In this document: one piece after another, positions 1 through 64,000 of the stretch
How the letters are laid out: each line of letters starts with the position of its first letter
How positions within the stretch are numbered: position 1 is the stretch's first letter
Assembly (NCBI GenBank): GCA_020073485.1
Contig: JAIQFB010000001.1
Coordinates: 62,001 to 126,000 of the forward strand
DNA length: 64,000 bases
Origin: Terriglobia bacterium
GTDB taxonomy: Bacteria; Acidobacteriota; Terriglobia; Acidiferrales; UBA7541
Direction of reading: 5' to 3'
Program-made: the position numbers and the translations under genes
Notes under the pieces: generated by a model
The model's database searches: none
What the model was told of the DNA's origin: nothing
What the model saw: only the letters and a program-made list of their open reading frames with translations

Positions 1-1846
1 ACTCCGGATTTTCCTTGTCCTTCTCCTTGTTGATTTCCTCCAGGAGGGCTTTGAGAAGGCGTGTCATTTGGACATAGCGACCGAATTCGTCGCCTGCATC
101 TGGTGACGTAGTGTTGAACCAGCGAAGAGCCGTCTTTGCGGAAGCAATCACAATGCCGTAGTGCTGGGCGACCCACTTTTCGATATCCGGCTCACCACCG
201 CCGCCAGTTTCAAGGACCATGAGAGGCTTCGTCGACGATGGGCTCTGTTTATCGAAGTAGGCCATAAGCTCATGAGACAAGACCTTCGTCACGTACAATA
301 TGGGAACGTTCTGGATCTCCTTGAATTTAGCTCCCCAATCTTCCCGCGGAAGTCGGCTTCCCTTCTCGCCGAATCGACGTGAGTCGAAGCCAGTTCTGAA
401 TCCGAACCACGTGACGCAGGTGAAGCTCTCCGTCGCAACACCGGGAGAGGCCTCTGTAGGCATGGAACCGCCACTCTGGGGAATAACCTCGAGAACGCCA
501 TCAAAGTCGATCCACTGCCGTTCTGAAAGGCTCCCGAGGATACCATCCCCGGCTGCGTCGTCCCCGATTTCCGCCACAACGGCAGAGGGGAGGCCCATTG
601 CATCCCAGACAAGAAGTGGATTCCCACCCTGACCCAGCGAGCTATCGGAGATGAGCAGTTCCTTTTCTTTTGAGTCTGGTGCCCGAGTGGCCTCGGGCGG
701 CCCATGGAACGTCTCTTGTTGAGCGGGCTGGGCGATCCCGATGACACGCGACGTCTGCAGCGGACCAACACAGCAGACCACCGGCGAAATGTTGGACAAC
801 GGGGATTTGACTAGGTCATTGAACGGTAGTTCTCGGTAGGCAAGCTTGAGGGAGTCGGACGCTCTTTTTTTTCGGTCCGTTTTGATGTCAATCCTGTCCA
901 GAAGCAGCTCTAGAAGGACAATGTAAGCTAGCCTCATTCGCTCTGGGGCCGCGGCCAGGCCTTGTGGAAGCCAAAGTGTATCGATGCCGAGCTCTTGGAA
1001 CCTGATCGTGGGTTCCGCATTAGCGCGGACATCGAGAATGATCAGGTTCTTCCGAGCGCCCCACCGGCTGTAGAGAAAGCGCATCAGGATCAGCTCTGCG
1101 GGGGTCAGGGAAGTGCCAAGGAACACGAAAACGTGGTCGTCGCGCTCCAGAGCGGCCCGGAACTCGAAGAACGGGAGAAGTCTGTCCTCCACCGAAGGCC
1201 CGAGCGCTGTTGTGCGGTATACAACGCTTGTTGTAACGAGTTGCCGGTAGGATGCCGACTCGATCCATTGATCGACCATCTCAGACGTGTGCGAACCGTC
1301 GCCCTTTGGAGGGGGCAGAGAGCCGTGAAGCTTCAAGATGACAAGTTCCTCACCTCTTGGTGGGTACGGGTCCGGAGGATTCCTCCCGGACCCGCCGATG
1401 GGCTCCATAACATACATGGGGTCGTATCGGCGGACGTCGTGCGCAGCAAGCTCCAGAAGAACGTCATAGTTCGTAGTGGCGATACGACGGTCGGCCATCA
1501 GGACCAGCGCTCGGTGCAGCTCGGAGGGCTTCAATGCATAGAGATCTTTGGCGAACTGGTGCCAGATATTCTGTTCTTGCTCTTCTTTGGCTTTACCGAA
1601 GATGAAGTGGAGTATCTCTGGATGCTCGAATCCCCGCCGCCTAAAGCAGTCGAACAACTCACGAGGTTCTCCGATCACTTGAAGCGCATCTTGGATCCAT
1701 TTATTCCAGCTTGGGCCAGCAACTAAACGAGTGAGACTGTTACCTACGATCGGAAACAGCTTGGGACGGGGTTTGTCTTTGAGAAAGCAGTCAAGCTGCT
1801 TTGACAAACAATCATGGATTCGGTCACGAAGAGGCTTCTTAGTCAT
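1..1846 (-). CDS. SIR2-like domain fused to PfkB/ribokinase-like domain (3' end off window)
   Basis: This reading frame is open from an ATG at 1846 to the left edge without a stop (615 codons, C-terminus missing). Residues about 30-300 form a SIR2-like domain: TTNYD at 124-128 with the expected Asn126, LHGS at 173-176 with His174, and FLGTS near 242. From about 355 the protein changes to a PfkB/ribokinase-like sugar or nucleoside kinase start: GQGGNPLLVWDAMGLPSAVV at 405 and IGDD at 427. The kinase anion-hole motif should lie outside the window. SIR2-like domains of this kind in defence genes usually degrade NAD; that activity here is inference. The start lies 3 bp after the stop of the MocA-like gene, so the two are almost certainly co-transcribed. 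I do not recognise this fusion as a named system. Confidence 0.8.
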   Translation of the reverse strand, partial: MTKKPLRDRIHDCLSKQLDCFLKDKPRPKLFPIVGNSLTRLVAGPSWNKWIQDALQVIGEPRELFDCFRRRGFEHPEILHFIFGKAKEEQEQNIWHQFAKDLYALKPSELHRALVLMADRRIATTNYDVLLELAAHDVRRYDPMYVMEPIGGSGRNPPDPYPPRGEELVILKLHGSLPPPKGDGSHTSEMVDQWIESASYRQLVTTSVVYRTTALGPSVEDRLLPFFEFRAALERDDHVFVFLGTSLTPAELILMRFLYSRWGARKNLIILDVRANAEPTIRFQELGIDTLWLPQGLAAAPERMRLAYIVLLELLLDRIDIKTDRKKRASDSLKLAYRELPFNDLVKSPLSNISPVVCCVGPLQTSRVIGIAQPAQQETFHGPPEATRAPDSKEKELLISDSSLGQGGNPLLVWDAMGLPSAVVAEIGDDAAGDGILGSLSERQWIDFDGVLEVIPQSGGSMPTEASPGVATESFTCVTWFGFRTGFDSRRFGEKGSRLPREDWGAKFKEIQNVPILYVTKVLSHELMAYFDKQSPSSTKPLMVLETGGGGEPDIEKWVAQHYGIVIASAKTALRWFNTTSPDAGDEFGRYVQMTRLLKALLEEINKEKDKENPE

Positions 1847-1849
1847 GTT

Positions 1850-2875
1850 TCACTTATGAGCAGATACCTGAGCGAGGTTCAATTGCTGTTTGATGGCGGC
1901 GATTAGGCGGGTGGCCGCGACTGCAGGCTCAAGGCCGTGGGGTTGTGAAGCGCCCGTTTCGACGTATTCTTTGAATGCCTCAACAACGTGGGTGTAATAA
2001 CTGCCGGCCAAGAGGGCAACACACTCGCCCTCCTGAACCCGAATCATTAGGATGTTTGGATCCTGAAACACCATCTGGGCCTGCCCATGCGATCCCTCGA
2101 TTCGAAACCACCTCTCGTTCCCGCGTTCGTGATACTTGCCCACTCGGATGATAAAATGTGTTCCCGAGGATGCACGGAGTTCTAAAGCCGCGTATGTTTC
2201 GGCTGCCGGACGCCCCAGACTATGCGGGATTGTGCGCGCATCGGTTGAGACGAGCGACAGCGACTCGCCAAACAGCCCATGCCATAACACCACAAAGTGA
2301 TATGCAAGATCCCAAAGGACGCCTCCGTGAACTGGGTCCCACAACCACTCTCTGCCTTCAAAGCTTCCAGCCTGACCTTCCCCTTCAAGCAACACAGCCT
2401 CCACGCGTCGAATTGAGCCTAATACGGAAGAGCCCTGTTGCCAAAGATTGTGCTCGTCCTCTTCGACCTGGATACACTTCCCAAGGCAGCTCGGATAAGG
2501 TCGCTTGAACCAAGCTAGAAGAGGAGCTGCTCGCACGTCCAGGTAGAAATCCGAGCAGTAGAGTGAGGGATTCGTGTCCAAACTCTGCAGGACCAGATCC
2601 AAATCGGGCTCACTTGTCACCAGGGGTTTCTCAACCAAGATGGGAATACGAAGGTCCGCCAATTCCAGTATGTGTCTTGCGTGCAAATGATTAGGCGTGA
2701 GAAGCATGATCGCGTCCGGCGCAGAACGAACGGCCAGGGATCTCAGTGCGCCCTCTTCGCTGCCCACGTCAGCAGCGTCTGCTTTCAGTACTGTCGTGAA
2801 GCACTCGGCGATGCCCCGTTCCAGCTTACGGTAGTAGCGTCCAAGTCCGACTACGGCGAGTCTTGGCTTACTCAC
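1850..2875 (-). CDS. Gfo/Idh/MocA-family oxidoreductase
   Basis: This 341-residue protein has the N-terminal NAD(P)-binding Rossmann strand (LAVVGLGRYYRKL) and the family's catalytic EKP signature (Lys83 in ILVEKPL). A later segment, GGVLWDLAYH, matches the conserved substrate-site region of the C-terminal domain. Family members oxidise or isomerise sugars and cyclitols. The glycine motif is imperfect, so cofactor binding is likely but unproven. I chose the GTG at 2875 because GGGAG lies 10 nt upstream; an ATG at 2923 would add 16 poorly family-like residues. It is the first gene of the operon with the SIR2-PfkB fusion, which suggests that a sugar or nucleotide-sugar substrate links oxidoreductase, kinase and NADase domains. 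Confidence 0.82.
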   Translation of the reverse strand: MSKPRLAVVGLGRYYRKLERGIAECFTTVLKADAADVGSEEGALRSLAVRSAPDAIMLLTPNHLHARHILELADLRIPILVEKPLVTSEPDLDLVLQSLDTNPSLYCSDFYLDVRAAPLLAWFKRPYPSCLGKCIQVEEDEHNLWQQGSSVLGSIRRVEAVLLEGEGQAGSFEGREWLWDPVHGGVLWDLAYHFVVLWHGLFGESLSLVSTDARTIPHSLGRPAAETYAALELRASSGTHFIIRVGKYHERGNERWFRIEGSHGQAQMVFQDPNILMIRVQEGECVALLAGSYYTHVVEAFKEYVETGASQPHGLEPAVAATRLIAAIKQQLNLAQVSAHK

Positions 2876-2951
2876 GGCTTCTGAACTCCCTACGAGTTGC
2901 CATCTGGGAGCAAGTTCCCACATTCCAGAACCCCGGTCAAGTTCTTCTGCC

Positions 2952-3491
2952 TTATCCGACCCCTAGCTCTTCTGCGATCTGCCGCAGGCTGTGGCCCTCC
3001 GCCTTTAGCTTAAGAATCCGTTCGCGGTCTACCCCACACTTTGGGCGGCCCAACTTTTTGCCATTCGCTCGCGCATTCCGAATCCCGGCACTGACCCGCT
3101 CTCGTATCAGGTCACGCTCAAGCTGCGCAACCGCTGAAACGATTGTGAAGAGCGCCTGCCCCAATGCGCTGCTCGTGTCTACATTTTCGTTGTAGGAAAT
3201 GAACTGAATTCCCAGCGACCGAAATTCTTCCAACGCCGCAAGCAGGTGTTTGGTGGAGCGGGCGAACCTGTCAAAACGCCACACCACGATTGCGTCGAAC
3301 TGCCGCTTGCGGGCGTCATCCATCAATTTATTAAGCTCCGGGCGTGAGTCTTTAGCGCCTGACTGGCCCACGTCAACATATTCGCGGACCAGATCAAATC
3401 CCCGCGCCGTGCAGTAGGTCCTCAGATCGCGCACTTGCAATTCGCAGCTTTGGTCCTTAGTGCTGACGCGTGCATAGATTGCGATTCGCAT
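2952..3491 (-). CDS. Small serine recombinase (resolvase/invertase family)
   Basis: This is a 179-residue resolvase. The catalytic serine is Ser10 in IYARVSTKDQ. The rest of the catalytic domain follows, including DAIVVWRFDRFARS and the long E-helix LERDLIRERVSAGI. The C-terminal helix-turn-helix begins (ILKLKAEGHSLRQIAEELGVG) but the stop comes straight after the first half, where family members usually continue with a recognition helix. The DNA-binding domain therefore looks shortened. It lies 76 bp upstream of the MocA/SIR2 operon on the same strand and probably marks a past insertion or resolution site. Confidence 0.85.
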   Translation of the reverse strand: MRIAIYARVSTKDQSCELQVRDLRTYCTARGFDLVREYVDVGQSGAKDSRPELNKLMDDARKRQFDAIVVWRFDRFARSTKHLLAALEEFRSLGIQFISYNENVDTSSALGQALFTIVSAVAQLERDLIRERVSAGIRNARANGKKLGRPKCGVDRERILKLKAEGHSLRQIAEELGVG

Positions 3492-3618
3492 GGAGTTGTT
3501 CTACGGGTTGAGGAGCGGAAACGGCTAGTTTGCGCTCACCACCTCCGGACACGCGATGAACCGCCACATTTAGCTCCTCTGCCAAAACCGTCCGTAGAAC
3601 TAAAGCAGAGGTGAGCGC

Positions 3619-3876
3619 GTGCAAAACCTTCTGGTCGAAATCTTCCTCAAATCACAAAACTTGACCGATAAAGAATTCATCGCAAATCTGGAGCAGGGCG
3701 GCATTGGGTATTCCATCCATCGCATTGATACCGGGACATACGTCGAGGTTGGCCGCTTCTGTTACCGCTTCAACGAACAGGGCTTTTCAAGAGGCGGCTG
3801 GATTAACAGCTGCGCGGCGGATCGGAGGTCGGAATGGGAGAAATGGGCGGCGCTCTTGACCGAGCCTTTATCTTGA
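3619..3876 (+). CDS. Small hypothetical protein
   Basis: This 85-residue protein starts with GTG preceded by GAGGTGAG. It has no membrane segment or metal motif. Composition is mixed with several aromatics (SIHRIDTGTYVEVGRFCYRF), consistent with a small folded protein. It precedes the Cys-rich protein and the recombinase/ParB-like operon on the same strand and may be part of that mobile module. I do not recognise a family. Confidence 0.5.
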   Translation: MQNLLVEIFLKSQNLTDKEFIANLEQGGIGYSIHRIDTGTYVEVGRFCYRFNEQGFSRGGWINSCAADRRSEWEKWAALLTEPLS

Positions 3877-3936
3877 GCCTTCCGAACGCAATCGACCACT
3901 CATAAGCTGTGCCGTTCTTTCATGCTAGTCGTAGTC

Positions 3937-4401
3937 ATGGAAAACAAGACTTGCACCTACTGCAAACAAGCATTTCGCCCGTGCCAATATCACCCGGATC
4001 AGAAGGTTTGCGGTTCCGCAAAGTGCCAGCAGCGACGGCGTACTGATTATCACAGAGAGAAAATCGCCAAGGACTTTGTCTATCGCGAGCAGTGTCGAGA
4101 CAGCCAGAAAAAATGGCGGGAGAATAATCCCGGCTATATGAAACAGTATCGAGCCACGCGCAGACTTGGAGGCCGGCGCCAATTCGCAAAGTCCCGCCTG
4201 TTGACCGCCCTTCACCAACTCGTTGATTCGGTAAAGAACAACGTGGTCGTGGATCTTCGCGCTTTGGATGTAAGCCTTTGGCTAGTCTCAGACTCTCTGT
4301 TTCAAGAGAAGAACAACTTAGCCTCAGCGAAAGTGATTATTCTGCAAGGAGATTTGCACACCGTCGGTCAAGAGATCAGACTGAAAAGAACATCTCTTTG
4401 A
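3937..4401 (+). CDS. Cys-rich putative zinc-binding protein of the recombinase module
   Basis: This protein of about 154 residues opens with a candidate zinc finger: CTYCKQAFRPC, then CGSAKC about ten residues later. A strongly basic stretch follows (KCQQRRRTDYHREK, KKWRENNPGYMKQYR). The second half is less charged and may be a helical tail. An ATG at 3922 in the same frame would add five residues; neither start has a strong ribosome site. The next gene on the same strand is the large serine recombinase, and such Cys-rich leaders often accompany recombinase/ParB modules (from memory of gene neighbourhoods, not verified). It is likely a DNA- or RNA-binding accessory factor. Confidence 0.65.
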   Translation: MENKTCTYCKQAFRPCQYHPDQKVCGSAKCQQRRRTDYHREKIAKDFVYREQCRDSQKKWRENNPGYMKQYRATRRLGGRRQFAKSRLLTALHQLVDSVKNNVVVDLRALDVSLWLVSDSLFQEKNNLASAKVIILQGDLHTVGQEIRLKRTSL

Positions 4402-4537
4402 AGCTTGATTCCGATTCGACATATATATAAGGACCGCGGCATTTCAATGTGAACGACTGGCGGGAACACACTCTTCGCAAAACTCAGAGGTGCGCCGCCC
4501 GTCATTAATAGGACTCGCTATCAGACGAGCGGCGGCA

Positions 4538-6100
4538 ATGGAAAGCATCGAACAAGGATCATTTCAAAGCAAACCGAGCGCAGCCCGCGCCGTAGAGTAC
4601 GTCCGCATGTCCACTGAGCACCAGCAATACTCGACCGAGAACCAGCGAGAAATCATTCGCCAATATGCCGAACACCGAGGAATGGTGATTGTGCGCACGT
4701 ACACGGACGCCGGCAAGAGCGGGTTGCGGATTGATGGTCGGGACGCTCTGAAGCAACTGATATATGACGTAGAAAATGACCGGGCCGACTTCAGTGCAAT
4801 TTTGGTTTATGACGTTAGCCGTTGGGGACGTTTTCAGGATGCGGACGAGAGTGCATATTACGAATATATCTGCAGGCGCGCGAAAATCGAAGTCCACTAC
4901 TGCGCTGAGCAATTTGAGAATGATGGCAGTCCCATCTCAACCATTGTGAAGGGCGTCAAACGGGCGATGGCTGGCGAGTATAGCCGCGAACTATCCGCCA
5001 AAGTCTTTGTCGGGCAATGTCGCCTCATCGAACTCGGCTTCCGCCAAGGCGGTTCCCCTGGTTACGGGCTTCGTCGGATGCTACGTGCAGTGAACGGGGA
5101 GCATAAGGGGGTGCTCAATCGAGGAGAACAGAAAAGCATTCAGACAGATCGCGTCATCCTCATTCCGGGGCCGCCTGACGAGGTTGAAATTGTCCGTTGG
5201 ATCTACCACACATTTACAGCAGAAGGATTCGTTGAATCGAAGATCGCCACCATGTTGAACGAACGCGGAATTCCCACGGATTTGGGTCGGCCATGGACTC
5301 GCGGTACCGTTCATCAGGTTTTGACGAGCGAAAAATATGTGGGGAACAACATCTATAACAAGGTCTCCTTCAAGCTAAAGAAGAAACGCGTGGTCAATCC
5401 ATCCGAAATGTGGATTCGGAGCGATGGGGCCTTCCAGCCCATCGTCCCACCAGAATTGTTTTCAAAGGCACGAAGCATCATTCTGGAGCGCGGTCGCAAG
5501 TTTGCGAATGAGGAATTGCTGGACCATCTTCGCCACCTGTTGGAGCACTCGGGCCGTCTTTCCGGCCTGCTGATAGATGAGGCTGAAGGCATTGTTTCAA
5601 GCTCCATGTACCGTAATCGGTTCGGCAGTTTAGTCCGTGCATACCAACTGATTGGTTATACGCCCGAGCGCGACTATCAATTCATCGAAACCAACCGGCA
5701 ACTCCGTCTGATGCATCCCAAGATCACCGCTGACGTCATCACGCGCATTTGTCAACTGGGCGGGAGTGTCAGAAACAATCCCGACAACGATTTGCTGTCG
5801 GTGAACGATGAATTCTCCGCGTCTCTTGTCATTGCCAGATGCAGGCAAATAATGTCTGGCGCATTTCGATGGCTCATTCGGGTTGATGCTGGCTTGAAGC
5901 CGGACATCACTGTGGCGGTGCGAATGAATGCCGACAATCGTGAGCCGCTTGACTACTATTTGCTACCACACCTTGATTTCACATTTGAGAAGCTGCTACT
6001 CGCTGAAGATAACGCCATCAGTTTGGATACTTATCGTTTTGACACGCTCGATTTCTTTTTCGGCATGGCTCGACGGATGCGAATCCCGGAGGGAGTATGA
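4538..6100 (+). CDS. Large serine recombinase
   Basis: This protein of about 520 residues has a serine recombinase catalytic domain. The nucleophile is Ser25 in EYVRMSTEHQQYS, and VYDVSRWGRF is the conserved follow-on motif. The recombinase domain comes next (GYGLRRM, WTRGTVHQVLTSEKYVGN). It lacks an obvious Cys-rich zinc ribbon and instead ends in about 200 residues unlike the usual large integrases. The stop overlaps the start of the next gene by 4 bp (ATGA), so translation is coupled to the ParB-like pair. That coupling is unusual and suggests the three proteins act as one machine. A GTG at 4490 could add 16 residues. Confidence 0.85.
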   Translation: MESIEQGSFQSKPSAARAVEYVRMSTEHQQYSTENQREIIRQYAEHRGMVIVRTYTDAGKSGLRIDGRDALKQLIYDVENDRADFSAILVYDVSRWGRFQDADESAYYEYICRRAKIEVHYCAEQFENDGSPISTIVKGVKRAMAGEYSRELSAKVFVGQCRLIELGFRQGGSPGYGLRRMLRAVNGEHKGVLNRGEQKSIQTDRVILIPGPPDEVEIVRWIYHTFTAEGFVESKIATMLNERGIPTDLGRPWTRGTVHQVLTSEKYVGNNIYNKVSFKLKKKRVVNPSEMWIRSDGAFQPIVPPELFSKARSIILERGRKFANEELLDHLRHLLEHSGRLSGLLIDEAEGIVSSSMYRNRFGSLVRAYQLIGYTPERDYQFIETNRQLRLMHPKITADVITRICQLGGSVRNNPDNDLLSVNDEFSASLVIARCRQIMSGAFRWLIRVDAGLKPDITVAVRMNADNREPLDYYLLPHLDFTFEKLLLAEDNAISLDTYRFDTLDFFFGMARRMRIPEGV

Positions 6101-6993
6101 ATGACACCGCTCTAATTGTTCAGATGATCCAGATCGATCAAATCAATGTCCTAAATCCACGAAGCCGCAATAAGATCGTTTTCCAAAGCATCGTCTCGAA
6201 CATATCCAATCTTGGCCTGAAGAGACCTATCACTGTTGCTCGTCGGACAGAACCTGCCGACGGCAAATTGTACGATCTCGTTTGCGGTCAAGGTCGGCTG
6301 GAAGCATTCGCCGCGCTGGGGCAAGCCGAGATTCCGGCGATTGTTAAGGAGGCATCAAAGGAAGAATGCTTTTTGATGAGCCTGGTTGAGAACATTGCTC
6401 GACGCCAGATTCGCCCCCTCGAGTTACTAAGAGAGATCAGTAGCCTAAAATCTAGAGGTTACAGCACGACTGAGATCGCGAGTAAAATTGACGTTCACAA
6501 GAGCTATGTGACTGGCATCAGCCATCTGCTAAAGGACGGTGAAGAGCGTTTGATTTCTGCCGTTGAGACCGGCCGGATACCGCTGTCTGTTGCGATGCAA
6601 ATCGCCAACACCGATGAGGACGGCATTCAGCGGGCTCTCTGTCAGGCGTATGAGGACAAGACGCTCCGCGGGCGCAAGTTACTGGCTGTCCGACGCATCA
6701 TCGAAGCGCGTACATCCAATGGTAAGAGTACCCATCAAGGTGTACGCCGGAAAGTTGATCGTCTCCAATCGGCCGACGGGCTGGTTCGCGTATATCGCCA
6801 AGAGGCCGACCGGCAAAAGCTGCTGATAAAAAAGTCACAACTGACAGAGCATCATCTCCTGCTTATCCTATCCGCGCTAAAGAACCTCCTCCGGGACGAA
6901 AACTTCGTCACGTTGCTGCGTGCAGAGGGATTGGACACAATTCCAGCACCTTTGGCAGAAAAAATTCAAATCACGGACAAGGCTTCAATATGA
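6097..6993 (+). CDS. ParB/RepB-like DNA-binding protein
   Basis: This 298-residue protein has a ParB N-terminal domain. It shows IDQINVLNPRSRNKIVF, the NTPase-type box DLVCGQGRLEAFAALG, and LMSLVENIARRQIRPLELL, the signature that precedes the ParB helix-turn-helix (STTEIASKIDVHKSYVTGI). The gene sits between the recombinase and a second ParB-like gene with 4-bp overlaps on both sides. No ParA-type ATPase lies nearby, so classical plasmid partition is not supported. A role in positioning or regulating the recombinase is inferred. Confidence 0.85.
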   Translation: MNDTALIVQMIQIDQINVLNPRSRNKIVFQSIVSNISNLGLKRPITVARRTEPADGKLYDLVCGQGRLEAFAALGQAEIPAIVKEASKEECFLMSLVENIARRQIRPLELLREISSLKSRGYSTTEIASKIDVHKSYVTGISHLLKDGEERLISAVETGRIPLSVAMQIANTDEDGIQRALCQAYEDKTLRGRKLLAVRRIIEARTSNGKSTHQGVRRKVDRLQSADGLVRVYRQEADRQKLLIKKSQLTEHHLLLILSALKNLLRDENFVTLLRAEGLDTIPAPLAEKIQITDKASI

Positions 6994-7874
6994 CAAAACA
7001 AGTCCAGCTTGCGTTTAACCTTCAAGGGATGATCGTTCCGATTTCAAGCATTCTTCCGCTCAAGCACATAAAGACTTCCATAAGGTCCAGCCAGAAGTAT
7101 CAGCAGGTCCTTTCGTCCGTACGAGAAGTTGGCATCATCGAGCCGTTGATTGTATTTCCGCAAAACGGCAAGTCCGACTCTTTTCTGTTGTTGGACGGAC
7201 ACATTCGGCTCGAAGTCCTAAGGCAACTCGAAGAGACCCACGCGCGCTGCTTGATCGCAACCGATGACGAGACGTACACCTACAACAAGCGTGTAAACCG
7301 AATGGCCACGATTCAAGAGCACGCGATGATCCTGAAAGCTACACGGAATGGTGTATCTGAAGAACGGATTGCCACAGTATTAAAAGTGGATGTCGCCAGT
7401 ATCCGGCAGAAGCGAGATTTGCTAAATGGCATCTGCAAGGAAGCAGCCGAGATCCTCAAGAATAAGCATGTTTCGCTGGGGGCATTTTCGTTCCTTAGAA
7501 AGATGAAGCCCATGCGGCAGATCGAAGTGGCCGAGCTCTTGGTGGCGACGGCCAATTACTCGGTCCCGTATGTAAAGGCGCTTCTCGTGGCAACCAATCC
7601 CGACATGCTCGTTGAGCCCGACAATCACAAGGTCGTTGGCGGTCTAACGCCGGAACAGGTAACGAAGATGGAAAAGGAGATGGAGGCTCTGCAACGAGAT
7701 CTAAAGCTGATCGAAGAGTCTTATGGGAACCAAGTTCTAAACCTGGTTCTGGCGCGAGGGTATCTTTTGAAGCTGTTCGGCAATGCCCGTATAGCGCGCT
7801 ATCTCGGCCAGAATCACGCGGACATCTTTCGTGAGCTGCAAGCCGTTTCTGAAGGTCCCTCATTGGAGAATTGA
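6990..7874 (+). CDS. ParB-like protein with RepB-type C-terminal region
   Basis: This 294-residue protein is a diverged second ParB-like protein. Its N-terminal box is SFLLLDGHIRLEVLRQL, and a helix-turn-helix-like region follows (VSEERIATVLKVDVASIRQ). The C-terminal half resembles the RepB partition C-terminal domain (YSVPYVKALLVATNPDMLVE) and ends in helices with little charge variation. It overlaps the upstream ParB-like gene by 4 bp. Two different ParB-like proteins translated with one serine recombinase suggest a heteromeric nucleoprotein complex. Function is inference. Confidence 0.8.
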   Translation: MTKQVQLAFNLQGMIVPISSILPLKHIKTSIRSSQKYQQVLSSVREVGIIEPLIVFPQNGKSDSFLLLDGHIRLEVLRQLEETHARCLIATDDETYTYNKRVNRMATIQEHAMILKATRNGVSEERIATVLKVDVASIRQKRDLLNGICKEAAEILKNKHVSLGAFSFLRKMKPMRQIEVAELLVATANYSVPYVKALLVATNPDMLVEPDNHKVVGGLTPEQVTKMEKEMEALQRDLKLIEESYGNQVLNLVLARGYLLKLFGNARIARYLGQNHADIFRELQAVSEGPSLEN

Positions 7875-8358
7875 GAATTGGCAAGACCGCGTTTGATTGC
7901 GCCACACCCTTCCCGCACGTGGCTTAACCCGCAAAACGCCGGCTTGCTCCTGTTATTGAGGCCGCAGCCGACGTTCCAGAACCTACTCCTGTCCCGTAAT
8001 TCATCCAAATGATCAAAGGCGCGCACGGGCTTAAAGAGGTGTTCGAGTGATGCTTATAAAGGTTCTACGCGCAGCGCCAGTAATCTTCCGAGATAATTGT
8101 CGAATGCAATAGAATTCGCGCTGTTTCCAGTCCCCGACGTTCTTGCAGCATCTGCAGAAACCGGCTCGCGTTGCAATTAACTTCCGAATGCCCCCTTTGC
8201 CCGATGTTGTCCGCTCCTTCTTGCCTGTAACGGACTGGGAGCTTTACATCGCAGTGGTGGAATGGCAAGACGGATTCGCATGGAGTCGATTACTAAACCA
8301 TCGAGGATTGAGGATTTGTGGAAATTCCAACGGAAATTATGACAATCAGCCTCTTCCG
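7875..8358. other. Intergenic region between recombinase module and HNH pair
   Basis: No convincing gene is seen here. A forward frame at 8188-8388 could encode a short peptide, but it runs into the end of the opposing HNH gene and has no ribosome site or recognisable motif. The interval probably holds the 3' boundary of the recombinase/ParB-like module, because gene direction changes here. No clear terminal repeats were found by eye. Confidence 0.4.
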
Positions 8359-9300
8359 CTAGCGGAACAGGCTGTTGTGAAACGCTAGATATTCACGAGC
8401 GGGCAAGTTGTTACTCTCGCGCGGTAGGCGGATGGCTCTGCCGTGCAAATGATAGTAGTCTCGCCCGTTCTCAAACTCCTCTCGAATTCGACTGCTTACG
8501 ACTACCTTCATTTGATCAGCATCGACGGTCATGTATCCCTGATCGAATAGAGTGTGAAGATCACTCCGCAATAGTAGACCATTCTCCGGCACGTGCGGAC
8601 CGCCCGAGCTGTAAGGCTTGATGTGAGCGGCTTGTAGCACCGGCAGAGTTCGCTCACCAGTGATCGTACATCTACGTTCATAAGCATCTGTCACGATCAC
8701 CCTGAATGTACCTTGGCCGAGTCGCGGTCGAACGAGCATTGGTTCGCCGTAACGGGCACTGTCGACCGCTGCTATAGTCGCTGGGCCTGGGTCAAAGTTC
8801 GCTGTGGCACGCGTCGCCAATCTTTCCGTGACCGCTTCCCAAAGGGTCTTGCCGGCGGATCCTTCTTCGCTATTGTAGCCCTTCCCTTGGACAATATTGA
8901 GACTGAAATCCGAGGGCACTGGAATCCATTCTTCTTCTCTGAAAAAGAATGGTTCGGCCAAAAGTATGCAACCGATCGCGGGATTCTCCGCCGGTCCGAT
9001 AGGCACGCGTCTATACTTCGCGATCCTGTCACGCATTTCCGAAAGAGATCGAACTCCGTTGCCTTCCCCGAAAGCTTCCCATGAGAGCGAAATCGGCAAA
9101 TGGACGAACCGGGTGAAGAATCCGCCACCGACTATGAAATTGCGTGGGGAGTGAAGCTTAAATAGCAGCATTTCACCGGTACTGAGGGCCTTGAACGATG
9201 CCTCGGAAGATGGGCGCCAGAAATTTGCCTCATCCACGTGCGACTTGGACGCATGCAATTGAAACCATTCGTAATCGGTGACCGCAACGAAGAAATTCAT
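8359..9300 (-). CDS. HNH endonuclease with N-terminal reader-like domain
   Basis: This 313-residue protein ends in an HNH_2-type nuclease: CTITGER with Cys211, AAHIKPY with His226, ENGLLLRSDLHTLFD with Asn240 and His249. The N-terminal 190 residues (VAVTDYEWFQLHA, FWRPSSE, LLFKLHSPRNFIVGGGFF) resemble a PUA/EVE-like or similar reader fold, but more weakly than in its partner. The start codon overlaps the stop of the upstream HNH gene by 4 bp. Reader-HNH proteins are commonly predicted to be modification-dependent restriction enzymes. Substrate is unknown. Confidence 0.8.
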   Translation of the reverse strand: MNFFVAVTDYEWFQLHASKSHVDEANFWRPSSEASFKALSTGEMLLFKLHSPRNFIVGGGFFTRFVHLPISLSWEAFGEGNGVRSLSEMRDRIAKYRRVPIGPAENPAIGCILLAEPFFFREEEWIPVPSDFSLNIVQGKGYNSEEGSAGKTLWEAVTERLATRATANFDPGPATIAAVDSARYGEPMLVRPRLGQGTFRVIVTDAYERRCTITGERTLPVLQAAHIKPYSSGGPHVPENGLLLRSDLHTLFDQGYMTVDADQMKVVVSSRIREEFENGRDYYHLHGRAIRLPRESNNLPAREYLAFHNSLFR

Positions 9301-10277
9301 CGAGCAACTCTCAGCAAGACTGCGTTGCGGTGAAAGTCAAGAAATTGTCGCTGGCCCGCCGTAAAGCTCCCGACGTTGATCAGCCGATCTGTTTCGACGC
9401 CCATCCCCTGCAAGGAAGGCTTATGCGCGACCGGTGAGATGATGAGATTTCCCGAATCTTCAAACCCGATAAATCCGCGGTCGAACAAATGGTCGATGCT
9501 AGGCGTCAAAAGTAGGCCGTTTTCGCCGTTGAGTCGCTCTTCATTTGAGGAATCTCGCCAGGGCTTGCAGTGGCTGGCTAGAAGGTGAGCTGGATTATCA
9601 ACACCCGTGATGCGGCAGTGGGTTTCAATTCGCATAACACGCTGCTTGAATAAGCCTTGGCCACACCGTGCCCGGATAATCGCCTCTCGGTCTGTCTCCT
9701 GCACTGACGTATCAGTTTCAACTTGCTCTTCGAGCCTGCGTTCCCAGACATCGAGATCATCACCCGTCACGACTTTGTCATTTTCAATGACGGCCCCAAC
9801 CCCGGAAGCGGCGATTAACGGCCGGGCCTCTTCTCCAATCAAACCGCCGAGGATTTCCGCAAAGTCTTGAGAAAGTTCTGTCAGATAGATTGACTGGATG
9901 CCGTTTCCGTTAGCCTGGAGGGGTGAGTAGCGATCCGGTAAGACCGCCCTCAAAACTCCCATGTGATCCTTGGGGCGGATTCTATTCAAAAGCTGGGTAT
10001 ACGCGACGTTGACTCTCCAGCCGATATTTTCCCAGTTCTGACCCGCAGAGCCAAACTCAGTTGGTTTCGGGCATTCCCAGCAATAGGATTTGGCGATTCC
10101 GATGGCGGTGATTCGCGTATCTACGAAGGAAAAGATCAGGTTTCCAGGCGAAACCTCTCGCATCGACTCGTAGAATGGATTGCGTGCGCCATTGACGTTA
10201 CGCTTGGGAGACCAGAGGTAGCCGCCGGCGATCTCTTGGCGGAATGTTTGATTCTGGTTGACCCACCAATATCGCAT
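9297..10277 (-). CDS. EVE-like domain plus HNH endonuclease
   Basis: This 326-residue protein starts like an EVE domain: RYWWVNQNQTF, GYLWSPKRN, and MREVSPGNLIFSFVDTRI followed by a GIA turn. It ends in an HNH_2 nuclease: HCRITG, ASHCKPW with His236, and NGENGLLLTPSIDHLFDRGF with Asn253 and His263. EVE and related PUA-like domains bind modified bases such as 5-methyl- or 5-hydroxymethylcytosine; this is family knowledge, not shown here. It is the first gene of a two-gene coupled operon of paralogous nucleases. The pair may cut as a heterodimer or carry two specificities. Confidence 0.85.
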   Translation of the reverse strand: MRYWWVNQNQTFRQEIAGGYLWSPKRNVNGARNPFYESMREVSPGNLIFSFVDTRITAIGIAKSYCWECPKPTEFGSAGQNWENIGWRVNVAYTQLLNRIRPKDHMGVLRAVLPDRYSPLQANGNGIQSIYLTELSQDFAEILGGLIGEEARPLIAASGVGAVIENDKVVTGDDLDVWERRLEEQVETDTSVQETDREAIIRARCGQGLFKQRVMRIETHCRITGVDNPAHLLASHCKPWRDSSNEERLNGENGLLLTPSIDHLFDRGFIGFEDSGNLIISPVAHKPSLQGMGVETDRLINVGSFTAGQRQFLDFHRNAVLLRVAR

Positions 10278-10525
10278 CCCGACCCCGCGGTTCGAGCTAA
10301 GCCGGCATTCTCATTTTGGGCTCTCGGTCCGGCTGAAAGGAACGATACACCATGTGTCCTCATCAGGGACACTCCCAGTCCGGTGATACGGGGCTGTCAG
10401 CAGGCAGCTATGGGATTAGGGCGGCCGCTCGTCGTCCTCCTGATGATCCACGTCTGCGCTCGTTGTTTCCGACTTCCAAACGCCATTGTGTAAGCAAAGC
10501 AAGCGGCCTGCGCCGGGGGGGCAAT

Positions 10526-10765
10526 ATGAACAATGACATTGAGTGGGGTGAGCGCCTCGTCAAGATACTGATCTTTTTCGACAATGTGCGGTGTATCCCA
10601 GAAAACCGTCAGCCGGGGAAGGAATGCTGCGCCTGTGGGCGGCAAGCAATCTACGCGCAACTCGACGACCGGGATGAGCCGTTAGCATACTTCTGTAAGT
10701 CAGATGTTTGGGAAGCCCGGCGTAAGTTGATCAGAAAAACCCGCCTGCTGTTACCCCGCGTGTAG
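10526..10765 (+). CDS. Small Cys-containing hypothetical protein
   Basis: This 79-residue protein contains a possible half zinc-ribbon (ECCACGRQAIYAQ, then YFCKSD) and a basic tail. An upstream extension to 10352 in the same frame is Arg/Pro-rich and reads like non-coding sequence, so I chose the ATG at 10526. It faces the opposing row of small genes. Similar small proteins are common in phage-like accessory regions. No function is assigned. Confidence 0.45.
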   Translation: MNNDIEWGERLVKILIFFDNVRCIPENRQPGKECCACGRQAIYAQLDDRDEPLAYFCKSDVWEARRKLIRKTRLLLPRV

Positions 10766-10766
10766 G

Positions 10767-11000
10767 CTAAAGGCCACGACGTGCTCGTAGTCCGGAACGC
10801 ACCAATCGTTCGATGATGCCGTCGTTGAAAACGTGTACGCAGCCATCAGGAGTGAGATGACCAACCGCGTCGTGCTTGGGGCGTGTTCCCGCTGGGACAA
10901 TCGGAAACGGACACGGCATTCCGGGCGTGTATGGGTATTCCAAGTGCCATTCGTAACCACGCTCGTCTTCGGACATATATGAATCTTTATTGTCGCTCAT
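10767..11000 (-). CDS. Small hypothetical protein
   Basis: This 77-residue protein starts at the ATG at 11000, with GAGGTG 5 nt upstream. The sequence is rich in Pro, Gly and aromatics (YEWHLEYPYTPGMPCPFPIV) and ends in an Arg-rich tail. The middle segment (GHLTPDGCVHVFNDGIIERL) looks like a small beta domain. It is the last gene in a minus-strand row of five small genes downstream of the phosphatase. The family is not recognised. Confidence 0.5.
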   Translation of the reverse strand: MSDNKDSYMSEDERGYEWHLEYPYTPGMPCPFPIVPAGTRPKHDAVGHLTPDGCVHVFNDGIIERLVRSGLRARRGL

Positions 11001-11099
11001 CAAACACCTCAGAAATTGGGACGCTCACTACGAAACGGAAATTGCTCAGATGGCTGAGAAAGCGGAGTTTTACTGCGCCCGACCCCGGCGCACCCAAAC

Positions 11100-11360
11100 T
11101 CAGTGTTCTTCCTTATTCCTGGTCGGCTTCACATCAATCTTGCATCCTGCCCTCATGGCTCTGGTCAGTCCCTCTGCATACAGCGCAGCTTTTTCCGCGT
11201 CCTCAAATTCCGCAACATACGTCCAGTACCCGTCTTTCTTCAGGATGTGTGTGTTGATCGCGCCAGCACGAGTCGCTTTTTCTGCAAACGCACGTTCGAT
11301 TGCCAATTCTTCGTAGCATGGCGGCGATGGAACATCAATTTGTATATCAATGGTATCCAT
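11100..11360 (-). CDS. Small hypothetical protein
   Basis: This protein of about 86 residues is drawn from the ATG at 11360 (IDIQIDVPSPPCYEELAIER); an ATG at 11384 would add eight residues. It has an alternating beta/alpha pattern (ILKKDGYWTYVAEFEDAEKA) typical of a small single-domain protein. It belongs to the minus-strand row of small genes. No family is recognised. Confidence 0.5.
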   Translation of the reverse strand: MDTIDIQIDVPSPPCYEELAIERAFAEKATRAGAINTHILKKDGYWTYVAEFEDAEKAALYAEGLTRAMRAGCKIDVKPTRNKEEH

Positions 11361-11421
11361 GTGCTTCTCTAAACTGTGGGGCAATTGTCGTTCCGTGCGT
11401 AAGGCTGATGCGAATTGCGCT

Positions 11422-11706
11422 CTACCCCTGCGGCCCTAAAATTCCCAGCGGATCGTCCGCGCAGCATTCTTCGCAGTAGATGCAATCGACGTGAACTGGG
11501 CGGCGGCCGCACACAGCGCAAAGCCGCTGCTCGTCATTTAATTCCTCACAAACGGCGCTGTGCGTCATCAAGATTTCGTCCCAGTCCCTATCGGTCTTTT
11601 CCATAGCATCCATTTCCCGCTGATGGTCTTCGCAATACGGATGCCCCAGCCTGGTACAAAAACGCTCAGGCGTGGTGCGGGAAGCGAGATAGAGCCAACT
11701 GCACAT
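11422..11706 (-). CDS. Small Cys-rich hypothetical protein
   Basis: This 94-residue protein is rich in Cys and His: PYCEDHQ, LCAVCGRRPVHVDCIYCEEC. The spacing suggests binding of one or two zinc ions by a C-terminal zinc ribbon or treble-clef element. It lies 9 bp downstream of the gene ending at 11716, so it is likely in the same transcript. Such proteins in mobile elements are often nucleic-acid binding; this is inference. Confidence 0.55.
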   Translation of the reverse strand: MCSWLYLASRTTPERFCTRLGHPYCEDHQREMDAMEKTDRDWDEILMTHSAVCEELNDEQRLCAVCGRRPVHVDCIYCEECCADDPLGILGPQG

Positions 11707-11715
11707 CAGTCCTCT

Positions 11716-11910
11716 TTACGGCAGCAGCTTGCCGCCAAATGTGTTTTTCGTCGTGACCTTCCCCTGCGCGTTTCGTGCGGAAATGTTTTGAGAAATGGCC
11801 TGACCGCTGTTCGGGTTGTAGACGGTGTTGGTGGTGACGACCGTTCCGTCCTGCAAGAAGGTCGTATTGATTTCCCCAACAAGTCTGTTTTGGCTGTCGT
11901 ACGTTTTCAT
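11716..11910 (-). CDS. Small Thr/Asn-rich hypothetical protein
   Basis: This 64-residue protein starts at an ATG preceded by AGGGAGTG. It is rich in Thr, Asn and Gln (TTNTVYNPNSGQAISQN) with beta-hairpin-like pairs, resembling a single repeat of a beta-solenoid or RHS-type protein. It has no signal peptide. It lies directly downstream of the phosphatase gene, with 36 bp between them. Function is unknown. Confidence 0.5.
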   Translation of the reverse strand: MKTYDSQNRLVGEINTTFLQDGTVVTTNTVYNPNSGQAISQNISARNAQGKVTTKNTFGGKLLP

Positions 11911-11946
11911 TTCACTCCCTTTTTTTGTTTTGGTTAGCATAATCCG

Positions 11947-12363
11947 TCATCGCAAATGTTCCCGGACGCTGGCGAGTAGGATGGCGGACGGAGAAATGAA
12001 CCCGCGCAGAAGTGCGATCTCCTGTAAGGCTGCGTCGAATTCCTTGTAACCGACGCAATGTAGATATGCGGCAACCATGATGGGGGCGCGGCTGATCCCA
12101 CTCCCACAATGCACAAGGAGCCTGCCTCGCCAGATGTTGTTTGAAATCGCGTCCATAATGGCGCTGAACTGAGCAGGCGGAATCGCTATCTCATCTTCAA
12201 CAGGTAGGTGGACGTAAGTAATCGCGGAATGGGTGGTGATTGGCGCATTTTCAGAAAGTGAAACAACATGCGTCAGGCTGTGAGGGTTCGCCTTTGCGAG
12301 CCGCTGCGCGTCAAACATACTTCCGAGATACAGCCGCCACCAGATTTTCGTAACCTCTAGCAT
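11947..12363 (-). CDS. Dual-specificity phosphatase-like protein
   Basis: This 138-residue protein has the cysteine phosphatase signature HCGSGISR (His85, Cys86, Arg92) and an upstream Asp57 in LPVEDE that could be the general acid. The length suits a minimal dual-specificity phosphatase domain. Substrates in the family range from phosphoproteins to RNA caps and lipids. It heads the minus-strand row of small genes. It sits in the same element as a predicted DNA-base kinase about 4 kb away, but a link between them is speculative. Confidence 0.8.
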   Translation of the reverse strand: MLEVTKIWWRLYLGSMFDAQRLAKANPHSLTHVVSLSENAPITTHSAITYVHLPVEDEIAIPPAQFSAIMDAISNNIWRGRLLVHCGSGISRAPIMVAAYLHCVGYKEFDAALQEIALLRGFISPSAILLASVREHLR

Positions 12364-12620
12364 TCACGATCTCCTCCCAACTCAATCTACGTGGACATTC
12401 CGACAGCGGTTAAATCCGCAGTCACGGTCCGTATTCGAATGCGGCTAGACCGCGCCGTGCCCCACCTTGAAATGGTCCCCGCACGGATAGAGCTGCTCGG
12501 AGAGGAAACGAATCAATGATGTGGTAGGTAGGCCGGAAGAAAAGGTACAGGCCTCATTCGCAGCGTTTATACAAATTCTCTGCTCATCGGTAGATTTAGA
12601 TTTGAGGAACGGAGGTTTTG

Positions 12621-12929
12621 ATGGCCGAACAGTACGCAGATAAGCGCGGTCCACTTATTACCGTGATTTGGCCTGGTTATGATCGATGCGACGAGGAGCC
12701 ACTGAGGGAAATCTTTCACTCAGCACATGACGGCACCCCGGAGTTTGAATTTGCCAGCACCAAAGTGGCGTCGGATGAATCGGCATTCCCTGACTTCCTG
12801 CATGAGTTTGCGAACGCACTGCGCGAGTACCAGGTAAAAACTCTGCTCGACCAAATTGAAGCCGCCGAAGCTAGCAGGGCGACGGTCCCGCAGACAACTC
12901 CTCCCGGTCCCGGCGCGGTCAAGTCCTGA
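12621..12929 (+). CDS. Hypothetical protein
   Basis: This 102-residue protein starts at an ATG with GGAGG 5 nt upstream, a strong start signal. The N-terminal half has beta/alpha character (LITVIWPGYDR), the middle is acidic, and the tail is Pro-rich (TTPPGPGAVKS). No known motif is seen. It is transcribed away from the phosphatase and converges with the next gene. Confidence 0.55.
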   Translation: MAEQYADKRGPLITVIWPGYDRCDEEPLREIFHSAHDGTPEFEFASTKVASDESAFPDFLHEFANALREYQVKTLLDQIEAAEASRATVPQTTPPGPGAVKS

Positions 12930-12979
12930 AGTGGTCAGCGCGGCCTCGGAGATGCTCTCTCCAGGAACGAATCCGACGA

Positions 12980-13336
12980 CTAATGGGTATGGGCTGGTGA
13001 ATGTGTCATCGGCGGCAGCTTCAATATCCTGAAGCCTCCGGGAGCCGTGAAGTCCACGATGCACAACTCAGTCAGTGGTTCCCTAATCGTGGTTGAGTTT
13101 TCTTTCATCTTCTTCAAAGGGAATAAATGCGCATGAGCCTCTCCATACCACCACCATTTACCGCCGCGCCGCGCCGTCTGCACACCGAGTTCTTGCTGGA
13201 TGCGGCAAAGAGCATGACGAGAGATCCCGGCGGCCTCAGCACTCTCAAACAATTGGCGTGTCAATTGCGGCCCCTCTTCCAGTTGCGCAGGCAGCCAGAC
13301 TCGTGCTCTTGCAGCCATTCTGTCTTGTCTTTTCAT
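12980..13336 (-). CDS. Small winged-helix-like protein
   Basis: This 118-residue protein resembles the isolated C-terminal DNA-binding segment found in many plasmid/phage RepA-type ATPases: WLPAQLEEGPQLTRQLFE, then AGISRHALCRIQQELGVQ and a Trp-rich wing. The ATPase part is absent. It lies just upstream of, and divergent to, the primase/helicase gene, with the inverted-repeat region between. It could bind those repeats as regulator or replication initiator. Similarity is by eye. Confidence 0.55.
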   Translation of the reverse strand: MKRQDRMAARARVWLPAQLEEGPQLTRQLFESAEAAGISRHALCRIQQELGVQTARRGGKWWWYGEAHAHLFPLKKMKENSTTIREPLTELCIVDFTAPGGFRILKLPPMTHSPAHTH

Positions 13337-13428
13337 AATTACACTCTTACTTGGTTACGGGAGCGGATATTCTATATTCATCGGCGAACGGGGAATCGCA
13401 CGGGTGAAGGCTGTCTCGGCTATGTGCG

Positions 13429-13564
13429 GGTGGTAGAAGTGGTAGATCTGAGCCGTTACCCCCTAAGTTCTCTATAGAGAAATTTCATCTCATAGTGCCC
13501 GCGTAGTGAATTCCACATAATAGAAGTAGGGGGGAACCACCCCAGATCTACCACTTCTACCACC
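13429..13564. repeat. 22-bp perfect inverted repeat pair in the primase upstream region
   Basis: The arms at 13429-13450 and 13543-13564 are perfect reverse complements over 22 bp (GGTGGTAGAAGTGGTAGATC plus two more bases), separated by 92 bp of AT-richer DNA. Shorter copies of the GGTAGAA/TTCTACC core follow at about 13591-13598 and 13667-13674, the last immediately before the primase ribosome site. This arrangement suits a replication origin with iterons or a multi-site operator. The 13337-13690 gap holds no gene. Confidence 0.75.
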
Positions 13565-13690
13565 TCCGAAGGCCCTTCCCGCCATGGGAATGGTAGAAAC
13601 CGCCAATTAACCTCAACATCCCTTCCGCACAGTATTCGCTAATGAAGAATAAAACTTTCTGACTTTCTACCACCTTTGTAGGAGGATTTT

Positions 13691-16009
13691 ATGTTCATTG
13701 ATCAAGCCACCAAGCCCGCATCACTCGGGATCGCCGTCGTTCCAACCTACAAGGGATTGAGGCACCCAGCTCTAACCAACTGGCAGGAAATGGCGACCAC
13801 CAATGGGGCGACGATTGCCAAATGGGCTAACAACGGGTATCGAGATTTCAATTGTGTCTGCGTCGCGAAGCAGGAAGGCACAGGCATTCTGGACATTGAC
13901 GATCTTGCTGCTTGCAAGGCCGCCGGAATGCCACCCGTTCCTCAGACGTTCACCGTGAAGTCCCCGAAAGGCTATCACGTCCATTTTCTGCACACCGACG
14001 CTTCTCGCGCTTTAGGCAACCGGGACATCAAAGTTGACGGAGCCAAAATCCTTGAAGTGAAGGGGCACAACACAGCCGTCGCCGCTCCCGGCTGTGTTCG
14101 TGAAGACGGCAAGCAATACCTCATCCACCGCGACCTGCCTCTCGCGCCTCTGCCTCAGGAATGGATTGATTGGCTGCGCGAACACTCTCGCTCCGCCAAG
14201 CGCGGGACCGGGCATCTCCGCAAGTTCCATCCCGACTTCGACGCCGAAGAACTCTTTCGTCACTATGAATGGGAGTTTGCTGCTGAGTTTGAGAAGGACG
14301 GAGCGATGTACTACGTTTTTGCCGAATGCCCTCTGGCCGAGCGCACGCACGAGGACCAGATTCGCTCGAAGAAGACCTGCCTGATCATCGGTCGCACGGT
14401 TGGATTCGACTGCAAGTCCTGTGGCGAGGAGCACAACTACGGGGATTTGATCACCAAGATGGAAGAGAAGGGATACGAGAAGTTCCCTGGCTACATCTTT
14501 GAGGACGAAGACGATGCCATTTTGCTACAGGATGTGGATGATTGCGATGCCAAGGTCCTGACTGCCGAGGAACTGGCCGCTGCCCTTGGCGCGACTCTAG
14601 AGCAGGAACTCCCTCCTGCCGACACGACGGGCTTCCTGTATCTCCCCAACGATACGGGGAACGGGGAACGTCTGGTCCGCAAGTACGGAAACATGATCCG
14701 CTTTGCTTCTGGCAAATGGTACGTCTGGAACGGTAAGCGGTGGGCACCGGATCATTATCGCAAGCTGGACCGAATGGCCGAGTACGTCGTCAAAGAGCTT
14801 CTCGCCGAGGCTGAGGACATCTCCGATGAGAAGGAGCGCAAAGCCAAGCAGCGGTTCGCTCTGGCCTGTGGGGATCGCAGCCGCCGCGCCGCGATGGTGG
14901 AGCTTGCCGCGACGAAGCGAGGAGTCTTGAAGCGCCCCACCGATTTTGACATCGACCTCTGGGCCTTCAACGTACAGAACGGCACGGTCGATCTGAACAC
15001 AGGCGAGCTACAGCCTCACAACCCCCTGGACAACATCACCAAGATTTCCCCTGTCATCTATGACGCCGAAGCGGATTGTCCGCTCTGGGATAAATTCATG
15101 CGGGAAGTCATGTGCGGCAATCAGGAGATGGTGGATTTCCTCGCTGCCGCTGCGGGTTATTCCCTGACCGGGGATACGCGCATTCAAGCCATGTTCTTTA
15201 ATCACGGCGACGGGGAGAACGGCAAGGGAGTCTTCCTTGAGACGCTTGCCTACATCATCGGCGAATACTCGTACACGTCCGCCTTCGACACCTTCGTCTA
15301 CCACGAGAAGAGCAATCGCGACGTTCGCAACGACCTCGCCGCTCTTGTCGGAGTCCGCTTCCTCTGCGCCGAGGAATCGTCCGAGGGTCACCGCCTGGAT
15401 GAAGCCCTGATTAAACAGCTGACGGGGGAGAACACCGTGACAACACGATTCCTTTACCAAGACGAGTTTTCCTACAAGCCGAACTTCAAAATATGGATGA
15501 GTTCTAATTTCCGCCCTTCTATCCGCACCACCGATTGGGGCACGTGGCGTCGCGTGAAGATGATTCCGTGGAACTTCCGCGTCCATGCCAACCATCGCGA
15601 CGAACAACTGAAGTCCAAGCTGCGCCGGGAGGCTCCGGGCATTCTCAACTGGATGCTACGCGGTTTGCAGCGTTACGTGGACGCCGGATATAAGATGACC
15701 TACCCGGAGATCGTTGAGAAGGCCACGTCGGAGTACCGCATCAGCCAGGACATCGTGGGTCAGTTCATCAACACAAAGTGTGAGTTGGCCGGGAAGATTC
15801 AGGTGAGCGATCTCTACAGCTCATTCAAGTTCTGGGCGGAACAGTCTCGCGAGCGTCACAATCTCACGCTCCGCAAGTTCGGGGATGAGGTGGTGAAGCG
15901 AGAAGGCATCTTCCGCAACAAGGAAAAGGACGCCACTTACTTTCACGGGGTATCTCTTCGTCTTTCGGCAGCAGACCAGCAATTGAATGAACTCGCGGAG
16001 GAGATTTGA
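13691..16009 (+). CDS. Primase-polymerase / D5-type superfamily 3 helicase
   Basis: This 772-residue protein is a two-part replication protein. The N-terminus is an archaeo-eukaryotic primase (prim-pol): GILDIDDL with Asp68, Asp70 and Asp71, KGYHVHFL with His96 and His98, and KILEVKG with Glu122. The C-terminal half is a phage/plasmid D5-P4-type helicase with Walker A GDGENGKG at 506-513 and the SF3 signature FKIWMSSNFRP. It has a strong ribosome site (TAGGAGG) just upstream. It indicates a self-replicating phage, satellite or plasmid origin for this block. Confidence 0.92.
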   Translation: MFIDQATKPASLGIAVVPTYKGLRHPALTNWQEMATTNGATIAKWANNGYRDFNCVCVAKQEGTGILDIDDLAACKAAGMPPVPQTFTVKSPKGYHVHFLHTDASRALGNRDIKVDGAKILEVKGHNTAVAAPGCVREDGKQYLIHRDLPLAPLPQEWIDWLREHSRSAKRGTGHLRKFHPDFDAEELFRHYEWEFAAEFEKDGAMYYVFAECPLAERTHEDQIRSKKTCLIIGRTVGFDCKSCGEEHNYGDLITKMEEKGYEKFPGYIFEDEDDAILLQDVDDCDAKVLTAEELAAALGATLEQELPPADTTGFLYLPNDTGNGERLVRKYGNMIRFASGKWYVWNGKRWAPDHYRKLDRMAEYVVKELLAEAEDISDEKERKAKQRFALACGDRSRRAAMVELAATKRGVLKRPTDFDIDLWAFNVQNGTVDLNTGELQPHNPLDNITKISPVIYDAEADCPLWDKFMREVMCGNQEMVDFLAAAAGYSLTGDTRIQAMFFNHGDGENGKGVFLETLAYIIGEYSYTSAFDTFVYHEKSNRDVRNDLAALVGVRFLCAEESSEGHRLDEALIKQLTGENTVTTRFLYQDEFSYKPNFKIWMSSNFRPSIRTTDWGTWRRVKMIPWNFRVHANHRDEQLKSKLRREAPGILNWMLRGLQRYVDAGYKMTYPEIVEKATSEYRISQDIVGQFINTKCELAGKIQVSDLYSSFKFWAEQSRERHNLTLRKFGDEVVKREGIFRNKEKDATYFHGVSLRLSAADQQLNELAEEI

Positions 16010-16011
16010 TC

Positions 16012-16284
16012 ATGTGGATAGACAAGACGGGCAAGATCGTGCGGATGACTCCAGGGGAGCTTCCTGTCCCTATTTTGAGAGAGCGCATGCACAATTCTTT
16101 AGGATTGTCCGCCGGGACAATAAGCGCAGGCCAAGGTGTGTGGGCTGTCCCGGCGAAGAGATTTCACGCACGGGCACCCCAACCTGCTCAGAGATCTGAT
16201 ACGCGGATTCTCCGGAAAGACAAACTATTGCTGAGGGCAATGCGAGAGAAGGCTGAGATTCAGGGGGTTCAGGAACGCGCTTGA
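16012..16284 (+). CDS. Small hypothetical protein downstream of the primase
   Basis: This 90-residue basic protein starts at an ATG with GGAGGAG about 7 nt upstream; its start is 3 nt past the primase stop, so it is co-transcribed. It is rich in Arg and Ala with no motif I know. It ends 10 bp before the convergent kinase gene, so the two transcripts meet tail to tail. A replication accessory role is possible but unsupported. Confidence 0.5.
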   Translation: MWIDKTGKIVRMTPGELPVPILRERMHNSLGLSAGTISAGQGVWAVPAKRFHARAPQPAQRSDTRILRKDKLLLRAMREKAEIQGVQERA

Positions 16285-16294
16285 ACGAGGATAT

Positions 16295-17995
16295 CTACGC
16301 CAAGACAAGGGATTGGCGTTGAGGTAGGGCATCAATTCGGCGGGATGAGGCGTCACCGCGAGCAACGGGCGGAAGAAATGACGCCAACTCCTTAAGGTAG
16401 CTCGCAACCCTGGCCTTACTATCTCTTTTCCCTAGCCATGTGTGGGTACAGGCATCAACGAATCCGGGGCTTTCCAGCAGGTGCGAAGGGTCACGGTACT
16501 CCCACAAATGCTCCTCGGTGGTATGTTTCGCACGTAGCTCCCAGATTTCCCGCCAATTGATTTCCGGCGCAACCAATGCGCCCCGGACGAAGTTGCCCGC
16601 TTGTTCGTCGAGGTAGTAGCCCACCTTCCGCTTGCCATTAACGAAGTTCTTGAACTGGCACAGGACCGTCTCCATGTAGTGATGGTCCACGGTTATGGTG
16701 GGGTAGCGTCCGCGAATTTCTCGGATCAAGCCGTTGACCTGTTCATCCAACCACGCGTAATCCTTTGCGCGTGGGTCAGAATCATTCACTTCCAACGCCA
16801 CCAGCAGGCCTTTCCTCGGCGAGTTCGCTTCCTTAACGAATATGGTGTCGCACTGAATCGGGAATTTCACGCAACGGATAAGAATTTCCGTCCACGCGTA
16901 TGCGGTGTGTCGCCCCACGTTGTTGATGGAACGGAGGCAATTTGTAATCGTGTGGAACGAGGCCACGGGGTCCGTGCCGATCAATTCGTTGAAAAACGCT
17001 TCCTGGGTTTTGTCGCCCAGGGCCTTTTTGTATGCGGCGAATATGTCCGTCAGAGTCGGGGGCCGCATGAAGTGTATTCGGTCAGGGTCAAGACCCAGCC
17101 CCCTGTACATGACCTTCTCCCACTCCCTGAAAGCCTTGGGGTCTACACCCCTCAGTTCCGGGAACTTTGACCAAGTGATCATAAATCGGTGCGGCGAATA
17201 CAACGTGGCGTATAAAAACGCGACCCAGAGTTGTTGCTCTTTGCTCACCTTCCTGGTCTCAAAGATGTCGGTTATGACGTGGTGGGTGGGGTCAACATCG
17301 CCGACGCGCTGTTTGGCTACGTAATACTGAATGAATTGCTCTCGAGGACTCAGCGGAGAGTCAGTATGGTTGGTAGCGAATCGTCGGCCCGGTTGTTGAA
17401 CCTCCCGCAATACACTCTCAACCAGTTTGGCCGAATCTTCCGGCCCCATCCCTTCCGGGATTTCCAGGTAGCGCACTGGCTGGCGCTTGTAATGGTCTTG
17501 CGCGTAGTTCCAGACACCAAGCGCACGTTCGCGGAAACTCAGGACGTTCAGGAAGGTCTTCGGAGGAAGCTTGGCTTCTATCTTTCCGTTCCCGGTTCTG
17601 CGACTTCTTAGCCGCGCCAGATTCTCGTTCAGGGAAAGTTCTATGTAGACGAAGAGCGCGGCGGGTTTTAGAGGATGTTCTTCCACCCAACGAACCAACT
17701 TGTTTGTGCAGCGGAAGCCATCCATGATCACTACGTCGCGCTGTTTCCAGCAGTGGTCAATCGTCTGGTGAAGCGCGTCCATTGCGCCGATGGCGTCGCT
17801 CGTGTTTTTCAAGTTTCCGGCGATGGCGATTTCGGAGCCGAGGACGTATGGTGCCTTCACCTGCTTGCGGACACCCCTCTCGGTTACACTCAATTCAATT
17901 CTCTGTTCTTGCGCGTCGTTCCCCGCAAGTGTCCGGCTTAGGGTTGTCTTGCCCGTCGCTCCTGCACCGAGAATCATTATGAGAGTTTTGCTCAT
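16295..17995 (-). CDS. P-loop DNA-base kinase fused to glycosylase-like helical domain
   Basis: This 566-residue protein has an N-terminal P-loop kinase: Walker A GAGATGKTT (Lys16) and VVIMDGFRC as a Walker B-like strand. Residues from about 220 to the end form a helical domain (EQQLWVAFLYATLYSPHRF, NCLRSINNVGRHTAYAWTE, CDTIFVKEANSPRKGL). This resembles the 5-hydroxymethyl-dU DNA kinase helical and thymine pyrophosphorylase families predicted in hypermodified phages. The expected role is to phosphorylate a hydroxymethylated base and process the activated group. The ATG at 17995 overlaps the TET/JBP stop (ATGA), so the two are translationally coupled. Kinase assignment is firm; the helical-domain assignment is by motif memory. 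Confidence 0.75.
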   Translation of the reverse strand: MSKTLIMILGAGATGKTTLSRTLAGNDAQEQRIELSVTERGVRKQVKAPYVLGSEIAIAGNLKNTSDAIGAMDALHQTIDHCWKQRDVVIMDGFRCTNKLVRWVEEHPLKPAALFVYIELSLNENLARLRSRRTGNGKIEAKLPPKTFLNVLSFRERALGVWNYAQDHYKRQPVRYLEIPEGMGPEDSAKLVESVLREVQQPGRRFATNHTDSPLSPREQFIQYYVAKQRVGDVDPTHHVITDIFETRKVSKEQQLWVAFLYATLYSPHRFMITWSKFPELRGVDPKAFREWEKVMYRGLGLDPDRIHFMRPPTLTDIFAAYKKALGDKTQEAFFNELIGTDPVASFHTITNCLRSINNVGRHTAYAWTEILIRCVKFPIQCDTIFVKEANSPRKGLLVALEVNDSDPRAKDYAWLDEQVNGLIREIRGRYPTITVDHHYMETVLCQFKNFVNGKRKVGYYLDEQAGNFVRGALVAPEINWREIWELRAKHTTEEHLWEYRDPSHLLESPGFVDACTHTWLGKRDSKARVASYLKELASFLPPVARGDASSRRIDALPQRQSLVLA

Positions 17996-19149
17996 GATTT
18001 CTTCTTCGGCCAAAGCGGATCGCCTGGTTTACGGTTGCTTATGGCCTCGTTCTCTTCTTCCTCGGAGTTTAGGCACTTGTACATGTTCTTCCGACAATAG
18101 AAGACGCAGGCTAGGCGTTCCGGCATTCTGTGCAGTTCCGGCACTGTGCCGTCCGGGTTCAGCAATGGAGTATTGCCATGGACTTGGTTAGCCACGTCGG
18201 CGAGGAGGACATCACCGTCACGATAGCGGACAGCCACTTTGTAACGCGGCAAGACTAGGTCACAGCCCTCAAAGTCGCCGAGGCAACACATCGCACCGAA
18301 ACCTTCCTTCAAATCACCCTTGTCCACATGCGCGGCGGTCCTGAAGCTTTTATTGCAGGTGACTGTTGTGAACGGTGTGGGACCGTCCGGTGTTTCGAGC
18401 ACAAACGCGGGCGGAGTTTGGCATGCTTTCTCAAACTGCACACCCCATTTGTCCTGGACAAATGACCAACGAAACGCCTCGCCGACCTCTTGCGCTAATT
18501 CCGACATGAGTCCCCATTCCTCGGGAAGAACACCATCGTAGGCGGTTGTACGGCAGCCCTCCGGTTGCCCGCCACGTATCTCTCGGGCGTTGAAGCCGAA
18601 GGTCCCACCCTTGGCAGGTTTTAAGATGTAATAATGCTCGTCGTCCAAGTCCTCTTCGTTCGGGACTCCATTGATGTTGGACTCGGTGCCGTCGGGCCTT
18701 ATCCGTTTCACCATCCCCGTGCCCGCAGCTTCACCGCGATTGCCGCCCGCGATTGGTTCACGCGCAGCTTCGCGTACGACAGGCCGAACAGCTTCCAAGA
18801 GGTCAGGCGGGAGGCGGTGTTTCAGCAATATGCAGAGCACTCGGCCGTCCGGCGTCAGCACCATGCCTGTTTCATCCAGAAGGAGCGTGTAATGCCTCTC
18901 GTCCAGAAAGCTCTTCTTCAGCAACGCGGCTTCTTCTTTTCCGATGTCGGCGGGTGCTTTTAGAATTCTGAAAAAAGACTCAACCCTTCCGTCCGGGTAG
19001 TGCGCCTTTTGGAGTTCATTGTAAGCGCGCTCCTCTTGGGTCAGTTGCCTTGTCCACACTTCACCGCTCGGTGTGTTGGTCTTCTCCCAGCCTTCAGCCT
19101 TTCCGTCTTCGCACGGCGGGCGTTTGTTCGGTAAGGTTGTCCGCTGCAT
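17992..19149 (-). CDS. TET/JBP-family 2-oxoglutarate/Fe(II) DNA base dioxygenase
   Basis: This 385-residue protein carries the TET/JBP oxygenase core in residues about 255-355. The iron ligands are His274 and Asp276 in FRTAAHVDKGD and His324 in NQVHGNTPL. The strand LVLPRYKVAVRYRDGDVLLA lies between them, and RMPERLACVFYCR supplies the likely 2-oxoglutarate arginine (Arg345). The family oxidises the methyl of 5-methylcytosine or thymine in DNA. The N-terminal 200 residues are unlike known domains and may bind DNA. It overlaps the gene on each side (56 bp upstream, 4 bp downstream). No cytosine-5 methyltransferase is in the window, which favours thymine as substrate. Confidence 0.85.
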   Translation of the reverse strand: MQRTTLPNKRPPCEDGKAEGWEKTNTPSGEVWTRQLTQEERAYNELQKAHYPDGRVESFFRILKAPADIGKEEAALLKKSFLDERHYTLLLDETGMVLTPDGRVLCILLKHRLPPDLLEAVRPVVREAAREPIAGGNRGEAAGTGMVKRIRPDGTESNINGVPNEEDLDDEHYYILKPAKGGTFGFNAREIRGGQPEGCRTTAYDGVLPEEWGLMSELAQEVGEAFRWSFVQDKWGVQFEKACQTPPAFVLETPDGPTPFTTVTCNKSFRTAAHVDKGDLKEGFGAMCCLGDFEGCDLVLPRYKVAVRYRDGDVLLADVANQVHGNTPLLNPDGTVPELHRMPERLACVFYCRKNMYKCLNSEEEENEAISNRKPGDPLWPKKKS

Positions 19150-19729
19150 AGCACAGTCCTTTCACAACGGCTTCTGCGTTGTTGGCAATATTGAAATGCT
19201 TCTTAACGGCGTTCAGGGCGTGCTCATACTTCTCGCGAAGCGGCTCTTTCACCCATACCTTGATGCCCTTGCCTCGCTTAGCCAGCTTTCTGTTGTAAAA
19301 GGCGGTGTTCTTACAACTTCTACCCACGTGAGTAGAAGTTATTAAGTCCTGTTCTCTCAGGCCGTTATCGTCGCGATACTTGTCAGCCCACCGAGCTGCC
19401 GTACTTCTTCCCATATCCAGATTTTTTTCCACCCAAGCACCGAAACCTCTGTCCTTATCGTGTAGATCATTACGGCTACCTTGTGCTCTGAGCCTGATCC
19501 GCAGCCAGAAGAGCAGTGGCCCCATGTCTTTCTGGGCAAGACGTTGATGCTTTTTCCAAGCGAAGAGAATCGCCGATTTGAGTTCCTGTTCGTTCAGCTT
19601 TTGGAGTTCGGGGTCGGGAGACACGGGCGACGCAATCTGCGAATTTTCGATTGCGTGCAGCTGCCCTGCGTCGTTTGGGTGGTGTAAAGCTGCGTCGGAT
19701 ACTGGGGTAATAGGGGTGGTGGCGCTCAT
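19094..19729 (-). CDS. DNA-binding-like first protein of the base-modification operon
   Basis: This 211-residue protein begins at an ATG with GGAGG 5 nt upstream. The central region (LLFWLRIRLRAQGS, then GFGAWVEKNLDMGRSTAARW) resembles DNA-binding or DUF3102-like proteins of phages, with a possible helix-turn-helix. The C-terminal third is basic and helical. Its 3' end overlaps the TET/JBP gene by 56 bp. A regulatory role or one in delivering the modification enzymes to DNA is inferred. A long near-perfect palindrome lies inside its coding sequence at 19315-19340. Confidence 0.6.
   Translation of the reverse strand: MSATTPITPVSDAALHHPNDAGQLHAIENSQIASPVSPDPELQKLNEQELKSAILFAWKKHQRLAQKDMGPLLFWLRIRLRAQGSRNDLHDKDRGFGAWVEKNLDMGRSTAARWADKYRDDNGLREQDLITSTHVGRSCKNTAFYNRKLAKRGKGIKVWVKEPLREKYEHALNAVKKHFNIANNAEAVVKGLCYAADNLTEQTPAVRRRKG
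19315..19340. repeat. 26-bp near-perfect palindrome inside a coding region
   Basis: The half-sites are AACTTCTAC and GTAGAAGTT, with CCACGTGA between. Twelve of thirteen base pairs match, and the centre is CACGTG. The TAGAAGT core is shared with the repeats upstream of the primase gene. Codon use alone does not require such symmetry. This could be a binding site for the element's own regulator. Confidence 0.7.
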
Positions 19730-19793
19730 AGATCCTCCGTCCGCCTATGTTGAGCGCCCAAATGGGGAGGGCTAATAGTACGTCTGGGGAGAA

Positions 19794-19839
19794 TGAGGAC
19801 AAGTCGTCCTCAATGGTTAACAGTTGTGTAATAAACACA
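19794..19839. promoter_or_regulatory. Two small inverted repeats between divergent operons
   Basis: TGAGGACAAGTCGTCCTCA at 19794-19812 is a perfect 7-bp inverted repeat with a 5-bp spacer. TGTGTAATAAACACA at 19825-19839 is a perfect 5-bp repeat with a 5-bp spacer. They lie between the modification operon (minus) and the excisionase/integrase genes (plus), where operators would be expected. Binding proteins are unknown. Confidence 0.5.
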
Positions 19840-19951
19840 GAGGGTACTACAGCGCAGAATTGATGTGGGTTTGGCACTCGGCTCGCTTCGTCCCGCTGCT
19901 AATTGCCCGGTCCTTCGTGTTCCGCAGTATCGAACGATTCGGAAGACGAAA

Positions 19952-20143
19952 ATGAACCCAAATACACCCGAACGCTTCGTAGACGCCGACGAAGCCGCGA
20001 AGTTCCTATCGATCACGCGGCGTCGCGTTCTCGATTTAGCCCGAGCAAGAAAACTGCCCGGCCATCCGATCGGGGACGGTGCGAGGCGTGTGTGGCGATT
20101 CCGGTTGAGCGAGATTGCGGCCGCGATTGTCGCGACGAAATAA
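19952..20143 (+). CDS. Excisionase-like helix-turn-helix protein
   Basis: This 63-residue protein matches the small MerR/Xis-type helix-turn-helix family that accompanies tyrosine integrases: FVDADEAAKFLSITRRRVLD, then LARARKLPGHPIG and VWRFRLSEIAAAI. Such proteins direct excision or repress the integrase. The next gene, 80 bp on, is the integrase, which supports this role. An in-frame extension to 19865 has no ribosome site and is rejected. Confidence 0.8.
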   Translation: MNPNTPERFVDADEAAKFLSITRRRVLDLARARKLPGHPIGDGARRVWRFRLSEIAAAIVATK

Positions 20144-20223
20144 TCTGGGTTTATTTCCGAATAGACAGCGCGTATGGTTCGACCCCACTTGGTCCCCGTC
20201 GTGCAAAGAATTAGGAGACTTTC

Positions 20224-21444
20224 ATGGGGCGTTATCAAAGAGGATGGCTACGTGTGGTCGAACGCAAGCAAGGCCGCATGTGGCAGTTTCGGTATTACGC
20301 GGTCGATTCGATAAGCGGAAAGAAGCAGGAGCGGTCAAAGATTATCGGTACGCTATCGGACTTTCCCACTGAATCAAAGTGTTGGCGCGAGATCGACCGC
20401 CAACGACTGATCGAGAAGATTAATCGGCCGCAAACCGATGACAAGCTACGCTTCCGGCACATCGCGGACTTTTACTTGAACAGTGATGCCTTTAACAAGC
20501 TCGCTCCCACCACACAGTATTGCTACCGTCACATTGTGAACGATTATCTGGTCCCCGCGTGGGGCGCTCAATTCGCTGTGGATATCAAGAGCTTGGCTGT
20601 CGAGAAATGGCTGCGCTCCCTCGATCTCGCCGCCCCAACACGGGGCAAGACGAAGTACGTGATGATGGTGGTTTTCCTTCACGCCGAGAAGCATGAACGA
20701 ATTTCTGATGGATTTACGGCCAATCTGGAAAGCAAGATCGACATCGAGTCCTCTTCGAACTACGAGGCCGTAATCCTGACGCCCAAGCAGACCTTCACGA
20801 TCTTGAAGCTTATGTGCCAACCGGAGAGCACGATTACGGTCTTGGTCGCGGCTACGGGCTTGCGGTTTTCTGAAGTTGCCGGGCTTCAGTGGCAAGATAT
20901 TGACTACGCGAACGAGTGTATTCATGTGCGGCGCAAATGGATCGATGGCAAAACCTCAGAGGAACTAAAGACCAAGTTGTCCCGGTCAGCGGTTCCCATG
21001 GCTGCCGAGCTTGCTCGGGTGCTCTTAGACTGGCGAAAAGCGACTCCATATGGGAAGCCCACTGACTGGGTCTTTGCGTCCGCGAAAACGCACGGGAGGA
21101 CGCCTCGCGTGGGGAACATGCTCGTGGCCGATCATCTGCGCCCGGCAGCGATCAAGGCCGGGGTAATCCTCAAGCCGGGGCAGCGGTTCGGATTTCACAA
21201 CCTGCGGCATTCGCTCAGCAGTCTGCTCATCACCGGGCAGAAGTCGGACGTTCGCACGACTCAGGACATTCTCCGCCATAGCAGTTCGGCGACGACCATT
21301 GATCTTTACACGCAATCGCCGATGGCGCAGCGAATCGCGGCGCAGGAGTCGGTGCTGAGGGCGATTCTACGACAGCCGACCACCAGAGTAAGAATTAGAG
21401 CGGTACGGAATGGCTCAAGAGTGGGATGGAGAAAACGTGGTTAA
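20224..21444 (+). CDS. Tyrosine recombinase / phage-type integrase
   Basis: This 406-residue protein has a core-binding domain in the first half and the tyrosine recombinase catalytic domain in the second. Catalytic residues are Arg214 (ATGLRFSEVAGL), His325 and Arg328 (FHNLRHSLSS), His352 (ILRHSS) and Tyr362 (TTIDLYTQSP). It also has an N-terminal arm-binding-like segment (GRMWQFRYYAV). The start follows an AGGAG-like site. Its position next to the excisionase-like gene suggests it is the integrase of the surrounding element. The last 25 residues are very basic and may be a later extension. Confidence 0.93.
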   Translation: MGRYQRGWLRVVERKQGRMWQFRYYAVDSISGKKQERSKIIGTLSDFPTESKCWREIDRQRLIEKINRPQTDDKLRFRHIADFYLNSDAFNKLAPTTQYCYRHIVNDYLVPAWGAQFAVDIKSLAVEKWLRSLDLAAPTRGKTKYVMMVVFLHAEKHERISDGFTANLESKIDIESSSNYEAVILTPKQTFTILKLMCQPESTITVLVAATGLRFSEVAGLQWQDIDYANECIHVRRKWIDGKTSEELKTKLSRSAVPMAAELARVLLDWRKATPYGKPTDWVFASAKTHGRTPRVGNMLVADHLRPAAIKAGVILKPGQRFGFHNLRHSLSSLLITGQKSDVRTTQDILRHSSSATTIDLYTQSPMAQRIAAQESVLRAILRQPTTRVRIRAVRNGSRVGWRKRG

Positions 21445-21584
21445 GTCCGTCATATTGAAGTGCGGATGGGCAGACCTCTACTGGGTAGATGCGAACTAAT
21501 CCTGCCGAGGTACATATGACCAACCGCTCGGCTGAGTCAGCGGCGCAGCGCCCAAATGCGCGACTGCTGAACTTGGCTTAATTA

Positions 21585-23462
21585 TTAAGCGTTCGTAATC
21601 CGCGGAAATAACCCAAAGCGCCCTATATTCGGATTATGCGTAAACTCTTCGTGGTGGACTTTTGCAAGGATATCAGCAGGTGGTTCTGTGTTCTCGACAA
21701 TGAACAGCTGCTGCTGACCAATGAAATTTATGAGGTGTTCGTAAAATCTAGGCTTCAAGTCCGTGCCAGCTATATTTTCATCTTCGCCCTGCGGCTCCTT
21801 ATAAGCCAAGAGGGGTGAATCGAGAATGACGAAGCCCGGATGCGGTAGCTGGAGTTTCCTGCAGTAGTCGAGCAACGCTATCGTGAACGCCGAATGTGTG
21901 ATGGCGCATAATCCACTTCCGCGACTGCCGCGAGGCTTGCCGCCTATGACAAGGTCGCGCGTGCGCTCATCGAAATATACATCCGTGGCGTTCGGAAAGT
22001 GCCAAGCCTGCAAGATAGCTTCGACATTATTTGAAAAATCGCCCAAAACGGACTTCGGGAGATACTGCGCGACGGGTGCTTCCTCTTCAGGTTCTGCATC
22101 CGGTGCCGCCGTCCCGGTTTGCCGGAGTTTCTGTCTTATATCGACAACCCTGCGATAGACAGCTAACGCTGAACGAATTGAAGATCGCCGTTCGATCAGC
22201 TCTGAGTGCACTTGTCTCGCCTCCGCGAACTCCGGTGACAACGCAGCGTCAATTTTTCCCTGCAAACTGCGTAACTGACCTTCGAGGGTTTCACGCTGCA
22301 AACTGATAGAGACATTTTCCTTGGAGAGGGTCGCAACCGTTTCCTGAAGTTCGCGCCGCAACAAAGCGATCTTTGTAATTTCGGCAGATGCGGCCTGTGT
22401 AACAGCCGCCACATTGCCGTCACAAACAGAATCGTGTTTCTGATTCTCAGAGGTGGCACCGCAAAGAGGACAAGTCGTCACTGGGATGAGCACAAAGAAC
22501 TGCCCAGATTCCTCGATGGCCTGCAATCGCTTGAGATCGGTATCATACTGCTCATCCAAGAGCTTAAATCGCGCCTGAAGTTCGCCAATTTCACCGCTGC
22601 GAGAGGCAAGGTTGCTGTATTGCTCAAAAGCATTCCTGCGCTCTCGTGTTGAGTCCGCAAGGCGGCCCTCCATGTTACGAAGAGTGGCCTGAAGAAGTTC
22701 CAGCTGTTCGTCGATTTCGGTTTCCTTGTTATCGAGATCTTCGGGGTCGTCTGTGAGGTTCGCCAGCTCATCCTCGTAGGACGCCAGCATTTGTTCGAGA
22801 AGCTCCGGCCGCAGTGCAGGTTTCACGATGGCAGAGCTAGGAGCTTCAGTTTCGGAAACAACTGCGGAATCATCAACTCCGGTAAGTAGTAGCTTGAAAA
22901 CCCCATATTCGCGCGTCTTCTCCAGATATTGTCCGGCCTCGATGGGAGAAGACGGTTTAATGATGTCCCGCGAGGTGATGACACACAAATGTGCAAGCGC
23001 ACGGAAACCCAATGCCCTTACCTCACCGCTCTCCTTGCTCCAAAGGATCGACTTGTTGTCGAGGCCGATCTCCTGGAGCAGCCAGCGCGATAGATTCTTT
23101 GCGTTTCCCGAACCATGTCTCGCATTCAGTTTGGTTGCGGCCTTTAGATCAGTCGGCGTCTCCATTACGAGGCCGTCGAACCTCAGGAAATTTCCACCAT
23201 CAAGACTGCGTTGTAGCGTGTAATCTTTCTTGGACGCGGTGGTTATGCCGAGCAGAACTCGGTCATATCCATTGCGCTCGGGTATATCTTTCAGCTCATC
23301 GCCAGCCCCGAGCATGAAGTCGATAGCTTGGACGAGGAACGTCTTCCCCGTGTCGGAGGCTCCCCACAAGAGGTTCAGGCCAGGAGTGAAGGTAAATGCC
23401 GCTGGCTCTTTTTTCGGCCCCAGAAAGCGAATGAACCGTAGATAGAGACCATTGAAGCTCAT
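21585..23462 (-). CDS. ABC-3C system ABC ATPase (Rad50/RecN-like)
   Basis: This 625-residue SMC/Rad50-type ATPase has Walker A GASDTGKT at 34-41, a long coiled coil with a central zinc hook (CPLCGATSENQKHDSVC), and the ABC signature region GSRGSGLCAITHSA. Walker B is GFVILDSPLLAY. The start at 23462 overlaps the upstream stop as ATGA, so I prefer it to the ATG at 23507. ABC ATPases of three-component (ABC-3C) systems are thought to sense invading DNA and license an effector. It is the last gene of a three-gene operon with overlapping ends. Confidence 0.85.
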   Translation of the reverse strand: MSFNGLYLRFIRFLGPKKEPAAFTFTPGLNLLWGASDTGKTFLVQAIDFMLGAGDELKDIPERNGYDRVLLGITTASKKDYTLQRSLDGGNFLRFDGLVMETPTDLKAATKLNARHGSGNAKNLSRWLLQEIGLDNKSILWSKESGEVRALGFRALAHLCVITSRDIIKPSSPIEAGQYLEKTREYGVFKLLLTGVDDSAVVSETEAPSSAIVKPALRPELLEQMLASYEDELANLTDDPEDLDNKETEIDEQLELLQATLRNMEGRLADSTRERRNAFEQYSNLASRSGEIGELQARFKLLDEQYDTDLKRLQAIEESGQFFVLIPVTTCPLCGATSENQKHDSVCDGNVAAVTQAASAEITKIALLRRELQETVATLSKENVSISLQRETLEGQLRSLQGKIDAALSPEFAEARQVHSELIERRSSIRSALAVYRRVVDIRQKLRQTGTAAPDAEPEEEAPVAQYLPKSVLGDFSNNVEAILQAWHFPNATDVYFDERTRDLVIGGKPRGSRGSGLCAITHSAFTIALLDYCRKLQLPHPGFVILDSPLLAYKEPQGEDENIAGTDLKPRFYEHLINFIGQQQLFIVENTEPPADILAKVHHEEFTHNPNIGRFGLFPRITNA

Positions 23463-23959
23463 GCCCTGAGACCGGGCCTTTCGTGGACCTGAAATTCTCT
23501 GGTCCATTGGTCGTGATCATAGACGGCTGTAAGGACGTGCTTGATGTCAGTGTCAGACATTGTCCCGAAAGTGCCACAGACCCAACTGGCGCGTTGCTTG
23601 AGTTCATCAAGGTAGGCTGCCGTCAGCGCGTCGAGGAATGGCCCCGCACTGTCATCGGCTTGATAAGTGAACCCGTCTGCGGCTGCGAAACGCGTGACGA
23701 GTCTCCGACTCATCATCAATAGAAGACCACGCTCAATAAGTTGGCGCCGTACAAGAAGTTCGCCGGAACGGAGCGGTAGAGGGGGGTGCAGGCTGGGAGG
23801 TCCGCCAACATCGCCGGAATGAACCATGAGGTAATCAAATTCCAAAATACGCTGGAGATCCAACCGCTCCGGATAAGATTCCGCCAAAAGTATAAGCGCC
23901 CGCACGCCCGTTTCTATCGGACTGTTGAAAGGCGTTACAGTCTGAGCTATTTCAGCCAT
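23459..23959 (-). CDS. ABC-3C middle component
   Basis: This 166-residue helical protein (VRALILLAESYPERLDLQRILEFDY, abridged here to the family's conserved start) matches the small middle components of ABC-3C systems, which link the ATPase to the effector. It has no catalytic motif. It overlaps the effector gene by 8 bp and the ATPase gene by 4 bp, so translation is coupled through the operon. Subclass was not determined. Confidence 0.75.
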   Translation of the reverse strand: MAEIAQTVTPFNSPIETGVRALILLAESYPERLDLQRILEFDYLMVHSGDVGGPPSLHPPLPLRSGELLVRRQLIERGLLLMMSRRLVTRFAAADGFTYQADDSAGPFLDALTAAYLDELKQRASWVCGTFGTMSDTDIKHVLTAVYDHDQWTREFQVHERPGLRA

Positions 23960-25046
23960 TGTTCTTCACCCACACAAAACGGTTAACATTGGCAAGGTGA
24001 TGACAAATACCATGCTTGTCCTGAACGAGAACTCGTAGGCAGAGAGCATTGCAGTTCGGCGTTATATTGCCCGCCTGCGTGACGGTCGCGCGGATTCGCG
24101 CGAGACCGTCGGCGTGGTTCAAATCGTAAGTATCCACCACACCATGATAAATCTCCTCCTTGACGGCGTCGAACGTGCCCGCATCGACGCTGTCGCGGGC
24201 AAAGTTGCGAAGCGACTCGGCATGATAGAACACTTCTCGGGCGCGGTTAAAGTGTTTCTCGATTTCGGGCCATTTGGAGAGGTCTTTAAGATCGTCCACC
24301 GACACTTGGAGATGCTCGGCGTAAGCTTGTAAAAGCTGTTCAACATATCGACTTTCGCGCTCATGGATCGCTTCGGGGGGCAGTTCAGGTTTGGGCCGAG
24401 CTGGAATTCCCGCATGGCCGAATCGTTGCACATAAAAGACAGTGTTGGAATGAACCTTCAGCATTTCCACGACAGATATTGGTTTGAATATGCTGAAGTC
24501 AAACGCATCGAGATACTCCTTCAACGCGCCGTCGAGCGGAATTTCTTTGGTCTCCGTTATGGCCTTCCTGCAATATCCATCCCAATTCTTTATCAGCTCG
24601 GCCTTGAGTTCGGCGGGATTCGTAAGCAGTTTTTTCAGCTTAAGACCGATATCCTTCGATGCGGCAAAAAAACAGTTTCGCGGCGGCTTAAATTCACCCG
24701 TGTGGGAATAATAAATGATCTTGCCAAGCTCGACCCAGATATCCGATGGCGTGAGTTTTTCGCCATATCTCTTGCACTGATAATTATCCCACGGAGCATC
24801 GAACTTGTTTTCGGATACAAAAGCGACGATGTCACGGCCCATATCTCCTGGCCCGGACCACCTCATCACCTTGTCATAACCCGGAACGGAATTTGCGTAT
24901 TCCTCAGCGAAACCTTCCCAGTCGGCTGCTGAGAAAATCTCGACCAGCTTGACAGCAGGAAAATTCATTCCTGACCCGACCTGAGGCGACGTGCCCGTGC
25001 CGAGGTGCAGAGGTCTCATGTTTCCGTTGATTCCGCTGTTGCTCAA
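23952..25046 (-). CDS. ABC-3C effector: nuclease-like N-terminus plus C-terminal domain
   Basis: This protein of about 364 residues has a restriction-like N-terminal domain: MRWSGPGDMGRDIVAF, then WDNYQCKRYGEKL. That resembles the D-x(n)-QxK core of PD-(D/E)XK/Mrr nucleases. The C-terminal half is the ABC-3C C-terminal helical domain, which contacts the middle component. The first codon used is TTG at 25046; ATGs at 25019 and 24968 are possible. Likely role: DNA cleavage once the ATPase is activated. Catalysis is inferred from the motif only. Confidence 0.78.
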   Translation of the reverse strand: MSNSGINGNMRPLHLGTGTSPQVGSGMNFPAVKLVEIFSAADWEGFAEEYANSVPGYDKVMRWSGPGDMGRDIVAFVSENKFDAPWDNYQCKRYGEKLTPSDIWVELGKIIYYSHTGEFKPPRNCFFAASKDIGLKLKKLLTNPAELKAELIKNWDGYCRKAITETKEIPLDGALKEYLDAFDFSIFKPISVVEMLKVHSNTVFYVQRFGHAGIPARPKPELPPEAIHERESRYVEQLLQAYAEHLQVSVDDLKDLSKWPEIEKHFNRAREVFYHAESLRNFARDSVDAGTFDAVKEEIYHGVVDTYDLNHADGLARIRATVTQAGNITPNCNALCLRVLVQDKHGICHHLANVNRFVWVKNNG

Positions 25047-25411
25047 TCCGCCTCTCGGTCCGCTTTACAGTTCAACAGGCGAATAAAGTACCTTAATCGC
25101 CCGTTTCTGTTTCATCGCCTAAGGTGCCAAGGAGATTAGAAACGATCCGTCAATTACGAGGAAGGAGCATATCATTTTAGTGACTAGCAGCGCGCGGGAG
25201 TCGAGTCATATTGGTATATAGGGTTTAGTTCTGATTCCTTCTACTCGCAACTTGTCGCGGCTTAGGCTTATCCTCGAACGCCGTTCTGGAGCCGACGCGG
25301 GAGAACGGTTCCCTCCTACGGTCAATTGACACCTGCCTTTGCCAATTATGGTCGGGAACGCAACCCGTTGTGTGATGTTGATGTCGCGTAGAGGAGAAGT
25401 CAACAAATGGT
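25047..25411. other. Intergenic region upstream of ABC-3C operon
   Basis: No gene is convincing here. Short frames on the minus strand are low-complexity Arg/Ser peptides without ribosome sites. This interval should contain the promoter of the ABC-3C operon (its right part) and the end of the gene ending at 25412. No clear repeat or hairpin was found by eye. Confidence 0.4.
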
Positions 25412-26161
25412 TCATCGACCGCATGCAAACGGCGAGGCGCGGCGGCGAACAGCGTTGCAGACTAACGCGCAGTCCATCCCTGGACGGTAGATGAAGTCCG
25501 GAGCAAAGGCCATGAAACGAAACGACAATGTAACCCCGATGGCCCAACGCTGGCCGAATGTCTCAACCTCGTGGTTCAGTTGTGTTTCAAGACAGGGCAA
25601 ATCGACATCTCCACAAAAGTAGTACGGATGTGGGGCCAACACCTCTAGCACGATGCGCTTGGCACACATCATTGGATGGGACTTGAATGGCCTCGCAAGC
25701 TCGGGTTCCAGACGGTACAGCATGTATACGGCCGCGTAGCGCAGGATCTGAAGCGCCGCGTCATATGGTGCGTTCGACGTTGTTTTGAGTTCAATGAGTT
25801 CAAAACCATCAGCAATGGCGTGCGCGAGATCAACGTTCATCTGCCGACTATGCGTATTAACAAGCCCCGATGCCGTGGGGACATCGTTACTCCACCCTTC
25901 GTTCTCAAGGCAAATCGCGATTTGTTTCTGAAGCTGTTTTTCGATACGTTGGGTTGGATGTTCGGTGAATTTCGGTGCCACACGCAAAATCCAGTTTTTG
26001 TCCGGATTGGGCCAGCGGTCCGGCTCACGATGCCGAGTCCAGTTCTCGCGGATACGCTCGTACAACTGTTCAAATAGTCCTGAGCGTTGGGGAAGAGTGC
26101 GATAGCGGTCGCAGATGCTTTGGACCCCATCGAGCAGTGGATGATCTGGCACTGGATTCAT
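25412..26161 (-). CDS. PD-(D/E)XK-like orphan protein
   Basis: This 249-residue protein contains a candidate nuclease core, NVDLAHAIADGFELIELKTT, with Asp, then Glu and Lys spaced as in PD-(D/E)XK enzymes. Helices follow (DAALQILRYAAVYMLYRL). The last 20 residues are Arg/Ala-rich. It is not overlapped by neighbours and follows the ABC-3C operon on the same strand. It could be a stand-alone restriction or abortive-infection nuclease. Metal-site assignment is by eye. Confidence 0.6.
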   Translation of the reverse strand: MNPVPDHPLLDGVQSICDRYRTLPQRSGLFEQLYERIRENWTRHREPDRWPNPDKNWILRVAPKFTEHPTQRIEKQLQKQIAICLENEGWSNDVPTASGLVNTHSRQMNVDLAHAIADGFELIELKTTSNAPYDAALQILRYAAVYMLYRLEPELARPFKSHPMMCAKRIVLEVLAPHPYYFCGDVDLPCLETQLNHEVETFGQRWAIGVTLSFRFMAFAPDFIYRPGMDCALVCNAVRRRASPFACGR

Positions 26162-26495
26162 GAATCCTTAAAAGGACCGTTTCTGGCTACCAGCATTTAA
26201 TCACATCGGCGGCGGACGCGTGCGATACAAAGGCTCTGTGAATTACCGGAGAGGTAAGCGCGGGGCGTGAAGTGGTCCAAGTACGCTGAAATACGTGTAA
26301 GCCGAAGTTTCAGCGGTACGGAGAGCGGTGCACTTTTCCCCACCACTCCGAGCAACGATCAAAAGCAAACTTACCGTGGATCGAGGTTAGAATCTGCGCG
26401 GCACGAGGCCGCCTGAATCACAACTATCCACTTGACGTACTAATACCGAATATTTAGACTCGCTGCTCCCGGCACAAGATATCAACGGAGAGCCA
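26162..26495. other. Intergenic region with integrase-end-like motif
   Basis: No gene is seen. At 26314-26329 the 16-mer CGGTACGGAGAGCGGT occurs; the identical 16-mer recurs at 28605-28620 near tRNA-Val. It also resembles the end of the integrase gene. The rest is GC-mixed with no clear hairpin. Confidence 0.5.
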
Positions 26496-27155
26496 ATGCC
26501 ATTCATAGTGACGGAATTCAGGGACGACGGGCTCGGTCATGCCGTTGAAGTGGTCGTGGCGGCCGACCGAGACTCGTCCGTCGAGTACCCATTCTTCGTC
26601 GACGTCCCGGAGGGAGCGACCGCTCTTGTGTTAGCGGTCTCCAATGACGAGTCGCCAAAGGGCGTAAGCGGCCCGGGCCCCGAACGAGTCACCGTCATCG
26701 TCGGGCCGCCGGACGGTGTCCGTGTGAATCAGAGAATGGTTTACAGCTCGAACGGATTGGGAGCGACGGTCGTGCTGAACCCCCCGGCGGGCAGGTGGCG
26801 AGTGATGGTGGTCTGTCCGCCCAGGCAGAGGGCGATGGTGAATGCGGCGGCGTACAAGCCAACTTTCTTCCAGAGACTTAGGGGCTTCGGCGGACGGTTT
26901 GCCTGTCGCTCCTGTACTGTGTTTCTCAAGCCTCTTGTGGTAGCAGCGATTGTCCATTTGGTGGTTGCTGCACTACCCGCCGCAACCGTCGCGGCAGCCA
27001 CCGCAGTTTTAAGTCCAGTGTTCGGCGGCATGTTTGCCATACTGATTCCAGCCGAGTTCGTCGCCAAATTCGTGGAAATACTTCTCGGATACGCCGACCA
27101 TCCTCTAGACCACTTGGTAACCGGGGGGTGCCGCCTCATACGTGCGTGCGCGTAG
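26496..27155 (+). CDS. Hypothetical protein with C-terminal membrane segments
   Basis: This 219-residue protein has a soluble N-terminal beta-rich half (VEVVVAADRDSSVEYPFFVD, TVIVGPPDGVRVN). It is followed by a basic linker and two hydrophobic helices (residues about 145-170 and 175-195, Ala/Val-rich). It has no signal peptide. A sensor domain plus membrane helices is a common layout of abortive-infection effectors, but nothing identifies it. It stands alone between defence-type genes and the putative attachment scar. Confidence 0.55.
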   Translation: MPFIVTEFRDDGLGHAVEVVVAADRDSSVEYPFFVDVPEGATALVLAVSNDESPKGVSGPGPERVTVIVGPPDGVRVNQRMVYSSNGLGATVVLNPPAGRWRVMVVCPPRQRAMVNAAAYKPTFFQRLRGFGGRFACRSCTVFLKPLVVAAIVHLVVAALPAATVAAATAVLSPVFGGMFAILIPAEFVAKFVEILLGYADHPLDHLVTGGCRLIRACA

Positions 27156-27273
27156 AAGCAAGGGACCCACGATCGCATCCATGCGCATGCGGTCAAGGGC
27201 TGTCAACTGACGAGCGAACGTAGAGCAGTCACAATGCCGCGTTCGTGAAATACAACCGAATCAACGAAGTTTA

Positions 27274-27355
27274 TGGAGCGGGCAATGGAATCGAACCCAC
27301 GTCCGCGAATGCTAACGCCCAACCGCAAAAGGGGTTAGGTTTCCCGTCCGTTCCA
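27274..27355 (-). other. tmRNA/tRNA 3'-end-like fragment (possible attachment scar)
   Basis: Read on the minus strand the end is GTGGGTTCGATTCC, then CCCGCTCCA, the T-loop and acceptor end of tmRNA or tRNA; CGGACG before it also fits tmRNA. The T-stem does not pair (CCATT where CCCAC is expected) and no D-arm, anticodon arm or tag reading frame is visible, so it is not a working gene. A terminal GGAACGG/CCGCTCC pairing with one mismatch is present. A remnant left by integration into ssrA is the best reading. Confidence 0.55.
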
Positions 27356-27560
27356 AAAGTGCCGATTCAATGATGTCAATCGGTACTTCCCGCCTTTCAC
27401 GCGCCGCAATCCCCGTTCCACTGCTTGACAATCGCCAACCCGCATAGTATTGACCGAATACTGCACGTTACGTCTTCAATTAGCACTTTACTTCTCTCTA
27501 AACACGCGTACCAGACCAAGAAATTAGGCGACTGTTTGGCAAGCACGCGACTCAATTACC

Positions 27561-28514
27561 TTAGAGCTTCTCTCCCTCGTATCGCATGTCCAACTTCTCT
27601 AGGGGTACCTGACATCCGTGGCGCTCAAAAGCGCCCTGTATGCCCTTAGAGAACTCGCCTGCGTAGACGACCTTGTCCGCACATATCATGACGCGCTTGT
27701 TTACGCTGCGAATCGTGGCCGCAGGCGCGGTGGCGATACCGGGCGTGAGTCCCTTTCGCATTAGCAGACAGACCTGACTGGTGAGTGGGAACCATACCCT
27801 TGCATTTGGGAGATTCACGCCAGACCGGAAATGAACTTCGCGGGACCACCCCTCACTGACCTCGGAGACAAGCGGATTATCAGACGTGATGAATGTCTGG
27901 TTGTGAGGTGCATGGATGAATTGCCATCCCATGTCGCAAACCACTTCCGCAACATCAATACCGACGTGCAGCATGGACGCGAGCTGAAAATCCCGCTGTT
28001 CCTCGAGTTTCTCCCCCTTTCCGGCGAGCACGTCTTGGCGAACGTGTTCGGCGGCTTCCTTTCCCGGGAAGCCAGTCTCAATGGATTCGTACAGCTTGTA
28101 GAACTCATCAGGGTCGGAGGCCGCTCGCTTGAGCATCTTCGACGTGCCTGGACCAAACACTTTGTCGCCCAGCAGCATGCCAAACGGCGTTCTCGTAAAC
28201 ATCGTCCCCATAAAAACGGACAGACAGATTCTCTCGTTCTCGTTTGGTTCTCGCTTGTTCTTGACGAGGTCTGGTATCAGCGGCGCAACCCTAGCCTCAA
28301 GATTGCCGAGCCACTCCTCGAACTCGAAGTTCTTTTCGCCATTCTGCTCAACCGTATAGAAGTCGCGCTGGCAGCCTTCCAGTTTCGGCGTGGACTTTCG
28401 GGGATCGCGGCCCTTCTCGTAAACCCACAAGCGGGGCTTGGGTCGTAGTGAGGCAAACCCTGCGAGGTAGAAGCGGGGGATGTAGTGATGCTTCCGTGGC
28501 GGCTTGTGGGCCAT
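27561..28514 (-). CDS. DUF4238 protein
   Basis: This 317-residue protein starts with the DUF4238 hallmark HKPPRKHHYIPRFYLAGF. It continues with the helical middle (ERICLSVFMGTMFTRTPFG) and the family's TFITSDNPLV motif near residue 220. DUF4238 proteins are often found in defence islands and mobile regions; the activity is unknown. ATG 28514 is chosen because the protein begins with the conserved motif there; a further in-frame start at 28553 adds 13 residues. It is the last accessory gene before tRNA-Val. Confidence 0.85.
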   Translation of the reverse strand: MAHKPPRKHHYIPRFYLAGFASLRPKPRLWVYEKGRDPRKSTPKLEGCQRDFYTVEQNGEKNFEFEEWLGNLEARVAPLIPDLVKNKREPNENERICLSVFMGTMFTRTPFGMLLGDKVFGPGTSKMLKRAASDPDEFYKLYESIETGFPGKEAAEHVRQDVLAGKGEKLEEQRDFQLASMLHVGIDVAEVVCDMGWQFIHAPHNQTFITSDNPLVSEVSEGWSREVHFRSGVNLPNARVWFPLTSQVCLLMRKGLTPGIATAPAATIRSVNKRVMICADKVVYAGEFSKGIQGAFERHGCQVPLEKLDMRYEGEKL

Positions 28515-28604
28515 GCTCGTAAGATTAGCCGACTCACCGCCCAAATTCACCATGCCGCCGTATTAGACCGAGGGAGGCTTTGTCGACAGAATTCCCAGTT
28601 CCAA

Positions 28605-28626
28605 CGGTACGGAGAGCGGTACGGAA
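28605..28626. repeat. Short direct-repeat motif shared with integrase 3' end
   Basis: The 14-mer AGAGCGGTACGGAA at 28613-28626 is identical to 21397-21410 inside the end of the integrase gene. The overlapping 16-mer CGGTACGGAGAGCGGT at 28605-28620 equals 26314-26329. It lies 58 bp from the CCA end of tRNA-Val. This may be an attachment-site remnant. Confidence 0.5.
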
Positions 28627-28683
28627 ATTTCGCAACGCGGGTGGCGGAAAACCGCTAAGCCCATCGAAATGACAGGAATAAGA

Positions 28684-28760
28684 TGGTAGGCCCGTGCGGA
28701 CTCGAACCGCAGACCTCTACCGTGTCAAGGTAGCGCTCTAACCAACTGAGCTACGGGCCT
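28684..28760 (-). tRNA. tRNA-Val (anticodon GAC)
   Basis: The cloverleaf is complete: acceptor AGGCCCG/CGGGCCT, D-stem GCTC/GAGC, anticodon stem CTACC/GGTAG with loop TTGACAC, T-arm TGCGG-TTCGAGT-CCGCA, discriminator A and encoded CCA. The anticodon is GAC. The 3' end faces the accessory region, the usual orientation for island integration at tRNA genes. Confidence 0.97.
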
Positions 28761-28842
28761 TCAAAGAGGATAAATTCTATCACAGGGGGAGTATCGCGCG
28801 GGAACCAGCTCTTGCGATTCTTCCGCGCCGAACCATGAGCCT

Positions 28843-28887
28843 GGCCGGCAGAGCCGGCCCGCTTCCACCAAACTGAGCCACGAGCCT
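28843..28887 (-). repeat. Degenerate copy of tRNA-Val 5' end with adjacent hairpin
   Basis: Positions 28867-28887 match the first 20 bases of tRNA-Val (acceptor plus D-stem) with two mismatches and one extra base. Next to it, GGCCGGC-AGA-GCCGGCC (28843-28859) forms a 7-bp hairpin. The rest of the 28761-29579 gap before nrdJ holds no gene, only the promoter and leader described separately. Confidence 0.5.
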
Positions 28888-29184
28888 GAGAAAAGCGGCG
28901 GCAGCGGCTCGGGCGCCGGCGGCAATCCTAAATTGCAATGCGGCACGAAATTTCGGCGATGCGCGAATGATGTTGCGCGGCGATGCGCCGCGCTGAACTT
29001 TTTCCGGTGCCCACTCTTCTGTGTTATGGTTTGCGTGCGCACCGTGCGCAAGAAAACAGGGAACGGACGGATCATTCCTCTAGGGCCACTTGGGCCTCTT
29101 GGGTCCGCCGGGAACGGTACCACTAGGGATAGACAACTTGGGCACGCACTATCGAAGATTTTGTGCTTCGATGTTGGTTTTCCC

Positions 29185-29213
29185 TTGACAGAATTTTCCC
29201 ATTTGTTTACATT
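29185..29213 (+). promoter_or_regulatory. Candidate sigma-70 promoter of nrdJ
   Basis: TTGACA at 29185-29190 and TACATT at 29208-29213 are separated by 17 bp, the optimal spacing. The predicted transcript has a leader of about 360 nt before the nrdJ start. In the leader, a GCGCA/TGCGC stem at about 29397-29420 is followed by a T-run (TTTTTTCTTTTT), which could act as an attenuator. Confidence 0.5.
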
Positions 29214-29579
29214 GCGCCGTCAGATTCGGAGGAACGTAATTCGGCGAGCGGTCGACCCTTCACCCCGGGAATGCCGCAGAGTCGTTTGACGCAACCTGCC
29301 GGAATTTATCAGAGACATCGTGGAGGCGCCCTTCCACTCCCCGTCGCCGACGCTCCCAGCGCTGCCGGCGTGGCGTGACGCAAATTCGTAGACGCGCAAG
29401 CGGCTATGGAGATGCGCTAGAAGGGTTTTTTCTTTTTCGGTGCCCACGAAATTCCGGTGTTCCCATCGAATCGAGCAGCGGCCTGCCGAGAATCAGGCAA
29501 CTGCGTGCTCCCGGCTCCATTCGGGAGTAAAATACAAGGGTTCCCTCAGCGCGGGGGAGCCCACCTGCGCGGAGGAATA

Positions 29580-32396
29580 ATGGCACATACGAAAATGAGT
29601 CTGAACGAAAAGACGGTACTCCCGCCCAACCCATCCGCTCCCGCCGATGTGGAAGTCCGCACCGGGCTCGAGTTTCCAAGATACTTTACCGACGGCCGCA
29701 CATCGCCGTTCGATGCCGTCGAATGGGAGCGCCGCGTCGCGCTGATCGGCAATGAAAAGGGCAAGACGATTTTCCGCCAGGAAGACGTGGAAGTGCCGAA
29801 GACCTGGTCGCAGACAGCGACCAATATCGTCGCCTCAAAATATTTTCACGGCAAGCCGAACACGCCCGAGCGCGAAGGCTCGGTGCGCACGCTGATCAGC
29901 CGCGTGGTGGACACCATCGTCCGCTGGGGCGAGCAGGGCGGCTACTTTGCCAGCACCGCATCGCGTGACGCTTTCCGCGACGACTTAACGCACCTGCTGG
30001 TCGAGCAGAAGATGGCCTTCAACTCCCCGGTCTGGTTCAACGTCGGCGTGCAGCCCAAGCCGCAATGCTCGGCCTGCTTCATCAATTCGGTCGAGGACAA
30101 CATGGAATCGATCATGAACCTGGCCAAGACCGAGGGGATGCTGTTCAAGTGGGGCTCGGGCACGGGCACGAATTTCTCGACTTTGCGCGGAAGCCGCGAA
30201 ACGCTTTCCGGCGGCGGCATCGCCTCCGGGCCGGTCAGCTTCATGAAGGGTTTTGACGCGTTCGCCGGCGTGATCAAGTCCGGCGGCAAGACGCGCCGCG
30301 CCGCCAAGATGGTCATCCTGAACGTGGATCATCCGGACATCGCCGAATTCATCGACTGCAAGATGAAGGAAGAGCACAAGGCGCAGGTCCTGATCGAGCA
30401 GGGCTACGATCCCTCCATCGACGGCGAGGCCTACTCCTCCGTGTACTTCCAGAACGCCAATCACTCGGTCCGCGTCACCGACGAATTCATGCAGGCGGTC
30501 GAGGACGATCGCGACTGGTGGACGCGCAACGTCAACGACGGAAATCCCGTCGAGAAATACAGCGCGCGCGAATTGCTGCATCGCATGGCCGATTCCGCCT
30601 GGCACTGCGGCGATCCCGGCATGCAGTACGACACCACGGTGAACCGCTGGCACACCTGCAAGAACACGGCGCGCATCAACGCCTCGAATCCCTGCTCCGA
30701 ATACATGTTCCTGGACGATACAGCCTGCAACCTGGCATCGCTCAACCTGATGAAGTACCTGAACTCAAACGGCACCTTCGACGTTGATGCCTTCCGCCAC
30801 GCCGTGGACATCACTATCACCGCGCAGGAAATTCTGGTCGACAACGCCAGCTATCCGACGCAGAAGATTGCCGACAATTCGCACAAGTTCCGCCCGCTCG
30901 GCCTCGGCTACGCCAACCTGGGCGCGCTGCTCATGTCCATGGCGCTGCCATACGATTCGGACGGCGGCCGTGACATGGCCGGCGCGGTCACCGCGCTGAT
31001 GTGCGGCGAAGCCTACGCGCAATCGGCGCGCGTGGCCGAGCGCCTGGGGCCGTTCGCGGGCTACGCCGTCAACCGCGAACCGATGCTCGACGTCATCCGC
31101 ATGCACCGCGATTCGCTGCGCCCGCTCAAGCCCGAAAACGTGCAGCCCTCGCTTCTGGTCGCCGCGCAAACGGCCTGGGACACGGCGCTCGCCCTTGGCG
31201 AAAAGTTCGGCTACAAGAATGCGCAAGTCACCGTGCTCGCTCCCACCGGCACCATCGGCTTCATGATGGATTGCGACACCACGGGCGTCGAACCCGACCT
31301 TGCGCTGGTGAAATACAAGAAACTCGTCGGCGGCGGCGTCATCAAGATCGTCAACAACACCGTCCCGCAGGCGCTGATGCATCTCGGCTATTCGCCGGAG
31401 GAAACCTCGCAAATCGTTTCCTACATCGACCGCAACGGCAAGATCGAAGGAGCGCCAGGATTCAAGCCCGAGCATCTGGCCATCTTCGATTGCTCGCTGG
31501 CCACCGAGGGCGGCCGTTCGATCTCCTGGCGCGGCCACCTGAAAATGATGGCTGCCGCTCAACCGTTCCTTTCCGGAGCGATCAGCAAGACCATCAACAT
31601 GCCCGAGGAATCCACGGTCGAAGACATCATGCAGGCGTATATCGAGTCTTGGAAGCTGGGCGTGAAGGCCGTCGCGATTTACCGCGACAACTCCAAGGGT
31701 TCGCAACCGCTTTCGGCCGCGGGCGACAAAAAAGACACCGCGCAGCAGGCGCAGATCGCCGCGAAGGCCGCCGAGACCCCGTCTCCCGTGGCCGAACAGG
31801 CCGAGCTTTTCCAGCGCGCCCTGCGCCGAAAGCTGCCCAGCGAGCGCGCGTCGATCACCCACAAATTCTCCATCGGCGGCCACGAAGGCTACATCACCGT
31901 GGGCATGTATGAGAGCGGAGAGCCTGGTGAGATCTTTATCAAGATGGCCAAGGAAGGTTCCACGCTTTCCGGCTTCATGGACGGCTTCGCGCTTTCGGTT
32001 TCCATCGGCCTGCAGTACGGCGTGCCGCTCAAGGCGCTGGTCGACAAATTCATCAACACGCGCTTCGAGCCCGCAGGCTACACCGGCCATCCGGCCATCC
32101 CGTACGCCAAATCCGTGCTCGATTACATCGCGCGCTGGCTCGGCGGCCGGTTTATTTCTCCCGAATATCTCACGCACAACGGCGACGCCGCTCTGCCGGC
32201 CGCGACGGTAATCGCCACGCCCGCCGTGCCGTCCGCGCTGCTCGCCTCCGCCAACGACGATTCGCCATCGGCCCAGGCAAGTGCGCGCCCCATGTTTGAC
32301 GGCGCGCCCACCTGCTCCGAGTGCGGCATGCTCATGACGCCAAATGGCGCCTGCTACAAATGCGAAAACTGTGGCGGTACCTCGGGCTGCAGCTAG
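29580..32396 (+). CDS. nrdJ: Adenosylcobalamin-dependent (class II) ribonucleoside-diphosphate reductase
   Basis: This 938-residue enzyme makes deoxyribonucleotides with an adenosylcobalamin radical. Seen: the N-terminal ribonucleotide reductase segment, the active-site region NPCSEYMFLDDTACNLASLN, the barrel strands with APTGTIGFMMDCDTTG, and the C-terminal zinc ribbon CSECGMLMTP...CYKCENCGG typical of this class. The ATG at 29580 has GGAGG 5 nt before it; an in-frame upstream extension has no ribosome site. A terminator follows at 32480. It is monocistronic with a long leader. Confidence 0.95.
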   Translation: MAHTKMSLNEKTVLPPNPSAPADVEVRTGLEFPRYFTDGRTSPFDAVEWERRVALIGNEKGKTIFRQEDVEVPKTWSQTATNIVASKYFHGKPNTPEREGSVRTLISRVVDTIVRWGEQGGYFASTASRDAFRDDLTHLLVEQKMAFNSPVWFNVGVQPKPQCSACFINSVEDNMESIMNLAKTEGMLFKWGSGTGTNFSTLRGSRETLSGGGIASGPVSFMKGFDAFAGVIKSGGKTRRAAKMVILNVDHPDIAEFIDCKMKEEHKAQVLIEQGYDPSIDGEAYSSVYFQNANHSVRVTDEFMQAVEDDRDWWTRNVNDGNPVEKYSARELLHRMADSAWHCGDPGMQYDTTVNRWHTCKNTARINASNPCSEYMFLDDTACNLASLNLMKYLNSNGTFDVDAFRHAVDITITAQEILVDNASYPTQKIADNSHKFRPLGLGYANLGALLMSMALPYDSDGGRDMAGAVTALMCGEAYAQSARVAERLGPFAGYAVNREPMLDVIRMHRDSLRPLKPENVQPSLLVAAQTAWDTALALGEKFGYKNAQVTVLAPTGTIGFMMDCDTTGVEPDLALVKYKKLVGGGVIKIVNNTVPQALMHLGYSPEETSQIVSYIDRNGKIEGAPGFKPEHLAIFDCSLATEGGRSISWRGHLKMMAAAQPFLSGAISKTINMPEESTVEDIMQAYIESWKLGVKAVAIYRDNSKGSQPLSAAGDKKDTAQQAQIAAKAAETPSPVAEQAELFQRALRRKLPSERASITHKFSIGGHEGYITVGMYESGEPGEIFIKMAKEGSTLSGFMDGFALSVSIGLQYGVPLKALVDKFINTRFEPAGYTGHPAIPYAKSVLDYIARWLGGRFISPEYLTHNGDAALPAATVIATPAVPSALLASANDDSPSAQASARPMFDGAPTCSECGMLMTPNGACYKCENCGGTSGCS

Positions 32397-32404
32397 CCCG
32401 AATT

Positions 32405-32435
32405 GGTAGCGTAGGCTTCAGCCTGCGCGGTTTTT
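32405..32435. repeat. Dispersed palindrome (GGCTTCAGCC family)
   Basis: GTAGGCTTCAGCCTGCGCGG belongs to the palindromic family GGCACAGGCTTCAGCCTGTG seen at 39355, 54517, 54577, 56191 and 57961. It lies just 3' of nrdJ, like most copies, which sit downstream of genes. Confidence 0.7.
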
Positions 32436-32479
32436 GCGAAGAAAGCGTGGAAGACATCCGCGCCTCATGCAAGTTCAAC

Positions 32480-32513
32480 AAAGGGCACGGTTCGCCGTGC
32501 CCTTTGTTTTTTG
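32480..32513 (+). terminator. Rho-independent terminator after nrdJ
   Basis: The stem AAAGGGCACGG and CCGTGCCCTTT encloses a TTCG tetraloop, and the downstream tract is TGTTTTTTG. The 11-bp GC-rich stem with a UUCG-type loop and a T-run is a textbook intrinsic terminator. Confidence 0.9.
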
Positions 32514-32592
32514 TCTGCGGCACGCCGATAATTCATGGAAACAAGAACCGCCGCCGGGACGGCGGCGCCACAAGACTCGCCGCGATACTATA

Positions 32593-33072
32593 ATGACCGC
32601 GCCCATGATCCCGCCGCTTCAACTGCGTCAGGTAATTCCTCCGCTCACGGCTCGCGCCGTCGAAGGCAAAATCGTCCGCGCCTGGGATTACAAGCAGAAA
32701 CGCCCGCTGGTCATCGCCTTTCTTCATTCCGATTGCCCGCATTGCACCGCCTGGCTGGAACAACTCGCCGCATCCGCCGGGGAGATTGTCGAACGCGAAG
32801 CAGTCGCCCTCGTGATCTATGCGGAAGCCTCGCCGCGCCGGGCCGCCGAGCTCCCGCCGCCCTTCATCGCTGCTTCCGACGCAACCGGCCATTCGCATCG
32901 CGCATTTCTCGGACGCGAAGCCTTTGGCCCTGCGGGACTTGACCGAGTAGGCGTCTTCGTCACGGATCGCTACGGCGAACTGTATGGTCAATGGATCGGC
33001 CGCGACGCCGTAGAGCTGCCCGCCAAGAAGGAAATCCTAGACACTCTCAGCGTCATCCAGATTATTTGTTAG
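32593..33072 (+). CDS. Thioredoxin-fold (peroxiredoxin/TlpA-like) protein
   Basis: This 159-residue protein has a thioredoxin-like core with the redox-type motif SDCPHCTAW after the strand PLVIAFLHSD. No signal peptide is evident, so it is probably cytosolic. The later strand VGVFVTDRYGELYGQW matches the central sheet. The likely role is thiol-disulfide exchange or peroxide reduction. The ATG at 32593 is used; a longer frame upstream overlaps the nrdJ terminator and is rejected. It may sit under its own promoter. Confidence 0.75.
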   Translation: MTAPMIPPLQLRQVIPPLTARAVEGKIVRAWDYKQKRPLVIAFLHSDCPHCTAWLEQLAASAGEIVEREAVALVIYAEASPRRAAELPPPFIAASDATGHSHRAFLGREAFGPAGLDRVGVFVTDRYGELYGQWIGRDAVELPAKKEILDTLSVIQIIC

Positions 33073-33489
33073 GGAATTACGGGTTTGGAAGCAGCTCGCG
33101 TAAAAAGGCCGGACATTTTGCACGCGGGGGAGATTGGGTGAAGCCTTGGATCCGGGAAAAGCCCCTCAAAAATCGAAAGGGGCTCGTATCCGAGCCCCTT
33201 CCAGCAAAACCCCATTTCACCCCATCCCGGCAAAAGCCGAGATTCGATCACCACCCCGGGAAAAACTCAAAACCACTTGCCCTCTACTAGTGCAAGCCAT
33301 GTGCCAAAATACTCACATTCACAGGTCTCTATGTAAGTGACACAATATAAGCAAGTTAATTTACAAACGACCCCCGCGAGCCTGGTTCGATTCGCAAATA
33401 TATACAGTTTTTCACATTATTTTGCACTGCCAATTACAGTCTTTGGGATATGTGAATTGCTAGTTGGCCGGCATTAAGTTGGTTTCAAC
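33073..33489. other. Intergenic region with hairpin, between thioredoxin-fold gene and glmM
   Basis: A strong hairpin (AAGGGGCTCG / CGAGCCCCTT, 33178-33201) lies between the convergent genes and may terminate both transcripts, although the T-run is weak. The rest, 33280-33480, is unusually AT-rich and holds no gene. Confidence 0.55.
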
Positions 33490-34833
33490 TCATGCCCCGA
33501 TGGCGGATCGGATCGCGGAGGCCAGCGTCTCGGCCCACAGCGTCACATCTTCGGCATGTTCGGCCTCGACCATGACGCGGGCCTTGGGTTCGGTGCCCGA
33601 GTAGCGCACCACCACGCGCCCGGCTGCACCGAGCGTCTTGGTCGCTTTCTCAATCGCGGCGGAAACCAGCGGCAATGACTCCAGAGGAGGCTTGGATTTT
33701 ACTTTCACGTTGACGATGGTCTGGGGATAAACCTTCAGGCCGCGCACCAGTTCGTCTAGTGGCCCGCGCAGCGCCACCAGGCAGGCGATTTTGAGCGCGG
33801 TGAGCAAGCCGTCTCCCGTCGTCGCATCGTCCAGAAAGATGATGTGTCCGGACTGCTCGCCGCCCAGATTTGCGCCGCTGCGCAGCATTTCCTCGAGGAC
33901 GTAGCGGTCGCCCACGGGCGTGCGCGCCAGGCTCAAGCCCTCGGCTTCGAGCACGCGTTCCAGACCCAGATTCGCCATCGTCGTGCCGATCACGCGACCG
34001 CCGTGCAACTGGCCAACGGATTTCAAGTATCGTGCAGCGGCCAACAGCACGCCGTCGCCGTCAATATGATGCCCGCTCGCGCTGACGAACATGGCGCGGT
34101 CGGCATCGCCGTCAAACGCCACGCCCAGAGCGGCGCGCGTCTCGAGCACTTTTTCCCGGAGGTGTTCAGGATGCAGCGAACCGCAACCCTCATTGATGTT
34201 CCGGCCATTCGGCTGATCGTGAATTGCAATCACGTCCGCGCCCAACGAGCGGAACAAGGCCGGAGCAAGCTGGCTGGCCGCGCCATTGGCGCAATCCAAG
34301 ACGAGTTTCATGCCCGCAAATTTCGCGCCGGGAATTATTCTCCCTCGCAAGTAGGCCAGGTATTCTTCATCCAGCGAGCGGTCGACTGGCACCGGCACGC
34401 CGTGCGGCGCCGTTTCACGCCCTTTATGCTCGTGAATCTCGATTTCCAGGTGCTCCTCGACTTCATCCGGAAATTTCATCCCGGTTCCGGCAAACAGCTT
34501 CACTCCATTGTCGTGAAAAGGATTGTGCGAGGCGGAGATGACCATGCCGGCGGAAAATTTCTTCTGCCGCACCAGGCACGCGACGCCCGGCGTGCTGATG
34601 ACGCCCGCGGAAAGGAACGCTACGCCGTCATCGGCAAGCCCGGCGGCGAGTTGCGAGGCAATGTGCGGGCCGGACTCGCGTGTGTCCATGCCGATCAGGA
34701 CGCGCGGCTTGGGATCGATCTTCAAAAGATATTTTCCGAGGGAGCGGGCGACCCCATAAAGAGTCGCGTCATCCAGCGGGTAGGTGCCGGGGATGCCGCG
34801 AATGCCGTCGGTTCCGAACAGTTCCTTGGTCAT
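33490..34833 (-). CDS. glmM: Phosphoglucosamine mutase
   Basis: This 447-residue enzyme converts glucosamine-6-phosphate to glucosamine-1-phosphate for peptidoglycan precursor synthesis. The N-terminus KELFGTDGIRG is diagnostic and the phosphoserine loop is ISASHNPFHDNGVK. DGDADR (AFDGDADRAMF) binds the metal, and the C-terminal phosphate loop VRYSGTEPKARVMVE is present. The ATG at 34833 puts the family start at the N-terminus. It is the last gene of the cdaA-ybbR-glmM operon, conserved in many bacteria, where c-di-AMP synthesis and cell-wall precursor supply are co-regulated. Confidence 0.97.
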   Translation of the reverse strand: MTKELFGTDGIRGIPGTYPLDDATLYGVARSLGKYLLKIDPKPRVLIGMDTRESGPHIASQLAAGLADDGVAFLSAGVISTPGVACLVRQKKFSAGMVISASHNPFHDNGVKLFAGTGMKFPDEVEEHLEIEIHEHKGRETAPHGVPVPVDRSLDEEYLAYLRGRIIPGAKFAGMKLVLDCANGAASQLAPALFRSLGADVIAIHDQPNGRNINEGCGSLHPEHLREKVLETRAALGVAFDGDADRAMFVSASGHHIDGDGVLLAAARYLKSVGQLHGGRVIGTTMANLGLERVLEAEGLSLARTPVGDRYVLEEMLRSGANLGGEQSGHIIFLDDATTGDGLLTALKIACLVALRGPLDELVRGLKVYPQTIVNVKVKSKPPLESLPLVSAAIEKATKTLGAAGRVVVRYSGTEPKARVMVEAEHAEDVTLWAETLASAIRSAIGA

Positions 34834-34964
34834 CGTGGAGTCGCGTGCGGGCTTATCTTGAAACCCGCTCAAAGGAGTAGCCGCTAAAAACAGAAGCTTG
34901 CCGGAATCAGGGTGAACGGGGCGCTAAATTCGCCCTCAAATTTTCGAGTCTAGCACAGGCCGTG

Positions 34965-35375
34965 CTACCCGATAGGGGGAGGAGGGCCGCTTCGTGGCAC
35001 AAGAGTAACGTGGATCTCGGCGGGAGAAACTTCCACCACCGTCGCTCCGAACGGCGCGCCGACCATGTCCGGGGTGATCCGCAGCACCGAGGCTCCTTCC
35101 TTGGCGTCCTTCATGTCCAGCAGCAGGTTTAAGTCGGCCGGCACCATGCGCCGCAGCAGGGCAGAGCGCCCGCGCACCCGGATGCGCGCGGTTGTGGGCA
35201 TGTCGCCGGAAATTTCCAATTGCGGAGGCATGCTGGTGAACTCCAGGGGCACTTGGAATCCCACTTCGGCAAAAGGCTCCGCCGTATACGTGGCCCACAG
35301 GAAAAAGGAAATTCCCAGCGCCAGGAGTTTGAGTCCCGCGTTGGCGAAGACGTATTTGCGCAACAAGCGCATCAT
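34965..35375 (-). CDS. YbbR-like protein, diadenylate cyclase regulator
   Basis: This protein of about 136 residues starts with a membrane helix (LLRKYVFANAGLKLLALGIS) and is followed by one YbbR-like repeat (FAEVGFQVPLEFTSMPP, PTTARIRVRGRS). Family members usually carry several repeats; one repeat makes it a short form. YbbR/CdaR proteins bind and control the membrane diadenylate cyclase encoded just upstream. The start is 4 bp after the cdaA stop, with GGAGA as ribosome site. Two adjacent ATGs (35375, 35372) exist. Confidence 0.8.
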   Translation of the reverse strand: MMRLLRKYVFANAGLKLLALGISFFLWATYTAEPFAEVGFQVPLEFTSMPPQLEISGDMPTTARIRVRGRSALLRRMVPADLNLLLDMKDAKEGASVLRITPDMVGAPFGATVVEVSPAEIHVTLVPRSGPPPPIG

Positions 35376-35379
35376 CTTT

Positions 35380-36219
35380 CTATCTCCGCACCGTCGTGCG
35401 CGCGCTCGAAAGCGCCGCGGGCAGCACCATGGTCGTCCTGCGACGGGAAACCATTTCACTCAAGCGGTCGCTCAAATCCTCGGGGGAAAGGTTTGTCTGA
35501 ATGGAGCCGGCCGAGGCCACCGAAATTGATCCGGTCTCCTCGGAAACCAGCACCACCAGGCAATCGCTATCCTCGGTGATGCCGATGGCCGCGCGATGCC
35601 GCGTTCCCAGCTGTTTAGAAATCATGGGGTTCAGGGAAAGCGGCAAAAAACATCCGGCCGCCGCGACGCGCGATCCCTCAATGATCACGGCGCCGTCGTG
35701 CAGCGGAGAGCCGGGACGGAAAATCGAGACCAGCAAATCGTAGGAAAGCTTGGCATCCAGGGGAATTCCGCTCTCGATATAAGTTCTCAACCCGGCCTGG
35801 CGCTCGACGACGATCAGCGCGCCGATTCGATTCTGGGAAAAAAACTCGGCGGCCATGACGATGTCGTCGTACGTGGCTTTCGGGTTGTGCGAGGCAAACC
35901 GCATCATGGAAAGATTCCGGCCCATGCGGGAAAGCGCCCGGCGGATTTCCGGCTGGAACAAAATGATGAGAGCGATGGCCACGTAGGGCAGCAGCGTGGT
36001 GAGCAGCCACTCGACCATTTCCAGGCGCGCCCACCGCGCTCCCCAGTACGAAACGGCCAGCAACCCGATGGCCACCAGCATTTGCACGGCGCGTGTCCCG
36101 CGCAGCAATCGCAACAGATAGTAGATCAATGTTGCAATAATCAGGATATCCAGCGCGGCTCGGAGGTCCAAGCGCGAGAGGGGAGTCACAGGGAATGCGG
36201 CGGCGAACATGGTGGTCAC
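35380..36219 (-). CDS. cdaA: Diadenylate cyclase
   Basis: This 279-residue membrane protein makes c-di-AMP from two ATP. Three N-terminal membrane helices (residues about 25-100) precede the DAC domain. The active-site motifs LHDGAVII (DGA) and GTRHRAAIG (RHR) are intact. It heads the cdaA-ybbR-glmM operon. The last 40 residues are basic and variable. c-di-AMP controls potassium and osmolyte balance in bacteria that have it. Confidence 0.95.
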   Translation of the reverse strand: MTTMFAAAFPVTPLSRLDLRAALDILIIATLIYYLLRLLRGTRAVQMLVAIGLLAVSYWGARWARLEMVEWLLTTLLPYVAIALIILFQPEIRRALSRMGRNLSMMRFASHNPKATYDDIVMAAEFFSQNRIGALIVVERQAGLRTYIESGIPLDAKLSYDLLVSIFRPGSPLHDGAVIIEGSRVAAAGCFLPLSLNPMISKQLGTRHRAAIGITEDSDCLVVLVSEETGSISVASAGSIQTNLSPEDLSDRLSEMVSRRRTTMVLPAALSSARTTVRR

Positions 36220-36292
36220 ATCTACGTTATCTCAGCCGCGCCGCTCACGGCAAGCCGCAGTTTCCCGGGGTGCGCGGGTATGCTAAGGTGAA

Positions 36293-37363
36293 ATGGGCCG
36301 ATTTATGCAGATGGAAGAAGTCAAAATCACGGCGCGATCCAACCTTTCGCAGCGCATTATCGCGCTGGGGATTGTCTTTGCGTTTCTCTATGTGGCCTCG
36401 AACATCGTGATGACCTTGCTGCTCGCCGTCCTTTTGGCTTATTTCCTCGATCCCGTGGTCGGAGTTTTGGAACGAATCCACGTTCCGCGAGCCCTGGGAG
36501 CCCTGCTGGTACTGATGGCGGTCACGGCCATTTTTGCAGGGCTGGGGTATTTAGTGGTCGTCCGCGCGGAGCAATTCGCGACGGACTGGCCGCGCTATAG
36601 CGCCGTCCTGCGCCACGCCACTACGGCGTTCGACCGCGAGATTGCCACGGTGGAAAAGCAGGTCGAGGCTATCGCCCCCCTGGCCGAAAAAGGACGCGCG
36701 CCGTCGCGCACCATCGAGCCGCCGCCTGTCCGCGAGTGGCTGTTTCAGGGCGTAGGCTCGTTGTATTCGATCTTGCTCGTGGCCACCTTCGTGCCTTTCC
36801 TGGTTTTCTTCATGCTGGCCGCCAAACGGCGTATCTGGAATGCCACGATGGTATTGTTTCCCGACGAGCACCGGGATCGCGTGAAAGAGGCGCTGGATAA
36901 AGTCAGCTCCATGCTGCGAAGCTTTGTGGCAGGGAATTGTTTGGTGGCGCTGATCCTGGCGCTTTCCAGCTGGGCCTTTTTCCTGGCCATTCACCTGGAT
37001 TACCCGTTTCTCACCGGCGGAGTTTCCGGCGTGCTGAATCTGGTGCCGTATCTTGGCGCCGTCCTGGCGTGGATCCCGCCGTTCCTGATTGGCATGGCGC
37101 AATGGAGCACGGTCGGTCCGTATTTTGGGGTCGCTGCAATACTCACTTTGCTGCACATCATCGGCTTGAACGTTCTGATGCCCGCGATTGTGGGCCGCCG
37201 GGTCCACTTAAATGGACTCGCGGTAACCATTGCTTTTCTCTTTTGGGGGTGGCTCTGGGGCGCGATCGGACTCATCCTGGCGATTCCCATCACGGCCACG
37301 ATCAAGGTCATTTGCGATTACACGGACGGCTGGGAGCCACTCGGGCATTGGCTCGGTGCGTAA
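36293..37363 (+). CDS. AI-2E-family permease
   Basis: This 356-residue protein has the eight-helix AI-2E (UPF0118/PerM) layout. The N-terminal helices include IVMTLLLAVLLAYFLDPVVG, and the conserved VSGVLNLVPYLGAVLAWIPP block is in the middle. It ends with GLILAIPITATIKVICDY. Members export or exchange small molecules or ions; the substrate is not predictable. A second in-frame ATG at 36305 is possible. It is divergent from cdaA, so the two promoters share a 73-bp region. Confidence 0.9.
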   Translation: MGRFMQMEEVKITARSNLSQRIIALGIVFAFLYVASNIVMTLLLAVLLAYFLDPVVGVLERIHVPRALGALLVLMAVTAIFAGLGYLVVVRAEQFATDWPRYSAVLRHATTAFDREIATVEKQVEAIAPLAEKGRAPSRTIEPPPVREWLFQGVGSLYSILLVATFVPFLVFFMLAAKRRIWNATMVLFPDEHRDRVKEALDKVSSMLRSFVAGNCLVALILALSSWAFFLAIHLDYPFLTGGVSGVLNLVPYLGAVLAWIPPFLIGMAQWSTVGPYFGVAAILTLLHIIGLNVLMPAIVGRRVHLNGLAVTIAFLFWGWLWGAIGLILAIPITATIKVICDYTDGWEPLGHWLGA

Positions 37364-37438
37364 CTTTGCGGGCGAATGTGGCTTGGAAATTTTCGCCGGC
37401 TCCCCGGATTCGGGGAACCTGCGGCAATGCAGGGCGAA

Positions 37439-39325
37439 ATGAAATCAATCCATCGCGTTCTTCTGACCGTTCTTAGCCTGCTCCTGGCGGGCACCGGCGC
37501 CGGCTTGTTCCTTACCAGCAATTGGGGCAACCGCGCCGTTTCCAAACGTCAGCCCAACCGTGCGGAATCTCCCGTGGATATGCACCAGATGCAAACCGCA
37601 ATGTCGCTTGCCCCTTTGGCCGCGACAGCGGAGGAGCAGGATCGCGCGCGGGACGCGATGCGGGCCGCCGACCATGAAGTCGATTTTGAATTTGCCGCGG
37701 CGCTCTATCGGGCCACTTTTCAAAAGGTCCCTTCCACACCCGAAATTAACGCCGTCCAGATGCGCATCTTGAATGCGATAAAAAGCGTTGCCGACATCAA
37801 TGCCGACATCGAGCGCATCACCAAACAGCTGGCCGCGGCGGGCGCGGACCGCAAGCCCGCGCTCTCGCAGCAATTGGAACTGGCCAACGCGCGCCTGGAG
37901 CTGAACCAGGACGAACTGGACGACGCGAAAGAGGATCTGGAGCGCGCCGGCGGCGATCCCCAAAGCCGGATCCAGCGCCTCATCGATGAGCACAAGGCTT
38001 CCGCCCAGGACACCAACGGCGAACTGGACCTGAGCTCGGTGGGAAAGGTGGCGGGTTCCACCATTCCCGTTTCCAATTCGTTTCTTCCGCGGGCGCGGGC
38101 CTGGTTTGCGCTGCGCTCTTTCGTCCAGCGCCTCGACCAGGCCGAACAGGGAGCCGTAGCGAAGGCCGCCGAATTTTCCAGCCGCCACGACGAACTCGAA
38201 AAACAGCTCGAACAGGCGCAGTCCGAGCAAAGGAAAAAACTCCCCGAAGCGCAGTCTGGAACACAGTCCGGCGGCCCTGCCGGTGGAAATTCCGCGGCAA
38301 TTCGGGGCTCGACGCCGGATCAGACCGTGGCTGCAATTTCTTCCTATCGCTCGCTGACGGCGTTGCAGAAAAGAATGTCCAGCATGGATACTCGCATCCG
38401 CAATCAGCAGGACCTGGCGGCGGCCTATGAACAGTGGGGCGTCCTGGCCGCTGCGCGCGAACGCGACGTCCTGCACAGTCTTTTTGTCTCTCTTGCCTTC
38501 ATGCTGCTGATTGGCCTGTGCGCGCTGATCGCCGATCGATCTCTGGAGAGTCTCTTCAACCGTCTGGAACCGGACCGGAAAAACCTGCTCACCCTGCGCG
38601 CCGTTTCGCGCATCGCCACGCGCGCGCTGGGCGCGATTCTGATTCTACTTGTGATTTTCGGCCTTCCCACGCAGATGGCGACGGTTCTGGCGTTGGCCGG
38701 AGCCGGCCTGACCGTCGCGCTGAAGGATTTCATCGTCGGATTTTTCGGCTGGTTTGTGCTCATGGGGAAAAACGGAATCCGCCACGGCGACTGGGTGGAG
38801 ATCAATGGAGTCAGCGGTGAGGTCGTGGAAATCGGATTGTTCCACACCGTGTTGCTGGAAACGGGAAACTGGAACGATTCCGGGCACCCCACGGGCCGCC
38901 GCGTGACGTTCGTCAACAGCTACGCCATCGAAGGACACTACTTCAATTTTTCCACCTCCGGCCAGTGGCTCTGGGATGAAATGGAAATCATGCTGCCGGC
39001 GGATCGCGACCCCTATCCGGTAGCCGCGGAAATGCAGAAGATCGTTGCGAAAGAGACCGAAGCGAACGCGCATCTTGCCGAACAGGAATGGGAGCGCATG
39101 GGGACCGCCCGAGGGGTTCGCGCGTTTTCCGCCGGTCCGGCCATTAGCGTTCGCCCGGCTGGCCTTGGATTTGAGATTTTGCTGCGTTACGTCACGCGCG
39201 CCAACGAACGCTACCAGCAAAGGTCCAAACTGTATTTTGAAATCGTGGAATTGCTGCGCCGAAAGAATATTCCGCAGCCCGCCGCGCCTCCGCCCGCCGA
39301 CACACCCTCCGCCGCCACGGCGTAG
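37439..39325 (+). CDS. Large MscS-type mechanosensitive channel
   Basis: This 628-residue protein has an N-terminal membrane anchor (VLLTVLSLLLAGTGAG) and a long periplasmic coiled-coil-rich region with many Ala, Glu, Gln and Lys (residues about 60-330). It then has membrane helices near 365-450 and the MscS pore helix and beta domain (GAGLTVALKDFIVGFFGW, GDWVEINGVSGEVVEIGL). It protects against hypo-osmotic shock. The long N-terminal region resembles MscK-type channels, which are gated by ions as well as tension. It is 75 bp downstream of the permease and likely co-transcribed. Confidence 0.9.
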   Translation: MKSIHRVLLTVLSLLLAGTGAGLFLTSNWGNRAVSKRQPNRAESPVDMHQMQTAMSLAPLAATAEEQDRARDAMRAADHEVDFEFAAALYRATFQKVPSTPEINAVQMRILNAIKSVADINADIERITKQLAAAGADRKPALSQQLELANARLELNQDELDDAKEDLERAGGDPQSRIQRLIDEHKASAQDTNGELDLSSVGKVAGSTIPVSNSFLPRARAWFALRSFVQRLDQAEQGAVAKAAEFSSRHDELEKQLEQAQSEQRKKLPEAQSGTQSGGPAGGNSAAIRGSTPDQTVAAISSYRSLTALQKRMSSMDTRIRNQQDLAAAYEQWGVLAAARERDVLHSLFVSLAFMLLIGLCALIADRSLESLFNRLEPDRKNLLTLRAVSRIATRALGAILILLVIFGLPTQMATVLALAGAGLTVALKDFIVGFFGWFVLMGKNGIRHGDWVEINGVSGEVVEIGLFHTVLLETGNWNDSGHPTGRRVTFVNSYAIEGHYFNFSTSGQWLWDEMEIMLPADRDPYPVAAEMQKIVAKETEANAHLAEQEWERMGTARGVRAFSAGPAISVRPAGLGFEILLRYVTRANERYQQRSKLYFEIVELLRRKNIPQPAAPPPADTPSAATA

Positions 39326-39354
39326 CCCTGCCCCTCCGAAAGCGCGATGAACTT

Positions 39355-39384
39355 GGTGGCACAGGCTTCAGCCTGTGCGGTTTT
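39355..39384. repeat. Dispersed palindrome (GGCTTCAGCC family)
   Basis: GGCACAGGCTTCAGCCTGTG is present in full just 3' of the channel gene. Like the other copies it can form a long hairpin. It lies before the first arm of the 80-bp inverted repeat. Confidence 0.8.
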
Positions 39385-39467
39385 GATTTTCCCGTGCGCA
39401 AAAAGCACACAGGCAGGACAGGCTGCGGGAAAAATAGAATTCCGTTATTCCAAGGCATGTTTTTGCC

Positions 39468-39549
39468 GAGGAATCCTTCTTTTCCTGAGTTTCAATCGAA
39501 GAGGGATTCCTCGCGGAGTCTATCCCGGTCCCTTCCGGAACTCGGAATG
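39468..39549 (+). repeat. 80-bp repeat, left arm flanking the DUF4159 gene
   Basis: This copy begins GAGGAATCC and contains GGATTCCTCGCGGAGTCTAT, so its first part forms its own hairpin. Its reverse complement matches 40647-40727 almost throughout. The two arms bracket exactly one gene. Together with the palindrome before it, this accounts for most of the 39326-39664 gap; no small gene is seen. Confidence 0.8.
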
Positions 39550-39664
39550 ACGGGAATGGAGAGTTTATCCGCAACCAGTGACGCCTGTTCCACCAAAATC
39601 ACTCCGCGGTTTTGAGCCATGCAGGCGAATAAAATTGATTGTGTTATTCAGGATCGCCGCGCGG

Positions 39665-40489
39665 CTAATGCGTCATCGCATACACGATGTAATTCACGCC
39701 GATGCGGATTCCCAGGTCGGAAAATTTCTGAGGATAGCGCGGATCGTTCGACCATTCCCAGGAGTCGCCGATGTCGGAATTGAACGAGATGGCCACCATG
39801 ACGCGGCCATGGTCGTCGTAAATCCCCCGCCAGTGCGCATCGACCCCGTCAGCCTTGTAGCCCACCCGCAGGTGTTCGGCGCCAGTGATGCGGTAGCGCT
39901 GATCGAGATCGAACATGGTGTGAAAAATCGGGTCGTTATCCGGAATCTCCACGATCGGCCGGTCCGGAAAGACCTTCCGGATGTTTTCCTCAAACACCTG
40001 CCATTCCAGCGTTCCGTGGAAATCGTCGGCCATGAAAAATCCTCCGCGCAGCAGGTAATCGCGAAGCTTTTTTCCTTGCGCATCGGTCAGGCCCCATTCG
40101 CCCACTTGCACGGCGTACAGAAAGGGCCAGTTGTAGATCTCGTCTCCGTCGTCCGGGTTCACGCACTCTTCCACCGAACGGGTGTGGATGCGCGTCAGCC
40201 GCCGCACGGCCTGCGAAATAGCCCGGTCCGCCGGAGGATAATCCTGAGTCCACAGGGAGAGACCCTTGCGCCAGTCGCCGTCGAAACGCCCGCGATAACC
40301 GTCATTCCAGCCCGGCGGATACATCAGCCGCGCGAAGACGAACTCCGTTTTCTCCTGCCAATCATGCGGCAGGGAGACCACGCCATATTCCACCGAAGGA
40401 TATTCTCGGAAGGGGGCCTGATAGGCATACGCCACCCCGACCAAAAGAAACGCGCAGCCGAGTAGCCACCAAGCCTTCACGATTCGCAT
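39665..40489 (-). CDS. DUF4159 exported protein
   Basis: This 274-residue protein has a signal peptide (LLGCAFLLVGVAYAYQA). The DUF4159 body follows, with FVFARLMYPPG, LRDYLLRGGFFMADDFHG and VGYKADGVDAHW. DUF4159 proteins are common in Acidobacteriota and Planctomycetes, and the domain resembles a glutamine-amidotransferase-like or lipase-associated fold; function is unknown. It is a single gene framed by an inverted 80-bp repeat pair, which raises the question of mobilisation. Confidence 0.88.
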   Translation of the reverse strand: MRIVKAWWLLGCAFLLVGVAYAYQAPFREYPSVEYGVVSLPHDWQEKTEFVFARLMYPPGWNDGYRGRFDGDWRKGLSLWTQDYPPADRAISQAVRRLTRIHTRSVEECVNPDDGDEIYNWPFLYAVQVGEWGLTDAQGKKLRDYLLRGGFFMADDFHGTLEWQVFEENIRKVFPDRPIVEIPDNDPIFHTMFDLDQRYRITGAEHLRVGYKADGVDAHWRGIYDDHGRVMVAISFNSDIGDSWEWSNDPRYPQKFSDLGIRIGVNYIVYAMTH

Positions 40490-40646
40490 CGCCGCAGCCT
40501 TGGCATCAGGATATCACGAGTCTTGCGGCGCCCGCCGGAACCTGTTCCGGCTCGGTCGGCAGGCGGGCGCCGCAAACGAATTTCGAATTTCCCGCGCGCG
40601 AATGGTGCGCAGGGTGAACAAGGTTCGGAAAAAGTTTTCTCCCGCT

Positions 40647-40727
40647 ATTCCGAGTCCCGGAAGGGACCGGGATAAACTCCGCGAGGAATCTCTCTTCGGT
40701 TTTAATTCAAGAAGGGAGGGATTCCTC
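40647..40727 (-). repeat. 80-bp repeat, right arm flanking the DUF4159 gene
   Basis: This is the inverted partner of 39468-39549: the same order of blocks (CGAGTCCCGGAAGGGACCGG, then GAGGAATC and GGATTCCTC) on the other strand, with a few substitutions. The rest of the 40490-40819 gap holds no gene. Confidence 0.8.
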
Positions 40728-40819
40728 ACCCGCAGGAGCGGGTTCGGAATAACGCAGATTTGAGCATTGCCGCAGCCTAGGGTACCGCTACGGCTGGATC
40801 GCGCCCTCGCCGCGCGAAC

Positions 40820-43639
40820 TCATTGCAATTGTTGCGTGGAGGGCGTGCAGCCCGAGGTAACTCCCGCGCACGTATCCCGCAGGAATAGGCCCGTCGTGGC
40901 GGACGACGCCGGATCGAGGTTGGTGGCCGCGGAACGGAAGGTAATGTAGCGCCCGCTGCCGTTGATTGTCGCCGACGTGCTCGCGGCATTTGCCTGTGTT
41001 CCGTTCGTGGCAACGGAAACTCGTTGCGTGGAAGGCAAGCAGCCCGAGGCCACTCCCGCGCACGTATCCCTCACAAACACGTCCGCCGCGGCGTTTGTGT
41101 CGCTGGCCACCAGATTCGTGGCAGAGGAAATGAACGTAACGTAGCGCCCGTCCGCGCTGATCGAGGGAGAAATGCTGTTCCCATCGGCCGGATTGGTGTT
41201 GAACCCGATGGATTCCAGAGTGGTCGAAGGCGAGCATCCGCTGGATACGCCGGTGCAAGTGTCGCGAACAAAAATATTTTCGATGCTTCCGGGAACCTCC
41301 GTTACGCCGTCGGTCGAGGCCAGCACGAACACGGAGTAGCGGCTATCCGCGCTCTGCGTCGGCGTGGCCAGATCTCCGGCCGCCGATGCGGTTCCGGTGC
41401 CCGAGCCGGGCGGAGCAAAAATGGGGAACGCGATCGCATTGGAAGCGCCACCGCCGGGCGAGGGACTCACGCCCGTAACTTGCACCGTTACGGACAACGC
41501 GATATCCGCGGCCGATATTGCCGCCGCGCCTCCCGTCGTCCCCACAAATAAGGTCGTGCGGCCGCTCCCGTTCCACTGCAATACCGTGCACGGTGCCCAG
41601 CTGCTGCCGTTAATCCCCAGCAGGAATCCCGGATTTCCCGCCACCACATGCGACGGAGTAAGCGAAGCAATGGAAGGCACCGGGAGAGAGCTGGGCGCGG
41701 CCATCGTAAACGTCGAAGTATTCGATGTTGTCGTGGAACTGGAAACGGTGACGCCCGCGGTTCCCTGGAACGCGGTGTCGGCAGGCGACAAGGTGGCGAT
41801 CAGTTGCGTCGCGTTGACAAACGTAGTCGGGCGTGGCGATCCATTCCAGTTGACGGCCAGCCCATTCACGTAATTTGACCCATTCACGGTCAACGTGAGG
41901 CCGGAAAGGCCGCAAGACGGCGCCGAATTTGTGGACGTGCTGGACGCCGAAAGCGAAGTAATGGTCGGAGCGACAATCGGGAAAGCACTCGCCGCGGATG
42001 CGCCGCCGCCTCCACCCGCCGTGGGATTGAACACCGTGATCTGGGCCGTTCCAACAGCGAGAATATCCGTGGCCGGGACCGGAGCGGTCAGTTGCTGCGT
42101 CGTGCTGTCAAACGTGGTCGGCAGGTTGACGCCGTTCCACTGCACCACCGAACAGGGCAGGAAATTTCCTCCGGTAACGCTCAATGTGATGGCCGAGGTT
42201 CCAGCCGTCGCATTGGCCGGCAGGATCGCGGAGATCGCCGGCACCGGCAGCGCAGTGGGCGCCGTGACCGTAAAGTTGAAGGAATTCGACAGGACCGGGC
42301 CGGTCGTCACCGTGACCGGCAGCGTGCCCTGGAACGCCGTGTCCGCGGAGGTGAGCTGCGCCGTGAGCTGTGTCGCGCTGCCAAACGTTGTCACGCGCGG
42401 CGAGCCGTTCCAGTTCACCACCGATCCATTCACGAAGTTCGTCCCGTTCACGGTCAGCGTCAGCCCCGTCAGCGTGCACGATGCCGTCGAGGATGCGGTC
42501 ACCGACGCAATGGCCGGCGGAGAAATCGTGAACGCGCTTCCGCCCGATGCTCCGCCGCCCGGCGCGGGATTCACTACCTCAACTTGAGCCGTTCCCGCGG
42601 CCACAAAATCGCTGGATGGCAGCGTCACGCTGAGCGAAGCCGCGCCGCCAGCCGTACCAGGAATATACGTCGTGGCCAAAGGTGTCGTGGCATTACTGAC
42701 GCTCACCCATTGCGCCACCGAACAGGGAAGAATATTGTTGCCGGCGAGGATCAGCGTGAGTGCCGGGCTGCCCACCGCGGCGGAAGTCTGCGACAGCGTC
42801 GGCACACCGGGCGCTGCCAGCGGTGCCGGGGTCGTCATCGTGAAGGGCAGACTGTTGGAAGTTCCGGGCGAAGCGCTTGCCGCCGGATTGGAAACCGAAA
42901 CCGTCGCCGTGCCGGAAAACGCCGTGTCGCTGGCCGTAATCTGAGCGGTGAGCTGCGTCGCGTTCACAAAGGTTGTAGGCCGCGCGGCGCCGTTCCAGAA
43001 CACCGTGGAAGCGCCCACCGCGACGCCATTCACGGTCGAACTGTTCACGAAATTTGTGCCGTTCACGGTCAGCGTGATTCCCGTCGCGCTGCAGTAAGGC
43101 GTGGAGGCTTGCGAGGTCGTGGACGCCGATAGCGATGTTACGGTCGGCGCCGGGCCCGGAGGCGGAGAGACGGTGAAGAAGACGACATTGGAGATCTCGG
43201 TCGTCGTCGTGTTGTATATATTGGAAGTCGCCGATGTCGCCGAACCGGGGATCTGCACGGCAACCTGCACGGTTCCAGGCGTGGTCACCAGCGAGGCCGG
43301 AACCGGAGCGGTCAACTCAACGGAACTTACCAGAGTGGTGTTGAGCTGTGTCTGGCTGGCTCCTACATTCCATATGATGATTGCGCCGGTCACAAACCCC
43401 GCGCCGTTTACCGTAATCGTAAAGCCCGACCCGCCTGCCGGGGCCGTGCTGGGACTCAAGAAAGATACCGAGGAGGAGGACGTTTGAACCGTGAGATTAG
43501 TGTTGTACTGCGAGCACGCGGACGCCAGTCCGCATGCCACCAGCGCCGCCACAAGCCACTTATTCCGGCGGGTTCCCCGTAGGGCCCGCACGTTACTGTG
43601 GCGGGCTCCAAGTAGAGCCCGCACCCGTCGCGAACACAT
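40820..43639 (-). CDS. Giant IPT/TIG-repeat lipoprotein with C-terminal TolB-like propeller blades
   Basis: This protein of about 939 residues has a basic N-terminus and a lipobox-type signal (LVAALVACGLASAC). Then come about seven IPT/TIG Ig-like repeats, each with a strand like GLTLTVNGTNFVNGSVVNWN (varied). The last 170 residues have PD40/TolB-type blades (SADGRYVTFISSATNL, FVRDTCAG repeated). It is probably an outer-surface or periplasmic adhesion/scaffold protein. The ATG at 43639 has GAGGAG upstream; a start at 43720 and a GTG at 43591 are alternatives. The repeats are very similar, so recombination between them is likely. Confidence 0.85.
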   Translation of the reverse strand: MCSRRVRALLGARHSNVRALRGTRRNKWLVAALVACGLASACSQYNTNLTVQTSSSSVSFLSPSTAPAGGSGFTITVNGAGFVTGAIIIWNVGASQTQLNTTLVSSVELTAPVPASLVTTPGTVQVAVQIPGSATSATSNIYNTTTTEISNVVFFTVSPPPGPAPTVTSLSASTTSQASTPYCSATGITLTVNGTNFVNSSTVNGVAVGASTVFWNGAARPTTFVNATQLTAQITASDTAFSGTATVSVSNPAASASPGTSNSLPFTMTTPAPLAAPGVPTLSQTSAAVGSPALTLILAGNNILPCSVAQWVSVSNATTPLATTYIPGTAGGAASLSVTLPSSDFVAAGTAQVEVVNPAPGGGASGGSAFTISPPAIASVTASSTASCTLTGLTLTVNGTNFVNGSVVNWNGSPRVTTFGSATQLTAQLTSADTAFQGTLPVTVTTGPVLSNSFNFTVTAPTALPVPAISAILPANATAGTSAITLSVTGGNFLPCSVVQWNGVNLPTTFDSTTQQLTAPVPATDILAVGTAQITVFNPTAGGGGGASAASAFPIVAPTITSLSASSTSTNSAPSCGLSGLTLTVNGSNYVNGLAVNWNGSPRPTTFVNATQLIATLSPADTAFQGTAGVTVSSSTTTSNTSTFTMAAPSSLPVPSIASLTPSHVVAGNPGFLLGINGSSWAPCTVLQWNGSGRTTLFVGTTGGAAAISAADIALSVTVQVTGVSPSPGGGASNAIAFPIFAPPGSGTGTASAAGDLATPTQSADSRYSVFVLASTDGVTEVPGSIENIFVRDTCTGVSSGCSPSTTLESIGFNTNPADGNSISPSISADGRYVTFISSATNLVASDTNAAADVFVRDTCAGVASGCLPSTQRVSVATNGTQANAASTSATINGSGRYITFRSAATNLDPASSATTGLFLRDTCAGVTSGCTPSTQQLQ

Positions 43640-44174
43640 CCGAACACGCTCCTCGCGAGCCACCCGGCCACACGCCAGGCAGATGAAAACGTTTTGAAAA
43701 CAACCCGGGTGCTGAGGCAATCAGCGAGATCAGGCAAATGGCGCGGGCACGGCGCCCCGGCTGCGCCAGGGCGTTCGGCGCAACAAAAGTCCACGCTCAA
43801 GAATTAGGAAGAGCCCCCCACCAAACCGGCCTGTTTCTGATACCACCAGTGTCGGTCCAAGTCAACCCGGACCACTCCGCTATAGCTTACAGCAGGAAAG
43901 TTGAGATGCACAGTGCTCGGTGAGCCGTTGCCCGGAGCCGTAGAGCGCGGGCAGCGTGGTCGGATGGCCCGCGGGGGCATCCGTTTGGGCGGACCGCAGG
44001 GGATGCCCCAGCGGAGTAAGCAGGAGACCCGCCTAATCCTTGCAGGGCACGGTTTCAACCGTACCGAAAAGCGCGCAAAATCACTGCGGCTTTAGCCACC
44101 GGCGCCGCGGAGTTGGGGCTTTCACGCACACTCTACAGCACGCCAACGATATCGTTCCGCCACCGTTCCCATTT
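43640..44174. other. Intergenic region with hairpin
   Basis: No gene is convincing. GGGGCATCC (about 43975) pairs with GGATGCCCC (about 43999), giving a 9-bp stem without a T-run. Short frames on both strands have shadow-like composition. It probably holds the promoter of the IPT/TIG gene and the 3' end of the next operon. Confidence 0.4.
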
Positions 44175-45134
44175 CTAATCGGGTTTGCTCATCGACGCCA
44201 GCGCTTCGCGGGCCAGCTTTTGCACTTGGGCCGCGCATGCAGGGTCCCCTTCTGGGGACGCGGCCGCGGCGCGGAACTTCGCCGCTGCTGCGTCGTTGTG
44301 CCCGAGCTTCTGCTCGATATCACCAGCCAGCAGTAGGAAAATCGGATTTACCGGGTAGGCCGCGAGCAGCGGCGCGGCGGCCTTCGCGGCACGGGCGTAG
44401 TCCCGGTCATAATTCCGCAGGCTCTTGGCCATGTTAAAGCGCGCTTCCATCTGCGTCAGATCGCCCTTGCTGGACGCCGTTTCCAGCTGGCGCAGCCCCA
44501 CGCCCTTGTCTCCGCCCGGAATCCCCATGAAAAATCGCAGGATCTTCGCCAGCGCCGAAAGCGTATCGACGTAATAGTTGTAGAGTCCGAGGCCCAGGTT
44601 CGCATCGGCCATGTTGGGATCGAGTTCCAGGCAGCGCAGCAAATGCTTGCGCGCTTCGACGCCCGCGCGGGCCACCGGCATTTTTTCGTAGCGCAGCCCC
44701 AGCAGCCGTGCGCGCGACGCGTAGCCCAGCCCCGCGTACAGCTCCATTTCCGCGGTGTCCGATTTGGCGATGCTCGCTTCGGCCAGGCGCGTTACCTTGT
44801 CGGCCAGCGCCAGGTCCGCGTCGTCGTCCGAATCCGCCGGACGCGTGTGGCTCCATGCGTCAATCGTGTTGTATTTTCGTTCGGACCATTTGCAGTAAAT
44901 CTTCCACCACAGAATGTCGGCTTCGATCAGATAGCCCAGAGGATGCTCGGGCCGCGAAGTTTCCAGTTGGCGCGCCAGCGCCACGGCCCGGTCCGGCTGC
45001 CCCGAATACATCAGATGAATGGCTATCGTCGCTTCCGGCGGAATATTCAGTTCCGATGCGCGCGCTTGCCGCGCGGTGAATAGGGCAGCAGCCAGGCAAA
45101 ACACCACGCGGAAGTGACGGCTTGCGATGCGCAT
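44175..45134 (-). CDS. Exported TPR-like protein
   Basis: This protein of about 319 residues has an N-terminal signal peptide (VVFCLAAALFTARQARA) and TPR-like helical repeats (HLMYSGQPDRAVALARQLE, LLRCLELDPNMADANLGLGL, KLGHNDAAAAKFRAA). TPR proteins scaffold protein complexes. It starts at 45134, 4 bp after the stop of the membrane protein gene, so the two form an operon and may work together at the envelope. Confidence 0.8.
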   Translation of the reverse strand: MRIASRHFRVVFCLAAALFTARQARASELNIPPEATIAIHLMYSGQPDRAVALARQLETSRPEHPLGYLIEADILWWKIYCKWSERKYNTIDAWSHTRPADSDDDADLALADKVTRLAEASIAKSDTAEMELYAGLGYASRARLLGLRYEKMPVARAGVEARKHLLRCLELDPNMADANLGLGLYNYYVDTLSALAKILRFFMGIPGGDKGVGLRQLETASSKGDLTQMEARFNMAKSLRNYDRDYARAAKAAAPLLAAYPVNPIFLLLAGDIEQKLGHNDAAAAKFRAAAASPEGDPACAAQVQKLAREALASMSKPD

Positions 45135-45138
45135 CAGG

Positions 45139-46068
45139 CTATTCCTGATACTTCTTCTCGGCGACATATTTCCGGCTGAACACCCACGCGCCGGTCACAT
45201 ACATCGAGAAACATTCTAGCGCGTAAACCGGGAAAGCAAGATACCCCGGGGCGGGCATCTGAAAAATCTTCCATTGCTGGCCGATGGGAAACGTGTACGT
45301 CCATCCCGCGCGCGCCCAGTAATTCCAGAATTCCCACAGCCACCCGCAAACCCAGCCCGCGGCAAGAAACGAGTACAGCCGCCCGCGATAGCCGCGCGCA
45401 AGATCGTTCTTGAACGAAGGCAAATGGAGCCGCTCGTTGACCGGTTCGAGCAGAAATAAAAAGCCCAGCCAAACCAGGCCGAACAAATATGCGCCGTCGC
45501 GCTTCGGCACCGCGAGCGGCACAATCAGCAGCACCGCGCCCAGCGTGATCATCATATTCTCCGCGGCGCGCCCCGCGCGAATCGGCCGCGAATCGCCGTC
45601 AAACCACTTGAAAGCTTCAATCAGCCAGGCAGTCACGAAAATCCCGGGCGTGATGGTCGCGAACGCCCACGCGTAGCCGAACCATCGCTCGATGTGCCCC
45701 TGGGGCAGCCCCACGTACGCCCAGTTCGCCAGCCGCAGATTGTAAGCTTCAAAGATCAGCCACAAAGGAATCGATAGCGCCGCCATTTTCAGCAGCCCGC
45801 GAGGCTCGTCGCGCAGTCGCGACACGCCCGAAATCGCAAACGTGGCCGCGTCTGCAATCAAAATGTACGCCGTCCACGCCACCGGACTGAAATACGTCGC
45901 GGCCGGCTCGACCCCATGGAACATCAGGAATTCCGCGCTCGCGAGTGCTGCCAGGCCCAGCCACCCGTGCGCCGGAAACGCCCAGCGCCGCGCGCGAAAA
46001 AATTCCACGACGAGGATCGTCACCGTCGCGGCCGTCAGCAGTATTCCCAGCTTCAACATGCGATGCAT
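45139..46068 (-). CDS. Multi-spanning membrane protein
   Basis: This 309-residue protein has about eight hydrophobic segments (such as ILLTAATVTILVVEFF, AAENMMITLGAVLLIVPLAV) and many aromatic residues near the membrane edges (GYRGRLYSFLAAGWVCGWLW). No transporter motif is recognised. It is the first gene of a pair with the TPR protein. Function is unknown. Confidence 0.75.
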   Translation of the reverse strand: MHRMLKLGILLTAATVTILVVEFFRARRWAFPAHGWLGLAALASAEFLMFHGVEPAATYFSPVAWTAYILIADAATFAISGVSRLRDEPRGLLKMAALSIPLWLIFEAYNLRLANWAYVGLPQGHIERWFGYAWAFATITPGIFVTAWLIEAFKWFDGDSRPIRAGRAAENMMITLGAVLLIVPLAVPKRDGAYLFGLVWLGFLFLLEPVNERLHLPSFKNDLARGYRGRLYSFLAAGWVCGWLWEFWNYWARAGWTYTFPIGQQWKIFQMPAPGYLAFPVYALECFSMYVTGAWVFSRKYVAEKKYQE

Positions 46069-46486
46069 TTACTCCTCAACGATTTTGCATCATTTTGCGA
46101 ATTGTCGGCGAACAAGAATGTTTGTCGGTAATTATTTTGTTTGGGACGTTGAGTAACCCTGAATTTCTTGTGGCGGGAATAACAATTGGGGAAGAAAGAG
46201 AGGCACTCGGCAGACTCACAAGCGCCTCTCCCTACAGCTTCATCAAAGTTTCCAAACCCTCACTGGATCACCTCCTTCTCGGCAAGGCTGCCGATGGGAG
46301 GATTATAAGGCTTTCTTTTGCCGCGGGGCAAATTTGTGTTCGGGAGTGTAATGGCCTTGTCGGAATCTGCGAACCACTTTGCGAGAAGCCCGTTTCTCGG
46401 GACTTGGCAACCAGTCGGTGGTAATGTTCCGCAGATGAACCGGGCAATAGTATGAGGCCGCGCGCCCCCGCGAAAGTGAGTAACTC
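46069..46486. other. Intergenic region, no gene
   Basis: No gene is convincing; a forward frame at 45945-46424 overlaps the membrane protein antisense and has no ribosome site. A 15-base string CTGGATCACCTCCTT near 46262 matches the 16S rRNA 3' tail, with no rRNA sequence before it. The interval probably holds divergent promoters for the membrane gene and the methyltransferase-like gene. Confidence 0.4.
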
Positions 46487-46921
46487 ATGTCGACAGTCAT
46501 CTCCCGCTACGCGCTTCTCTTTGTGATTGGCGCATTCGTTCTTCTCGCAGCTACCGGCAATCTTTTCTCTTCCTCTGTGGTCGTCATAGCCGCGCAGCTC
46601 CTTGCGGTCAGTATCGCCATATGGGCACGCCGCTCGTTTCCCACGAAAACATTTCGCGTGGATGCGACACCATCTGCCGAGACCGTCATTCGCCGCGGCC
46701 CGTATCGATTGATTCGACATCCGATGTATTCTGCCGCATTACTGTTCATATGGGCGGCGGTCCTCGCTCATCTGTCCACGTGGACTGCGGCAATCGGCGC
46801 GTTTGTCACAATCATCGCTGCACTTCGCATTGTCTTCGAAGAGCGCTTTCTTCGCGATCGTTACCCCGATTACGCCGGTTACGCCCAAGTGACAAAAGCG
46901 ATCGTTCCTTACCTGATCTGA
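46487..46921 (+). CDS. Isoprenylcysteine methyltransferase-like membrane protein
   Basis: This 144-residue protein has four membrane helices and the ICMT/PEMT signature: RRGPYRLIRHPMYSAALLF, then FEERFLRDRYPDYAGYAQ. Members transfer methyl from S-adenosylmethionine to lipids or other membrane substrates; the true substrate is unknown. Divergent from the membrane/TPR pair. The ATG at 46487 is used. Confidence 0.88.
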   Translation: MSTVISRYALLFVIGAFVLLAATGNLFSSSVVVIAAQLLAVSIAIWARRSFPTKTFRVDATPSAETVIRRGPYRLIRHPMYSAALLFIWAAVLAHLSTWTAAIGAFVTIIAALRIVFEERFLRDRYPDYAGYAQVTKAIVPYLI

Positions 46922-47108
46922 CGGCAGTAGCAGGCTGGTTACCAGCATTTCTGTGAATGTGCGAGCCGCCTTCCGAGAAGAGTGTTTATCAGAAATTGGA
47001 AATGCTGCCTCGGGCGCCCGCACCCGCGCGCCCGGATTCTCGCCGAGCACCAGTTTCATGCTATAGAAGTATTGGCTGCCCCGAGGCAGGTAAGTGGGGA
47101 GTTCAAAG

Positions 47109-48395
47109 GTGGCGGACAAACATCGAGTCGTAATCATCGGCGGCGGCTTCGGCGGCCTGAGCGCAGCGAAGCGGCTCAAGCACGCCCCCGTCCAAGTGAC
47201 GCTCATCGACCGCTGCAATTACCATCTGTTTCAACCGCTGCTCTACCAGGTTGCCACGGGCGCGCTTTCTCCCGCCAACATCGCCGCTCCGCTCCGCAAC
47301 GTCCTCAAGAATCACCGGAACACAAAAGTCCTATTGGCCGAGGCCACGCGCATTGACGCCGCGGGGCGTCGGGTCATATTGAGCGATGGCGAAATTCCCT
47401 ACGACACCCTCATCGTCGCGACCGGGGCGTCCCACCAATATTTCGGCCACGACGCGTGGGAGAAGTTCGCGCCCGGCCTGAAGACAGTGGAGGACGCGAC
47501 GGACATGCGCCGCCGGATTCTGCTGGCGTTCGAGGCTGCCGAGCGCGAACGAGACCCCGCGAAATGCGCCGCTTGGATGACGTTCATCGTGGTCGGCGCC
47601 GGGCCCACGGGCGTGGAGTTGGCGGGCGCGCTTGGCGAAATTGCGCATGACACGCTGAAGCACGATTTCCGCAACATCAACCCGTCGCAAGCCAGCATTC
47701 TTTTGGTGGAAGCGGCCGACCGCGTACTCCCTCCCTATCCTCCGCCGCTTTCCGCGGCCGCCAGGAAAATGCTTGCGCGGCTCGGCGTGACGATTCGCAC
47801 GGGTGCGACGGTAATGAATATCGAAGACGGCGCCGTGACCATTCGCGAAGGTGAACGCACCGAAACAATTCCCACCCGCACGATTCTGTGGGCGGCCGGC
47901 GTCCTCGCCTCGCCGCTTGGCCGCATGCTTGCCCAGGAAGCCGGCGCAACCCTCGACCGAGTGGGTCGAGTTGTCGTCGAGCCGGACCTCACAATCCCCG
48001 GCCATCCCGAAATTTTCGTGATCGGCGACCTTTCCAATTTCAGCCACCAAACGGGAAAGCCGCTCCCGGGCGTCGCGCAGCCCGCCATCCAAGCCGGACG
48101 CTACGTGGCAAAGACGATCGAGCGCCGCCTTCGCGTAGAAAAAATCGAGCCGTTTCACTACGTGGATAAGGGAAATCTCGCGACCATCGGCCGCGCCGCA
48201 GCCGTGGCGGATCTAGGATGGCTTCGTCTGTCCGGCCTGGCCGCCTGGATGATCTGGCTGTTCGTTCATCTTCTCTATATCGTGCAGTTCCAGAATCGCC
48301 TGCTCGTTCTAATGCAGTGGGCCTGGCTCTACTTCACCCGCGACCGTTCCGCACGCCTGATTACAGGGAAAAATCCCCTGCCGCTCGATTTATAG
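47109..48395 (+). CDS. ndh: Type II NADH dehydrogenase
   Basis: This 428-residue FAD enzyme passes electrons from NADH to quinone without pumping protons. The FAD motif IIGGGFGGLSAAK is at the N-terminus and the NADH motif VVGAGPTGVELAG near residue 160. LPGVAQPAIQAGRYVA and a C-terminal amphipathic helix region (WMIWLFVHLLYIVQFQNR) complete the family profile. I chose the GTG at 47109, with GGGGAG 7 nt upstream, over the GTG at 47094. Confidence 0.93.
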   Translation: MADKHRVVIIGGGFGGLSAAKRLKHAPVQVTLIDRCNYHLFQPLLYQVATGALSPANIAAPLRNVLKNHRNTKVLLAEATRIDAAGRRVILSDGEIPYDTLIVATGASHQYFGHDAWEKFAPGLKTVEDATDMRRRILLAFEAAERERDPAKCAAWMTFIVVGAGPTGVELAGALGEIAHDTLKHDFRNINPSQASILLVEAADRVLPPYPPPLSAAARKMLARLGVTIRTGATVMNIEDGAVTIREGERTETIPTRTILWAAGVLASPLGRMLAQEAGATLDRVGRVVVEPDLTIPGHPEIFVIGDLSNFSHQTGKPLPGVAQPAIQAGRYVAKTIERRLRVEKIEPFHYVDKGNLATIGRAAAVADLGWLRLSGLAAWMIWLFVHLLYIVQFQNRLLVLMQWAWLYFTRDRSARLITGKNPLPLDL

Positions 48396-48474
48396 GCCAG
48401 GCCGAAGCGGGTTGAATCTGATTTAAGCGCGGCGGCACATAGTGGCAAATGGAATGGAGGCGAGGGCCAGGGAT

Positions 48475-48996
48475 CTACTTCACTCGCTCCCAGATTTTTT
48501 CCTGCACCTGGCGGGCGCCGTTTCTTACCAGCGGGGGCGTGAGCAGCACCAGCCGGTCCGGCCCTTCGAATCTGAATTCGTTGACGAGGGTCATGTTGAC
48601 GTCATTTTCAAGCGATGACGCTTCGATGTGGTGTCTCACTTTGTGGCCGGCAACCTTATAGCTGCCGGCGTACGAGATGAACCGCGAAAAGGCTTCGGCG
48701 CGCTCCTCGACGGGCGCCGATTCACGGTCGCCGGCCGAGAGCGGTTTGCGCCCGTCGTATGCTTCAATCCCGGCCACTCTTCCGTTCGCGGTATAGGTCA
48801 GGAGTCCTTCGGGGCGTGGCCCATACGCGTCCGCAATGACGTCACCCTTATCCATCCTGGCCGTAACCGAGACAAGCTTCCATGTGCCCACGAGGCTGGG
48901 CTCTTGGGTTTGCGATTGCGCCACTCCCGCTCTTGGGATCGACAATGCGATCGCCAGCGACAAGGCCAGCGCCGCGAGAGCCGGTGATTTCCGCAT
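48475..48996 (-). CDS. Lipocalin-like exported protein (copy 2)
   Basis: This 173-residue protein has a signal peptide (ALAALALSLAIALSIPRAGVA) and a lipocalin-like domain: SLVGTWKLVSVTARMDKG, GLLTYTANGRVAGIEAYDG, SRFISYAGSYKV. It ends IWERVK like its neighbour. It would bind a small hydrophobic ligand in the periplasm. It is a tandem paralogue of the next gene, 41 bp apart. The ATG at 48996 is preceded by GAGGTG. Confidence 0.85.
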   Translation of the reverse strand: MRKSPALAALALSLAIALSIPRAGVAQSQTQEPSLVGTWKLVSVTARMDKGDVIADAYGPRPEGLLTYTANGRVAGIEAYDGRKPLSAGDRESAPVEERAEAFSRFISYAGSYKVAGHKVRHHIEASSLENDVNMTLVNEFRFEGPDRLVLLTPPLVRNGARQVQEKIWERVK

Positions 48997-49037
48997 TTTC
49001 GCCACACCTCGACGCCAGTGGCTCGCTGCCGCGGCAC

Positions 49038-49565
49038 TCACTTCACGCGCTCCCAAAACATTTCGTGAAATTCCTGCACCCCGTTGCGCGAGACCGGGGG
49101 CGTTCGCAGGCTGACGCGATCCGGCCCCTGGAACGTCACTGTGCGCACCTGTTCGTTGGCAAGGGGATTGCGCCCGGGCGATTGCAGCACTTCCTGGTGA
49201 TGGATCACCGTGTCGCCCTTCAGCGTGTATGTTCCTGCGTAGGTGATTACGGAAGAGTAGGCCTGGGCCCTTTCCGCCGCAGGCGACCGCACCAGATCGT
49301 TCACCGAGAGCGGTTTTCGGTTGTCGTACGTTTCGATCACGCTCATTCGGCCGTCGGCCGTATAAGTGATGAAGCCCTTCGGGTGCGGGCCGTAGGCTTG
49401 CTTGTTCAGGTCCTTCTTGTCCTTGTCCGCCCACGAGTACACGGCGAGCAATCGCCACGTGCCCACGATGCTTGGCTTCGTCTCGAATTTGTCCGTGGAT
49501 TGCGCGGCCGCCGAATGCGCCGTCGCGAGCGCCAACACTGCGAGAATCCACAAACTTCTCGCCAT
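49038..49565 (-). CDS. Lipocalin-like exported protein (copy 1)
   Basis: This 175-residue paralogue has a signal peptide (LWILAVLALATAHSAAA) and the same domain blocks (SIVGTWRLLAVYSWADKD, GFITYTADGRMSVIETYDN, YSSVITYAGTYTLKGD, FWERVK). A much longer open frame to 50510 contains antisense of the hydrolase and is rejected. The secreted hydrolase gene lies upstream on the same strand, so the three may form one operon. Confidence 0.85.
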   Translation of the reverse strand: MARSLWILAVLALATAHSAAAQSTDKFETKPSIVGTWRLLAVYSWADKDKKDLNKQAYGPHPKGFITYTADGRMSVIETYDNRKPLSVNDLVRSPAAERAQAYSSVITYAGTYTLKGDTVIHHQEVLQSPGRNPLANEQVRTVTFQGPDRVSLRTPPVSRNGVQEFHEMFWERVK

Positions 49566-49777
49566 CGTATTTCCGCGGACTTGAGTCCGGCGGGTGGACA
49601 GCCTCATGTCTCGCTCCGGCATTTCCATGTTGGTCGCTCCACGGCAATCCCGCTTTTCGGGATTCGAGAACGGCACTTCATGCCCTGTGAGTCGAACGTT
49701 TTCCAGCTCCTCTTTTCGGACTTGCCCCTGCTTGGAAACGAATTCGCCCGTGTCGGCTCCCGGCTTGGAAGTTTCGC

Positions 49778-50974
49778 TCAGCGCACGTTCTTTTCCAGCC
49801 AGCTCATGAAATACTTCGCGATCCCCGCGCTGTTTTTTTCGGACATCATCTGATGCCCGTTGCCCGGCAGCCCCACGTCTTCCAGGTTCACGTACGTGGT
49901 CTTCACGCCCGCCTGATTCAGCCACTTCGCCGTGCAATGCGAGTACGGCCGGTGATAGCTCGCTTCTCCCGCCACGTTGAGAACCGGAATTCCCTCCAGG
50001 TTCACCAGTTTGTGCGCGGGCTCCTGCTGCACCCAGCAGGGAATCAAGTCGGGGCCGTCCGCTTTTTCCTGGCGCACGGGATGCAATTCTGCAGGGTTGG
50101 TGATCGGTGGATCGTAGTGCAAGGGAAGATTCGACAAGCCCCATAGGCGCCCCGGACCGCTCCTGCCGCGTTCGGCCTCCTCGATGGGCGGCGCGACCGG
50201 CTCGGCTGCGACGATGCCTTTCACCAGTTTCGGCCGCATGTCGGCGGCGTTCCATCCTGATGGAGCAACGCCCGAGTGCAGCAGCAGAATCACCGGCTTG
50301 CCAATCAGGTCCAGCAATTCCGCGATGTCCTCGGCAGCGACCTGCGGCAGGTCCGCGCCCGTCGGCGTCTGCGTGTCGGTCTTCGCGTAATAATCGAAGA
50401 TCGGATCCCCCATCTTGCCCTTCATCGGGCCGTCTCCCGGCCATTGCGTGTGCTTGGTCCATTGCGGCCAGGTGCTTTGCGGCGTGGCTGGCGGACGCCC
50501 GCTCGACCACACTTCCTCCATGAGCGATCCGGTGCGCGGGGGAAGCAAGTCGCCGTCAACGCCCGGCACATACGCCGAGCGCCCGTACGCCGGAAGATCG
50601 AGCATGTACACGGTGTACCCGTTGTTCACGAAATCGTAGGCCCAGCCGGGCCGCCCGTCAGGCGTCATCAATAACGCCACGTTGGATTGTCCGCCGCCGG
50701 ATTGCACGAACACGATTGGATACTTGTACCGGATCACTTTCGGCACCCACACTTCCACATACATCGCGCCGCGCATCTCTTCCTTGCCCGGTCCGCCCAC
50801 CCATTTTCCGCCCACGTAGAAATGTCCCTGCCGCGCAATCTTGGCCGTGGAAAACGTCGGCACCGATTTCAGCGGGATGTCCACTTTTTCATTCTGGGCG
50901 CTCGCTGGGAAATTTCCCCCGGCAACAATCGCAGTCAGCGCAAACAACAGCGCAGTCGAAATCTTCATTTTCAT
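49778..50974 (-). CDS. Secreted alpha/beta hydrolase
   Basis: This 398-residue protein has a signal peptide (LLFALTAIVAGGNFPASA) and an alpha/beta-hydrolase fold: YPIVFVQSGGGQSN as the oxyanion loop, LLLHSGVAPSGW around the nucleophile Ser, and a C-terminal GNGHQMMSEKNSAG catalytic His region. The nucleophile elbow HSGVAPS is not the classic GxSxG, so hydrolase activity on an ester is likely but the substrate is unknown. It heads the cluster with the two lipocalin-like genes. Confidence 0.82.
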   Translation of the reverse strand: MKMKISTALLFALTAIVAGGNFPASAQNEKVDIPLKSVPTFSTAKIARQGHFYVGGKWVGGPGKEEMRGAMYVEVWVPKVIRYKYPIVFVQSGGGQSNVALLMTPDGRPGWAYDFVNNGYTVYMLDLPAYGRSAYVPGVDGDLLPPRTGSLMEEVWSSGRPPATPQSTWPQWTKHTQWPGDGPMKGKMGDPIFDYYAKTDTQTPTGADLPQVAAEDIAELLDLIGKPVILLLHSGVAPSGWNAADMRPKLVKGIVAAEPVAPPIEEAERGRSGPGRLWGLSNLPLHYDPPITNPAELHPVRQEKADGPDLIPCWVQQEPAHKLVNLEGIPVLNVAGEASYHRPYSHCTAKWLNQAGVKTTYVNLEDVGLPGNGHQMMSEKNSAGIAKYFMSWLEKNVR

Positions 50975-51083
50975 CGCGTCTCTCCCTGTCGGATGGTTCG
51001 GGGGTTTCCCTTTTTGAATTTCGGAACAAATTTGTGCTTCGGTCTGTTATAGCGTAGCTCGATCCATTGTCAAGGGATTAGCC

Positions 51084-51166
51084 GCCTTAGTAGGACAGGC
51101 ACTCTTGCCTATCCGCGTCATTTCTGCTGAGGTGTAATGGACAGGCAAGAGTGCCTGTCCTACAAA
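51084..51166. repeat. Pair of palindromes (GGCAAGAGTGCC family)
   Basis: GGACAGGCACTCTTGCCTAT (about 51092) and GGACAGGCAAGAGTGCCTGT (about 51140) are an inverted pair. A third copy lies at 58144-58174. They are a second intergenic palindrome family, upstream of hpaB. Confidence 0.75.
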
Positions 51167-51185
51167 AACATTCCTCTCGCATTTC

Positions 51186-51214
51186 TTGACATGCGGAAGG
51201 AATCTATCTATTAC
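51186..51214 (+). promoter_or_regulatory. Candidate promoter of the aromatic hydroxylase gene
   Basis: TTGACA (51186-51191) and TATTAC (51209-51214) with 17-bp spacing; the start codon is 94 nt downstream. It follows the repeat pair. Confidence 0.5.
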
Positions 51215-51307
51215 CTACACGTGTAAACTACAGGCCACGAGCATTCCGCCAGACCGCAGACAATGCTGCAATGAAACGCGAGCCCCGAAACAGGAGAACG
51301 ATCCGTC

Positions 51308-52849
51308 ATGACGCAAATTCCCGCAAGCGGCGCTCCAACCGGAACCGCGACGCCCACCAATGAGATGCTAAACGGTTCCCGTTACCTGGCGAGTCTCTCC
51401 GATGCCCGCGAAGTGTACCTCTACGGCGAGCGCGTCAAGGACGTCACCCAACATCCCGGCTTCCGCAATTCCTGCCGCTCGATCGCGCGCCTGTACGACG
51501 CACTGCACGATCCCAAGCACAGCGACACGCTCACGGCGATCGACCGCTCCGGCCGCCGCACTCACAAATTTTTCATGCCCAGTTATACGCCGCAGGAACT
51601 TCTCGGCGCACGCGACGCGATCGTCGAATGGGCGCGCCTGAGTTACGGATTCATGGGCCGCACGCCCGATTACAAAGCGGCGCTCATGGCCAGCCTCGCC
51701 TCGCAGCCCGAGTTTTACGCGCCCTTCGAGGAGAACGCGCGAAAATGGTACGCGCGCTATTCCTCGCAGTGCCTTTTCCTGAACCACTGCCTCATCAATC
51801 CTCCCGTCGACCGCAATCGCCCCGCCCATGAAATCGGCGACGTCTTCGTGCACGTGGTGAAGGAGCAGGATGGCGGCATCATCGTCAGCGGCGCAAAAAC
51901 GCTCGGCACCGGTTCGGCCATGACCCACGCCACGTTCGTCGCCCAAAACAGCGCCACCACGCTCGACAAGGAAAAGGCGAAGGACTTCGCCCTGGTCTTT
52001 ATCGCGCCGCTCGACACTCCCGGCACGAAGCTGCTTTGCCGCCCTTCGTACGAAGGCAACGCCAAGAGCCCCTTCGACAATCCTCTTTCCAGCCGCTTCG
52101 ACGAAAATGACGCCGTGCTGCTGTTCGACAACGCCTTCATTCCCTGGGAAAACGTGCTCGTCTACCGCGATCCTGAGCGCGCCAATTCCTTCTTCCGCCA
52201 TTCGCGATTCGTGAATCGCTACACGCTGCAATCCGCTTCGCGCCTCGCGGTCAAACTCGATTTCATGTGTGGCCTTTTCGCCCGCGCCATCGAGGCCAAC
52301 GGCACGGACACGTTTCGCGGCGTGCAGGCCGCCATGGGCGAAATTCTCGCCTGGAGAAATCTGGTTTGGGCCATCACCGCCGCGATGTGCCTCGATCCCG
52401 AGCCCGCCCCCGGCGGCGCTGTCGTTCCCAAGCAGGAATACGCCTACACCCTGCGCGTTTTCGGTTCGCAGTGCTGGCCCGCGGTGCGTTACCTGTTTGA
52501 AAAAAATCTTGCTGTCAGCCTGCTCATGACGCCATCCAGTTACAAGGATTTGCAGAACGAGGAACTCCAGCCGCTGATTGAAAAATATTATCGTGGTTCC
52601 TCCTCCACCGCCGCCGATCGCATCAAGCTGTTCAAGCTGATCTGGGACGCCATCGGCACCGAATTCGGCGCGCGCCACGAACTCTACGAAATCAATTATT
52701 CCGGCAACCACGAACAGATCCGCCTGGACGTCCTTACCGGCGCGCGCCAGAGCGGCATCCTCGACCGCTGCATCGCCCTCACCGAACAATGCATGTCCGA
52801 ATACGATTTGAACGGCTGGAAAGATTCCACCTGGGTCTGGGAAAAATAA
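51308..52849 (+). CDS. 4-hydroxyphenylacetate 3-hydroxylase-like flavin-dependent monooxygenase (HpaB family)
   Basis: This 513-residue protein has the HpaB N-, middle and C-terminal domain order. Motifs: LNGSRYLASLSDAREVYLYG at the start, ARKWYARYSSQCLFLNHCL, and LFDNAFIPWENVLVYRDPER in the FAD-binding middle. The family hydroxylates phenolic substrates ortho to the OH group using reduced FAD from a partner reductase. A flavin reductase is 6.5 kb away rather than next door. Substrate is not fixed by sequence. The adjacent repeats and promoter precede it. Confidence 0.9.
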   Translation: MTQIPASGAPTGTATPTNEMLNGSRYLASLSDAREVYLYGERVKDVTQHPGFRNSCRSIARLYDALHDPKHSDTLTAIDRSGRRTHKFFMPSYTPQELLGARDAIVEWARLSYGFMGRTPDYKAALMASLASQPEFYAPFEENARKWYARYSSQCLFLNHCLINPPVDRNRPAHEIGDVFVHVVKEQDGGIIVSGAKTLGTGSAMTHATFVAQNSATTLDKEKAKDFALVFIAPLDTPGTKLLCRPSYEGNAKSPFDNPLSSRFDENDAVLLFDNAFIPWENVLVYRDPERANSFFRHSRFVNRYTLQSASRLAVKLDFMCGLFARAIEANGTDTFRGVQAAMGEILAWRNLVWAITAAMCLDPEPAPGGAVVPKQEYAYTLRVFGSQCWPAVRYLFEKNLAVSLLMTPSSYKDLQNEELQPLIEKYYRGSSSTAADRIKLFKLIWDAIGTEFGARHELYEINYSGNHEQIRLDVLTGARQSGILDRCIALTEQCMSEYDLNGWKDSTWVWEK

Positions 52850-52951
52850 GGGCAACGCCCAACGAAATGGCCTGCAAATCCACGGATGAATCTCCGTTGG
52901 ACCAATACCCGCCGGAGCGGTGTAAAATACAAAGTTTGGGGAGGCAATAAT

Positions 52952-54469
52952 ATGGAATTTCTAGCCGGCAGCTTATTGGAACTGATCACGCAAACGTCCA
53001 CCAATCTTCCGCCCGACGTCCGCGCGGCGATGAACATCGCGGCCAAGGAAGAAACGCCCGGCACGCAATCTTCGCAGGCGTTCGACATCATTTTGTCGAA
53101 CATAGACATGGCCGTCGACGATACCGGCCCGATTTGCCAGGATACCGGCATGCCCACCTTCATCGTTCATACGCCCGTGGGCGTGAACCAGATCCGCATC
53201 AAGAAAGCCATTCTCGAAGCGGTTGCCGAAGCCACGCGCCTGGGAAAACTGCGCCCCAACTCCGTCGATTCCCTCACCGGAAAAAACAGCGGCAACAATC
53301 TGGGTGAGGAAACCCCCGTCGTGCATTTCAATCAATGGGAAGAGAACGACATTGAAGTCAAACTGATCCTCAAGGGCGGCGGCTGCGAAAATAAAAACAT
53401 CCAGTATTCGGTGCCGTGCACGCTCGACCATCTGGGCCGCGCCGACCGCAACCTCGAAGGCGTCCGCAAATGCATCCTGCACGCCGTGTGGCAGGCGCAA
53501 GGCCAAGGATGCGCGCCGGGAGCGCTCGGCGTGTGCATCGGCAGCGACCGCGCCCACGGCTACGAACTGGCCAAGGAGCAACTCTTCCGCACGCTGGACG
53601 ATGTGAATGCCAACCCCACGCTGGCGGAACTCGAATCGGAAATCATGGAAGAAGCCAACAAATTGGGCGTGGGCGCAATGGGCTTCGGCGGAAAATCCTC
53701 CCTCATTGGATGCAAAATCACCGCCGCGAACCGCCTCCCCGCGAGCTTCTTCGTTTCGGTCGCCTACGAATGCTGGGCGTTCCGCCGCCTGGGCGTGCGC
53801 CTGGACGCAACCACCGGAGCGATCACGCAGTGGCTCTACCGCGATCCTTCGCGCCCGGTCGAGCGCATGGCGCGCGGCTCCGGCTTCGCGCTCACTGGCC
53901 GCGAAGTGGTTCTCACCGCTCCCTTGACCGAAGCGCAGGTGCGCGCGCTGAAAGTCGGCGACGTCGTACTGATCAACGGCGAGATGTACACCGGCCGCGA
54001 CAACGTGCACGCCTACCTGATGAAGAATCCTCCGCCGGTCGATTTGAACGGATCCGTGCTCTATCACTGCGGCCCGGTAATGCTCAAGCAAGGCGATCAA
54101 TGGGTGGTCAAGGCCGCGGGCCCTACCACCAGCATCCGCGAAGAGCCCTATCAGGCCGACGTCATCAAAAAATACGGCGTGCGCGCCGTTATCGGAAAAG
54201 GTGGCATGGGCGCGAAAACCTTGGCCGCGCTGAAGGAATACGGCGCCGTGTACCTGAACGGCATCGGCGGCGCCGCCCAATACTACGCGCGCACGGTTGA
54301 GAAAGTCTTAGGCGTCGAGCTCATGGAATTCGGCATCCCCGAAGCCATGTGGCACCTGCGCGTGAAGAATTTCGCCGCCATCGTCACCATGGACGCCCAC
54401 GGTAACAGTTTGCACGCCGATATCGAAAAAACCACCGGCGACGCCCTGGAGGCGCTGCAAAAGGTTTAG
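52952..54469 (+). CDS. Class I (Fe-S) fumarate hydratase
   Basis: This 505-residue enzyme interconverts fumarate and malate. Seen: the alpha half with DTGPICQDTGMPTFIVHTPV, GGGCENKNIQYSVPC (iron-sulfur cysteines), and GAMGFGGKSSLIGCKI; the beta half with GDVVLINGEMYTGRDNVH and GGMGAKTLAALKEYGAVYL. Both halves are fused in one chain, as in many class I fumarases. ATG 52952 has GGGGAGG just upstream. It is probably in an operon with the hydroxylase gene. Confidence 0.93.
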   Translation: MEFLAGSLLELITQTSTNLPPDVRAAMNIAAKEETPGTQSSQAFDIILSNIDMAVDDTGPICQDTGMPTFIVHTPVGVNQIRIKKAILEAVAEATRLGKLRPNSVDSLTGKNSGNNLGEETPVVHFNQWEENDIEVKLILKGGGCENKNIQYSVPCTLDHLGRADRNLEGVRKCILHAVWQAQGQGCAPGALGVCIGSDRAHGYELAKEQLFRTLDDVNANPTLAELESEIMEEANKLGVGAMGFGGKSSLIGCKITAANRLPASFFVSVAYECWAFRRLGVRLDATTGAITQWLYRDPSRPVERMARGSGFALTGREVVLTAPLTEAQVRALKVGDVVLINGEMYTGRDNVHAYLMKNPPPVDLNGSVLYHCGPVMLKQGDQWVVKAAGPTTSIREEPYQADVIKKYGVRAVIGKGGMGAKTLAALKEYGAVYLNGIGGAAQYYARTVEKVLGVELMEFGIPEAMWHLRVKNFAAIVTMDAHGNSLHADIEKTTGDALEALQKV

Positions 54470-54516
54470 GCGAGCGTCGCTCCAATAGTTCAAGTGTGCC
54501 AGGCGGCGCAGCTTTT

Positions 54517-54608
54517 GGTGGCACAGGCTTCAGCCTGTGCGGTTTAGTTGCCAGAGATATCGACTCTGCTCGCATCAAACACCACAGGCTGAAGCCTGTG
54601 ACACCAAA
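54517..54608. repeat. Two facing palindrome copies (GGCTTCAGCC family)
   Basis: A forward copy (GGTGGCACAGGCTTCAGCCT) at 54517 and an inverse copy (CACAGGCTGAAGCCTGTG) at 54583 lie 40 bp apart. Each is a hairpin and together they form a larger one. Confidence 0.8.
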
Positions 54609-54689
54609 ACCGTCGAATGCAATTCGGCCCATTTTCATACGCCCTAGTAAGGACTGCACGCCTATGCTGGTGAGAAGGGCAGGCTAGAG

Positions 54690-56099
54690 ATGAATGTTCG
54701 CCAGGCCACGACCCGCCGATTCGATTTTCCGCTCCAACTCCGATTTGTTTTGCTTTTCGCACTCGTATGCTTTTGCCGCGCCGCAACGTTCGCGCAATCC
54801 GATCCCGCTGAACCCCAACAGGGCCATCCGGCGCCGAAACTTCTAGCCCGCCCCGCAAACCCCGTCGCTCGCCAAGAAGTGGATGAAAAAGCAATGCGCG
54901 CCCTGATCGAGCAGCTCGTCGCCTGCGGCACGCGCCATTCGCTTTCCTCCTGGAGCGACCCCGCGCGCGGCGCCGGCTGCGCCCGCGACCACATCCTCGC
55001 GCGCTTGCAGGAAATCAACCAGCAATCCGGAAACAAGCTGCACATCGTCGATGACAAATTCGAGACCACCGGTCCCAGAACCAACAACAAGCCGGTCCCT
55101 ATGGAAAACATCTACGCCATCCTCACCGGTTCCGATCCTGCGCTCGCAAAAACCGTCATCATCGTTTCAGGACATTTTGACAGCCGCGCTTCCGATCCCC
55201 TGGATCCGGCCCTGGGCGCGCCCGGCGCCGATGACGACGCTTCCGGCGTGGCCGTCAGTATGGAATGCGCGCGGTTGCTGAGCCGCACAGGCCCCGCCAG
55301 ACATGGGCCGTATCGAGCCACTTTGCTTTTTGCGGCCATCTCCGGAGAAGAGCAAGGCTTGCTCGGTAGTTCGCGTATGCTCGAGTGGGTCCAGCAGCAG
55401 GGCTACACCGTCGGCGGGATGCTCGACAACGATATCGTCGGCTCGGACTCCGCCCCCGGCGCGCCGCATCGCGTGCGCCTTTTTTCAGGAAGTGGGGACC
55501 AGGACGACAGCGACTCGCCCTCGCGCGAACTGGCGCGCGCCATCGAGGACATTGACGGCCGCGCTTCTCTCCGACTGATTTTCAATGTCGACCGCCTGGG
55601 CCGTGGCGGCGACCACTACGTCTTCTACAAAGCAGGCCAGCCCGGCGTGCGTTTTACCGAGCCGCTCGAGGATTACCGCCATCAGCATCAGACTCCGCGC
55701 ACGGAAAACGGCGTCGAGTACGGCGATCAGATGAAATATCTGAATTTCACATTCATGGGCAATGTCGCCCGTGACAATGCCGAAGCCCTGCGCCAGTTGG
55801 CCCTGGCCCCCGCTCCGCCCTTGCAATTGAAACTCAGCGGCGGCGTTACGCCAGACGCCAAACTCGCATGGACGGCAGAGGAAGATCCGGACCGGGCAGG
55901 CTTTGAAATTGTGTGGCGCGAGACCACCGATCCCCGCTGGCAGGTGTACGATTTTTCCCCATCCGCGGATGAATTTGTGCTGAAAAGCGTCTCCACCGAC
56001 AACCACTTCTTCGCCGTCCGCTCGGTAGGAAAAAATGGCGCCCGCTCCATCGCCGTTCCCACCGACACAGGACGAAGATTGCCGCCCGGCAGACAGTAA
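54690..56099 (+). CDS. Secreted M28-family peptidase
   Basis: This 469-residue protein has a signal peptide (LLFALVCFCRAATFAQ) and an M28 zinc aminopeptidase domain: VSGHFDSRASDPLDP, GADDDASGVAVSME and AAISGEEQGLLGSS supply the metal ligands and the catalytic Glu. The C-terminal 90 residues look like a fibronectin-type III domain (LAWTAEEDPDRAGFEIVWRE). It cleaves peptides outside the cytoplasm. Single gene flanked by repeats. Confidence 0.9.
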   Translation: MNVRQATTRRFDFPLQLRFVLLFALVCFCRAATFAQSDPAEPQQGHPAPKLLARPANPVARQEVDEKAMRALIEQLVACGTRHSLSSWSDPARGAGCARDHILARLQEINQQSGNKLHIVDDKFETTGPRTNNKPVPMENIYAILTGSDPALAKTVIIVSGHFDSRASDPLDPALGAPGADDDASGVAVSMECARLLSRTGPARHGPYRATLLFAAISGEEQGLLGSSRMLEWVQQQGYTVGGMLDNDIVGSDSAPGAPHRVRLFSGSGDQDDSDSPSRELARAIEDIDGRASLRLIFNVDRLGRGGDHYVFYKAGQPGVRFTEPLEDYRHQHQTPRTENGVEYGDQMKYLNFTFMGNVARDNAEALRQLALAPAPPLQLKLSGGVTPDAKLAWTAEEDPDRAGFEIVWRETTDPRWQVYDFSPSADEFVLKSVSTDNHFFAVRSVGKNGARSIAVPTDTGRRLPPGRQ

Positions 56100-56100
56100 G

Positions 56101-56222
56101 ACGGGCTTTTTATCCTGAGCGCAGCGAAGGACAGCCTGTCGCTTTTAAGAATGTAATTAGGAAGAAAATCCCTTTGAGGTAAAACGAAAAACCAAACCCC
56201 GACAGGCTGAAGTCTGTCCGAC
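56101..56222. repeat. Palindrome copies between peptidase and GGT genes
   Basis: A copy with an insert, GGGCTTTTTATCCTGAGCGC to about 56147, and a second (CCGACAGGCTGAAGTCTGTC) at 56200 belong to the same repeat family as 54517 and 57961. Confidence 0.7.
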
Positions 56223-56227
56223 CGGCC

Positions 56228-57937
56228 CTACTTCGCCCACTCCTTGATCACCAGCTCCGGTATAGCCGCCCCATCCTTGCGCGGATCCGACGCGCCGTAA
56301 TTCACTCCGCTCGCATAATCGCGCATCACTGCCTGCCCTCCGCCGAAATCATCCGAAAACCCGTTGTGCATCGTCAGAATGTGCCCCTTGTTGGTAAGCT
56401 CCGCCCGCACATTCCCCGGCACGCGATTTTCCAGCTCCACGTCGCATCCCGCAAAAGTGCGCTTGGTGAACCGCGCCGTTTCCATCGCCGCCTGGATATT
56501 CTGGTTGAAATCCACTATGTGCGAGACGAACTGCGCGTGCGCCTGCGCCTGGTTCCATCCCCCCATGATTCCGAACGCGATCCGGATCTGATCCTTTTCC
56601 ATGAATGCGGGAATGATCGTGTGCAGCGGCCGCTTGTGTCCGGCAATCGCGTTCGGCGAATCCTTGTCCATGTTGAACAGCGCCCCGCGGTCGTGCAGTG
56701 GAAATCCCGTGCCTGCCGCAACCAGTCCCGAACCGAACTCATCGTAATTCGATTCGATCAGCGAGACCATGTTGCCGTCGCGATCCACCACGCTCAGGTA
56801 CGTGGTGTCTCCCGCATCGGGAATCGGCGCGCCCGGCGCAACCTCGCACCTGGCGTGTTCCAGATCGATCAATTTTGCGCGCTCGGCCGCGTACGATTTC
56901 GAGAGCATCCCGCTCACCGGCATCTTCGCCGTTTTTGGATCGCCGATGTAACGCGCGACGTCCGCGTACGCCAGCTTCTTCGCTTCGATCTGAATGTGTA
57001 GCGCCTGCGGCGAGTTCAGCCCCAGCTTGTGCAGATCGAACTGCTCCATCAGGTTCAGCATTTCCAGCGCGCCGATCCCCTGCACGTTCGGAGGCAACTC
57101 CAAAACCGTCCACCCGCGATACGTCGTCGAGATGGGCTCGACCCATTCGCTGGAATAATCGGCGAAATCCTTGGCCGTGAACGCTCCGCCGTGCTGCGCC
57201 GATAATTCCAGCAGGCTTTTCGCAATCTGCCCGCGGTAAAAAGCGTCGCGCCCGCCCTGCGCGATCTGCCGCAGAGACCACGCCAGATCGGGATTGTGCA
57301 TGACTTCGCCCAAGCGCGGCGCCCGGTCGTCGATCAGAAACGTCTTCGCCGCGGCTTCCGAATTGCGCAGCAGGTCGGCGTCCTTCGCAAAGTGCATCGC
57401 GATCCATTCGGTCGCAGGGTAGCCGTCGTCGGCGATCTGAATTGCAGGCGCCAGCACTTCGCTCAGTTTCTTTTTTCCAAACCGGTCGAGAAGCTTTTGC
57501 CATCCGTCCACGGCGCCCGGGACTGTGGCCGATTCGATGCCGCGCACCGGGACTTCCTGCAACCCCTTCTGGCGTAGCCGCTCGATCGATTGTCCCGCGG
57601 GAGCCCATCCGCTGGCGTTGAGCCCGTAATATTTTCCGCTCTTGGCGTCGTACACGATGGCGAAGAGATCGCCGCCGATTCCGTTCCACATCGGCGCCAC
57701 CACGGTCATCACCGCGTGCGCCGCGATGGCCGCGTCCACCGCGTTTCCCCCGCGCTCCAGGATCGCCGCCCCCGCCTTCGACGCCAGCGGAGATTCCGTC
57801 GCGACAATCCCGCCCTGCGAGATCACCATCGAGCGCCCCTGCCCGCGATCCTGCGCAAACACTTTGTCCTGGTTCATTTCCATGGTCAGAATTCCTGTAA
57901 GGAGGAGTAACGCCAGCCGGATTGAGAATTTGCTCAT
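56228..57937 (-). CDS. ggt: Gamma-glutamyltransferase
   Basis: This 569-residue enzyme cleaves the gamma-glutamyl bond of glutathione and similar peptides. It has a signal peptide and the large-subunit start GIVATESPLASKAG and GGNAVDAAIAAHAVMTVVAP. The autoprocessing threonine is in DAGDTTYLSVVDRDGN (near residue 376). MWNGIGGDLFAIVYD is also conserved. It is likely periplasmic. Its substrate may be peptides from the adjacent secreted peptidase; this is inference. Confidence 0.92.
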   Translation of the reverse strand: MSKFSIRLALLLLTGILTMEMNQDKVFAQDRGQGRSMVISQGGIVATESPLASKAGAAILERGGNAVDAAIAAHAVMTVVAPMWNGIGGDLFAIVYDAKSGKYYGLNASGWAPAGQSIERLRQKGLQEVPVRGIESATVPGAVDGWQKLLDRFGKKKLSEVLAPAIQIADDGYPATEWIAMHFAKDADLLRNSEAAAKTFLIDDRAPRLGEVMHNPDLAWSLRQIAQGGRDAFYRGQIAKSLLELSAQHGGAFTAKDFADYSSEWVEPISTTYRGWTVLELPPNVQGIGALEMLNLMEQFDLHKLGLNSPQALHIQIEAKKLAYADVARYIGDPKTAKMPVSGMLSKSYAAERAKLIDLEHARCEVAPGAPIPDAGDTTYLSVVDRDGNMVSLIESNYDEFGSGLVAAGTGFPLHDRGALFNMDKDSPNAIAGHKRPLHTIIPAFMEKDQIRIAFGIMGGWNQAQAHAQFVSHIVDFNQNIQAAMETARFTKRTFAGCDVELENRVPGNVRAELTNKGHILTMHNGFSDDFGGGQAVMRDYASGVNYGASDPRKDGAAIPELVIKEWAK

Positions 57938-57960
57938 TGAAGAATCGTATCCTCTGGCAC

Positions 57961-58174
57961 TGGTGGCACAGGCTTTTTACCCTGAGTGAAGCGAAGGGCA
58001 GCCTGTGCGGATTAGATTTTCTACAGCCAAAAATATCGCGCAGGTCAACAGTCTGCGGAAGAAATCGAGTAGCACGGCCACTCTTGGCTGTGCGATTTTG
58101 TATGCCGCACTTAGGTCATCGAACTGACCACAGTTGCAAACAACATACAGGCAAGAGTGCCTGTGCTACTAAAT
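57961..58174. repeat. Two intergenic repeat copies
   Basis: A palindrome with an insert (GGTGGCACAGGCTTTTTACC to about 58013) and a GGCAAGAGTGCC copy at 58144-58174 lie between ggt and the propeller gene. No gene is seen in this interval. Confidence 0.75.
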
Positions 58175-58178
58175 CCCG

Positions 58179-59192
58179 TTACGACCACGGCACCACCATC
58201 GCCAGAAGCCTCTTGGGCCCTTCCCCGGTCTTCACCGTGGCCACCACTTCCCGCGATTTGGCGTCAATGATCGTTGTATTGTCGCTGGCGCAGTTGCTGA
58301 CGGCCACATATTTGCCGTCGGGCGAAAAGCCGATCCAATTCGGGCATTCGCCGGTGGTGATTTCCTTGGAAAGTTTTTTCGAGGCCACGTCATACACGTA
58401 TACCCCGTTGTCGGACAGGCTAGTGACCCAAAGTTCCTTCTCGTCCCCCGAAAGCGCCAGTCCATGCGTCTCCGTATGCGGCTCCAGAATGCAATCCGCG
58501 GGAGGTGCGGCCGGCAGGTCCACGCGCGCGATTTCTTTCTTGGTCGGAATATTCACGATCTCAAAACCGTGATAATCCGAGAGCGCGACGTACAAAGTCT
58601 TTTCGTCCCGCGTCACAGCGTAGGGCCGCGGAATTCCTCCCACCGGAATCTTGTCCGTGTATTCCATCTTCTTCAAGTCGATGCGGTTGATCTGGTGATC
58701 GTCCATGGACGAAACGTACAGGATATCGTTGCGGCCCGTGTTGTAGGCGTTGTGCGGCGCGTTGACCGGCAGCACCTTCACGATTTTTCCCTGCGGGATG
58801 TCGATAATGTCCACTCCGCCCACGTCGCGAATAGGTACCGCCACGTAGTGGCCGTCCGGAGTCGACGCGCACTGATTGGGCCGCCCGGTCAGCATAATTG
58901 TTGCGGTCACCGTGTTCGTGGCAGTCTCGATCACCTTCAAAGTCTTTTCCGACTCGATGGTGGTGAACAGTTTCTGCCCGTCAGCCTGCGCGCAGACGCC
59001 GTGCACGCGCTTGCCAACGGTGATCTCCGCGTCCGCCTTCATCGTGGCCAGATCGATCCTGGTAATGGTCGTGCCCAGGCTGTTGGTGACGTACACCTTC
59101 ATGGCCCCCATTTTTGCGGGCGCCACCTTGCTTAGTCCGAATGCGCAAAACACCAGGGCCGCCATCACCACCCATCGTGCGCGTGCGTTCAT
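58179..59192 (-). CDS. YVTN-type beta-propeller exported protein
   Basis: This 337-residue protein has a signal peptide (VVMAALVFCAFGLSKVAPA) and seven short blades such as KVYVTNSLGTTITRIDLATM, GHYVAVPIRDVGGVDIID and KYVAVSNCASDNTTIIDA. YVTN propellers bind proteins or ligands outside the cell. It is a single gene. No enzymatic motif is seen. Confidence 0.88.
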   Translation of the reverse strand: MNARARWVVMAALVFCAFGLSKVAPAKMGAMKVYVTNSLGTTITRIDLATMKADAEITVGKRVHGVCAQADGQKLFTTIESEKTLKVIETATNTVTATIMLTGRPNQCASTPDGHYVAVPIRDVGGVDIIDIPQGKIVKVLPVNAPHNAYNTGRNDILYVSSMDDHQINRIDLKKMEYTDKIPVGGIPRPYAVTRDEKTLYVALSDYHGFEIVNIPTKKEIARVDLPAAPPADCILEPHTETHGLALSGDEKELWVTSLSDNGVYVYDVASKKLSKEITTGECPNWIGFSPDGKYVAVSNCASDNTTIIDAKSREVVATVKTGEGPKRLLAMVVPWS

Positions 59193-59312
59193 CGCGTGTC
59201 TCCTATTCTCTGTCCATTCAGGTTGCAGTTTGGCGGGATTATACCGCCGGACCGCGCGGCAGTCCTAGCATTCGTTCGCGCCGCCGGCGCCATTTCTCGC
59301 GCCTGGGCCCCG

Positions 59313-59846
59313 TCACCGCATCTTCGATTTCAGTTTGATCGTCTTTCCATCGACGACGAACGTGCCGTATCCGTGATGATGAATGGTCTTGGGATTTTTC
59401 TGCGCGGGATCCTTCCAGGCCTTCAGCACTTCGAGGATGAAAAGATTATAGGTGCTGACCAGCCGCCTATCGGCCACCCTGCATTCCAGGTTGGCGAAAC
59501 ATTCGGCCACCAGCGGAGGCGCCACCCTTTTGGCGGGCACGGCCGTTAGCCCAATCGCCGCAAACTTATCGATGTCGCGGCCAGACGAGTTGCCGACCTC
59601 CACTACTTTGCTTGCCAATTTCACCGCGGGAATGGCGATCACGCATTCCCCGGTTGCACGCAACGCGGCGAAACTATAATTGGCGCTGCTCACCACGCAC
59701 GCCACCAGCGGCGGCTCAAACTCGACCATCATGTGCCAGGACATGGTCATGACATTGGCGCGGCCCTTGCGCGACGTCGTCAACAGCACCACCGGCCCCG
59801 GTTCGAGCAGCTGGTAGACCTTGGCCAAAGGCAAATCCTTCATCAT
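59313..59846 (-). CDS. Flavin reductase-like protein
   Basis: This 177-residue protein fits the flavin reductase-like FMN-binding family: PGPVVLLTTSRKGRANVMTM, ECVIAIPAVKLASKVVEVGN, and a closing NLFILEVLKAW. It could supply reduced flavin to the HpaB-type hydroxylase, though it is 6.5 kb away and on the opposite strand. The ATG at 59846 and a second at 59843 are equal options. Confidence 0.85.
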   Translation of the reverse strand: MMKDLPLAKVYQLLEPGPVVLLTTSRKGRANVMTMSWHMMVEFEPPLVACVVSSANYSFAALRATGECVIAIPAVKLASKVVEVGNSSGRDIDKFAAIGLTAVPAKRVAPPLVAECFANLECRVADRRLVSTYNLFILEVLKAWKDPAQKNPKTIHHHGYGTFVVDGKTIKLKSKMR

Positions 59847-59990
59847 GCTCGCGGCACCTCGCAGCCGGGGTTTCCGGGCCTGAAGTTATAACAAATTTCG
59901 CATCGGGTCCATGTGACGCCGAGCGCCGCTCGCCCGAGGCAGACGCACTTCCGCCTTGCAATCGGTTCCCTCAGCAGGAACAATCCTTTT

Positions 59991-60566
59991 GTGGAAATTC
60001 ACGAGTGGAACAAACGCTACCGCCTGCGGGAACACGCCGCGTCGGATTTTGAATCTCCGCCCACGCCTCTTCTGGTGGAAACCGCAACCGCGTTGACGCC
60101 GGGGAAGGCGCTCGACCTCGCCTGCGGCGCGGGCCGCAACGCGCTGTGGCTGGCCGAGCGCGGCTGGCAGGTCACCGCCGTCGACGGAGCATCCGAGGCC
60201 ATCGAAATCCTGCGCGCTCGCGCCGCCGAGCGCAATCTACCAATCGAGGTCCATGTCGCCGACCTCGAAAAGGGCGAATACGAAATCGAGCCCTCCCGCT
60301 GGGACTTGATCGCGATCTGCTACTACCTGCAACAAAATTTATTTGAACCCGCCAAGCGAGGCGTGAAGCCCGGCGGCATTTTAATCTCGATCGTGCACAT
60401 CACGGAGCCGGGCCAGCAGCAATCCCCGCACAGCCTGCGCCCCGGCGAATTGGAAGGATTCTTCAAAGGTTGGGAAATTCTTCATCGCCACGAAGGCATC
60501 CCCAGCGACAAGCCCCATCGCCGCTCCGTCGCCGAGATCGTCGCCCGCCGCCCACTGGATTCCTAA
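59991..60566 (+). CDS. Class I SAM-dependent methyltransferase (TehB-like)
   Basis: This 191-residue protein starts WNKRYRLREHAASDF and has the SAM site ALDLACGAGRNALWLAERGW and the acidic VTAVDGASEAIEIL. The layout is that of TehB-type methyltransferases. I use GTG at 59991, since the upstream extension to 59913 lacks family similarity. Substrate is unknown. Confidence 0.88.
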   Translation: MEIHEWNKRYRLREHAASDFESPPTPLLVETATALTPGKALDLACGAGRNALWLAERGWQVTAVDGASEAIEILRARAAERNLPIEVHVADLEKGEYEIEPSRWDLIAICYYLQQNLFEPAKRGVKPGGILISIVHITEPGQQQSPHSLRPGELEGFFKGWEILHRHEGIPSDKPHRRSVAEIVARRPLDS

Positions 60567-60586
60567 CCGGAATTTTGGCATGCAAA

Positions 60587-61042
60587 CTACTTGGACTTCA
60601 TCATCCCGTCGATGGAAAGCCCGTTTTCGCCGATATGCGCGAGCAGATAGTAATAGAGGAAGGCATAAATCAGCTGCAGCCCCGACACCAGCCAATCCTG
60701 CGCCAGATTGGTGCCGATCACCAGGCACAGGACCACTATTCCCCCGGCAATCAGTGCGAACCGCGTGAAGAGTCCGACCATCAGCAACAGGCCGAGCACC
60801 AATTCCACCCACGGCTGCACCGTGGCAAACGCCGGCAGCATGCTCGCCGGGATTACCGTGGTCTTTTCAAAATAGTGCGTCAAGTAGGCGAGAAACGCCG
60901 CGTGCCCCATCAGGATGCGGCTCACGCCATGCAGCATAATGTTCGCGCCAAACGACACGCGCAGGATCGCGTACGCCGTAATCGTATCGGACGAAATCCC
61001 GTTCGCAGGCCGCGCAGTTCCCACACTGGTCGATTCGCTCAT
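60587..61042 (-). CDS. DoxX-family membrane protein
   Basis: This 151-residue protein has four membrane helices and the DoxX pattern: AYAILRVSFGANIMLHGVSR, VELVLGLLLMVGLFTRFAL. Members take part in redox or thiosulfate handling; the role here is not known. It converges with the methyltransferase gene. Confidence 0.85.
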   Translation of the reverse strand: MSESTSVGTARPANGISSDTITAYAILRVSFGANIMLHGVSRILMGHAAFLAYLTHYFEKTTVIPASMLPAFATVQPWVELVLGLLLMVGLFTRFALIAGGIVVLCLVIGTNLAQDWLVSGLQLIYAFLYYYLLAHIGENGLSIDGMMKSK

Positions 61043-61271
61043 AATCCATCCTCAACAATTTTTAGATTTGGCCCGCCAAGCCGCCCGAATCGCACCCAAC
61101 CCGATTTCCCGGGTATGTTGGGTGGGAGTCTATCGCTTCCGCGGTTGTCGCACAAGAACGCTTTGATCGTGCGGCAATTGTCTGACGAGTGGTTTCATGC
61201 AACACAGCAATCTACGTTCGCGCCGTGCAATTCGCGCGTAGCCCGCTATTTGACGGCCAAGCAGACGTCCC

Positions 61272-62333
61272 CTACTGGCCCACCCTCTCCGCAATCGCCT
61301 TCCCCACAATTTCCGTAGTCGCCTTCCCACCCACATCCGGCGTGCGAAATTCCGGCGCGGCCAGCACATCCTCGATTGCACGCTCGATGGCGTCCGCGGC
61401 TTTCTCTTCGCCGAAATGGCGGAGCATCATCGCGCCGGACCAGATTTGCCCGATGGGATTGGCGATGCCTTTTCCGGCGATGTCCGGCGCGGAGCCGTGC
61501 ACCGGCTCGAACATCGAAGGATATTTCCTCGGCGGATTCAAATTCGCCGACGGAGCGATTCCGATCGACCCCACAACGGCCGGACCGAGATCGGAAAGAA
61601 TATCGCCGAACAGGTTCGATCCCACGACCACGTCAAACGACTCGGGCCGCCGCACAAAATGCGCCGTGAGAATGTCGATGTGATATTGGTCCGTGCGCAC
61701 GTCCGGAAATTGCTTGCCCATAGCGGCGAAGCGCTCGTCCCAGAACGGCATGGTGTGAATAATGCCGTTCGATTTTGTCGCGGACGTGACGTGCGATTTG
61801 CGTTTGCGCGCCAACTCGAACGCGAAGCGCAAAATGCGGTCCACGCCGCGCCTCGTGAAAATGTTCGTTTGCATGGCCATTTCTTCGTCTGTGCCGTCGA
61901 AAATCCGTCCGCCGACGTTGGAGTATTCGCCCTCCACGTTTTCGCGCACCACGCAGAAATCGATTCCTCCGGGTTTCGCGTTCTTCAGCGGCGAATCCAC
62001 TCCCTTCAACATGCGCACCGGGCGCAGGTTCACGTATTGCTCGAAGCTGCGGCGGATCGGAATCAGCAGCCCCCAAAGCGAAATGTGGTCCGGCACGCCC
62101 GGATAGCCGACCGCCCCCAGAAAAACGGCGTCGTACGGGCGCAACTGCGCCAGGCCGTCTTCGGGCATCATCTTTCCTGTCTTGAGGTAGGTCTCGCAGC
62201 TCCATCCGAAATGCTGCTGCGACAAACTAAAACCATAACGCCGCCCCGCCGCTTCCAGCACGCGCAGTCCTTCGGGCACCACTTCCTTCCCGATGCCGTC
62301 TCCGGGTATCACCGCAATTTTGTATGTATTCAT
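61272..62333 (-). CDS. Tartrate/isopropylmalate-type dehydrogenase
   Basis: This 353-residue member of the isocitrate/isopropylmalate/tartrate dehydrogenase family starts KIAVIPGDGIGKEVVPEGLR. VRENVEGEYSNVGGRIF, SHVTSATKSNGIIHTMPFWD and GSNLFGDILSDLGPAVVGSI match tartrate dehydrogenase/decarboxylase best. It oxidises a 2-hydroxyacid at the expense of NAD. The ATG at 62333 is used. It is 29 bp downstream of the aldolase gene, so a shared catabolic pathway is likely. Confidence 0.87.
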   Translation of the reverse strand: MNTYKIAVIPGDGIGKEVVPEGLRVLEAAGRRYGFSLSQQHFGWSCETYLKTGKMMPEDGLAQLRPYDAVFLGAVGYPGVPDHISLWGLLIPIRRSFEQYVNLRPVRMLKGVDSPLKNAKPGGIDFCVVRENVEGEYSNVGGRIFDGTDEEMAMQTNIFTRRGVDRILRFAFELARKRKSHVTSATKSNGIIHTMPFWDERFAAMGKQFPDVRTDQYHIDILTAHFVRRPESFDVVVGSNLFGDILSDLGPAVVGSIGIAPSANLNPPRKYPSMFEPVHGSAPDIAGKGIANPIGQIWSGAMMLRHFGEEKAADAIERAIEDVLAAPEFRTPDVGGKATTEIVGKAIAERVGQ

Positions 62334-62362
62334 GAAATGATTGCCTCCGCTTCCTCTATTTG

Positions 62363-63160
62363 TTATTCGATTTTTCCAACACGCGCCTTCCACAATTCCC
62401 ACGGCCGCGACACCACGGCATCAATGGATACGCTCGCTTTGGCCGATTCTTCCGGTGACAAAAACTTGACCGCTCCGAGTTGCGCCGCCTGGGCCTGCAG
62501 CCGCGCATTGATCTGGGTGTAGATCGCGCGAAACACTACTTGGGGAACCGCGTTGCCCACCGCGACGTACCCGTGTCCGCGCATCAGCACCACGGCGCTG
62601 TTCCCCAGCGATTTCGCCAGCGCGTCGCCGAGCTTGTTGTCGCGGACCAGCATGTCGGTCATCCCGGCGGCGTCCCGGATTTCAAAAATGGGCGCGCCCG
62701 AGCCCAGGAACGCGCTCATATGATAGACCGGGTGAAGCGCGGTTCCCGTCACCGTGAAGGGGATTACTTCCGGCGAGTGGCTGTGCACGATGGCCATCAC
62801 GTCCGGCCGCGCGCGGTAAATCGCCGCGTGAATGTACCGTTCGGAGTACACGGCGCGGCCGCGCGCATCGATCGGCTCGCCCTCGCTGTTGTATTCCAGA
62901 ATATCGCCGCGCGTGACGACCCCCGGCGCCATGCTGCGCGCCATCAAAAACCTGCTCGGATCTTTGACGTCGCGCGCGCTCACGTGCCCAAACCCGTCCA
63001 GCACATCCTGATCCGCCAGGATGCGATTGGCGTAAACCAGGTCTTCGACCTGCTTGGGATCGGGCGCCGCCGTCGCCACCTGCGCTTGCCCGGCCCACGC
63101 GTATGCGGCGAGCGCGCCGGCGCACAGCGCGATCAGGACACCAATTTTTACCTTCCGCAT
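62363..63160 (-). CDS. Exported class II aldolase/adducin-family protein
   Basis: This 265-residue protein has a signal peptide (VLIALCAGALAAYAWAG) before a class II aldolase domain: DVLDGFGHVSARD, IVHSHSPEVIPFTVTG (metal His), and VLMRGHGYVAVGNAV. The domain is normally cytosolic, so export is unusual. Family members cleave aldols or decarboxylate hydroxy acids; the substrate is unknown. The ATG at 63160 is used. It heads an operon with the tartrate-type dehydrogenase. Confidence 0.85.
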   Translation of the reverse strand: MRKVKIGVLIALCAGALAAYAWAGQAQVATAAPDPKQVEDLVYANRILADQDVLDGFGHVSARDVKDPSRFLMARSMAPGVVTRGDILEYNSEGEPIDARGRAVYSERYIHAAIYRARPDVMAIVHSHSPEVIPFTVTGTALHPVYHMSAFLGSGAPIFEIRDAAGMTDMLVRDNKLGDALAKSLGNSAVVLMRGHGYVAVGNAVPQVVFRAIYTQINARLQAQAAQLGAVKFLSPEESAKASVSIDAVVSRPWELWKARVGKIE

Positions 63161-63399
63161 GACTGCTCTCCACAAGAAAGTTTGATTCCGTATTTCGCGA
63201 TGAACGCGCGGCCGGAAATCGCAGCCCGTGAATTGTATCAAGAGCAGGCCGGTTGGATAGAGAGAATCTGACACGCGAGCAACCCCGCATCCATCGGCAA
63301 TTCGCGGATGGATCGCCGCGCAATTCGGGTTACAATTACGCGAAAAGGTTTTAGAGGTTTTCTCATTCACTCGTGAAATGAATTCCAGGAGAGCTGCCG

Positions 63400-64000
63400 A
63401 TGTTGACGCGACGCGAGGTGTTGGTGGGCGGGGCTGTTGCAGGCGCGGGAATGTTTCTCGGCGGGCAGGAAACTTCCTCCGCCACCGCTTCCCAGCCTTC
63501 CACGCCCGTAAATTTCAAAGTCCCGGAAGGCGCATGCGATTGCCACACGCACGTCTTTGGCGACCCGCACCGTTTCCCCATGGCCCCCACGCGCAACTAC
63601 ACGCCGGAGCCGGCATCGGTCGAAGAAATGCGCGCCTTGCACCGCGCTTTGCACACCACGCGCGTGGTCATCGTGAACCCCTCCATTTACGGCACGGACA
63701 ATTCCTGCACGCTGGACGGGATCAAGCAGTTGGGCGCCGAGGCTCGCGGCGTGGCCGTGATCGACGAGAAAACGCCAGATTCCGCTCTCACCGACATGGA
63801 TCACGCCGGCATTCGTGGCATCAGAATTAATCTCGAAACTGCCGGCCAGACCGATCCCGCGGCCGCCCGGCGGCGTTTTCAAGAGGCCGTCGACCGCATC
63901 AAGGGCGGCAAATGGCACATCCAGATCTACACGCGTCTCTCGGTGATTGAGGGTTTGAAGGACCAGATTGCCGTGGCGCCCATGCCCGTGGTCTTCGATC
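63400..64000 (+). CDS. Amidohydrolase with twin-arginine signal (3' end off window)
   Basis: This frame is open to the right edge (200 codons). It starts MLTRREVLVGGAVAGAGMFL, a twin-arginine-like export signal, then CDCHTHVFGDPHRFPM, the metal-binding start of an amidohydrolase barrel of the 2-pyrone-4,6-dicarboxylate lactonase type. GIRGIRINLE is also conserved in this group. It hydrolyses lactones or related esters in aromatic breakdown. It is divergent from the aldolase/dehydrogenase operon. Confidence 0.85.
   Translation, partial: MLTRREVLVGGAVAGAGMFLGGQETSSATASQPSTPVNFKVPEGACDCHTHVFGDPHRFPMAPTRNYTPEPASVEEMRALHRALHTTRVVIVNPSIYGTDNSCTLDGIKQLGAEARGVAVIDEKTPDSALTDMDHAGIRGIRINLETAGQTDPAAARRRFQEAVDRIKGGKWHIQIYTRLSVIEGLKDQIAVAPMPVVFD

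Follow-up and report, generated by a model that had tools for sequence, protein, structure and literature searches.

The operon and its island

Three overlapping genes lie on the minus strand at positions 16295-19729 of the window, the whole 64,000-nucleotide stretch of a Terriglobia bacterium contig that was analysed (Table 1). The ORFs are found where the original prediction had placed them and all of them overlap. Genes 1 and 2 share 56 bp; with the ATG at 17995 taken as the start of gene 3, genes 2 and 3 share ATGA. From an upstream TTG the gene 3 ORF spans 16295-18013(-), and the ATG is preferred because it fits the P-loop better. When the region was shuffled 200 times, the longest ORF was 142 aa on average and 258 aa at most.

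Table 1. Operon genes and neighbouring features (window positions)
Feature	Position	Strand	Evidence
Gene 1, annotated as DNA-binding-like protein, 211 aa	19094..19729	-	ORF; homologues upstream of TET
Gene 2, TET/JBP 2-oxoglutarate Fe(II) dioxygenase, 385 aa	17992..19149	-	Pfam PF12851, residues, fold
Gene 3, P-loop kinase fused to ADDT amino acid:DNA transferase, 566 aa from ATG	16295..17995	-	AAA_18, ADDT
Prim-pol / D5-type primase-helicase (P4 family), likely replication module	13691..16009	+	Prim-Pol 2.9e-17, D5_N 1.1e-28, TIGR01613 primase_Cterm 1.7e-78
Imperfect 136-bp palindrome upstream of prim-pol, putative replication origin	13429..13564		Self-BLAST inverted match 69.6%
HTH_17 excisionase-like gene, divergent from operon	19865..20143	+	PF12728 1.8e-8; phrog_66 excisionase 1.3e-7
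Tyrosine integrase	20224..21444	+	PF00589 8.1e-22; phrog_1 integrase 8e-40
Intact tRNA-Val(gac), right end of integration hotspot	28684..28760	-	ARAGORN
Direct repeat of tRNA-Val 3' end and flank	28603..28728		Repeat search, 126 kb of contig

The operon sits in a mobile-DNA hotspot at a tRNA gene, a composite tRNA-Val island with several integrases in a soil acidobacterium. Other copies of the tRNA-Val repeat are a diverged one of 126 bp, 57 kb leftward (C45:33265), and a perfect one of 46 bp at C45:21986. The island also carries Lamassu (21585-25046, with a DUF4238 candidate adjoining) and an EVE-HNH nuclease (9297-10277, 6e-88 to VcaM4I) of a family that cuts 5hmC/5mC DNA. Operon, prim-pol and integrase had been taken to form one element. 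They are indeed neighbours within the composite island, but a single unit is not supported, and its ends were not found. Synteny with same-genus genomes gave no clean empty site, and no terminase gene was present among the window proteins scanned, which are a subset of the island ORFs.

The three proteins

The search of gene 2 against Pfam gave Tet_JBP (PF12851) at 75.2 bits, above the curated cut-off of 34.9 (E 4.5e-21), as the original prediction had anticipated. The iron ligands that it named are present, with the same numbering, in all aligned sequences (H274, D276 and H324, 85/85), and the 2-oxoglutarate-binding arginine is Arg345, retained in 84 of the 85. In a Foldseek search, the AF2 model (pLDDT 80.5) matched TET2 at 4.6e-13, and the top 26 PDB chains were all TET2, CcTet, NgTET1 or CMD1. 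Gene 2 thus encodes a member of the TET/JBP family, with a predicted TET-like double-stranded beta-helix fold.

Gene 3 combines a kinase (residues ~1-190) with an ADDT domain (residues ~217-500). The kinase half scores 35.1 bits with AAA_18 (cut-off 29.4; E 2.1e-8, Pfam) and has an intact Walker A motif (GAGATGKT, residues 10-17), while it is only distantly akin to phage kinases (HMM E about 0.01, hhalign 67%). Its part of the AF2 model is of low confidence, as there were no kinase rows in the alignment. The second half matches ADDT (PF18724) at 58.8 bits against a cut-off of 26.2 (E 8.8e-16, Pfam) and a profile of viral ADDTs found beside phage TETs at 4.2e-58, and it holds all 12 ADDT-invariant residues (E253, Q254, W257, P279, G361, R362, R394, G396, E442, L445, C446 and R488). 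The all-helical model matches phage ADDT proteins in BFVD (5e-12, TMt 0.86). The fusion of a kinase to a helical domain therefore stands as first described, and the helical domain is best named ADDT: neither HMUDK_hel (PF18723), to which it had been likened, nor Ploopntkinase3 (PF18751) was detected at E<=1 in Pfam. A glycosylase-like fold, also proposed, could not be confirmed. Foldseek against the PDB returned nothing significant at E<0.001 and no solved enzyme matched ADDT in structure; the best TM-score belongs to a DNA glycosylase (1pu7) with TMt 0.39 and E 9.6.

The gene 1 product has no match in Pfam or the PDB, which leaves the DNA binding once attributed to it without support; likewise, the ParB-like identity expected in a phage THM operon finds no Pfam match. 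In five Terriglobia elements the gene is nevertheless kept directly upstream of TET. Its homologues are 48% identical in L021, 32% in L024 and 24-25% in L023 and L026, each with TET downstream.

Family membership, the fold, the preserved catalytic residues and the conservation of the operon in phages strongly support the core of the original prediction, a DNA base hypermodification operon with dioxygenase, base kinase and transferase, as predicted from its genes.

Relatives in phages and bacteria

Single-protein scans of viral contigs with the gene 2 or gene 3 protein returned no relative, and alignment-based profiles were required. The TET profile was rebuilt without a TET-kinase fusion sequence, which had made kinase ORFs score falsely as TET. 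Dozens of viral contigs have TET, ADDT and kinase together in an operon. Among 80 TET-anchored viral loci, ADDT is present in 34, kinase in 40 and both in 33; among 75 ADDT-anchored loci, TET is present in 51 and kinase in 60. The commonest gene order is TET-ADDT-kinase (55/85 viral loci), and the order closest to that of the window is found in phages, beside terminase. Plasmid records gave no match to the gene 2 or gene 3 protein.

The kinase-ADDT fusion of gene 3 is absent from 109 viral ADDT loci. A different fusion, of TET with kinase (1006 aa), exists in L027, whose locus also has an ADDT gene, and the three activities are thus tied by two independent fusions. A 522-aa ADDT protein of phage Fortunato was considered as a second fusion and rejected, as its first ~160 residues lack a P-loop and the start is probably miscalled.

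The window operon resembles phage ParB-TET-ADDT-kinase cassettes in that TET/JBP, ADDT and a P-loop kinase share an operon headed by a DNA-binding(-like) protein. Rhodococcus phage Tonitrus has a putative thymidine hypermodification system of ParB, Tet-like JBP, aGPT-Pplase2 and kinase (PMC11955845), whose aGPT-Pplase2 matches PF18724 at 9.4e-23, and mycobacteriophage LilMcDreamy carries ParB-TET-ADDT. Phage cassettes, however, often lie by terminase and have ParB, separate kinase and ADDT genes and, in many cases, GATase/GNAT, whereas the window has a non-ParB gene 1, the kinase-ADDT fusion and no ParB, amidotransferase or GNAT partners, and lies in a bacterial tRNA-Val island that also holds Lamassu and EVE-HNH.

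Such systems had been described as known mainly from comparative genomics, which understates the field, since there is chemical proof of thymidine hypermodifications for phages M6 and ViI (PMC6449724). The ADDT of ViI is Vi01_199 (3.2e-58), and the logic of 5hmU, kinase and transferase is shared with ViI and M6, which make 5-NeOmdU (ViI) and 5-NedU (PMC6449724). There, however, 5hmdU enters DNA from the nucleotide pool, while the window TET would oxidise, in a JBP-like manner, T that is part of DNA. With JBP (base J) and eukaryotic TET the window shares the dioxygenase fold, the iron ligands and, by prediction, in-DNA oxidation; unlike the base J system it has no glucosyltransferase, and phosphorylation and transfer would take its place.

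In bacteria the TET trait is rare and patchy in the class, being present in 4/399 genomes of the class versus 3/6 of the genus. Two same-class genomes (L018, L019) have an ADDT-family transferase as a ThyA-like + aGPT-Pplase3/ADDT pair, which differs in its thymidylate-synthase-like partner and in having neither TET nor a fused kinase. A same-genus relative (G004) has gene 1 and TET, with kinase and ADDT unrecognised in the 20 kb examined, so TET can stand alone in such elements. That same-genus elements keep only gene 1 and TET, that a search for a promoter-like site of the operon found none and that the composite island has several integrases would fit a decaying, non-functional remnant of a prophage or element. 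We consider this improbable: the three frames are unbroken and their starts overlap, no catalytic residue is lost, and differences between window and L021 concentrate at the third codon position (positions 1/2/3: 109/85/167 in TET, 67/53/116 in gene 1), an excess that indicates protein-level constraint on both.

Substrate and possible role

Thymine appears a likelier substrate than cytosine because no C5-cytosine methyltransferase is detectable in the host and the island holds a nuclease of a 5mC/5hmC-cutting family. No PF00145 protein was found in the 97%-complete host genome (10/14 controls were positive), nor any C5-methyltransferase in 126 kb of contig (phmmer, positive control included), and in fetched DNA only 1/85 viral TET+ADDT loci has a homologue; genome G003 does carry such an enzyme. 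A cytosine route, in which TET turns 5mC into 5hmC by oxidation and the product is then decorated by kinase and ADDT, would agree with the fold of gene 2, which is nearest to 5mC oxidases, with the pairing of TET and an HhaI-like methylase in Melnitz phages, and with the activity of phage TETs in cytosine hypermodification, for which PMC10273834 cites Burke et al. 2021. Given the lack of a methyltransferase in the host genome and contig, the specificity of the EVE-HNH family and the ties of the ADDT and kinase families to thymidine in ViI and Tonitrus, we assign this route a low probability.

Phages are known to carry hypermodified thymine in their DNA. The most plausible reading of the window, with a probability of roughly 0.6, is a phage-type thymine hypermodification pathway borne by a bacterial integrative island. 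From the genes we infer the thymine substrate, the order of reactions, the nucleophile and the biological role; the best reading of the chemistry runs from T through 5hmU and phospho-5hmU to an amino-acyl or aminated thymine. TET/JBP would hydroxylate the 5-methyl of selected thymines in DNA, giving 5-hydroxymethyluracil, whose hydroxyl the kinase half of gene 3 would phosphorylate into a leaving group; the ADDT half would then swap the phosphate for an amino acid or amine, and the fusion may channel the reactive intermediate. Gene 1 might bind DNA and target or regulate the reaction, as ParB-like proteins hold that place in phages. The likeliest benefit would be that element DNA resists restriction during excision and replication by its own prim-pol.

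More tentatively, we suggest that here a bacterial island, not a phage, uses an in-DNA TET route and a bifunctional kinase-transferase to hypermodify thymine, which would let the element coexist with the 5mC/5hmC-directed EVE-HNH. We know of no description of such a T-derived base in bacterial chromosomes. If this is true, chromosomal or element DNA can carry hypermodified thymine and DNA camouflage has spread to non-viral mobile elements, and the three genes, one of them bifunctional, would offer a small testable enzyme set for putting amino groups on DNA.

The adjoining Lamassu and DUF4238 candidate, together with EVE-HNH, raise the question whether the operon is instead defence-island cargo that labels the host's DNA as self or alters phage DNA or nucleotides as they come in. 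5hmdU kinase and thymidylate synthase are newly validated defence domains and aGPT-Pplase is a predicted one (PMC13092281), and the ThyA-like pairs of the two same-class genomes point the same way. Yet all three proteins gave 0 PADLOC matches, the operon has no internal effector nuclease and its nearest gene order is the phage one beside terminase, so that a defence module seems unlikely to us. Its chemistry would overlap with that of the thymine pathway set out above, the two differing in purpose.

The three operon genes

The operon consists of three minus-strand ORFs that overlap as the original prediction had it (see table). In 200 shuffles of the region the longest ORF reaches 258 aa, operon-length ORFs never arising, and where codons differ between the window and its nearest relative, they do so mostly at third positions.

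Gene 2 is, by Pfam, conserved residues and predicted fold, a TET/JBP dioxygenase with predicted activity. It scores 75 bits against PF12851 (cut-off 34.9), which bears out the anticipated Tet_JBP domain, and is the sole PF12851-type gene in the 5.05-Mb host genome. The proposed iron ligands His274, Asp276 and His324 are, like D279, invariant across 85 sequences, and the arginine assigned to 2-oxoglutarate (R345) is kept in 84. The best 26 PDB matches of its AlphaFold2 model (pLDDT 80.5) are TET2, CcTet, NgTET1 and CMD1, followed by AlkB; TET2 is also found by sequence with the family profile (8e-6).

Gene 3 is predicted from sequence and model to be a kinase-transferase fusion. The ATG at 17995 was adopted as its start, since there it shares ATGA with the stop codon of TET and the Walker A loop comes at a normal distance. 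Pfam assigns AAA_18 to the kinase region (12–146, TTG-start numbering) and ADDT, the amino acid:DNA transferase family, to 239–459; the kinase half is distantly related to, and colinear with, the phage kinases. A profile of viral TET-adjacent ADDTs matches residues 217–500 (4.2e-58), all 12 family-invariant residues are present, and the helical part (pLDDT near 90) matches phage ADDT proteins in structure (5e-12, target TM 0.86). The glycosylase-like fold once suggested for this part is unconfirmed, because no solved structure matches the gene 3 model significantly.

Gene 1 has no database match. Its homologues lie directly upstream of TET in comparison loci L021, L024, L023/L016 and L026/L017, all from Terriglobia, and in phages the equivalent slot is occupied by ParB-like proteins. 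DNA binding by gene 1 is a guess based on this position.

Features of the operon and its surroundings
Feature	Position	Strand	Remark
EVE-HNH nuclease, close VcaM4I (PDB 6yex) relative	9297-10277	(-)	6e-88
Operon gene 3 (kinase-ADDT)	16295-18013	(-)	ORF call, TTG start
Operon gene 2 (TET)	17992-19149	(-)	ORF call
Operon gene 1	19094-19729	(-)	ORF call
Complete Lamassu-type LmuABC (ABC-3C) defence system	21585-25046	(-)	adjoins integrase
DUF4238 protein	27561-28553	(-)	matches DUF4238-Pers, a candidate defence family in PADLOC; adjoins tRNA-Val
Intact tRNA-Val	28684-28760

Viral and bacterial relatives

Viral contigs scanned with TET and ADDT alignments gave 80 and 75 loci, some of which share a contig. 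Clean profiles place ADDT in 34 of the 80 TET loci (33 with a kinase as well) and TET in 51 of the 75 ADDT loci; the order TET-ADDT-kinase is found in 55/85 viral loci. In about half of the TET+ADDT loci a simple N-terminal motif picks out an amidotransferase-like protein (a PF13537 domain in L094), which the window operon lacks. No kinase-ADDT fusion was seen among 109 viral ADDT loci. A gammaproteobacterial contig (L027, 6548-9565) encodes a 1006-aa TET-kinase fusion, with a separate ADDT gene ~5 kb upstream. In phage Tonitrus the TET-ADDT-kinase cassette has been described as a putative thymidine hypermodification system (PMC11955845). Phage ViI, whose DNA contains 5-NeOmdU (PMC6449724), carries an ADDT, Vi01_199.

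Some annotations of these relatives deserve comment. Gp2 of phage LilMcDreamy (L008:855-1787), annotated as queuine tRNA-ribosyltransferase, adjoins an ADDT and, with a weak Tet_JBP match, looks like a TET/JBP protein; PHROG 6059, labelled identically, is matched by the window TET too. In gp2 of phage Fortunato (L220:1258-2823, 522 aa) the real ADDT apparently begins only at residue ~166, and the start is likely mis-called.

Within the sampled phylum ADDT occurs in 3/396 genomes. In the two besides the window's host, ADDT has a ThyA-like neighbour, Pfam-checked in one, the second sharing the arrangement by sequence. Two same-class genomes (L018:1064-3008, L019:7810-9754) carry a thymidylate-synthase-like gene paired with an aGPT-Pplase3/ADDT gene, next to an M78 (IrrE-like) gene; these are possible defence or base-modification systems.

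Substrate and purpose

Thymine is inferred to be the likelier substrate, because the host genome (97% complete) has no PF00145 C5-cytosine methyltransferase, such an enzyme occurs in 1/85 viral TET+ADDT loci (at most about 15 kb fetched per locus), and the window encodes an EVE-HNH nuclease. PF00145 was positive in 10/14 control genomes. VcaM4I binds and cuts 5mC/5hmC DNA; the window protein keeps, by eye, the residues at VcaM4I positions E15, W22, P24, W82 and Q128, and most of its pocket is conserved. A host that made 5hmC alongside an enzyme of this kind would put its own DNA at risk. Directly downstream lies a second HNH_2 nuclease (8359-9300, minus strand) with a different N-terminal domain; only its HNH part matches 6yex (1e-7).

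The chemistry of the operon is better supported than its purpose, for which shielding of element DNA from restriction is our first choice. Its main rival is a role in defence: among the domains validated in defence systems are 5hmU kinases and thymidylate synthases (PMC13092281). Neither the individual domains nor the type of pathway is new. New are the setting, an integrative island of a bacterium, the fusion of kinase and ADDT, the association with a cytosine-modification-dependent nuclease and, in contrast to phage cassettes, the lack of ParB/GATase/GNAT partners.

The tRNA-Val island

The host is a soil-dwelling member of the Terriglobia, its same-genus genomes being Terriglobia MAGs. The genes on either side of the operon are prim-pol, an excisionase-like gene and a tyrosine integrase; unit ends of this prim-pol/integrase element were not found. 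The locus is a composite tRNA-Val island, as the tRNA 3'-end is repeated to the left of the intact gene: a 126-bp copy 57 kb away at C45:33265 on the host contig, and still further left, at C45:21986, a third copy of 46 bp. These tandem remnants (window 28603-28760, C45:33265 and C45:21986) suggest that integration has repeatedly targeted a single tRNA gene. The Lamassu system and the DUF4238 candidate are also part of this island. In L016 and L021 integrase, gene 1 and TET stand directly beside tRNA-Ser genes, and TET genes are thus recurrent on integrative elements of the lineage.

A dual-specificity phosphatase gene (11947-12363, minus strand) has a closely similar paralogue at a distance of about 53 kb (C45:20966-21382), adjoining another remnant of tRNA-Val, and this hotspot may be shared by related elements. 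At 4490-7874 (plus strand) a large serine recombinase of Ccr-like type precedes two RepB/ParB-type genes that overlap each other; together they are possibly a separate mobile element. Just upstream of prim-pol, an imperfect 136-bp palindrome (13429-13564) is a candidate replication origin.
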